This document shows, one piece after another, positions 1-29,357 of a DNA stretch of 29,357 bases (positions within the stretch are counted from its first letter, which is position 1; each line of letters begins with the position of its first letter). The notes beneath the pieces are model-generated. The model was given only the letters and a program-made list of their open reading frames with translations, had not been told where the DNA came from and searched no databases. The translations under genes and the position numbers were made by a program. Source of the stretch: a virus; IMG/VR virus record IMGVR_UViG_3300029258_002552, positions 1-29,357 of that record. One strand, 5' to 3'.

Positions 1-339
1 GGCAAAGACGGTGAAAAATATTACTTGCTCACGGACACCCCGGTTACGTCGAATGTCTATCGCCGAATCAGCAAGCTCATGTGCGCCGTCGCCAAGACCA
101 AAGCAATGGGGGACATTCTCAGGCAAAGAACAGGGCAGTTCTGGAAAACGTTCACGACGACGGCCCGAACGCAAAAGGCCGTTTCGATGAAGTATCGCGG
201 TGTGTTTCAAGAGGTCAATCGGGATAAAAAACAAGGCATCATCAACTACGGGTCCAAGTTTAACTGGACGCGAGAAAAGGCCGTCAAGAAATGGATGCAA
301 TGGGAAAAACAGGCGAAACACTCCAAACAAAAATCGTGA
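1..339 (+). CDS. Unknown protein, C-terminal part (5' end outside window)
   Basis: The frame is open from base 1 and closes with TGA at 337-339, so this is the 3' end of a gene starting upstream of the window. The visible 112 residues are rich in Lys, Arg, Thr and Gln, with a basic end containing WTREKAVKKWMQWEKQ, and look soluble. A TTG at position 25 could be read as a start, but the frame continues upstream and no convincing ribosome binding site precedes it. I do not recognise the family. The stop overlaps the start of the ParB-like gene by about 49 bases, suggesting translational coupling. In some phages and bacteria a ParB-domain protein is paired with a PAPS-reductase-like protein (the IbrA/IbrB arrangement). 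This fragment is too short to test that. Confidence 0.6.
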   Translation, partial: GKDGEKYYLLTDTPVTSNVYRRISKLMCAVAKTKAMGDILRQRTGQFWKTFTTTARTQKAVSMKYRGVFQEVNRDKKQGIINYGSKFNWTREKAVKKWMQWEKQAKHSKQKS

Positions 340-1088
340 GGGTCGATCCCCGCGGATTGACGCTGTTGGAAGAAAACGCTCGGTTCATGCCGGCGGAGCA
401 ATACCAGCGTTTGGTGTTGAATATCCAGCGGGACGGCTGTTTGAGTAGCACGCCGCTGGTCTATCGAAATAAAGATCAAGTGATTGTGTTGAGCGGCAAT
501 CATCGAACGATGGCGGCTATCGATGCCGGCCTGGAGGCTATTGACGTCATGGAAATTCTGAGTCCGCTGACGGAAGATCGGATGCGGGCCATCCAGTTAA
601 GCCATAATGCGTTGAACGGCAAGGACCAACTTAATGTTCTGAAATCGATTTGGAGTAAAATTGATGGTGTTGACGCGAAGGAATACGCGGCGCTGAGCAA
701 GCAAATGATCGAAGACATGGAACGCATCGACGTGCCGGCCATTGATGCGCGGCTCAATTTCGAGCACATTTCGATCATGTTTTTGGGTGAAGAGAAGGAA
801 GAAGTGCTGGACGTCCTGCAGAAGGTTCGCAAGTGGAATATCACGGGCAAGGACGTGTGGGTCGAAGCGATTCAGCACTACGACGACATCGCTCGGGCGA
901 TGGAAGACATCTGTACGCGGGAGACAATCCACAATTTCGCGACGGCCATTCTGTTGATGGCCCGGTACGCGACGGAATATTTGGCATGGGTTGATGCGGG
1001 TGAGGTGACACTGGGACACGCTCAACATCCAGTTGAGAAAGGCGGTTCGATTCCGCATACCCGCTGTTTTGAGGACCGGGAGTTATGA
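291..1088 (+). CDS. ParB/Srx-fold N-terminal domain protein
   Basis: A 265-residue protein whose first half resembles the ParB N-terminal (ParB/Srx) fold. Residues about 13-35 carry the VDPRGLTLLEENAR segment and residues 66-80 carry VLSGNHRTMAAIDAG, where GNHR sits at the place of the GERR-type nucleotide-binding box of ParB proteins. The second half is helical and unassigned. Such proteins are common in phages near terminase genes and are usually not partition proteins; roles in DNA modification or transcription are suspected for relatives but cannot be read here. The start is ATG 291, with ATG 300 as an alternative; neither has a clear ribosome binding site, and both overlap the previous gene. 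The last 30 codons coincide with a tRNA-like cloverleaf at 996-1065, so the C-terminal sequence may reflect an insertion or dual use of the DNA. Confidence 0.75.
   Translation: MDAMGKTGETLQTKIVRVDPRGLTLLEENARFMPAEQYQRLVLNIQRDGCLSSTPLVYRNKDQVIVLSGNHRTMAAIDAGLEAIDVMEILSPLTEDRMRAIQLSHNALNGKDQLNVLKSIWSKIDGVDAKEYAALSKQMIEDMERIDVPAIDARLNFEHISIMFLGEEKEEVLDVLQKVRKWNITGKDVWVEAIQHYDDIARAMEDICTRETIHNFATAILLMARYATEYLAWVDAGEVTLGHAQHPVEKGGSIPHTRCFEDREL
996..1065 (+). tRNA. tRNA-Gly(UCC)-like cloverleaf, possibly degenerate, inside a CDS
   Basis: The 70 bases fold as a cloverleaf. The acceptor stem is GCGGGTG (996-1002) with TACCCGC (1058-1064), 7 pairs including one G-U. The D stem is GTG (1005-1007) with CAC (1017-1019), with a GGG in the loop and A before the 3' strand. 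The anticodon stem CTCAA (1021-1025) pairs fully with TTGAG (1033-1037) around loop CATCCAG, giving anticodon TCC (Gly). The T arm is GGCGG/CCGCA with 4 of 5 pairs and the canonical loop TTCGATT. The base after the acceptor is T, matching the U73 usual for bacterial tRNA-Gly. Against a working tRNA: A instead of U at positions 8 and 33, a three-base variable loop, one T-stem mismatch and no encoded CCA. It may be a decayed tRNA, an attachment-site remnant or a tRNA mimic. Confidence 0.45.
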
Positions 1089-1456
1089 TGACCTTGGTTG
1101 ACGATAACCGTCAATGTGTTTCGCTGTGCGGGATGACACCCGCCCACTTCCTGGCCTTGCTATCGGCGCTGCGGCAAGCGAAAAACAGTCCGTCTCTGTA
1201 TGTGCAGGCTTTATCCGTGGGATTGCATCTGAGTTACCGATGGGTGTTGAACACGGACCGTCGGTCGATCTCTTTGCTCCATTTGACCTGGGAGGAAGTC
1301 CTGGTCCTGGAGGCGTTCATTGTGTCCTGGAGAGTCAAAGGACAGACCGATCGTTCTTTGGGAGAAATCTTAGAGGCCCTGGATGCGGCGGTGGAGCCGG
1401 TCACTCGGGTCGAGGAAAAGTCGAAGTGTCGGTCCAGTCTCCTATCAAGCGAGTGA
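1088..1456 (+). CDS. Hypothetical protein
   Basis: About 122 residues, not recognised. The sequence has a helical middle (LLSALRQAKNSPSLYVQALS) and an acidic, helix-prone stretch near residues 60-110 including WEEVLVLEAFIVSWRVKG. It reads as a small soluble or peripherally hydrophobic protein with no signal peptide. Two adjacent ATG codons exist at 1085 and 1088. The GGGAG at 1078-1082 is better spaced for 1088. The start overlaps the stop of the ParB-like gene, so the two are probably translationally coupled. It lies in the short block of unknown genes before the terminase. Confidence 0.6.
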   Translation: MTLVDDNRQCVSLCGMTPAHFLALLSALRQAKNSPSLYVQALSVGLHLSYRWVLNTDRRSISLLHLTWEEVLVLEAFIVSWRVKGQTDRSLGEILEALDAAVEPVTRVEEKSKCRSSLLSSE

Positions 1457-1461
1457 TATGG

Positions 1462-1818
1462 ATGTCGAAACAGAAAAAGACGAAAACAACCCCTATCGCT
1501 CAACTCCTCGAAAAAGCCAAAAGGGAAGGCTACAAGCGAGGGTACGCCGATGGTCGGTGGAAACGCAAACGGCTTGTGGAGTGCATGACGATAACGAATG
1601 CGCAACTATGGGAACATCTGAAATTGCTGGATGAGGAAGAACCACTGGAGGGCGTGGTGATTTCGTTCACGTTTGCCGACCAGGTGATCAAAGCGTTGAG
1701 GGATCATGACTGTCATCATACCTATGCGAACATGCTGAGGCGACGGTATCGAGAGGCCAAACGAACGTCGAAAATCAATGTTTTCCTGGACGCATTGAAA
1801 AAGTCCCGTCGCCCCTGA
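1462..1818 (+). CDS. Hypothetical basic protein upstream of terminase
   Basis: A 118-residue protein starting MSKQKKTKTT, with a GTG at 1453 as an alternative start. It begins 5 bases after the previous stop. The N-terminus is strongly basic (KKTKTTPIAQLLEKAKREGY followed by GYADGRWKRKRL) and the C-terminus is again basic (MLRRRYREAKR and DALKKSRRP), with a predicted helical segment between. This composition would suit nucleic acid binding, but no family is recognised and the function is inferred only from charge. The open frame extends upstream to 1114, but that part runs over the previous gene and looks like an out-of-frame shadow. Confidence 0.6.
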   Translation: MSKQKKTKTTPIAQLLEKAKREGYKRGYADGRWKRKRLVECMTITNAQLWEHLKLLDEEEPLEGVVISFTFADQVIKALRDHDCHHTYANMLRRRYREAKRTSKINVFLDALKKSRRP

Positions 1819-1858
1819 TTTAAGTTCCCCCCCCTTGGTTTGCCGTTAATGCGGTTGT

Positions 1859-2425
1859 ATGGCTAAACGCGGCAAAAATAAAAGCAACGTGGGACGCAAG
1901 TCCAAATACCAGACGCACATCGAGCCGAATGTCGAGCTGATTCTTGGATGGCTCCGCAGCGGGTACACCGAACAGAGTATTGCCAAACGGTTGGGCGTGG
2001 GAGCCTCAACATGGAAGCACTACAAAGGCCAATATCAAGACTTTCGAGACCTCATACAAAAGGGCCAACAGGATATCGCGGCGCTGTGTGTGAACAGCCT
2101 GCTCAAACGAGCGGTAGGGTACGATTACGAAGAGGTTCATAAGGAAGTCGTCAATCCGGGGTCCCAGGGCCAGGGGCGCTCCGGAGCGCAGCGCGTTGTG
2201 GTTAAGACCATTACGAAACACGTTCCGGCGGACGTCGGGGCCTGTTGTGTCATTCTGTTCAACCGCATGAAGGGTAAGTGGCAGAACAAACAGGAGATCA
2301 AGCATAGTGGCCAGATCAAGAACACCGGCGTGTTGATGGTCGAGCCCGAGCGTACCAGGAAGCAATGGGAAGAGTGGGTACAACAAGGACACAAAACGCA
2401 GCAAGAAAAAGCGACGCCAACATAA
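1859..2425 (+). CDS. terS: Terminase small subunit
   Basis: A 188-residue protein with a basic N-terminus followed by a helix-turn-helix at about residues 34-58 (SGYTEQSIAKRLGVGASTWK), which in small terminases contacts the packaging site on phage DNA. The segment LLKRAVGYDYEE (81-92) and the later ADVGACCVILFNRMKGKW (124-141) are the usual landmarks of this terminase small-subunit group. The protein would oligomerise and recruit the large subunit to start headful or site-specific packaging. No good Shine-Dalgarno sequence precedes ATG 1859; a run of eight C residues (1827-1834) lies in the 40-base gap. The 3' end overlaps the large subunit gene by about 60 bases, supporting a coupled pair. 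Confidence 0.88.
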   Translation: MAKRGKNKSNVGRKSKYQTHIEPNVELILGWLRSGYTEQSIAKRLGVGASTWKHYKGQYQDFRDLIQKGQQDIAALCVNSLLKRAVGYDYEEVHKEVVNPGSQGQGRSGAQRVVVKTITKHVPADVGACCVILFNRMKGKWQNKQEIKHSGQIKNTGVLMVEPERTRKQWEEWVQQGHKTQQEKATPT

Positions 2426-3783
2426 TCTGGGCACCGCAGCCGGGCAGTCAACAATGGGTTTTAGCCTGTCCGATCTTTGAGTGCCTGTATGAAGGCACCC
2501 GCGGACCGGGCAAGACGGATGCCTTGCTGATGGACTATGCGCAGTATGTGGGCCGCGGTTTCGGTCCGGCATGGCGGGGGATTCTGTTTCGACGCCAGTA
2601 TCCGGACCTGGAAGAAGTCATTCAAAAATCAAAGAAATGGTTTTATCAAATTTTTCCCGGTGCGGACTACAAGGAATCCAACCATCGGTGGGTGTTCCCC
2701 GATGGCGAAATCCTGTTGTTCCGCTATGCGAGTCGGCTGGATGACTACTGGAATTACCACGGCCACGAATACCCCTGGATTGGTTGGGAGGAATTGACGG
2801 CATGGCCGACGGATGAGTTGTACATGATGATGATGTCGGTGTGTCGGTCGAGCGACCCGAATGTCCCCCGTCACTACCGGGCGACGTGCAACCCCTATGG
2901 TCCGGGCCATAACTGGGTGAAGCATCGATTTATCGATCCGATGCCGAGAGGCATCGTGATGGTCGATGAGGATGAAAGAGAGCGAGTGGCTATTCACGGG
3001 TCTATTTTCGAGAATTTGATCTTACTGAAAAACGATCCCGGTTACCTCAACATGCTCAAGGCTCAGACCGGCGCCCGTCGAGAAGCATGGTACAAAGGCA
3101 GTTGGGATATTGTCGCCGGCGGCATGTTCGATGACGTGTGGGATCGGCGTGTGCATGTGATTGAGCCGTTCGAGATCCCGCGAACGTGGCGGATCGATCG
3201 TTCGTTCGACTGGGGCAGCGCCAAACCGTACTCGGTGGGCTATTGGGCCGAATCGGACGGCTGCGATGTGACGCTGGCCGGTGGGCGGATCCGGCCGACG
3301 CAACGCGGGGACCTGTTTCGCATTTCGGAAATGTACGGCTGCACGGGCAAGCCGGACGAAGGGACGAAAGAGCTGGCGGTGGAGGTCGCCCGAAAGATCA
3401 AAAACTACGAAAAGATACTCGGTCGGCGAATTCACCCGGGCCCCGCGGATTCCTCCATCTTCGCGGTGGATAATGGCAATTCAATCGCCGGCGATATGGA
3501 AAAGGTCGGCGTGCGTTGGCTGGCGGCCAACAAGGCGGCGGGCAGCCGGATCAACGGGTGGGAGCTGATGCGGGAACGGTTCAAGAACGCGACCCATCGG
3601 GAAGGCGCGGGCCTGTACGTGTTCGATACATGCCGACATTTTATCCGCACCGTGCCGGCGTTGCCGAGGGATCAGCGAAAACCCGACGATGTGGACACGG
3701 ACACCGAAGATCATATTGCCGACGAGACGCGGTACCGGTGCTTAGCGAAACAGCACAGCATGACCGTTCGGCAGGCGAGTTAG
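2365..3783 (+). CDS. terL: Terminase large subunit (ATPase and nuclease)
   Basis: A 472-residue packaging motor. The Walker A-like loop is GTRGPGKT at residues 44-51. The Walker B-like motif with catalytic acid is WIGWEELT at 138-145, and the coupling segment HYRATCNPYGPGHNWV follows at 170-185. The C-terminal RNase H-fold nuclease shows its acidic residues in FDWG (Asp282), ADSS (Asp362) and the terminal DVDTDTEDHIADETRY motif (442-457). Together these cut concatemeric DNA and drive it into the prohead through the portal. The start at ATG 2365 overlaps the small subunit and has AGGAAG just upstream; a slightly later start is possible because the first 15 residues are not conserved-looking. 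It precedes the portal gene as in most tailed phages. Confidence 0.95.
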   Translation: MGRVGTTRTQNAARKSDANIIWAPQPGSQQWVLACPIFECLYEGTRGPGKTDALLMDYAQYVGRGFGPAWRGILFRRQYPDLEEVIQKSKKWFYQIFPGADYKESNHRWVFPDGEILLFRYASRLDDYWNYHGHEYPWIGWEELTAWPTDELYMMMMSVCRSSDPNVPRHYRATCNPYGPGHNWVKHRFIDPMPRGIVMVDEDERERVAIHGSIFENLILLKNDPGYLNMLKAQTGARREAWYKGSWDIVAGGMFDDVWDRRVHVIEPFEIPRTWRIDRSFDWGSAKPYSVGYWAESDGCDVTLAGGRIRPTQRGDLFRISEMYGCTGKPDEGTKELAVEVARKIKNYEKILGRRIHPGPADSSIFAVDNGNSIAGDMEKVGVRWLAANKAAGSRINGWELMRERFKNATHREGAGLYVFDTCRHFIRTVPALPRDQRKPDDVDTDTEDHIADETRYRCLAKQHSMTVRQAS

Positions 3784-3796
3784 AAAGGGGATTTGA

Positions 3797-4018
3797 ATGA
3801 CAGAGGGGCAATGCCAAAAGCATAGCGGGGTGGCGGAGGCCATCAAGAATCTCCAGCAAAGCGACACGGATCAGTGGGAGCATATCAACAGGATCGAAGC
3901 GGCGCTGCCGAAATTGATTCCGGTGTGGGTGACCGTTGTGTTGATGGTGATGAGCGCGGTCACGGCCAGCGCGTTGACGTTTGCGGGTATGTGGATGAAG
4001 TTTTCAGGAAAGGGGTAA
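3797..4018 (+). CDS. Small coiled-coil protein with C-terminal membrane segment
   Basis: A 73-residue protein with a good ribosome binding site (AAAGGGG, 3784-3790). The N-terminal half is polar and heptad-like (VAEAIKNLQQSDTDQWEHI), and residues about 39-66 form one long hydrophobic helix (from LIPVWVTVVLMVMSAV to about MWMKF) ending in a short basic tail. This is the layout of XhlA-type holin-associated proteins and of some small phage membrane proteins. Its place between the terminase and portal genes is unusual for a lysis gene, so a head-assembly or superinfection role is also possible. The stop overlaps the portal start (TAATG), implying coupled translation. Function is inference from topology alone. 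Confidence 0.7.
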   Translation: MTEGQCQKHSGVAEAIKNLQQSDTDQWEHINRIEAALPKLIPVWVTVVLMVMSAVTASALTFAGMWMKFSGKG

Positions 4019-5445
4019 TGATGGCGATAGAGAACGAAGCCCAAGTCGATACGCCGTGCCTGGCGTATGATGCCATGTCGCAGCACTGGCCGTTGATCGA
4101 TGATTTACTCGGTGGCAGCCGGGCGATGCGGGCCAACAGTACGACGTATCTTCCAAAATTCGAGAAAGAGACGGCGGGTCACTATAAGGCGCGGGTCCGG
4201 AATACCGTGTTGTTCAACGCCTACGGCGATACCGTCAAGAATATCGTCAGCAAGCCGTTCAGTAAACCGGTCACGCTTCAGGGGAACGTCCCTGAGCCGC
4301 TTGGCGGCCTGGTGGATGACGTGGACGGCCAGGGCAAGAACCTCGGGCAACTGGCGAAAGATCTGTGTTGGGACTTTGTCAACAGGGGGATCGGACATAT
4401 CCTGGTGGATTATCCAGTGACCTTATCAGAGGACGGGAAGAAGCCGACGCTGAAACAGGAAAGAGATCAAGGGTATCGGCCCCGCTTTGTGCAGGTCCGG
4501 CCCGAGCAGCTCATCGGGTGGCGCGTCGAGAACAGGGAGACCGGCCAACCGGTGTTGACGCGGATTCGTATTGCCGAGACACATACGGAACCGGATGGCC
4601 GGTGGGGCGAACAACAGGTCAAATATATCCGCGTGATCGAGCCAGACGCCTGGAGGGTGTATCGCCAGATCGATAGCGAGGAGTATGTGCTGGACAGTGA
4701 AGGCGAGAACAGCCTGGGGAAAGTGCCGTTGATTACCGGGTATGCCAATCCCACGGGGGTATTGACGGCCGAGCCGCCGTTGGTGGATTTGGCGGAGACG
4801 AATCTCGCTCACTATCAAAGCGACAGCGATCAACGGAATATTCTGCATTACGCCCGCGTTGCGACGTTGGTGCTTTTGGGATTCACGTCCGACGAAGCGG
4901 ATCAGATTGCCCTGGGTCCCAACCAGGTCATCAGCAGCACCAACGAGAACGCCAAGGTCAGTTACGCCGAACACAGCGGCAAGTCCATTGAGGCCGGTGC
5001 GAAAGACGTCGAGAAGCTGGAGGAACGAATGATGATCTTGGGCCTCCAGCCGTTCCTTCGCAGGATCGGCAACCAAACGGCGACCGGCCAGAGCATTGAC
5101 GAATCCCGGGCCAATTCCGATATTCAGGCGTGGGTCATGGCGCTGGAGGATCTGTTGTACCGAGCCTACGTCATGGCCTCCGAATGGATCAAGGTCACGT
5201 TGCCCGACGATTTCAAGGTGGATGTCTTTAACGACTTCGCGATGCTACTGAGGGCAGCGCAGGATATCGGGCACTTGATCAAAATACGGCAGGCCGGCGA
5301 GCTGTCACGGCAGACCTTCCTGCGCGAAGTCAAGCGGAGAAATATTCTATCCGAGACCGTGGACGTGGAGGAGGAAGTTGAGCGGATTGAGGCCGAAGGC
5401 CCGGCCCTGGCGATGGTAGGGTTGAATGACGAGGATGAGGACTAA
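4018..5445 (+). CDS. Portal protein (DUF4055-like)
   Basis: A 475-residue protein matching the DUF4055 group of phage portal-like proteins. The signature near residues 43-86 includes YLPKFEKETAGHYKARVRN and then NAYGDTVKNIVSKPFSKPV. It would form the dodecameric ring at one capsid vertex through which DNA enters and leaves and to which terminase and tail attach. The long frame extends upstream to 3874, but the true start is ATG 4018 (or 4021), overlapping the stop of the preceding gene and preceded by AGGAAAGGGG. The C-terminus is acidic (DVEEEVERIEAEGP and LNDEDED). It is followed 6 bases later by the minor head protein, the standard portal-F order. Confidence 0.88.
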   Translation: MMAIENEAQVDTPCLAYDAMSQHWPLIDDLLGGSRAMRANSTTYLPKFEKETAGHYKARVRNTVLFNAYGDTVKNIVSKPFSKPVTLQGNVPEPLGGLVDDVDGQGKNLGQLAKDLCWDFVNRGIGHILVDYPVTLSEDGKKPTLKQERDQGYRPRFVQVRPEQLIGWRVENRETGQPVLTRIRIAETHTEPDGRWGEQQVKYIRVIEPDAWRVYRQIDSEEYVLDSEGENSLGKVPLITGYANPTGVLTAEPPLVDLAETNLAHYQSDSDQRNILHYARVATLVLLGFTSDEADQIALGPNQVISSTNENAKVSYAEHSGKSIEAGAKDVEKLEERMMILGLQPFLRRIGNQTATGQSIDESRANSDIQAWVMALEDLLYRAYVMASEWIKVTLPDDFKVDVFNDFAMLLRAAQDIGHLIKIRQAGELSRQTFLREVKRRNILSETVDVEEEVERIEAEGPALAMVGLNDEDED

Positions 5446-5451
5446 CAGGCC

Positions 5452-6537
5452 ATGCCGATCGGCGATGACAAATTCTCGGAGTTGCCGCACACCGTCAATG
5501 AGCTGGTGGCGGATCGGGCCATTCGGCACGCCCTGTATCTGGAGCGCTACAAAACGCACTTGGTGAATGAGATTCTGGCGGAGTTCAATAATCGTCTGGA
5601 GCCGGCGTTGCGCGAACGCATCGAAAAGAGCCTGCAGCGCGTGACCGTGACCAACAAACAACTCCGGGCGTTGTTCAAGCATAACGGCGAACTGGTGAAA
5701 GCCGAATACGAGGTGATGGAGGCCAAGCTGTACGATCAGCTTCGCGATGTTGGCCAGGTGGAGTCGTCGTGGCTGATTCGCACGTTACAGCAGACGACGC
5801 CGATTGCCTGTGACGTTGTCTCTCCGAACCCCAATATGCTCAAGGCCCTGGTGATTAAGCAGCCGATGGAAGGGGCGCTCGTGAAGGATTGGTTTGCCAA
5901 GCTCAGCAAAGATACGGCGTTTGCGGTCAATCGGCACATCCAGATGGGCATGATCGAAGGGGAAGGGATCGAGAAGATCGTCCGGAGAATCAAGGGCACG
6001 CGAAAGGCCCACTATAAAGACGGGATCTTGAACGCCAGGCGGAATCACCTTCGGGCGGTGGTCCGCACCAGCGTCAGTCATGTCTCGCATGGGGCCAGAG
6101 AGGAAGTCTATAAAGCCAACACCGACGTTGTGAAGGCCGTTCAAATCCAGGCGACGCTCGATACGCGAACGTGCCTGGAGTGCATGAACCTGGACGGTAA
6201 GGTGTTTAAGGTGGGCGACGGGCGGAGACCTCCGTTTCATTATGGGTGCCGGTGTACGGATACACCGGTCCTCAAGAGCTGGAAGGAACTGGACATCAAG
6301 GGCCTCAAAGAGGTGCCGGACAGCACCCGAGCCTCGATGAACGGCCGGGTGGCGGCGACGATGACCTATGCCCAATGGCTCAGGAAACAGGCGGTCGATG
6401 TGCAAAATGAAGCCCTGGGCAAGACCCGCGCCACGCTGTTTCGCCAAGGGCGACTCAAGTTGAAACAGTTCATTGGCCGACACAATAAACCGATCACGCT
6501 CAAGGCGTTGGCCAAGACATTGAACGAAGGGGTATGA
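5452..6537 (+). CDS. Minor head protein, SPP1 gp7 / Mu gpF-like
   Basis: A 361-residue protein with the conserved minor-head core in its second half. CLEC at 241-244 and HYGCRC at 263-268 form the cysteine/histidine motif typical of the SPP1 gp7/Mu F family, where it probably binds a metal. The downstream block TYAQWLRKQAVDVQNEALG (about 305-323) and LFRQGRLKLKQF are also typical. In SPP1 the protein binds the portal, enters the capsid in a few copies and affects DNA ejection. The N-terminal half is helical and variable. The gene sits directly after the portal and is the last gene before the non-coding leader at 6538-6771. Confidence 0.85.
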   Translation: MPIGDDKFSELPHTVNELVADRAIRHALYLERYKTHLVNEILAEFNNRLEPALRERIEKSLQRVTVTNKQLRALFKHNGELVKAEYEVMEAKLYDQLRDVGQVESSWLIRTLQQTTPIACDVVSPNPNMLKALVIKQPMEGALVKDWFAKLSKDTAFAVNRHIQMGMIEGEGIEKIVRRIKGTRKAHYKDGILNARRNHLRAVVRTSVSHVSHGAREEVYKANTDVVKAVQIQATLDTRTCLECMNLDGKVFKVGDGRRPPFHYGCRCTDTPVLKSWKELDIKGLKEVPDSTRASMNGRVAATMTYAQWLRKQAVDVQNEALGKTRATLFRQGRLKLKQFIGRHNKPITLKALAKTLNEGV

Positions 6538-6538
6538 C

Positions 6539-6628
6539 GCCTTGGGCGATGGAAACGAGCGGGTGTGTGACCCGCAAGGCATAGCAGACAAGTGAATATC
6601 GGGTTCACGGCTCACCCGGCCAGGTGAG
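6539..6628 (+). ncRNA. Candidate structured leader RNA upstream of scaffold and capsid
   Basis: Just after the minor head gene a compact region can fold in several ways. GCCTTG (6539-6544) pairs with CAAGGC (6575-6580) and encloses CGGGT (6560-6564) with ACCCG (6570-6574). A second CGGGT (6600-6604) pairs with ACCCG (6614-6618), leaving loop TCACGGCTC. That hairpin is incompatible with CTCACC (6611-6616) pairing with GGTGAG (6623-6628). The loop bases CACGGC (6606-6611) are complementary to GCCGTG (6654-6659) in the ascending arm of the terminator that follows. I see no known riboswitch or ribozyme consensus. The fold and any regulatory role are inferred from base pairing only. Confidence 0.4.
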
Positions 6629-6650
6629 TGGTGACGCAAGAACAAAACAA

Positions 6651-6695
6651 GCGGCCGTGTAGGGGCCTACACCCTTTACACGCGCCGCTTTTTTT
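6651..6695 (+). terminator. Intrinsic terminator / attenuator before scaffold gene
   Basis: GCGGCCGTGTA (6651-6661) pairs with TACACGCGCCGC (6677-6688) with one bulged base, followed directly by seven T residues (6689-6695). GTGTAG (6657-6662) can instead pair with the nearer CTACAC (6667-6672), giving a competing small hairpin. No obvious promoter lies between this terminator and the scaffold start at 6772, so the capsid genes probably depend on partial read-through. The remaining gap 6696-6771 is GC-rich, holds an 11-base direct repeat GGCGGGAAGCC (6710-6720 and 6746-6756) and the AAAGGAG ribosome binding site. Confidence 0.75.
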
Positions 6696-6771
6696 GTTGC
6701 CCGCGCCAGGGCGGGAAGCCCGGGGGTTGGGACAGCCCCTCGAAAGGCGGGAAGCCAAAGGAGAATGTGTC

Positions 6772-7560
6772 ATGGCATTGGCAGCAATAGTCAAGGAAGA
6801 AACATACACCGGTTTGTCGGAAGAGATCCAGAAGGAGTACACCAAGCAGGATGACGGGACGTACCTGCTCGATGTCACGGCGGTGGACGATTTCGCCCTG
6901 GAGAACGTCAAGGGCCTCAAATCGGCCTTAAGCTCGGAGCGGACCGCGCGGGAGGCGGCGGAAACCAAGCTCAAAGCATTCGACGATTTGGATGTTGCGA
7001 AAGCGCGGGAAGCGCTGACGAAGGTCGAGGAGATGGCCAATTGGAAGCCTGAAGATAAGGTCCAGGAGCAGATCCACGCGATTACAACGCAGTTGACCGA
7101 AAAGCATAAGACCGAGCTGAGAAAGAAAGACCAGGCGAACAGTACGCTGATCAAGCAGCTTGAAAAAGTGATGATCGAAGCGGAGGCCGTCAAGGCCATC
7201 ACCGAGAACAAAGGATCGAGTACCTTGCTGCTGCCTCATGTTCTCAATGCCACACGGATGCGACAGAACGATCAGGGTGGATTTGTGGTCGAGGTTGTCG
7301 GGGAGGATGGCAATCCTCGTATCAGTCCGGCGACCGGATCGACGGCGCCCATGTTGATCGCGGAGTTGGTCGCCGAAATGAAAAACCAGGACACGTTCGC
7401 CCCGGCTTTTGAGGGAAGCGGCGCCACGGGAAGCGGCGCTACGGGAAGCGACATCAAGCCCAAGATCAAAGGGGGCACGATTCAGATCCAGGAAGGGGAT
7501 CAAGAGGCGATCGAAGACAATATTGAGGAACTGGCCTCCGGTAAAGCCGTCATTGTTTAG
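6772..7560 (+). CDS. Capsid scaffolding protein
   Basis: A 262-residue acidic, largely helical protein directly before the major capsid gene, the normal place for a scaffold. Residues about 42-145 are coiled-coil-like (ALSSERTAREAAETKLKAF, later EKHKTELRKKDQANSTLIKQ). Residues 215-226 are a short GSGAT repeat acting as a flexible linker, and the end is acidic (EGDQEAIEDNIEELASG). It would fill the procapsid and leave or be cleaved before DNA packaging. The start is ATG 6772 with AAAGGAG 8 bases upstream; the frame extends back to 6628 but that part is the non-coding leader. There is no sign of a fused protease domain. Confidence 0.82.
   Translation: MALAAIVKEETYTGLSEEIQKEYTKQDDGTYLLDVTAVDDFALENVKGLKSALSSERTAREAAETKLKAFDDLDVAKAREALTKVEEMANWKPEDKVQEQIHAITTQLTEKHKTELRKKDQANSTLIKQLEKVMIEAEAVKAITENKGSSTLLLPHVLNATRMRQNDQGGFVVEVVGEDGNPRISPATGSTAPMLIAELVAEMKNQDTFAPAFEGSGATGSGATGSDIKPKIKGGTIQIQEGDQEAIEDNIEELASGKAVIV
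7413..7450 (+). repeat. 15-base tandem repeat encoding GSGAT linker
   Basis: GGGAAGCGGCGCCAC (7413-7427) is repeated with one change as GGGAAGCGGCGCTAC (7428-7442), followed by a partial third unit GGGAAGCG (7443-7450). It is in frame and encodes the glycine/serine-rich linker of the scaffold protein, so copy number could vary without breaking the reading frame. Confidence 0.8.
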
Positions 7561-7587
7561 GAGGCCGATTGTACAAGGAGTTAAAGA

Positions 7588-8754
7588 ATGGCTAATGAAC
7601 TGACAATGTTGACTCATACGATTCTAGCGAGAGGCTTGATGGTTCTCAGAGAGAGCTGTTTGATGCCGATGCTTGTGAATCAGGAGTATTCGCTTGCACC
7701 CAAACAAAAGGGCCAGACCATCGACGTACCGATCAGCAAAGTGGCCAGCACGTACGATATCACACCCAGCCACCAGGATAAGCAGGCGACCGGCACCGAC
7801 CTGGATTACGTGCAGGTGACCTTGGATCAGTGGAAGGGAACCGATTTTTATTTGACGGACCTGGAGCGGACTCGGATCGCCAAAGAGAAGTTCTGGCTTC
7901 CTTCGACCGTCCAGGAGAAAGTCAGAGCGCTGGCGAATGCGGTCAACGCCCATATTCTCAGTCAGTATTATGGGGTGTATGGCTTTGTCGGCACGGCCGG
8001 TACAACGCCGTTCAGTAATTCCACCGACCGAACCGCCGCGAAGGATGCCACGCAACTCTATGCCAGGCTCGACGATCAGCTTTGTCCGAAAGTGGGACGA
8101 CATGCGGTCATTGACACGATGGCGGAAGCGGAGGCGCTGGCGCTGCCCTATTTTGCCCATGCGGATAAGGCGGGCAGTCAGAACGTCATCGAGTTGGCTC
8201 AGATTGGCACGAAGTTCGGGATGAACTGGTTTATTGAGAACGCCATCGTCAGCCACACGGCGGGCACGCCGGGCGGCACGCCGCTGGTGAATGGAGCGCA
8301 TGAGGCGGCTACGAATGATTTGACCGATACGTTGGCCGTCAAGGGAATGACGGTGACGACTGGCGATTACCACCAGGGCGACATTATCACGATGGCGGGG
8401 CATTCTCAAACCTATGCGGTGTTGGCCGATGCCACGGCCGATGGTTCCGGCAATGCGTCGCTCAGTATTGCGCCGGGTCTTCAGGCAGCTCTATCGGGCG
8501 ACGAAGCGATTTCGCTCAAGGCCAGTCACACGGTCAATATGGCGTTCAACAGGGAAGCGTTCGCGTTTGCCACGGCTCCGTTCGAGAAGGACATCATGCC
8601 GGGCGTGGAGATGGCCGTGGTCAGAGATCCGGTCACGGGCCTGGTCTTGCGTCTGGAGGTCAAGCGTCAGTACAAGCAGACGAAGTGGGAATTCGACATT
8701 CTTTACGGCGCCAAGTGTGTCAGGCCCCGATTCGCCTGCCGGCTCGCTGGTTAA
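7588..8754 (+). CDS. Major capsid protein (P22 coat-like)
   Basis: A 388-residue protein resembling the P22 gp5-like coat family. It opens with MANELTMLTHTILARGLMVL and then YSLAPKQKGQTIDVPISK (about residues 31-50), the pattern seen in this HK97-fold group, and has DQWKGTDFYLTDLERT at about 80-95. A beta-rich insertion around residues 215-310 (from AIVSHTAGTPGGTPLVNGA on) fits the extra surface domain of P22-like coats. The C-terminal end returns to the HK97 core (PVTGLVLRLEVKRQYKQTKW). The ribosome binding site AAGGAG (7575-7580) is well placed for ATG 7588. It follows the scaffold and lies between head and connector genes. Confidence 0.9.
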   Translation: MANELTMLTHTILARGLMVLRESCLMPMLVNQEYSLAPKQKGQTIDVPISKVASTYDITPSHQDKQATGTDLDYVQVTLDQWKGTDFYLTDLERTRIAKEKFWLPSTVQEKVRALANAVNAHILSQYYGVYGFVGTAGTTPFSNSTDRTAAKDATQLYARLDDQLCPKVGRHAVIDTMAEAEALALPYFAHADKAGSQNVIELAQIGTKFGMNWFIENAIVSHTAGTPGGTPLVNGAHEAATNDLTDTLAVKGMTVTTGDYHQGDIITMAGHSQTYAVLADATADGSGNASLSIAPGLQAALSGDEAISLKASHTVNMAFNREAFAFATAPFEKDIMPGVEMAVVRDPVTGLVLRLEVKRQYKQTKWEFDILYGAKCVRPRFACRLAG

Positions 8755-8755
8755 G

Positions 8756-8826
8756 ATGTCCGTCTGGGTGCATGGAGACGGACATGGCATCACAGGGTGT
8801 CCGCCTTACATCCAACGGGTAGGCGG
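8756..8826 (+). other. Two hairpins in the gap after the capsid gene
   Basis: ATGTCCGTCT (8756-8765) pairs perfectly with AGACGGACAT (8776-8785), a 10-pair stem with a 10-base loop that starts one base after the capsid stop codon. A second stem pairs CCGCCT (8801-8806) with AGGCGG (8821-8826). No T run follows either, so neither is a standard terminator. They could stabilise the 3' end of the abundant capsid transcript or mark a processing site. The rest of the 113-base gap carries only the ribosome binding site of the next gene. Confidence 0.6.
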
Positions 8827-8867
8827 GCAGGGGGCCATAACAACACATACAGTGAGGAAGTCACAGG

Positions 8868-9185
8868 ATGTCAATGAAACTTAAAACGATTGAAGTGGTC
8901 GGTCCGGCCGGTCAGATCAAGGTCAACGTATCAGACCTGAAGATGTGGCGGATCAAAGGATACAGGCCGGTGGACGACGTGGAAAGCGAGTCAGAAAACC
9001 CGAGCGGTGTTGCAGAGACCCCGTTGGAGGAGATGACCGTTCCGGAGCTTCGGGATGTGGCTGAGAAGGAAAAGATCGACCTGTCCGGACTCGCTAAGAA
9101 GCGGGACATCCTTGATTATATCAAAGACGTTCGAGCGGAGCGTGAAGGGACCCCCGAGACCGGGGCATCAGGCAACCAGGAGTAG
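8868..9185 (+). CDS. Small head-region protein with SAP/HeH-like domain
   Basis: A 105-residue protein. The N-terminal third is a short beta-rich segment (TIEVVGPAGQIKVNVSDLKM). Residues about 54-84 (PLEEMTVPELRDVAEKEKID and the following KKRDILDYI) look like the small helix-extended loop-helix (HeH/SAP/Rho-N) domain found in many phage genes located just after the capsid gene. In relatives the domain may bind DNA or another head protein. The last 20 residues are polar and probably disordered. The start ATG 8868 has AGGAAG 7 bases upstream; ATG 8874 is a weaker alternative. Confidence 0.7.
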   Translation: MSMKLKTIEVVGPAGQIKVNVSDLKMWRIKGYRPVDDVESESENPSGVAETPLEEMTVPELRDVAEKEKIDLSGLAKKRDILDYIKDVRAEREGTPETGASGNQE

Positions 9186-9191
9186 TCCCTC

Positions 9192-9704
9192 ATGGCGTTT
9201 GTGGTGGAAGATGGTTCGGGCAAGGCGGACGCCAATAGCTATGTGTCGGTCGCCGATGCCGATGCGTATCACGTCGATCATTCAGCCTCAACGGACTGGA
9301 GCGGGGCCGAGAACGCCGTCAAAGAGAAGGCGTTGCGGCTCGCGACGCAGTATCTCGACGTGAGTTACGAGGGTCGGTGGCGCGGGGCCAAAGCCGATAG
9401 CGACCAGGCGCTGGCCTGGCCGCGATGCTATGCCTACGACAACGACGACTATGCCTATGACAGCGACGCCATTCCGCAAAAGCTTGCCGATGCGGCGGCG
9501 GAACTGGCCTTGCGGGTGGTCGAAGGGGATACCCTGCTCGATGACATCAGTAAGCCGGGCATTGTGAAACGTGAAAGCGTGGGCCTCGGCCCTCTCTCTA
9601 AAAGCGTGGACTACCAGGGCGGCACGTCGCCGGTGAAGGATTACCCGCTCATCCGTGCCCAGTTAAAAGCACTGACGGTCCGGGGGGGTGTCGAGCGAGG
9701 ATGA
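9192..9704 (+). CDS. Head-tail connector, DnaT-like family
   Basis: A 170-residue protein starting MAFVVEDGSGKADANSYVSV, the characteristic opening of the phage family annotated as putative DnaT-like ssDNA-binding protein. The conserved tryptophan region QALAWPRCYAYD lies at about residues 74-85. Despite the family name, its place between capsid and neck genes points to a head-tail adaptor of the HK97 gp6/SPP1 gp15 type. The helical part (KLADAAAELALRVVEG) would pack around the portal. AGGAG at 9178-9182 precedes ATG 9192. The stop overlaps the region of the next gene start. Confidence 0.78.
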   Translation: MAFVVEDGSGKADANSYVSVADADAYHVDHSASTDWSGAENAVKEKALRLATQYLDVSYEGRWRGAKADSDQALAWPRCYAYDNDDYAYDSDAIPQKLADAAAELALRVVEGDTLLDDISKPGIVKRESVGLGPLSKSVDYQGGTSPVKDYPLIRAQLKALTVRGGVERG

Positions 9705-9708
9705 TGGG

Positions 9709-10077
9709 ATGACCGCGTTGGATACAGAATTTGTGCCGTTGGCCGCGGAACTGCTGACCGAGTATGGGAAAGCGGCGACGTTTCACGTCTTTTCAGGGGG
9801 CAGTTACACGCCGGCGTCCGGGGTGGGCGCCCCCGGAACAGAGACGACGCAGTCCAGGACGATCATTCCGCCGTATGAGGTCGAGCGGTCGTTTGTGGAT
9901 GGGGACACGATCCGCATCGGGGATATGATGACCGGGCTGGCGGCGGAGAATCTTGGGTTCACGCCCGTCGCCGGCATGAAAGTCACCATCGACTCGCACA
10001 CGTGGACCCTCGTGCGCGTCCATCCGGTGTATAGCGGTGAGCGCATCGCTCTTTATCAATTGTTCCTCAGAAGGTAA
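9709..10077 (+). CDS. Neck / head-closure protein (by position)
   Basis: A 122-residue, beta-rich protein with an early helix (PLAAELLTEYGKAATFHVF). It has the size and place of a head-closure or stopper protein, between the connector and the HK97 gp10-like gene. Phrases such as DGDTIRIGDMMTGLAAENLG and VAGMKVTIDSHTWTLVRV fit a small beta-barrel, but I do not see a family-defining motif. A GTG at 9688 would lengthen it by 7 residues; ATG 9709 is preferred because GAGG (9697-9700) is correctly spaced and the upstream part overlaps the previous gene. Confidence 0.72.
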   Translation: MTALDTEFVPLAAELLTEYGKAATFHVFSGGSYTPASGVGAPGTETTQSRTIIPPYEVERSFVDGDTIRIGDMMTGLAAENLGFTPVAGMKVTIDSHTWTLVRVHPVYSGERIALYQLFLRR

Positions 10078-10083
10078 GGCGGT

Positions 10084-10482
10084 ATGGACCGGGAACTTAT
10101 CCAGTTCAATAAAGAGATTCGAGACTTCGCCACGTCGATCCCCGACCGGCTGACCACGCTGCAAAAGAAGATCGTGCTGGAGGCGTTGAGGCGGCTGGTG
10201 CAAAAAACGCCGGTGGATACGGGCCGCGCCCGGGGGAACTGGCAAGTGACCATCGGACGGCCGGCGAGCGGGCAGCTCGACCCAACGGACGCCGACGGCG
10301 CGGCGACGATTGCGAAAGGGCGGGCGGCGATGGCCGGCCTCAAAGACGATCACGTCGTGTGGATCTCGAACAACGTGGACTATATCGAGGATCTGGAGCA
10401 CGGCCATAGCCGGCAGGCCCCGCACGGTATGTTGGCGGTCACCGTCCAGGAATTAAGAGGCATGTTCAGGGAGGCGGCCTGA
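10084..10482 (+). CDS. HK97 gp10-like neck/tail completion protein
   Basis: A 132-residue protein with the hallmarks of the HK97 gp10-like family: TPVDTGRARGNWQVTIG at about residues 41-57, and NNVDYIEDLEHGHSRQAPHG at about 96-115, followed by a helix. In siphoviruses the protein helps join the completed tail to the head. It is preceded by AAGGTAAGGCGG and begins 6 bases after the previous stop. Its TGA overlaps the ATG of the next gene (TGATG), so the two are coupled. Confidence 0.85.
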   Translation: MDRELIQFNKEIRDFATSIPDRLTTLQKKIVLEALRRLVQKTPVDTGRARGNWQVTIGRPASGQLDPTDADGAATIAKGRAAMAGLKDDHVVWISNNVDYIEDLEHGHSRQAPHGMLAVTVQELRGMFREAA

Positions 10483-10895
10483 TGAGCTTCGAGACGATGG
10501 CCAATACGATTCGGTCCCGGTTCCATACCCTCATCGAGGTCGCCCGGTCCTTGCCCACGCAATACGACAACCAGGAGTATACCCCCCCGGACGATGCGAT
10601 GTGGTGCCGGTTGACGATTTTGCCGGGCGAATCGGATCAGGTCTCTATCGGGGCGCCGGCGTCACGACGGTTTCGGACGTCCGGGGTGGCCACGGCTCAA
10701 TTATTCGGCCCGTTGGGGCTGGGGGATAAGGCGATGCTGACAATGGCCGGCCATATTGTCTCGGCGTTTCGGGCCGTGACGGTCAGCGGCGTGACGTTTG
10801 AAACGCCCTCGGTCGTCAATCGGGGCCGGAACACGCAACAGAATGTATGGCACATCAATGTCGAATGTCCGTTTTGGGCCGACGCGTTCGGATAA
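10482..10895 (+). CDS. Tail terminator protein (DUF4128-like)
   Basis: A 137-residue protein resembling the DUF4128/lambda gpU-like tail terminator group. It has an N-terminal helix (NTIRSRFHTLIEVARSLP), then beta strands with MWCRLTILPGESDQVSIG, RRFRTSGVATAQLFGPLGLG and a last strand VWHINVECPFWADAFG. A hexameric ring of this protein stops tail-tube growth and forms the joining surface for the head. GGGAGG lies upstream of ATG 10482. It is followed by the tail tube gene, the usual order. Confidence 0.8.
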   Translation: MSFETMANTIRSRFHTLIEVARSLPTQYDNQEYTPPDDAMWCRLTILPGESDQVSIGAPASRRFRTSGVATAQLFGPLGLGDKAMLTMAGHIVSAFRAVTVSGVTFETPSVVNRGRNTQQNVWHINVECPFWADAFG

Positions 10896-10924
10896 CCATG
10901 TACGAGTAAGCAAAGGAGACGATG

Positions 10925-12088
10925 ATGTCGATCAGTAATATCAATCGGGTTCAGTTGGCCTATATTGCCGAAACGACGTTCGGCACGCAAAAGACCGGAT
11001 CGAACTTGCAAATCCTGAGAATCACGAGCGAGTCCTTCAAGCAAAATACCGAAATTGCACTGAGCAACGAAATCCGTTCGGACCGACAGCGCGCCGACGT
11101 GGTGCGCACGAAGGTCAACGTGTCCGGGGGATTTGGGTTCGAGTTGAGCTATGCGTCCTTTGACGACTTTTTAGTGGCCGCCCTGATGAGTAGCGACTGG
11201 TCGTCATTGGTAACGGTCGGGCCGGCTGCCACGATCAGCGCCGCCAGTGCGGATAATTCCTTGAGTGATTCCGGGAGCGGCTTTGGGTCGCTGGTGGCGA
11301 ATCAATGGATCAAGACATCCGGCTTCACGAACGCGGCCAATAACGGCTATTTCAAAATTGTCTCGGCGACGGCCGCCAAGATCGTGGTCTCGGGCGGAAC
11401 GCTCACCAATGAGAACGCCGGGCAATCGGTGACGATCAGGATGGGGCCGCAAATTGTCAACGGGACCACAGACACATCGTTCAATATCGAGCGGACATAC
11501 AGCGACCTGAGTAACGAGCTGGCCCTGTTCACCGGCTGCACGGTCAGTCAGTGCAGCTTGAATGTGGCCACCAACGGGATTCTCACCGGCAACTTCGATT
11601 TCCTGGGCAAAGCCGAGACGTCCGAGACGGAAAGCGGGGGCAGCGGGTACGATGCGGTCAATACGAATCCCCTGATGAATTCCATCGATCACGTCGTCGG
11701 GATTTACGAAAACCAGACGAGTATCGACGTGATTGATTTTAGCTTGACGCTCAGCAACAACCTTCGCGAGTTGATGAAGGTCGGCCACCTCGGAACCATC
11801 GATATTTCAGCCGGGGCGGTGGACGTCAGTGGGAGCTTCAACGCCTACTACGAGAGCAAGACCCTCTACGATAAGTATCTGACCTTCACCACGACGTCCC
11901 TGGCCAAGGTGGTCGAGGATGAGGACGGCAACGCTTACGTCATCGACCTGCCCGAGGTCAAAGTCACGGACAGCGGACGGCACGCCGGCGAGGGCGGCGG
12001 CAATGATTTCAAGACGCCCTGCACGTTCCAGGCGTTCCGGGATTCGAGCGAGGATGTGACGATCCGCATCGCCAAGTTCGCCGCGTAA
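10925..12088 (+). CDS. Major tail tube protein
   Basis: A 387-residue protein in the tail tube position, before the frameshifted chaperones and the tape measure. The opening NINRVQLAYIAETTFGTQKT and the later EIRSDRQRADVVRTKVNVSG match the family of phage tail tube proteins that polymerise into the tail shaft. Residues about 100-180 form an extra beta-rich insertion (ISAASADNSLSDSGSGFGSL, later YFKIVSATAAKIVVSGGTL) that resembles a surface-decorating domain. Two ATGs occur at 10922 and 10925; GGAG (10915-10918) is better spaced for 10925. It is one of the most abundant virion proteins in such phages. Confidence 0.85.
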   Translation: MSISNINRVQLAYIAETTFGTQKTGSNLQILRITSESFKQNTEIALSNEIRSDRQRADVVRTKVNVSGGFGFELSYASFDDFLVAALMSSDWSSLVTVGPAATISAASADNSLSDSGSGFGSLVANQWIKTSGFTNAANNGYFKIVSATAAKIVVSGGTLTNENAGQSVTIRMGPQIVNGTTDTSFNIERTYSDLSNELALFTGCTVSQCSLNVATNGILTGNFDFLGKAETSETESGGSGYDAVNTNPLMNSIDHVVGIYENQTSIDVIDFSLTLSNNLRELMKVGHLGTIDISAGAVDVSGSFNAYYESKTLYDKYLTFTTTSLAKVVEDEDGNAYVIDLPEVKVTDSGRHAGEGGGNDFKTPCTFQAFRDSSEDVTIRIAKFAA

Positions 12089-12131
12089 TTGCGTTATCCC
12101 ACATCACGCATCCAGAAAGGAGACAGACGCT

Positions 12132-12560
12132 ATGGGCCGAATCACAGAGATCATGGCCGACATGGAGAAGGTCGAAAAGGGGCAATGGGTCCCGTTTGCC
12201 GCGGGCATCCGGCTGTGTATCGCCAATATCAACAATGCCAAATACCGCCAGGCGAGAAAAGCGATACTCGGCAAGCACCTTAGAAGCACACGGGCAAGAA
12301 AGCTGGAACCCGATGACGTGTTGGATCTGCTCAAGCCGGCCGTGGCCAGGCACATTTTGGTGGGCTGGGAGAATCTACAGGACGAAGCCGGGTGTACGAT
12401 TGACTACAGCCCCGAAAAGGCGCTGGAGTTCTTCGAGAATCCGGCCCTGAGAGAGCTGTATATCTTCGTGGTCGAAACGGCGGGCGAAGCGGAGTGGTTC
12501 CGGCAAGAGCAGTTCGAGGACTCGGTAAAAAACTTAGAGACTGCCTCCGGTGGCAGTTGA
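12132..12560 (+). CDS. Tail assembly chaperone, short form (gpG-like)
   Basis: A 142-residue zero-frame product in the position of lambda gpG. Residues about 76-130 (GWENLQDEAGCTIDYSPEKA, FVVETAGEAEWFRQEQFEDS) are typical of the tail assembly chaperones upstream of tape measure genes. It would coat the tape measure protein and guide tail tube assembly. AAAGGAG lies upstream of ATG 12132. Close to its end is the slippery heptamer A AAA AAC, where part of the ribosomes are predicted to shift to -1 and make the longer form. The zero-frame stop TGA (12558-12560) lies immediately after the downstream hairpin. Confidence 0.88.
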   Translation: MGRITEIMADMEKVEKGQWVPFAAGIRLCIANINNAKYRQARKAILGKHLRSTRARKLEPDDVLDLLKPAVARHILVGWENLQDEAGCTIDYSPEKALEFFENPALRELYIFVVETAGEAEWFRQEQFEDSVKNLETASGGS

Positions 12561-12856
12561 CGTGGGGCAAAGAGGTGGCGTTTCTTCAAAAGCGGTTCGA
12601 CGCCGGCAAGCCGACACCGGCCCTGGAGAATAAGCCGGACGTGTTCCAGGACCTGGAGGACGTGTGGGAGTTGTTCTGGCAGCTCCACCGTTGCCGGCAA
12701 AACGGCATGGGGCCGTCCCCTCTGAGTGTGACGGATATTGTCGCATTGTTTGACATATGCGATATCTCGAAGGTCGAGCGATTGGACACCTTCGAGTTGA
12801 TTAAGGCAATGGATGTTGACTGGCTCGCATGGGCCAACGAACAGGTGAAATCTTAA
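12132..12856 (+). CDS. Tail assembly chaperone, -1 frameshift form (gpGT-like)
   Basis: Reading the gpG-like frame to AAC at 12531-12533 and then re-reading C12533 in the -1 frame gives a 241-residue fusion. It joins ...EDSVKN to LRDCLRWQLTWGKEVAFLQK and runs to the TAA at 12854-12856. The -1 part contains a helical T-like domain (VFQDLEDVWELFWQLHRCRQ) ending in LAWANEQVKS. It has no independent ribosome binding site and its open frame starts inside the upstream gene. The long form is known in lambda to bind both the tape measure and tail tube proteins. It ends directly before the tape measure ATG at 12857. Confidence 0.85.
12527..12557 (+). promoter_or_regulatory. Programmed -1 ribosomal frameshift signal
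   Basis: The heptamer A AAA AAC (12527-12533) is in the right phase of the gpG-like frame (codons GTA AAA AAC). After a six-base spacer, ACTGCC (12540-12545) pairs with GGCAGT (12552-12557) around a six-base loop. Slippery site, spacing and hairpin together are the standard design of a -1 frameshift element, and the -1 frame stays open for another 107 codons. Confidence 0.88.
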
Positions 12857-15394
12857 ATGGCAACCCTTCAATTAGCCATTGATGCACGCCATCTTCTGGC
12901 GAAGGCCAAACAGGTCGAGCGCGGCCTGTCGGGGATTCGGAGCACGGCGAGCCGGACGTTTAGCACGGTCAAGAGCGCGGCGAATATCGCCCTGGGTCCG
13001 CTGAAATTGATGATCGGCGTCACGGCGTCTCTGAAAGCGTCGATGGTGGCGCTCGGGGCGGCGTCGATCGGCGCGGCGGGCGACTATGAAATGTTCCGGC
13101 AGCAGCTTCTGACCGTCATTCGCTCGAAAAAGGACGCGGACCGGGCCTTTGCCGAGAGTATTGAGTTTTCGGTCAAGACGCCGTTCACGCCGGATGAGAT
13201 TGTCGAGACGCGGCTGGCGTTGGAAAGCGTTGGCGTGCGGGGCGGTGAAGCGGTCGAGCGGGTGGCGGAGGCGGCGGCGGCGATGAACCGAAACGTCGTG
13301 GACGTGGCTCGGGCCGTCAAGTCGATGGAAGTCGAACCCATCCGCAATCTCGGCATTATGATGGATGAGCTGTATAAGCGGGGCGTTGCGAAGGATTTTC
13401 GCCAGAGCACCGAGGCGTTCCGGGACGCGCAAGGAACCTTGATGGAGATCTTCGAGGAACGGTTCGGCGGCGGGATCGAACGCATGGCCCTGACGTGGCA
13501 GGGCCTGGTCTCGACCCTCAAAGGCGCTGTGAAGGATGTGCGGGCGGAATTCGGTGAAGGCTTCCTCGATGAGAGCAAGCTGATCGTCAACGATCTGATC
13601 GAGGCCTCGAAAGGCTTGAAGCAATACGCCGGCGAGGCGGGCCGGGAGTTCGGCGATGAAATGATGAGGGCCCGGGCCTACGTGCTGGCGGGTTTCGATA
13701 CCGCCATGAAAATGGCCGAACAGATCAAAGAAGTCTTGAAACAGGATAGCGGGATCGGCGAGGTGCTGCTCGAAGCCTTCAGGCTCGGGACCACGGTACT
13801 GGGCAAGGGGATAGTGACGGCCTTCGAGGTCTCCCTGCCGTTGTGGAAAACGATTGGCACGATCTTGGGGCAGGGCGTGCTGGATGCCGTGATGCAATCC
13901 GGGATCCCCGGCGCTGATTATGCAAGAGGCAAAGCCATTCAGAAGAATCTGAGCGGCATGTCGGCGTCCGAACTGAGGAAAATGTCGATCGCCCGCGGGT
14001 ACGATATTGATTTCACTACCCCGGACTATCGAACGATCAAAGGGGGAGGCTATCAACAGGTCGGCGTTAAACCGAAGAGCGCCGAGGCGCTGGCTGCGGA
14101 TCTGGCGAAAGAGATTCAAAAGCTCTCCATCGAGGAGCAACTGGCTTTTGCTCAGTTCGATCCCGGCCGGGCCATTGCTGATAGCATCGAGGCGTCGCGG
14201 ACCAAGATGGCCGCGTCCGTCAAGTCGTTGGGGGCCGACATGGTGGCCGAACTCCAAGCGTTCGAGAACAATCTGGCGAAGGCGTCGGGGACCGACGTGA
14301 TTGATTTGACGGAGGATTTCAAGGGCAACCTGCAAGCCCGCCTCGATGAAGGCGAAAAGATGATCACGCAATGGCGACAAACACTTGGTGCGGAGATCCA
14401 GACGGCCGGCGCCGATGGGGCGCGCGCGGTCGGTGCCGAAACAGAGAACCTTGCGGCCCAGACTGCCTTGACCACACTGGATATCGCCCAGGCATACGCC
14501 CGGATGTATGACGAGATGGACGCGCGCAGCGCGGCGAGCTTCGAGGCCCGGCGACGGGTGCTGGATGAGGAAATCAAAGAATACCAGAAAGTCGTTAAAG
14601 ATACCACGGTGCTGGCTGAATACAGGGCAAGAAAGCTGGAGGAGCTGGCGATTGAGCAGGCTCGATCCTCAGACGCTGTATTGGACGGCTTCGCAGCGGG
14701 CCTTCAGGACGTGGAGCGGGAAATGACGACGCTCGGCGAGATCGGGTACCAGACCGCGTTCACGATACGGGATGAGTTGGCCGGGGCGTTCGATACGCTG
14801 ACGATGGAAGGGGCGAGCTGGCGGGATGCGATGACGGGATTCTTTAAGGACGTCGGCCAGGCGTGGCTGCGGATGCTCAATCAGATGGTGGCTGAGGCGT
14901 TGATGACACAGGCGATGCAGCCGGCGTTCAACTGGATCGGCGCGGCGGTCAGCGCATGGGCGTCCTCGGCGATTCCGACCGGCGCGCCGTCGCCGGGCTT
15001 GGGGCAGCCGGGCGTCTCGGGGGTGCATGTACCGCACGGGGGCGGGATCATGGGAAAAACGAACTTCCATCAGCGCGTCGTGTCACCGGGGCTGTTCACG
15101 CACGCCCCGCGTTTTCATTCCGGATTGGGCTCCGATGAAATGGCGGCGATTTTGCGTCGGGACGAACACGTACTGACCCCGAATCAGATGAATACGCTCG
15201 TCAAGGCGGCGGCAAGCGGCCCGTCGAACGGCGAGGTCCATATCCACATGAACAATCAAAGCGGGGTGCGCCAGGAGATCACGAAACAGCAGGAATATAT
15301 GTTCAGCGACCAACGGCACATCGACATCACGTTACAGGCGTTGGAAACCGACAGCAGGCTCCGCCGGGCGGTCAAGCAAGCGGTCAGGCGGTAG
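12857..15394 (+). CDS. Tail tape measure protein
   Basis: An 845-residue protein after the chaperones, the longest of the core tail genes. It starts with a helical segment (ATLQLAIDARHLLAKAKQVE) and a glycine/alanine-rich hydrophobic stretch near residues 50-75. A second hydrophobic zone is at about 310-346 (GKGIVTAFEVSLPLWKTIGT) and a third at about 670-706. The region 95-130 (AFAESIEFSVKTPFTPDEIV) matches the tape-measure N-terminal domain of many phages. The C-terminus (RFHSGLGSDEMAAILRRDEH and NQMNTLVKAAA) is the lambda-type ending. It sets tail length and helps channel formation during ejection. At the usual 1.5 angstrom per residue it implies a tail shaft of roughly 125 nm. The ribosome binding site is weak, so translation probably follows the preceding frameshift product. 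Confidence 0.92.
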   Translation: MATLQLAIDARHLLAKAKQVERGLSGIRSTASRTFSTVKSAANIALGPLKLMIGVTASLKASMVALGAASIGAAGDYEMFRQQLLTVIRSKKDADRAFAESIEFSVKTPFTPDEIVETRLALESVGVRGGEAVERVAEAAAAMNRNVVDVARAVKSMEVEPIRNLGIMMDELYKRGVAKDFRQSTEAFRDAQGTLMEIFEERFGGGIERMALTWQGLVSTLKGAVKDVRAEFGEGFLDESKLIVNDLIEASKGLKQYAGEAGREFGDEMMRARAYVLAGFDTAMKMAEQIKEVLKQDSGIGEVLLEAFRLGTTVLGKGIVTAFEVSLPLWKTIGTILGQGVLDAVMQSGIPGADYARGKAIQKNLSGMSASELRKMSIARGYDIDFTTPDYRTIKGGGYQQVGVKPKSAEALAADLAKEIQKLSIEEQLAFAQFDPGRAIADSIEASRTKMAASVKSLGADMVAELQAFENNLAKASGTDVIDLTEDFKGNLQARLDEGEKMITQWRQTLGAEIQTAGADGARAVGAETENLAAQTALTTLDIAQAYARMYDEMDARSAASFEARRRVLDEEIKEYQKVVKDTTVLAEYRARKLEELAIEQARSSDAVLDGFAAGLQDVEREMTTLGEIGYQTAFTIRDELAGAFDTLTMEGASWRDAMTGFFKDVGQAWLRMLNQMVAEALMTQAMQPAFNWIGAAVSAWASSAIPTGAPSPGLGQPGVSGVHVPHGGGIMGKTNFHQRVVSPGLFTHAPRFHSGLGSDEMAAILRRDEHVLTPNQMNTLVKAAASGPSNGEVHIHMNNQSGVRQEITKQQEYMFSDQRHIDITLQALETDSRLRRAVKQAVRR

Positions 15395-15431
15395 AACATA
15401 AAACGACAGTCATTACGCAAGGAGCATGGTT

Positions 15432-15824
15432 ATGAGTTTCTCAAACTATATGGAAAATGAATTGCTGGATCATCTGTTTGGCAAGGGGGCCTATACCCCG
15501 CCGACGATTTACGTGGGCCTGTCCACGGCGGATCCGGGGGAGGATGCGTCGGGACTGGCGGAGCCGTCGGGCGGGGCGTATGCGCGGGTGTCCACGGCGG
15601 CGTCTGATTGGACCACGGCCTCGGCCGGGGCGCTGTCCAATGCGAACGAAATCAGCTTCCCCGAAGCGACGGGGTCGTGGGGGACCCTTACGCACTTTGC
15701 CGTGTTCGATGCGCTGTCGGGCGGCAATATGTTGGGCAGCGGCGCGCTGAACGCATCGCAGGCGGTGGCCAGTGGTAACACCGTGTCTTTCCAGGCGGGC
15801 GATCTGGATGTGACGCTGGACTAA
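15432..15824 (+). CDS. Small tail protein, tail fiber-like family
   Basis: A 130-residue protein starting MSFSNYMENELLDHLFGKGA and continuing TPPTIYVGLSTADPGEDASG and GLAEPSGGAYARVSTAASDW. This pattern belongs to a widespread family of small phage tail proteins often labelled tail fiber protein, whose exact role is unclear. The repeated beta strands suggest a small beta-sandwich. AAGGAG (15419-15424) is 7 bases from ATG 15432 and only 1 base from ATG 15426, so 15432 is chosen. It sits between the tape measure and the tail-tip genes. Confidence 0.78.
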   Translation: MSFSNYMENELLDHLFGKGAYTPPTIYVGLSTADPGEDASGLAEPSGGAYARVSTAASDWTTASAGALSNANEISFPEATGSWGTLTHFAVFDALSGGNMLGSGALNASQAVASGNTVSFQAGDLDVTLD

Positions 15825-15862
15825 AATCGAACCGTCTCAGTGACGATGCTTAGGAGTGCGCC

Positions 15863-16405
15863 ATGGCGGATATTCTTGTTTTCTGGGGGCCGCATTGGAT
15901 GGAGTCGGCCACCGTCCATCAACTCAGCGAAGCCCACTTAGGCAAACAGTATCGCGAAAAAGTCGAGTCGCGGTTGCAGCGGGGCGACATCTGCACGGTC
16001 GGGCGGGACGGGCAGTATGTCCATGCGAAGCTCAAGAAACTGCGGTGCATCCAGGTGTCTGATTTTCCGAGCAAAGAGGCGGCGGCATTAACCTGTCCGC
16101 TGGAACGGCCTCGCACGTCGGACGAACGGGCCGGGGACACCGACGAAGAAGAGCGGCTGATTGCAGCCGAAAACAGCCAGCGACGTCGGAGGCAACGCCC
16201 TTTGATGGGATCGGACGAAGTGACGGCGTTGCGTGAAGGGATCCGGCAAGACCAGGCGGGGCGGCGGGTCATGGTCCGCCAGAAGTCACGCTATATCGAC
16301 GTGAGCCTGCTCGATGACAAGATCGTTCAAAAGCTTGACGCCCGAGAGCCGGTTCGTATGACGTGGGCCCAATTCAAATCGCTCATCTTTATCAAGGGGG
16401 TGTGA
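15863..16405 (+). CDS. Hypothetical tail-region protein
   Basis: A 180-residue protein that I do not recognise. The N-terminal 65 residues look like a compact alpha/beta domain (MADILVFWGPHWMESATVHQ, RLQRGDICTVGRDGQYVHAK). A polar, probably disordered arginine-rich linker (EENSQRRRRQRP region) follows, and the C-terminal part (LDAREPVRMTWAQFKSLIF) is again folded-looking. TAGGAG precedes ATG 15863. Its stop overlaps the next ATG (TGATG), tying it to the tail-tip operon. Confidence 0.62.
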   Translation: MADILVFWGPHWMESATVHQLSEAHLGKQYREKVESRLQRGDICTVGRDGQYVHAKLKKLRCIQVSDFPSKEAAALTCPLERPRTSDERAGDTDEEERLIAAENSQRRRRQRPLMGSDEVTALREGIRQDQAGRRVMVRQKSRYIDVSLLDDKIVQKLDAREPVRMTWAQFKSLIFIKGV

Positions 16406-18045
16406 TGATCGAAGTGTATGTCGATCCCTCGGCGACCGGCGCCGGCGACGGAAGTAGCTGGGCGGACGCCTATACCGATTTAGAAACGGCGAACTACGAA
16501 TATCAAACCGACTTGGTCACCGCGCAGGAGTGCCTTCGGTTCAACTGCCGACGGGGGGACGGGGCGAGCAACAATCCGACCAGTGTGTCCATTACCGGGC
16601 ATGTGACCAGCGCCGACTATTATGCCATTTTTGAGTATGACGGCAGCCCGTTCGATCAACATGCGTTTCACATTGAAGGGACGCAGCCGTCCGGGGGGTC
16701 GTGCCTGGGCTTCACCGAAGATTTTATCGTCTGTCGGGGCTTTTACGTCTATTGCACACATCAGACGGCCAATTTGGTCGGGATCGGGCACCAGGGGGTG
16801 GCGGCGGCCAATCATTGCACGATTGAAAACTGCGTCATTCGCGGAACGTCCAACCCCACGTACAACACACGGGGCTATTATGGCAACGCGAGCATCAACC
16901 TGCCGAATTTGACGATACGCAATACCTTGATCTACGACATGGGATCGACCCTGTTCGGCGCGGGCATCAATGGGAAATACAACGAAGTCACGGTCCAGAA
17001 TGTGACGATCGTGGATACATGGCGCGGCGTGTGGTTGACGGAGGCCGGAACGGATATCACCATGACGAATGTGCTGGTGAAGGCGTCCGCCGATCAGGAT
17101 TATGTGCTGAACAATGAGGTCGTGGCCAACTACAACACCTGTGATTACTGCGCGGGTGAGGATGCGACGTGCGACCCGTCGAATTATCATTTCGGCTCCC
17201 ATTGCCGGCCATCCCAGACGTTTACGTTTGCCGATACGACGTATCACTTGGCGGCGACGGACACGGGGGCCTTTGGGTTGGGGCAGAACTTAGCGACGGT
17301 CTTTACGATTGACCTGGACGGGGACACGCGGGCCGTCTGGTCGATTGGGGCGGACGATGGGCCGGCCGGTGTCATCCAGTTATCCGGTGCGGTCGTTGGA
17401 ACATCGGGCCTGTCCGGGGGGATCTCGATCACACATAGGGTGGGCGGTACGTTGGCCGGTCACTCGTCGTGGGCCGGAACGGTGACCCTCGAACTGTCCG
17501 ACGTGGACGTGGCCGGGCGTCTCCAGGGGGCGGCGGGGCTGTCGGGGCGCTTGAGCGTGCAACGGCCCATGGGCGGAACGCTGGCCGGGCGTGCGACATT
17601 GAGCGGGGAGGCGTCGTTTCTTGATTGGGTGTTGTTGAAAGGCACGATCTCGGGCCGTGCGTCCCTGGGTGCCATTATGAATTTTGTGGACTGGTTTCCC
17701 TGGTACACACGACGGCCCAGGGCGACGGATTTTGTTCATCAACCCGGCCCCGAGACGGCGATGATCGCCCCGGTGTCCAGCGGCACGCCCCTGGTCGGTG
17801 AAGGCTGTGTCTTTGACGCGCAGCCATTCTTTTTCGCATTGCCCTATGTGTCCCAGGCTGTTAAGGAGAGCTATTTTTCGTTCTATAGGAACTATCGGGA
17901 TCGTAGCTTTTATTTCAGAAATCCCCAGGACGCCACAGGGTACAAGGTCGTCTTTGCCGAACCGCCGACCTGCCGAATACACGGCCGGGACGGTCTTTGG
18001 CTCATGGAATTTCATCTCATCCGAGAAACCAGCGGCACGTTTTGA
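16405..18045 (+). CDS. Tail-tip protein 1: beta-helix domain, repeats, gpM-like C-terminus
   Basis: A 546-residue modular protein. Residues 1 to about 324 form a domain starting EVYVDPSATGAGDGSSW with CRRGD, EYDGSP and WRGVWL landmarks. Alternating strands such as LTIRNTLIYD and VTVQNVTIVD are typical of a right-handed parallel beta-helix. Residues about 324-425 hold GTLAG-type repeats. From FVDWFPWY (about 426) to the end is a domain whose pattern (YFSFYRNYRDRSFYFRNPQD, then W-x-M-x-F near the end) resembles lambda gpM-like minor tail proteins. The beta-helix may bind or cut cell-surface glycan, but no catalytic residues are assigned. AAGGGGG precedes ATG 16405. It is paralogous to the next two genes. 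Confidence 0.72.
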   Translation: MIEVYVDPSATGAGDGSSWADAYTDLETANYEYQTDLVTAQECLRFNCRRGDGASNNPTSVSITGHVTSADYYAIFEYDGSPFDQHAFHIEGTQPSGGSCLGFTEDFIVCRGFYVYCTHQTANLVGIGHQGVAAANHCTIENCVIRGTSNPTYNTRGYYGNASINLPNLTIRNTLIYDMGSTLFGAGINGKYNEVTVQNVTIVDTWRGVWLTEAGTDITMTNVLVKASADQDYVLNNEVVANYNTCDYCAGEDATCDPSNYHFGSHCRPSQTFTFADTTYHLAATDTGAFGLGQNLATVFTIDLDGDTRAVWSIGADDGPAGVIQLSGAVVGTSGLSGGISITHRVGGTLAGHSSWAGTVTLELSDVDVAGRLQGAAGLSGRLSVQRPMGGTLAGRATLSGEASFLDWVLLKGTISGRASLGAIMNFVDWFPWYTRRPRATDFVHQPGPETAMIAPVSSGTPLVGEGCVFDAQPFFFALPYVSQAVKESYFSFYRNYRDRSFYFRNPQDATGYKVVFAEPPTCRIHGRDGLWLMEFHLIRETSGTF

Positions 18046-18046
18046 T

Positions 18047-19744
18047 ATGGCACAAGTGGACCTCTATGTGGATCCCTCGGCGACCGGGCTGGGGGACGGA
18101 ACAAGTTGGACCCATGCGTACACGTCATTGGAGATCGCGGTCAACGATAACGAGCAGGATCTCGTCTCGGCCCAGATCAATATCGTCTTTCACTGTCGGC
18201 GGGGGGACGGTGTGACCAACGACGTCCAAACCGGCTCGACGGTCATTCACGGCTGGACCACCAGCGCCGCGTACAACCTGCTGATTGAATACGACGGGTC
18301 CCCGCACGATGTGAACGCCTTCCATTTACATTCATCCGGTTCGGCGGCGACGGTGAACTGCCAGGAGGATTATGTCACCTTTCGGGGGGTGTATGTGTAC
18401 CTGACGAGTCTCACGGCGGCCAACAATGTGCTCTATATCAACGGACAGAACGCGGCCAATGCCATTGGGGTGGACCGTTGTGTGATCCGGGGGCCGAATG
18501 ACGCGACATACAAATCCCGCTGTGTGCAACTGGCGGATGACGATACGGTTATCGAGCTACGAAACTGCCTGATTGTTGACGCCGGCCAGGTGGCGTTTTC
18601 GGCGGGCGTGACGGCCCCGGCGGCCCCGACGGTGACGATGCAGAATTGTACCGTGGCCAACTGTTGGCGGGGGATCTGGCTGAGTAGCGACGGGACGGAC
18701 ACCACGCTTACGAATATCCTGGTGACCGGCTCGGACAGCAACGATTATACTTTCTACAACGCGATACAGTGCTGGGGGCACATCAACTATTGCGCCAGCG
18801 AGGATGATACCGCCGACGATGTGGCGTCAGGGACGGGCAACCGCACCAACCAGACGTTCACCTTCGAGGGGGCGACCTACCACTTGGATGAGGCCGATGC
18901 GGGCGCGCTGGATGTCGGCACGGACCTTTCAGCAAGCTTCACGGTGGACATCGACAATCGGACACGGCTTCGCTGGTCGATCGGCGCCGACGATGGGCCT
19001 CCGGAGGCGTTCAAGGTGTCGGGGACACTTGCGGGTCAGGCGACGCTCAGTGCGACGGCCAAAGTGACCACGCCGTTCAATCTGGCGGGAACGATGGCCG
19101 GTACGAGCGGCCTCACCGGCGCCGTGCATATCACAATGGCTCCGGCGGGGACGATTGCGGGAACGTCGTCTTTCAGTGCAACGGCGACCTTGACCGGTCC
19201 GGTGTATGTCTCGGGCACACTGGCCGGTCAGTCCATGCTCTCGGCCTTTTGTAATATCCGCTATCCGTTGTCGGGCACGCTGGCGGGCCAGTCCGGGCTG
19301 TCTGGAAGAATTTTCTTTCAAGGGCAATGCTGTATCGCCGGCGTTCTGGCGGGTCAGGCGTCCTTGAGTGCCATCATGAACTTTGTCAACTGGTTTCCCT
19401 GGTACACCGCCCGGCCGGTGATTGACCATTTCAAGGAGGAAATCGACGAGCACGCGACCGGGGTGTATCAGTATGCGAGCGGACGGCCGTTGGTGGTGGG
19501 CCGATTCACCCTGGCCCCTCATGTTTTGAGCTTTACCCTGCCAGACGTTTCAGGGACCGAGAGGACGAACTACTTTTCGTTTTATCAAGAGAAAAAGAGC
19601 GAACCCTTCTTCTTTAGAAATCCCCAGGACAGCCACGCCTACAAAGTCATATTTGATCGGGAACCGACGTGTGAACTGGACGGTCGGGCGGACCGTTGGG
19701 TCATGGGATTTCAGCTAAGGCAAGTGGCGGAGGTGGCGTTCTAA
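18047..19744 (+). CDS. Tail-tip protein 2: beta-helix domain, repeats, gpM-like C-terminus
   Basis: A 565-residue paralogue of the preceding protein. It has the same N-terminal block (DLYVDPSATGLGDGTSW, FHCRRGD, EYDGSP, NCWRGIWLSSDGTD, WSIGADDGP) over residues 1 to about 322. Six GTLAGQ-type repeats follow at about 322-440. The same FVNWFPWYTARP linker (from about 445) leads into a gpM-like C-terminal domain with NYFSFYQEKKSEPFFFRNPQ and a final WVMGFQL strand. ATG 18047 begins one base after the previous stop and has no strong ribosome binding site, so it is probably translated by reinitiation. The long upstream extension of the frame to 17798 is an overlap shadow. Having two gpM-like genes in a row is unusual and suggests tandem duplication. 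Confidence 0.72.
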   Translation: MAQVDLYVDPSATGLGDGTSWTHAYTSLEIAVNDNEQDLVSAQINIVFHCRRGDGVTNDVQTGSTVIHGWTTSAAYNLLIEYDGSPHDVNAFHLHSSGSAATVNCQEDYVTFRGVYVYLTSLTAANNVLYINGQNAANAIGVDRCVIRGPNDATYKSRCVQLADDDTVIELRNCLIVDAGQVAFSAGVTAPAAPTVTMQNCTVANCWRGIWLSSDGTDTTLTNILVTGSDSNDYTFYNAIQCWGHINYCASEDDTADDVASGTGNRTNQTFTFEGATYHLDEADAGALDVGTDLSASFTVDIDNRTRLRWSIGADDGPPEAFKVSGTLAGQATLSATAKVTTPFNLAGTMAGTSGLTGAVHITMAPAGTIAGTSSFSATATLTGPVYVSGTLAGQSMLSAFCNIRYPLSGTLAGQSGLSGRIFFQGQCCIAGVLAGQASLSAIMNFVNWFPWYTARPVIDHFKEEIDEHATGVYQYASGRPLVVGRFTLAPHVLSFTLPDVSGTERTNYFSFYQEKKSEPFFFRNPQDSHAYKVIFDREPTCELDGRADRWVMGFQLRQVAEVAF

Positions 19745-21819
19745 TGGCACAAATAGACGTCTATGTCGATCCTTCGGCGAGCGGAAACGGGGACGGAACA
19801 AGCTGGACGGACGCCTATACGTCCCTCGATACGGCGCTCGATGACAACGAGCAGGATTTGGTGACGGCCGCGGACCATATTGTCTTTCATTGCCGGCGGG
19901 GGGACGAAAGCACCAACGACGGAGGCAGTACCACGCTGGCTGTCAATGGCTGGACCACCAGCGCCGATTACGATATTGTGATGGAGTACGATGGGTCCCC
20001 GCTTGATGCGAAGGCGTATCATTTACACGTCACCGGCGACGAGTGCCTGAATATCAATGAAGATTATGTCACGTTACGGGGCTTGTATCTGTACACGCCC
20101 ACCACCACCGCCAATACCGATGTGGTGTACGTGAGCAACGTGAACGCCTCGAACGCCGTTGTGATGGATCGTTGCATTGTCCGGGGGCCGGATAACGACA
20201 GCTACAAGACCCGGCTGGTGTATGTGGTCTCGGCCACTGTCGATCTGACGCTCCGCAACTGCCTGCTCTATGAGGGAGGGCAGGCGGCGTTTTCAGCCGG
20301 GGTGAATTCCGGGGCGGCGTGCGATGTGACGATGCAGAACTGCACTATCGCGAACTGCTGGCGGGGGATCTGGCTCAGCGCGGCGGGGGTCGAAGCGACC
20401 TTAACGAATGTCCTGGGCGACGATTGTACGAGCAGCACGTTCTGTATCGACAACACGAATTCGCAGAACAACGGACAGATCAATTACTGCGCAACGGAGG
20501 ATGACACGGCGGATGATATCGCCGGTGGGACGGGCAACCGTATTTCACAGACCTTCACCTTCAGCGACACTGTGTATCACCTGGATAGCACGGACACGGG
20601 CGCGTTGGGGTACGGTAACGATTTGTCGGCCACGTTCACGGTGGACATCGACAACGAGACACGATCCGGGTGGTCCATCGGGGCCGACGACGGGCCGGCC
20701 GATACGATGGAGCTGGACGGGACGCTGGCGGGTAGCGCTACTCTGTCCGGGACGGCATCGGTAGCGCGGAATGTGGCGGGGACGTTGGCGGGGCAGTCCG
20801 GACTGTCCGCAGCGCTCACCGGGGGGGATCAGCTTTATCCATCGGGCAGGCTGGCGGGGACGGCCACGCTGACGGCCCATCTGACCCGTGGGGGTCCGAT
20901 TGAGCTGGCGGGGACGATGGCGGGGGTCAGTACGCTGGCCGGAACGCTCACTGCCCCGGCCATCGAAACGAGTATTCCGCCCGCTATGCTGGCAGACATG
21001 ATTCAGCCGAACACGTCCGGGACCTGGATGTGGTTGTGCCAGTTCGTGGTCCCGACGCAAACATCGCGCTATTTAGCGCGCAATACAGAACCCGTGGTGT
21101 ACGCCGGACAGTCATACAATGCGTCCAATTTCAAGGTGGGCCGTCAGCCGTTTTGCGGAGACGGCTCGATTCCCCGCGTCATGTTGCAGGTGAGCAATGT
21201 CAATCAGCAGATGGAGCGGATCATCAATGCCACTCAGGGGGCGCTGGGCGGGCAGGTAAAGCTGATTCGCGTGAACAGCCGGTTCTTGACCAACCCGATT
21301 ACCGCCCTGGAATACGATTATCAGGTGTTGGCCTCGCAAAGCGACCGGCAATGGGCCACGTTTCAATTAGGTATTCCCAACCCCTTCACGCAGCCGGCGC
21401 TGTTGAGGCACTATTCGTGCAGTATGTGTCCCTACGCGACGCCGTCCCTCTACCGGGGGCCGGAGTGCGGGTACAGTCCCCACTTGACGGTGACGGGCGT
21501 TACGGTCACCGGGCCGGCGGTGCCTATCTATGTCTGGACGATTGGAATAAACCATCAGTTAGAGACGGGGGACAGGATCGAACTGGCCGGCATCACCGGC
21601 ATTACACCGAGCTTGAACGGGACCTGGACGATTACGGTCCTTGCCGGCAACTATTTTTCGCTCGATGGGTCCGACGTCGGCAGCTACAGCGGGTCCTACG
21701 GCGGGGGCGGGACGATTGCCTTTGCCGACTGCGACGGGTCCATTGAGGCGTGCCGGCGGCGTAATGGAGCCCGCTTTAACGGCGAGTTGGGCCTGGACCC
21801 CTCCGTGACACAGGTTTGA
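19744..21819 (+). CDS. Tail-tip protein 3: beta-helix domain fused to gpL-like Fe-S domain
   Basis: A 691-residue protein. Residues 1 to about 322 are the third copy of the beta-helix domain (DVYVDPSASGNGDGTSW, FHCRRGD, NCWRGIWLSAAG, WSIGADDGP), followed by four GTLAG-type repeats to about 409. Residues 410-691 resemble lambda gpL: an N-terminal strand region (FVVPTQTSRYLARNTEPVVY, FKVGRQPFCGDGSIPRVMLQ) and a cysteine domain with Cys559, Cys562, Cys575 (YRGPECGY), Cys663 and Cys670. gpL of lambda binds an iron-sulfur cluster at the tail tip. Here about 80 residues (577-660) with HQLETGDRIELAGITGI are inserted between the third and fourth cysteines. GGAGGTGG precedes ATG 19744, which overlaps the previous TAA. 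Confidence 0.78.
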   Translation: MAQIDVYVDPSASGNGDGTSWTDAYTSLDTALDDNEQDLVTAADHIVFHCRRGDESTNDGGSTTLAVNGWTTSADYDIVMEYDGSPLDAKAYHLHVTGDECLNINEDYVTLRGLYLYTPTTTANTDVVYVSNVNASNAVVMDRCIVRGPDNDSYKTRLVYVVSATVDLTLRNCLLYEGGQAAFSAGVNSGAACDVTMQNCTIANCWRGIWLSAAGVEATLTNVLGDDCTSSTFCIDNTNSQNNGQINYCATEDDTADDIAGGTGNRISQTFTFSDTVYHLDSTDTGALGYGNDLSATFTVDIDNETRSGWSIGADDGPADTMELDGTLAGSATLSGTASVARNVAGTLAGQSGLSAALTGGDQLYPSGRLAGTATLTAHLTRGGPIELAGTMAGVSTLAGTLTAPAIETSIPPAMLADMIQPNTSGTWMWLCQFVVPTQTSRYLARNTEPVVYAGQSYNASNFKVGRQPFCGDGSIPRVMLQVSNVNQQMERIINATQGALGGQVKLIRVNSRFLTNPITALEYDYQVLASQSDRQWATFQLGIPNPFTQPALLRHYSCSMCPYATPSLYRGPECGYSPHLTVTGVTVTGPAVPIYVWTIGINHQLETGDRIELAGITGITPSLNGTWTITVLAGNYFSLDGSDVGSYSGSYGGGGTIAFADCDGSIEACRRRNGARFNGELGLDPSVTQV

Positions 21820-21834
21820 CAGAAAGGAGATGGT

Positions 21835-22200
21835 ATGGACCACGAACAGGCGCAGCAACGACGCGAACGGATTGAAGCGATGGTCAATCAACGTTATATC
21901 GGGGGCGGTGAGGTTCGGCCCTGTTGGGCCTTCTGTCAGGAGATCCTGCGTCTGTATGACCAGGTGTTGCCGGACGATCCGCAGGGGGGATTACGGAAAA
22001 TCGAGCAGCCCCACGTGCCCTGTGTGGTCCTGTTCGCCATAGCGGGGGACTGGCACGCCGGCGTGGTCTGGCCGGACGGATTGCACTTTATCCATGCAGC
22101 GCCGACGGACGAAAAGGGCTTGGCCCGGTACGTCCGGCAGGACCGTCTGACCCTGGAACCGTGGTCGCTTGTCCTGAAGGGGTATTATGGGGTGGCGTAA
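21835..22200 (+). CDS. NlpC/P60-like cysteine peptidase, gpK-like tail protein
   Basis: A 121-residue protein with the compact NlpC/P60-type layout. The nucleophile is probably Cys30 in RPCWAFCQEIL, followed by a helix; His74 lies in DWHAGVVWPDGLHF and His87 in IHAAP. In lambda-like phages gpK sits between gpL and gpJ and carries this fold, with a likely role in tail-tip assembly or local murein cleavage. This copy is the peptidase-like half only; the JAB/MPN half seen in lambda gpK is absent. AAAGGAGAT gives it one of the best ribosome binding sites in the window. Its end overlaps the gpJ-like gene by 14 bases. Confidence 0.82.
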   Translation: MDHEQAQQRRERIEAMVNQRYIGGGEVRPCWAFCQEILRLYDQVLPDDPQGGLRKIEQPHVPCVVLFAIAGDWHAGVVWPDGLHFIHAAPTDEKGLARYVRQDRLTLEPWSLVLKGYYGVA

Positions 22201-25200
22201 AAAAAAGCCGATTGACGTCCATGTGTTTCACCATGCCGTCGAACGCTGTCCGGTGACGGCGCACCAGGTCCCGTATCGCCGGCAGCGGTTGGGCGTCCTG
22301 GTGGCCAAGTATAAGACGGCCGAGGAGGTCTCGGTCTATGTGGATAGGCAGGCTGTCGAGCAGACACAGTGGCGTCGCTTGCGGATCAGGCCGGGCCAGC
22401 GGGTGGATATCCTTCCGAAGCCGGGGTTCCTCAATCTCATTCTCCAAGCGGCGTGGTGGGCCTTCGTGCATATCGGCCTGCCGATGGCGATCAGTTATGG
22501 CGTGGGCCGACTTATTTCAGGCGACTATGAACCGGCGGATAACAGCCTGGATGCGTCCGTCCATCATGCCTGGACGCCGCGGACCCTGCAACGAGAGGGG
22601 GTGCCGGTGCCTCGCGCCTGGGGCCGCTGTCCACACGCCGGCAATATCGTAGCCCGGTGGACGGACGTTAACGACAACGGCGACGAAGTGTTGTATCTGC
22701 TCGTCTGCTATGGGGAAGGCCCCTATGCCGGGCCGGTGGACGGTCAGTTGACTCTCAACGATCAGTTGTCCAGCCAGCTAAGCGGCGTGACGACCGACAC
22801 TCGGCGCGGGACGCTCGATCAGGAGGTGATTGCCGGCTTCGATCGGCATAAGCTGGAGTACCAACAGCAGGTCGAAATCACCAACGCCGGCGGGTGGGTG
22901 TACTTTACGACGCGGAACAATTTTTTCGATAATATCGAATTCACCGTCGAGTGGCCCAAGGGCCTGCGTCATTGGAGCAAATCGGGCGCGGCGGGAATGC
23001 TCTCGATGGAGTTCGTTGTGCAAATTGCGGAAAAGGGATCGACGGACTGGGTCACGATTTTTAACCCCACGATCGTCGGGACCCAACTGTCTCCGATGTA
23101 CCGGGCGTACTCGGTCGAGGAGAACGAAGCGGGCTTTACCGTGGAGCGGGGCACGCAATACACGCTGCGGTTCAGAAAATATTCGGGGGATAGTGCCAGT
23201 GAGCGCACGGTCAATGATTTCGCCTTGCGGTCGGTTCGAGAAGTGGTGGACGTGGCGTTTACACGGCCGGGCAAGGTGCTCCGCAGTATTATCGCCGTGG
23301 GGACCGAGCAGCTTTCCGGCGATATCAACATCAAAGACGTTTGGGACGGCCGGATCGTCAGCGTCTATGATGGAGCGAGCTGGTCTCTGCAATACAGCCG
23401 CAACCGGGCCTGGGTCGTGTTCGATGCCCTGACCCAACCGGTCATTGCCGGCAACGGCGACGACGTGCCGTACCGTATCGTTCGGTATGAGGGGGTGAAT
23501 CCGGCCAACGTGGATACGGCCTTGTTCTATGAATGGGCGCAATGGTGCGACCAGCAGGTTCCCGACGGCGCGGACGGGACCGAAGCACGAATGCCCTGTG
23601 ATTATATCGCCGATTCCGACATGGATGTGTGGACCCTGGCGAATCGCCTGGCGCACATCGGACGCATGAATTTGTATTGGTCGGGGACCACGTTGACGGG
23701 CTGGCTGGACGCGGCGGTGTCCTCTGTCACGGATCTGGTCACCTTCGAGAATATGGTGGACGCCGACGAGTGGAAGAATAGCTGGGCGACGGCCGAGGAG
23801 CTGGCGGGCCGGATGAACGTCTGGTACCGGGACGCGGTGCAAGGGTACGAGCGCAAGAAGGTGCCCGGACACAATCACCTGGCCGGCAACATCAAGCGGA
23901 CGGTGGAGATTGAAGGGGACGGGGTGACGAGCCGGACGCTGGCCGAGCGCGTTAAAAATCATGCCCTCAAGCGCAATCAGCTCATTCGCAACGCCAACCA
24001 GTTTCGCCAATACAAGGATGCGTTCCGGTACCGGCTGGGGCAGGTGGTGCGCGTCCAAAGCACGGCGGCCGAGTGGGGCGACGCCTATCGGGTGGTGGCG
24101 GCGGTGGACGCTCAGACGGTGAGATTGGACCGTTCGGTCACCGCGTCGGTCGGCGAGGCCCTGTACCTGCGGACGTACAATGCGAGCACGAAAACGATCC
24201 AGGTCGAAGCCTATACGATTGCCGCCGTCGTCGGCGCCGAGGTGACTATCGAGGAGACGTTTATCGTCACGCCGCTGGCCGGATGGGTGGCGGCGACCGG
24301 GGGGACGGTGCTCAGACGGATCATTAAGCTGGAGGGTGAGAGTGAGCACTTCGTCACGCTGGACGTGGAGACCTACGATACAGACCTGTTCGGCAGCGAC
24401 GCTATCGAGCCGTACAATCCGAACCCCGGATACGTGTGGGCGCCGGCGCCCAAGAAACTGCATCAATACCCGACGAAGCGGGACGTGCTGGATTTGATTG
24501 CGGCGTACCAAACGCCGGCCCTCGATACGGATACACCGGCGCTGAGCAATATCGCGTGGGCGGGCAACGAGGTTGATACGGTGACCTGGTCGGCCACCGA
24601 CAGTGACGAGTCCCTGCAATTGCGCTACAAGGGAACCACCTATGCGATTGCGGCCGGATCAACGACGGATCGATTTATTGTGTGGATTCCCGAGGCCCCG
24701 ACGCTCTTTTCGACCACGGACGACGAGGACGTGGCGCAGGCGGCCCTGCAGAACGGCGCGTGGTTTGTGTGTGAGAACCGAGACGGCGTGCCGTTTGTGG
24801 CACAACCGTTCCGATTGATTTGGGCGGGCTGCGTGCAGACGGGCACCTTGACGGCGAAACTGGCCATTATCGGCGCGTTGGCGGTCGGAACGGGAGAAAT
24901 TCAGGACTATGCGACGGCCTATCCGTTCAGCGCCTATACCGGAAACGGCGTCGAAATCACGCCAGCGGATACCGACGTGACGATCCAGCAGGTCTCATTC
25001 ACGTCAACGGGCCGGGCGGTGAAGCTGCATTTCGGCTCGCGCGTCAGTTCCTATGGAACGCCGGAATATTTGTACTCGCTCTTTATGGACGGCACCGCCG
25101 AGGCGAATAAGATCTGGAATTCCGGGACGATCAATTTTCCCTACCAGGCCCGGCGGCATTGTTCGTTCAGCACGACACATACGCCGCCGGCCGGGGCGCA

Positions 25201-25288
25201 CACCTATTATCTTCGCTTGCAGGCCAGCGTTGCCAATAGTACCTATGCCGACCGCCGTTATCTGTCGGGGATGGAGGTCAAGAAATGA
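22187..25288 (+). CDS. Tail tip / host specificity protein (gpJ-like, with gpI-like N-terminus)
   Basis: A 1033-residue protein. Residues 1-80 form a small basic domain ending RIRPGQRVDILPKPG, and residues 81-108 are a hydrophobic, glycine-containing segment (ILQAAWWAFVHIGLPMAISY), together resembling gpI. At about 133-158 the gpJ landmark LQREGVPVPRAWGRCPHAGN begins the central tip fold, which continues with YLLVCYGEGPYAGPVDG and many beta strands to about residue 750. The last 120 residues (AVKLHFGSRVSSYGTPEYLY, then RRHCSFSTTHTPPAGAHTYY) look like a terminal beta-sandwich and are the best candidate for receptor contact. AAGGGG precedes ATG 22187. The protein closes the tail tip and decides host range in lambda-like phages. 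Confidence 0.85.
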   Translation: MGWRKKKPIDVHVFHHAVERCPVTAHQVPYRRQRLGVLVAKYKTAEEVSVYVDRQAVEQTQWRRLRIRPGQRVDILPKPGFLNLILQAAWWAFVHIGLPMAISYGVGRLISGDYEPADNSLDASVHHAWTPRTLQREGVPVPRAWGRCPHAGNIVARWTDVNDNGDEVLYLLVCYGEGPYAGPVDGQLTLNDQLSSQLSGVTTDTRRGTLDQEVIAGFDRHKLEYQQQVEITNAGGWVYFTTRNNFFDNIEFTVEWPKGLRHWSKSGAAGMLSMEFVVQIAEKGSTDWVTIFNPTIVGTQLSPMYRAYSVEENEAGFTVERGTQYTLRFRKYSGDSASERTVNDFALRSVREVVDVAFTRPGKVLRSIIAVGTEQLSGDINIKDVWDGRIVSVYDGASWSLQYSRNRAWVVFDALTQPVIAGNGDDVPYRIVRYEGVNPANVDTALFYEWAQWCDQQVPDGADGTEARMPCDYIADSDMDVWTLANRLAHIGRMNLYWSGTTLTGWLDAAVSSVTDLVTFENMVDADEWKNSWATAEELAGRMNVWYRDAVQGYERKKVPGHNHLAGNIKRTVEIEGDGVTSRTLAERVKNHALKRNQLIRNANQFRQYKDAFRYRLGQVVRVQSTAAEWGDAYRVVAAVDAQTVRLDRSVTASVGEALYLRTYNASTKTIQVEAYTIAAVVGAEVTIEETFIVTPLAGWVAATGGTVLRRIIKLEGESEHFVTLDVETYDTDLFGSDAIEPYNPNPGYVWAPAPKKLHQYPTKRDVLDLIAAYQTPALDTDTPALSNIAWAGNEVDTVTWSATDSDESLQLRYKGTTYAIAAGSTTDRFIVWIPEAPTLFSTTDDEDVAQAALQNGAWFVCENRDGVPFVAQPFRLIWAGCVQTGTLTAKLAIIGALAVGTGEIQDYATAYPFSAYTGNGVEITPADTDVTIQQVSFTSTGRAVKLHFGSRVSSYGTPEYLYSLFMDGTAEANKIWNSGTINFPYQARRHCSFSTTHTPPAGAHTYYLRLQASVANSTYADRRYLSGMEVKK

Positions 25289-25623
25289 ATTATACGGTGT
25301 ATGATGGCGACGGTAAGATTTTACGGCATGGAACCTGCGCGGGTGAGGATATGGACTTGCAAGCGAACGCGGGCGAATACGTCATGGCCAGTGATGCCGA
25401 TGATGCCCTGCAGAACGTCGCGTTCGACGGCTTCGACGTCACCGGTCAGCCGGTGTCCCCGCGCCTGGTCGCTCAGTCGGCGGCTGAAAAGGCACAATGG
25501 CGCAGGCCGCCGGTGCCCGAGGAGGACGCACCGGTCGTCATTAAGAAAAAGGACTGGGACGAACTGCAAGCGCGGCTGGCCGCGTTGGAGAAGGAAACCC
25601 CTTCCTCTCGACTCAAAGCGTAA
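25285..25623 (+). CDS. Small tail-associated protein, unknown
   Basis: A 112-residue protein. The first 60 residues form short beta strands (MNYTVYDGDGKILRHGTCAG) of the kind found in small phage tail-fiber accessory proteins. The last 50 are charged and helical (KKKDWDELQARLAALEKETP). ATG 25285 overlaps the gpJ-like stop (ATGA) and GGAGGT lies upstream, so it is co-translated with the tip protein. A role as tail-tip accessory or fiber chaperone is plausible from position only. Confidence 0.7.
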   Translation: MNYTVYDGDGKILRHGTCAGEDMDLQANAGEYVMASDADDALQNVAFDGFDVTGQPVSPRLVAQSAAEKAQWRRPPVPEEDAPVVIKKKDWDELQARLAALEKETPSSRLKA

Positions 25624-25639
25624 GGAAGGATCCATCGCC

Positions 25640-25849
25640 ATGGCGACTCGCTTAGAAGAACAGAAGGCACTCCACGCACAGGTCTGTCGGTTGTGGGATC
25701 GTTACCGGGACCTGGTGAAAGCTCAATTGGTCTTGAAAGGGGACGTCAGCGATTTGGAGCGTCAGCTCGACGTTGCCGGCCGAAAGTTGATCGCCTTGTA
25801 CCGCGCCAGCGATGCCGGTCTGGACGCAGAGGGGCCGGACACGCCATAG
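25640..25849 (+). CDS. Small coiled-coil protein, unknown
   Basis: A 69-residue protein, MATRLEEQKALHAQVCRLWD followed by RYRDLVKAQLVLKGDVSDLE, almost entirely helical with heptad spacing and no membrane segment. AAGGAAGGA precedes ATG 25640. The open frame extends upstream to 25301 only as a shadow of the previous gene. It is the last gene before the terminator at 25883 and so closes the late structural operon. Function is unknown; lysis accessory or tail roles cannot be separated. Confidence 0.65.
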   Translation: MATRLEEQKALHAQVCRLWDRYRDLVKAQLVLKGDVSDLERQLDVAGRKLIALYRASDAGLDAEGPDTP

Positions 25850-25882
25850 CTACAAATTTATGTGTCTTTCCTATTATGGAGA

Positions 25883-25933
25883 AACCGGCGCACTGAAACC
25901 CTGCGTAGGGGCGGCTAAGAACGCCGGTTTTTT
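25883..25933 (+). terminator. Intrinsic terminator of the late operon, with competing stem
   Basis: AACCGGCG (25883-25890) pairs with CGCCGGTT (25922-25929), and the arm ends in six T residues (25928-25933). Inside, CCCT (25899-25902) pairs with AGGG (25907-25910). A competing stem pairs GGCGCAC (25887-25893) with GTGCGCC (25934-25940), which would break the terminator stem. The element lies 33 bases after the last tail-region gene. Confidence 0.8.
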
Positions 25934-26111
25934 GTGCGCCCGTTGCCCACCTGATGAACCGAAGGAAGGTTTGATTTCGAGAACTGAAATTCGGAACGTA
26001 TTAACTGATCGTAAAACAGTCACCACGTCGTCACTTCGTAAAAATATTTTCGCGATAAGCACTATTTTTAGGGGTCGTAACCTATCACACAACAAAAGTT
26101 TAGAGGCCGAT

Positions 26112-26177
26112 TAAGATAAATTTATGGCGAGTACATAAAATCTTATTGACATCCCATAAGATATACGGTAAGATATA
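26112..26177 (+). repeat. TAAGATA repeat cluster around the promoter
   Basis: TAAGATA occurs at 26112-26118, and the longer TAAGATATA at 26157-26165 and again at 26169-26177, exactly 12 bases apart. An inverted copy TCTTAT (26141-26146) faces ATAAGA (26156-26161) across nine bases that contain most of the -35 box. The copies flank and overlap the promoter, as expected for binding sites of a regulator, though low-complexity AT DNA could produce some of them by chance. Confidence 0.6.
26146..26174 (+). promoter_or_regulatory. Sigma70-type promoter for the small-gene operon
   Basis: A perfect -35 box TTGACA (26146-26151) is followed after 17 bases by TAAGAT (26169-26174), a four-of-six match to the -10 consensus. 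Transcription would begin near 26181, about 30 bases before the first small gene. The surrounding DNA is AT-rich and lies just after a terminator. Confidence 0.72.
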
Positions 26178-26213
26178 TTCATAATAAAAACCAAATCATT
26201 TAAGGGTAGCACC

Positions 26214-26348
26214 ATGACCATTCCAATTCTCATTGCAGCGATAAGTCTGTACGCATACCAGCTTTATCATCAAAGGCCGCGCGTGAGCCGTCAGGTCGAA
26301 TGGCTGAAGAAGTCCATAAAAACCGCCGATTCCTATCGGCTTGTCTGA
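26214..26348 (+). CDS. 44-residue membrane-anchored microprotein
   Basis: First gene after the promoter. ATG 26214 is preceded by AAGGGTAGCACC and the frame closes at TGA 26346-26348. The product opens with a hydrophobic helix (MTIPILIAAISLYAYQLYHQ) and continues with a basic tail (RPRVSRQVEWLKKSIKTADS), so it probably sits in the inner membrane with its tail in the cytoplasm. It is too short for standard ORF cut-offs. Its leading position in a phage operon would suit a small host-directed protein, but the function is unknown. Confidence 0.6.
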   Translation: MTIPILIAAISLYAYQLYHQRPRVSRQVEWLKKSIKTADSYRLV

Positions 26349-26360
26349 AAGGTTAGCACA

Positions 26361-26552
26361 ATGGCAAGTAGCAGATTAACGATAGCGGACGCAACCACGC
26401 TCATAGCCTATGCAACGGCACTGGAGAGCCTTGACAGGTATTCGGATACCGAATTCCAAAAGGTCTTTCAAGTCACCAAGCGAGAAGCGGTATCCAATGT
26501 CGCTAAGTGTCTCCGCCGGTACGTTGCCAACAGAACAGGAGAGGGGGCGTAA
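26361..26552 (+). CDS. Hypothetical small helical protein
   Basis: A 63-residue, all-helical protein (SRLTIADATTLIAYATALES, then VTKREAVSNVAKCLRRYVAN) with a basic C-terminal half. AAAGGTTAGCACA precedes ATG 26361 and resembles the leader in front of the previous gene. It is not recognised. The basic helix could contact nucleic acid. It is followed without a gap by the next gene. Confidence 0.65.
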   Translation: MASSRLTIADATTLIAYATALESLDRYSDTEFQKVFQVTKREAVSNVAKCLRRYVANRTGEGA

Positions 26553-26819
26553 ATGAAATCCATAACCGAAATCAAGTCAAGAGTCCGTGCGCTGGCCGCC
26601 ACGCTCGGCGCTAAGATATGTGAAAACAGCCGAACCGATATCGAAGTGGAAGCTCCGGACGGTTATTGCTGGTCTTGTGAGGGCGGTTGGGGCCTCCATG
26701 TGCTGGTCGCGTCCCAATGGGATGATGAGCCGATTGGCCATTTGTGGCGGGACCTTTGGGAACGCATGGACTATGGAATCGAAAAATGTGATTGCGATGA
26801 GTGCGGAAAGGAGGCGTAA
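26553..26819 (+). CDS. Hypothetical protein with C-terminal cysteine cluster
   Basis: An 88-residue protein preceded by AGGAGAGGGGG. The N-terminal 30 residues are helical and basic. The middle is tryptophan-rich (YCWSCEGGWGLHVLVASQWD) and the end is CDCDECGKEA. The cysteine pairs CWSC and CDCDEC together could bind a metal ion, as in small zinc-ribbon-like phage proteins. No family is recognised. Its stop is 2 bases from the next ATG, and the next gene's ribosome binding site lies within its last codons. Confidence 0.7.
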   Translation: MKSITEIKSRVRALAATLGAKICENSRTDIEVEAPDGYCWSCEGGWGLHVLVASQWDDEPIGHLWRDLWERMDYGIEKCDCDECGKEA

Positions 26820-26821
26820 AC

Positions 26822-27403
26822 ATGGTCGTGTGGACCTACAAAGCGAAGCGAGACAGTGACGGCGTTATTGCCTTAGTCGAAATCAGAGACGACGAAACGA
26901 CGCGGAGCTATCCGTTGCGTCATTTTGTCCGTCACAGTCCGACGGGGTTTGAAATGGGGTACGGCGGATCCGGGCCGGCTGACTTGGCGTACTCGATCCT
27001 GGTGCATTACTTCCTGAGTTACAAGCTCACACTGGACGCCGCCAAAGAGGAAGCCAGTGCGCATTATCAGGCGTTCAAGTGGCAATTCATTGCTCCAGCC
27101 AAAGAGAGTGTGATGATCCGCGACGGAGAAATCGAAGAATGGTGGGTCGGCCGGCGCCAGGCCGGAAAAGACCCGACAAAGTATGTGGCCGACTCCGTGA
27201 ACGGCGAGAAGGTGACCCTAAGAGTACGCAAGACAGCGACAAAGACAGAGCTTAAACAGTACGGCAGCTTTTTGGTGTCGAGCGGGTGCACGTGCGAACA
27301 CTCCGAGTTTCTCTGCTATCCTGGAGACGGCGAGTGCTCGTGCGGCATCTTCAAGCACCATGTTCATTGTAAGCTGTGCGGCGGTGTAAGTCAGATCGGT
27401 TGA
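26822..27403 (+). CDS. DUF6166-like protein with cysteine-rich tail
   Basis: A 193-residue protein. The segment GYGGSGPADLAYSILVHYF at about residues 47-65 is the signature of the DUF6166 family, small proteins of unknown function seen in phages and bacteria. Residues 90-150 add a beta-rich extension. The C-terminus (from about 162) has a dense cysteine/histidine cluster, GCTCEHSEFLCYPGDGECSC then HHVHCKLCGG, likely to bind zinc. AAGGAGG (26809-26815) is 6 bases upstream of ATG 26822; the frame extends to 26801 but lacks such a site. Regulation by protein or nucleic acid binding is possible but unproven. Confidence 0.72.
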   Translation: MVVWTYKAKRDSDGVIALVEIRDDETTRSYPLRHFVRHSPTGFEMGYGGSGPADLAYSILVHYFLSYKLTLDAAKEEASAHYQAFKWQFIAPAKESVMIRDGEIEEWWVGRRQAGKDPTKYVADSVNGEKVTLRVRKTATKTELKQYGSFLVSSGCTCEHSEFLCYPGDGECSCGIFKHHVHCKLCGGVSQIG

Positions 27404-27495
27404 GTCCCGCCGACCTGGGCGGCTGCAATGTCGCCCACCGCCTTAGCCCCCGCAGGTGGGGCCCTATAGAAACCTGTTGTACAGGAGAGACGGTT
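27404..27495 (+). other. Intergenic hairpins before the 60-residue gene
   Basis: GGCGG (27418-27422) pairs with CCGCC (27438-27442), and GCCCC (27446-27450) pairs with GGGGC (27458-27462) around a seven-base loop. There is no T run after either, so termination is not expected. A ribosome binding site AGGAGAG lies at 27483-27489. The hairpins may act in mRNA processing or stability. Confidence 0.5.
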
Positions 27496-27678
27496 ATGTC
27501 AGAACAACAAGTCACACTCAAAGAGACGAAGCAATGCAAGCACAGTGTCCGATTCGACAACCCGGACAAGAATTCTAAGGTGCTCAGTTCAGTGTATGTG
27601 CTGAGGCCGGCGTATGAGGCCATGCACAATCCAAAGGAAATCACGGTGACGATCAACGGTCCCCGAGCTAAAGAATGA
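27496..27678 (+). CDS. Hypothetical 60-residue protein
   Basis: A 60-residue protein starting MSEQQVTLKETKQCKHSVRF and ending in a conserved-looking strand KEITVTINGPRAKE. It is predicted to be a small beta-rich domain, not membrane bound. AGGAGAG is well placed for ATG 27496; the longer frame from 27376 has no ribosome binding site and overlaps the hairpin region. Proteins of this style (a short strand-turn-strand with VYVLRP) are common in phage early regions, but I cannot name the family. Confidence 0.7.
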   Translation: MSEQQVTLKETKQCKHSVRFDNPDKNSKVLSSVYVLRPAYEAMHNPKEITVTINGPRAKE

Positions 27679-27692
27679 ACAGGCGGGGATCG

Positions 27693-27704
27693 TTTAAGGG
27701 TAGC
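27693..27704 (+). repeat. Leader 12-mer, second copy of 26199-26210
   Basis: TTTAAGGGTAGC occurs here and, identically, at 26199-26210 in front of the first small gene. A diverged copy, AAAGGTTAGC, precedes the gene at 26361. The AAGG part can act as a ribosome binding site, and the conserved extension TAGC is not needed for that, hinting at an extra role or recent duplication of a leader. Confidence 0.6.
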
Positions 27705-27739
27705 GAAAGCAATGGTAACAGAAAGTGAGGAGACGTCAA

Positions 27740-28753
27740 ATGGCACACGAGTTGGAAGTCCAAGAAAACGGCGACGCCCGGATGTTCTATGCGGGTAAAG
27801 CGCCCTGGCACGGATTGGGAACGAAGGTCGAAAAGGAAGTCACGAGCACGGCGGCTATGAAGCTGGCCGGTCTGGATTGGAAGGTGGAGAAACAGCCGCT
27901 CTATGTCAAAAAATATTCTGATGACGGCGAGGCCGAGCGATACGAACCGTTTGACACGCACCGCGTCGTGGTGCGAACCGAAGACCGGAAAGTCCTGGGT
28001 ATGGTCGGGCAATGGTACGAGTTGATTCAGAACGAAGAAGCGGTTGCCTTTTTGGATTCGCTGGTCGGTGAAGGGTTGGCGATGTACAATACGGCGGGGT
28101 CGCTGTTCGGCGGACGGCGGGTATTCTGCTGCTGCAAGCTGCCGGAGAGCATCCAGGTCGGCCCCGATCAAGTGGATAAGTATCTGGTGGCGATTTGGGG
28201 GCATGACGGCGGGATGGCGTTTCATATCAAATGGACGCCGATACGGGTCGTCTGTTGGAATACGGCGAGCGCCGCGTTTCAAATTAGGGGGGGCAAGGTT
28301 GAGGCGACAGACAGCGTGTCCATCCGCCATACGATACACTGGAAGAACCACGCCAAAGAGGCGCGAGAGATTTTAAATCTGACGAACCTGTATTATGATC
28401 GACTGGAAGAATGTTTTCAGAAGCTCATCAAATCGAAGTTCAGAGAAAGCGACTTCACAAGGTTCGCCAACAAGCTCTTTCCGGACGGCGTGAACGAAAA
28501 GGGCAATACGATTGACCGCAGTTGGTTACGTGATCCGTTGAGAGGATTGTTTCACCACGGTCGGGGCAACGATCATACGGACGTCAAGGGGACGCGATGG
28601 GCGGCTTACAATGCGGTGACTGAATTCATCGACCACGAAAAGGTGTATTACGAAAGCCAGTATGGCGGCGTGGCCGACACGCGAATGAATCAAGTGATTT
28701 GGGGGCCGGGATCGAACATCAAGAAGCGGGCGCTCGACCTGCTGACCGTCTGA
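27740..28753 (+). CDS. DUF932 / TIGR03299-like phage-plasmid protein
   Basis: A 337-residue protein of the phage/plasmid-like family TIGR03299 (DUF932). The family opening ARMFYAGKAPWHGLGTKVEK is at about residues 14-33, YEPFDTHRVVVRTEDRKVLG at about 70-90, and RWAAYNAVTEFIDHEKVYY near residue 290. These proteins are widespread in phages, plasmids and mobile islands; their molecular function is not established, though links to DNA replication or recombination have been proposed from gene neighbourhoods. GTGAGGAG precedes ATG 27740. The gene is by far the largest in the small-gene operon. Confidence 0.88.
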   Translation: MAHELEVQENGDARMFYAGKAPWHGLGTKVEKEVTSTAAMKLAGLDWKVEKQPLYVKKYSDDGEAERYEPFDTHRVVVRTEDRKVLGMVGQWYELIQNEEAVAFLDSLVGEGLAMYNTAGSLFGGRRVFCCCKLPESIQVGPDQVDKYLVAIWGHDGGMAFHIKWTPIRVVCWNTASAAFQIRGGKVEATDSVSIRHTIHWKNHAKEAREILNLTNLYYDRLEECFQKLIKSKFRESDFTRFANKLFPDGVNEKGNTIDRSWLRDPLRGLFHHGRGNDHTDVKGTRWAAYNAVTEFIDHEKVYYESQYGGVADTRMNQVIWGPGSNIKKRALDLLTV

Positions 28754-28772
28754 ATGTTGGCTACCCTGTTGA

Positions 28773-28800
28773 GGCGGGGGCGCCGGTATGGGCCTCCGCC
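28773..28800 (+). other. Intergenic hairpin upstream of small gene
   Basis: GGCGGGGG (28773-28780) pairs with CCTCCGCC (28793-28800), eight pairs including one G-U, around a 12-base loop. The descending arm and its flank, GGGCCTCCGCCCTTTA (28790-28805), match 14 of 16 bases of the terminator region at 6663-6678. Only three T residues follow, so this is at best a weak terminator. The ribosome binding site of the next gene follows directly. Confidence 0.55.
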
Positions 28801-28819
28801 CTTTAAAAAGGACATCATC

Positions 28820-29026
28820 ATGGACCGTATGGTATGGGTGAGAAGCGACAAGTTGACCGACCAAAGCATGGCCTACTCGACATGCCTGAGCCTCGACGGA
28901 GACGATCACGATATTGAGTTCGTCATGGCGGATGAGCGATCGGCGCACGATCTGGCGGCGGCGTTGCGTTGCCACGAAAAGACGATTGTTGATGTGTGGG
29001 TCAGAGAAAAAGGCAGGCGGTTATGA
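28820..29026 (+). CDS. Hypothetical 68-residue protein
   Basis: A 68-residue protein starting MDRMVWVRSDKLTDQSMAYS, with short strands and one helix (ERSAHDLAAALRCHEKTIVD), probably a small alpha/beta domain. AAAAAGGA (28806-28812) is 7 bases before ATG 28820. The frame is open back to 28754 but that part overlaps the hairpin and lacks a ribosome binding site. The stop overlaps the next ATG (ATGA). Function is unknown. Confidence 0.68.
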   Translation: MDRMVWVRSDKLTDQSMAYSTCLSLDGDDHDIEFVMADERSAHDLAAALRCHEKTIVDVWVREKGRRL

Positions 29027-29226
29027 GCAACGGAAAGATGTTACTGAATAAGGCCCACGTCCGGGCGTACATTCTCAGCCGTCAGAAAGAGATCCGGCCG
29101 GGATGGGCGTTCAAGAACGTCTCGGCGCAGGTGTACGATGATTTGAACGAACGGGTCCGGTTGTGGATCGACGGTTCGCTGAGGCGCCACCCGAGCAAAG
29201 GAAAGACATTTACGCAGATTGCATGA
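29023..29226 (+). CDS. Hypothetical small basic protein
   Basis: A 67-residue basic protein with two helices (KAHVRAYILSRQKEIRPG and VYDDLNERVRLWIDGSLRRH) and the ending HPSKGKTFTQIA. I have the impression that similar small proteins ending in a RHPSKGKT phrase occur in other phage genomes; they look DNA-binding by charge but have no assigned role. It overlaps the previous gene by 4 bases and uses its 3' end (AGGCGG) as ribosome binding site. Confidence 0.7.
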   Translation: MSNGKMLLNKAHVRAYILSRQKEIRPGWAFKNVSAQVYDDLNERVRLWIDGSLRRHPSKGKTFTQIA

Positions 29227-29233
29227 GGTAAAC

Positions 29234-29357
29234 ATGAGCGAAAAAGAAACTCAGTATTGCCAAATCAGCACTTGTCAGACAGAGGCGTTGACAGAACGCA
29301 CAGATGAAGGTAGCGGTCTTGTTTATAAACTCTGTAGCCAGTGCGCTTCGGTTTGGG
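29234..29357 (+). CDS. Four-cysteine (zinc-ribbon-like) protein, truncated by window end
   Basis: ATG 29234 with GAGG just upstream opens a frame that runs off the end of the window. The visible 41 residues begin MSEKETQYCQISTCQTEALT and contain Cys9, Cys14, Cys34 and Cys37, a C-x4-C ... C-x2-C arrangement suited to binding one zinc ion. It continues the run of short genes with 7-base spacing from the previous stop. The rest of the protein is outside the window. Confidence 0.6.
   Translation, partial: MSEKETQYCQISTCQTEALTERTDEGSGLVYKLCSQCASVW

Follow-up and report, generated by a model that had tools for sequence, protein, structure and literature searches.

Three consecutive genes of a virus, here denoted A, B and C, encode proteins that share an N-terminal domain; the genes form an operon in tail-tip gene order, the product of the third ends in a lambda gpL-type module, and this last fusion is conserved in a relative. 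We consider it probable that the three are tail-tip proteins of a lambda-type siphophage, A and B being a Dit/gpM-like ring pair and C the hub, with beta-helix arms that would point outward and meet host glycans. The window, that is, the whole stretch of DNA analysed, is the complete record IMGVR_UViG_3300029258_002552 (29,357 bases), and the host of the virus is probably a planctomycete bacterium.

Gene order and the shared N-terminal domain

Comparison with PHROG identified terminase, portal, major head protein, head-tail adaptor and tail terminator genes in this phage, and the open frames, together with the Pfam and PHROG matches, give the order tape measure, A, B, C, K-like gene and J (Table 1). 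The product of 10922-12088 belongs to phrog_290, which is annotated 'minor tail protein' in PHROGs, and we take it for the tail tube protein. The genes overlap or almost abut at the A, B and C junctions (TGATG from 16403, TGATATG from 18043 and TAATG from 19742). Two small genes separate the tape measure gene from A: the one at 15426-15824 is of the Gp80 type (Pfam PF23140, 5.9e-44; phrog_240, 'head protein'), and the one at 15863-16405 has no family match in Pfam or PHROG. The K-like gene gave no match in the Pfam search. Residues 229-311 of the major head protein (7588-8754) match phrog_1302, 'distal tail protein', at 3.7e-10, and are perhaps a mobile inserted domain.

An assembly artefact was rejected because the copies of the domain are just 45-58% identical, and a second contig agrees with the window: IMGVR_UViG_3300017989_006424 (L069; 47,113 bases) contains positions 11208-29357 (18,150 bases) at 99.994% identity. 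This longer contig also carries tRNA-Glu(ttc) and tRNA-Met(cat) genes at 2188-2337, as well as ParB-like genes.

Over the first ~322 residues, identity is 45.4% between A and B (142/313), 47.8% between A and C (150/314) and 58.1% between B and C (187/322), and the respective local scores of 646, 741 and 1004 compare with maxima of 66, 85 and 77 obtained in 200 shuffles each. Five landmark motifs follow in the same order at similar positions of A, B and C: YVDPSA (5, 7 and 7), CRRGD (48, 50 and 50), EYDGSP (77, 81 and 81), WRG(V/I)WL (206, 207 and 206) and WSIGADDGP (312, 310 and 310). A sequence-only reading of this DNA had described three linked genes with a common N-terminal domain of this length, and these comparisons bear it out. 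The domain is followed by a linker of G-x-L-A-G-type motifs spaced 20-23 residues. Beyond the linker, A and B have modules of ~120 residues that are 40% identical, and C has a different one of ~287 residues. The arrangement had been called a tandem triplication; the domain indeed occurs three times, but the likeness of A and B extends from end to end, so that a better description is duplication of one gene (A/B), with the domain and linker present on gpL as well.

Table 1. Features of the tail-tip region, in window positions
Feature	Positions	Strand	Basis
Tape measure protein	12857..15394	+	phrog_23940, 2.3e-6
Gene A, 546 aa	16405-18045	+	open frame
A N-terminal beta-helix-type domain, residues 1-322	16405..17370	+	alignment, landmarks
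A linker, 5 G-x-L-A-G-type motifs	17371..17667	+	
A C-terminal module, probably Dit/gpM-like	17668..18045	+	40% identity to B module; fold search; weak profile match
Gene B, 565 aa	18047-19744	+	open frame
B N-terminal beta-helix-type domain, residues 1-322	18047..19012	+	Pfam Beta_helix; model, fold comparison
B linker, 6 motifs	19013..19378	+	
B C-terminal module, probably Dit/gpM-like	19379..19744	+	identity to A module; weak profile match
Gene C, 691 aa	19744-21819	+	open frame
C N-terminal beta-helix-type domain, residues 1-322	19744..20709	+	58% identity to B
C linker, 4 motifs	20710..20955	+	
C gpL-type hub module	20956..21819	+	Pfam Phage_tail_L, phrog_18, hhalign, cysteines
K-like gene, 121 aa	21835..22200	+	NlpC/P60 type by eye and position
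J-like central tip protein	22187..25288	+	phrog_31, 6e-77; Pfam FNIII-A_GpJ and Phage-tail_3

The shared domain is most likely a right-handed beta-helix, as judged from profile matches and modelling. Pfam Beta_helix is found in B with 27.4 bits (cut-off 25.9), the domains of A and C giving no Pfam match above cut-off and A reaching DUF4957 at E 0.0035, below cut-off, with no comparable match for C. The structure model of B, built on a five-row alignment, has a mean pLDDT of 51.5 (about 70 over residues 1-230), and its Foldseek comparison with the PDB produced nothing at E 0.001 or better; the best rows listed are pectin methylesterases, tailspikes and a pectate lyase, all of which are beta-helices. 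After realignment, the 50 rows listed, with polysaccharide lyases and phage tailspikes among them, show identities of 8-17% and Z-scores of 17.2-20.9, a measure that runs high for repeat folds. The viral structure models that match the domain include 'pectate lyase superfamily' and tail-fibre entries, and a sequence search of the PDB with the domain gave no match at E 1. The beta-helix claimed from the sequence alone is thus upheld by a Pfam match above cut-off in B (not in A or C) and by a modest model that superposes on beta-helices; the fold comparison supports the fold and says nothing of function.

The C-terminal modules

Sequence comparisons support a hub module of the lambda gpL type, with a candidate Fe-S cysteine domain, at the C-terminus of C, in agreement with the sequence-only reading. 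The module matches Pfam Phage_tail_L (PF05100) with 29.6 bits (cut-off 25) and phrog_18 at 8e-13, and its score of 30.9 bits against TIGR01600 is under the equivalog cut-off of 70.75. With hhalign, it aligned to four gpL proteins at E 1e-5, as against 0.045-0.64 for three other sets. A search of the PDB with the gpL profile returned lambda protein L at E 0.005, with an antibody chain ranking above it (0.0036) and many more antibody chains listed. Cysteines are located at residues 559, 562, 575, 663 and 670 of C, and, by eye, lambda gpL Fe-S cysteines 173, 182, 205 and 212 fit C 562 (or 559), 575, 663 and 670; the motif ECGYS is kept between C and lambda, and the last two cysteines are 7 apart in both. 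Between cysteines 575 and 663 lies an E1_FCCH-like stretch (residues 603-658; Pfam E 1e-4, below cut-off), which we do not count as special because, by eye, the relatives too are extended at this place.

The C-terminal modules of A and B are likely, albeit not certain, to be Dit-like. We read the two proteins as a Dit/gpM-like pair because lambda gpM ranks first in a Foldseek search with a poor model of the A module and because the genes are located between the tape measure and gpL. This model (pLDDT 44.5) has a strand, a helix and three strands at its end. Of 350,542 chains, the top match is 8iyk_E, from the lambda tail tip (E 0.036, TM 0.31/0.34, rmsd 13.6), a chain of 109 residues, which is also the length given for gpM in an excerpt of PMC10721106; next come tail chains of Sf11 and one chain from the tail tip of T1. 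When the model was realigned, the first 13 of the 50 rows were all phage or pyocin virion proteins, with Z at most 4.0; lambda gpM reached 3.2, level with unrelated cereblon rows.

Neither copy of the A/B module has a Pfam or PHROG match, PF05939, DUF2460 and the gpM PHROG included, and hhalign against the L092 Dit, lambda gpM, a gpM set and DUF2460 Dits gave no significant result. The Dit family that precedes DUF1833 genes (L092 and five phages) aligned at E 0.009 along 93 columns; this was the lowest value among five sets and comes to about 0.05 when corrected for the number of tries; the other sets, two of which were controls (gpL and K), gave 0.23-0.49, and two single sequences gave 0.16 and 0.62. 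Shuffle tests compared A and B with seven Dit proteins and singled out L099 alone, whose scores were attained by 1 and 3 of 500 shuffles; those of lambda gpM were attained by 69 and 349 of 500. The gpM-like ends that had been proposed for A and B are thus weakly supported: the fold search and the position favour them, but no significant sequence match to gpM does. In viral_contigs, the module was found only in the same phage; a search of the L009 genome, run without a positive control, yielded none at E 1, the best of 2,350 frames of other loci had E 1.1, and the PDB searched by sequence gave two unrelated chains (E 0.5-0.6). The single match in 392 planctomycete genomes (E 0.001) contains an internal stop and was taken as chance.

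Relatives and spread of the domain

When the same fusion was sought in relatives, as the sequence-only reading had proposed, the C-type fusion was found in a Planctomycetota MAG of the Sedimentisphaerales (L009), where it is followed, as in the window, by the K-like gene and J. The C orthologue is 67% identical overall (64.7% in the domain, 63.4% in the linker, 81.6% in the N-terminal part of gpL and 59.7% in the cysteine part), the K-like gene 71.9% (87/121) and J 74%; the comparison covers C onward, given that the L009 contig stops inside C and any A and B genes would lie beyond its end. By eye, the genes beyond the tail-tip genes look cellular, which suggests a prophage. The tree of the five domains has the form (A,(B,(C,L009))), with support of 79 and 73, and lends moderate support to a scenario in which gpL would have acquired the domain from the B side before the split between the window phage and the L009 phage.

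Among 25 loci that share a tail protein with the window phage, none matches the domain profile, only 15 of them reaching 5 kb or more past the tail-protein gene. In 13 of these 15, we recognized by eye a gpL-type gene of 158-354 residues without N-terminal extension; no such gene was recognized in L094 and L095. Three relatives were submitted to Pfam, which confirmed a Dit of the DUF2460 type and hub genes with PF09931+PF09356 for L074 and L079, and DUF1833 for L092. Planctomycete genomes with gpL-profile matches (L057, L058 and L065) have frames of 199-300 residues, two gpL-type proteins of this group showing no gpL match in Pfam, and G252 shows, by eye, no more than a plain gpL-type gene. 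Of 50,697 phage records, none matched 10000-29357 by megablast or C by tblastn, B matched two records at E 0.6, and the C-terminus of A gave six unconvincing records (E 0.6 to 8).

The full domain occurs in one of the 161 genomes of the order and one of the 397 of the class, the L009 genome both times. At E 1e-5, the domain profile matches 31 of the 161 Sedimentisphaerales genomes; the L009 match covers domain positions 23-322, and the other matches listed are partial, mostly from position 6. The start motif YVD..A.G..DGSSW..AY is present in all 23 Sedimentisphaerales frames listed, many of which show by eye a preceding hydrophobic stretch of the kind seen in secreted proteins, and a motif IGA(D/Y)(D/E) follows 326-354 residues on in at least 3 of the 16 frames with the strict start motif, a lower bound because the loci are of 1,500 bases and the frames partial. 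We infer from these motifs that the domain has common ancestry with secreted proteins of the likely hosts. A distant copy (27-32% identity) is carried by a protein with other repeats on the phage contig L007, where its gene is flanked by one for a terminase and one that weakly matches Mu F. The location in relatives, which the sequence-only reading had named as a check, is thus of both kinds, within the tail-tip order in L009 and outside a tail-tip cluster in L007, and the latter indicates that the domain itself is mobile. A Gp80-type gene was suspected before the L007 domain and was not confirmed.

Several other genes in the related tail-tip regions deserve mention. In a planctomycete prophage, a gene of about 540 aa between tape-measure-like and gpL-type genes (L067:2794-4485, minus strand) encodes, as judged by eye, an extensive N-terminal portion that contains a single Asp-box-like motif, perhaps together with a gpM-like end; it has no family match and is a candidate for another decorated Dit. 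A stretch of ~90 residues at the C-terminus of the Dit reappears N-terminally in the product of the gene that follows in L079, L082, L084, L086 and L091, that is, in 5 of the 6 loci tested (28-36% identity, 0 of 500 shuffles as good); in the sixth, L089, 92 of 500 shuffles were as good. Domain sharing among tail-tip neighbours may accordingly be a habit of this group. By eye, there are also a Hint/intein-type insertion near the N-terminus of the J-like gene (L087:12646-14430 and L088:18085-19857), a gene that has Kelch-like repeats and no Pfam match and is located between Dit and gpL (L086:7311-8510), and a glycosyltransferase-like gene among the tail-tip genes (L087:10110-11186, also in L088 and L089).

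Interpretation and known systems

Under the model that we favour, the C-terminal modules of A and B would be a pair of Dit/gpM-like ring proteins in the tip, C would serve as the hub, its gpL-type module bearing an Fe-S cysteine domain, and each of the three would hold its beta-helix domain outward on the repeat tether. These domains would bind, and possibly cut, surface glycans of the planctomycete host, perhaps with different specificities. The presence of two gpM-like genes, one more than in lambda, speaks against a ring pair; the two could alternate in one ring, be stacked or be used in turn. In lambda, according to an excerpt of PMC10721106, gpM occurs in two conformers, and six copies of it make up a three-fold ring located above three gpL; the Dit to hub ratio given for mycobacteriophages in part of PMC13252515 is 6:3. 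Modelled on the two gpM conformers, an arrangement can be imagined in which A and B alternate three and three in one ring above three C, with nine tethered arms of three kinds derived from a module shared with secreted host proteins; so specific a picture is unlikely to be right.

That only C is a decorated hub, whereas A and B are spikes or accessory proteins that dock through their C-terminal modules, the true Dit being encoded elsewhere, appears rather unlikely to us. The A/B module does lack a significant sequence link to gpM, and the two small genes before A, the second without a family match, leave space for another tip protein; however, lambda gpM ranks first in the fold search, the first small gene matches Gp80/phrog_240 rather than Dit, and A and B directly precede gpL, where 13 relatives carry a Dit- or hub-type gene (by eye).

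It is quite conceivable, if not the leading option, that the modelled beta-helix domains work as depolymerases, digesting the exopolysaccharide of the host, and not simply as binding arms: their closest structural neighbours are pectate and alginate lyases, pectin methylesterases and depolymerase tailspikes, but the identities in the rows listed are 8-17%, and a fold by itself shows no function. Improbable, in our view, is a role of the domains in virion stability or in contact with shed host material, with J alone recognizing the receptor. Such a role would agree with the presence of J, which has a C-terminal region of its own, and with the position of the L007 copy, yet there are three copies at the tip, the one on C is kept in a relative, and no other tail-fibre gene was noticed by eye downstream of J on the longer contig.

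If the proposed model is correct, a siphophage has acquired multiple arms for receptor binding, not through separate fibre genes but by attaching one adhesin-type domain to ring and hub proteins, and its tail tip may thereby grip or cut host-surface sugars at several points. It would also offer a first handle on host recognition by a group of Planctomycetota phages and open to testing the question of whether a single ring can accommodate two Dit paralogues.

The closest parallel is with the evolved Dit and Tal proteins of siphophages, ring or hub proteins of the tip that, as reviewed in part of PMC7291167, carry carbohydrate-binding modules thought or shown to bind host sugars. By analogy, the N-terminal domain of A and B may work like an evolved-Dit module. 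In the strict sense, however, an evolved Dit has a carbohydrate-binding module inserted in a loop (PMC7291167, in excerpt), whereas here a beta-helix-like domain is N-terminal and common to A, B and the gpL-type protein. The resemblance to lambda lies in the gene order and in the gpL-type module with its four Fe-S cysteine positions; lambda gpM and gpL, as described in an excerpt of PMC10721106, are small and without such a domain, with one gpM gene instead of the two gpM-like genes of the window phage. The baseplate Dit of Bxb1 is similarly enlarged, by three additional CTE-like domains, but these are of another kind, and their sharing with the hub protein is not described in the excerpted text of PMC13252515. 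Variable gpL ends and N-terminal additions on gpJ are likewise in print (PMC13243795, in part). Beta-helix tailspikes, such as those of Sf6 and Fri1 gp49, have a fold like the arm of A, B and C and are separate spike proteins, unfused to gpL-type or Dit-type modules, whereas the secreted beta-helix proteins of Sedimentisphaerales have the same start motif and no tail-tip part, the matches listed being partial except for the L009 phage gene.

The literature searched (titles, abstract openings and passages) contained no report of one domain on both Dit-type and gpL-type proteins, and to this extent the earlier claim that no such system had been described stands; decorated Dits as such are well described (PMC7291167, in excerpt). 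The present tail tip therefore looks like an unusual version of these decorated or enlarged Dits, the new element being a single domain placed on both Dit-type and gpL-type proteins.
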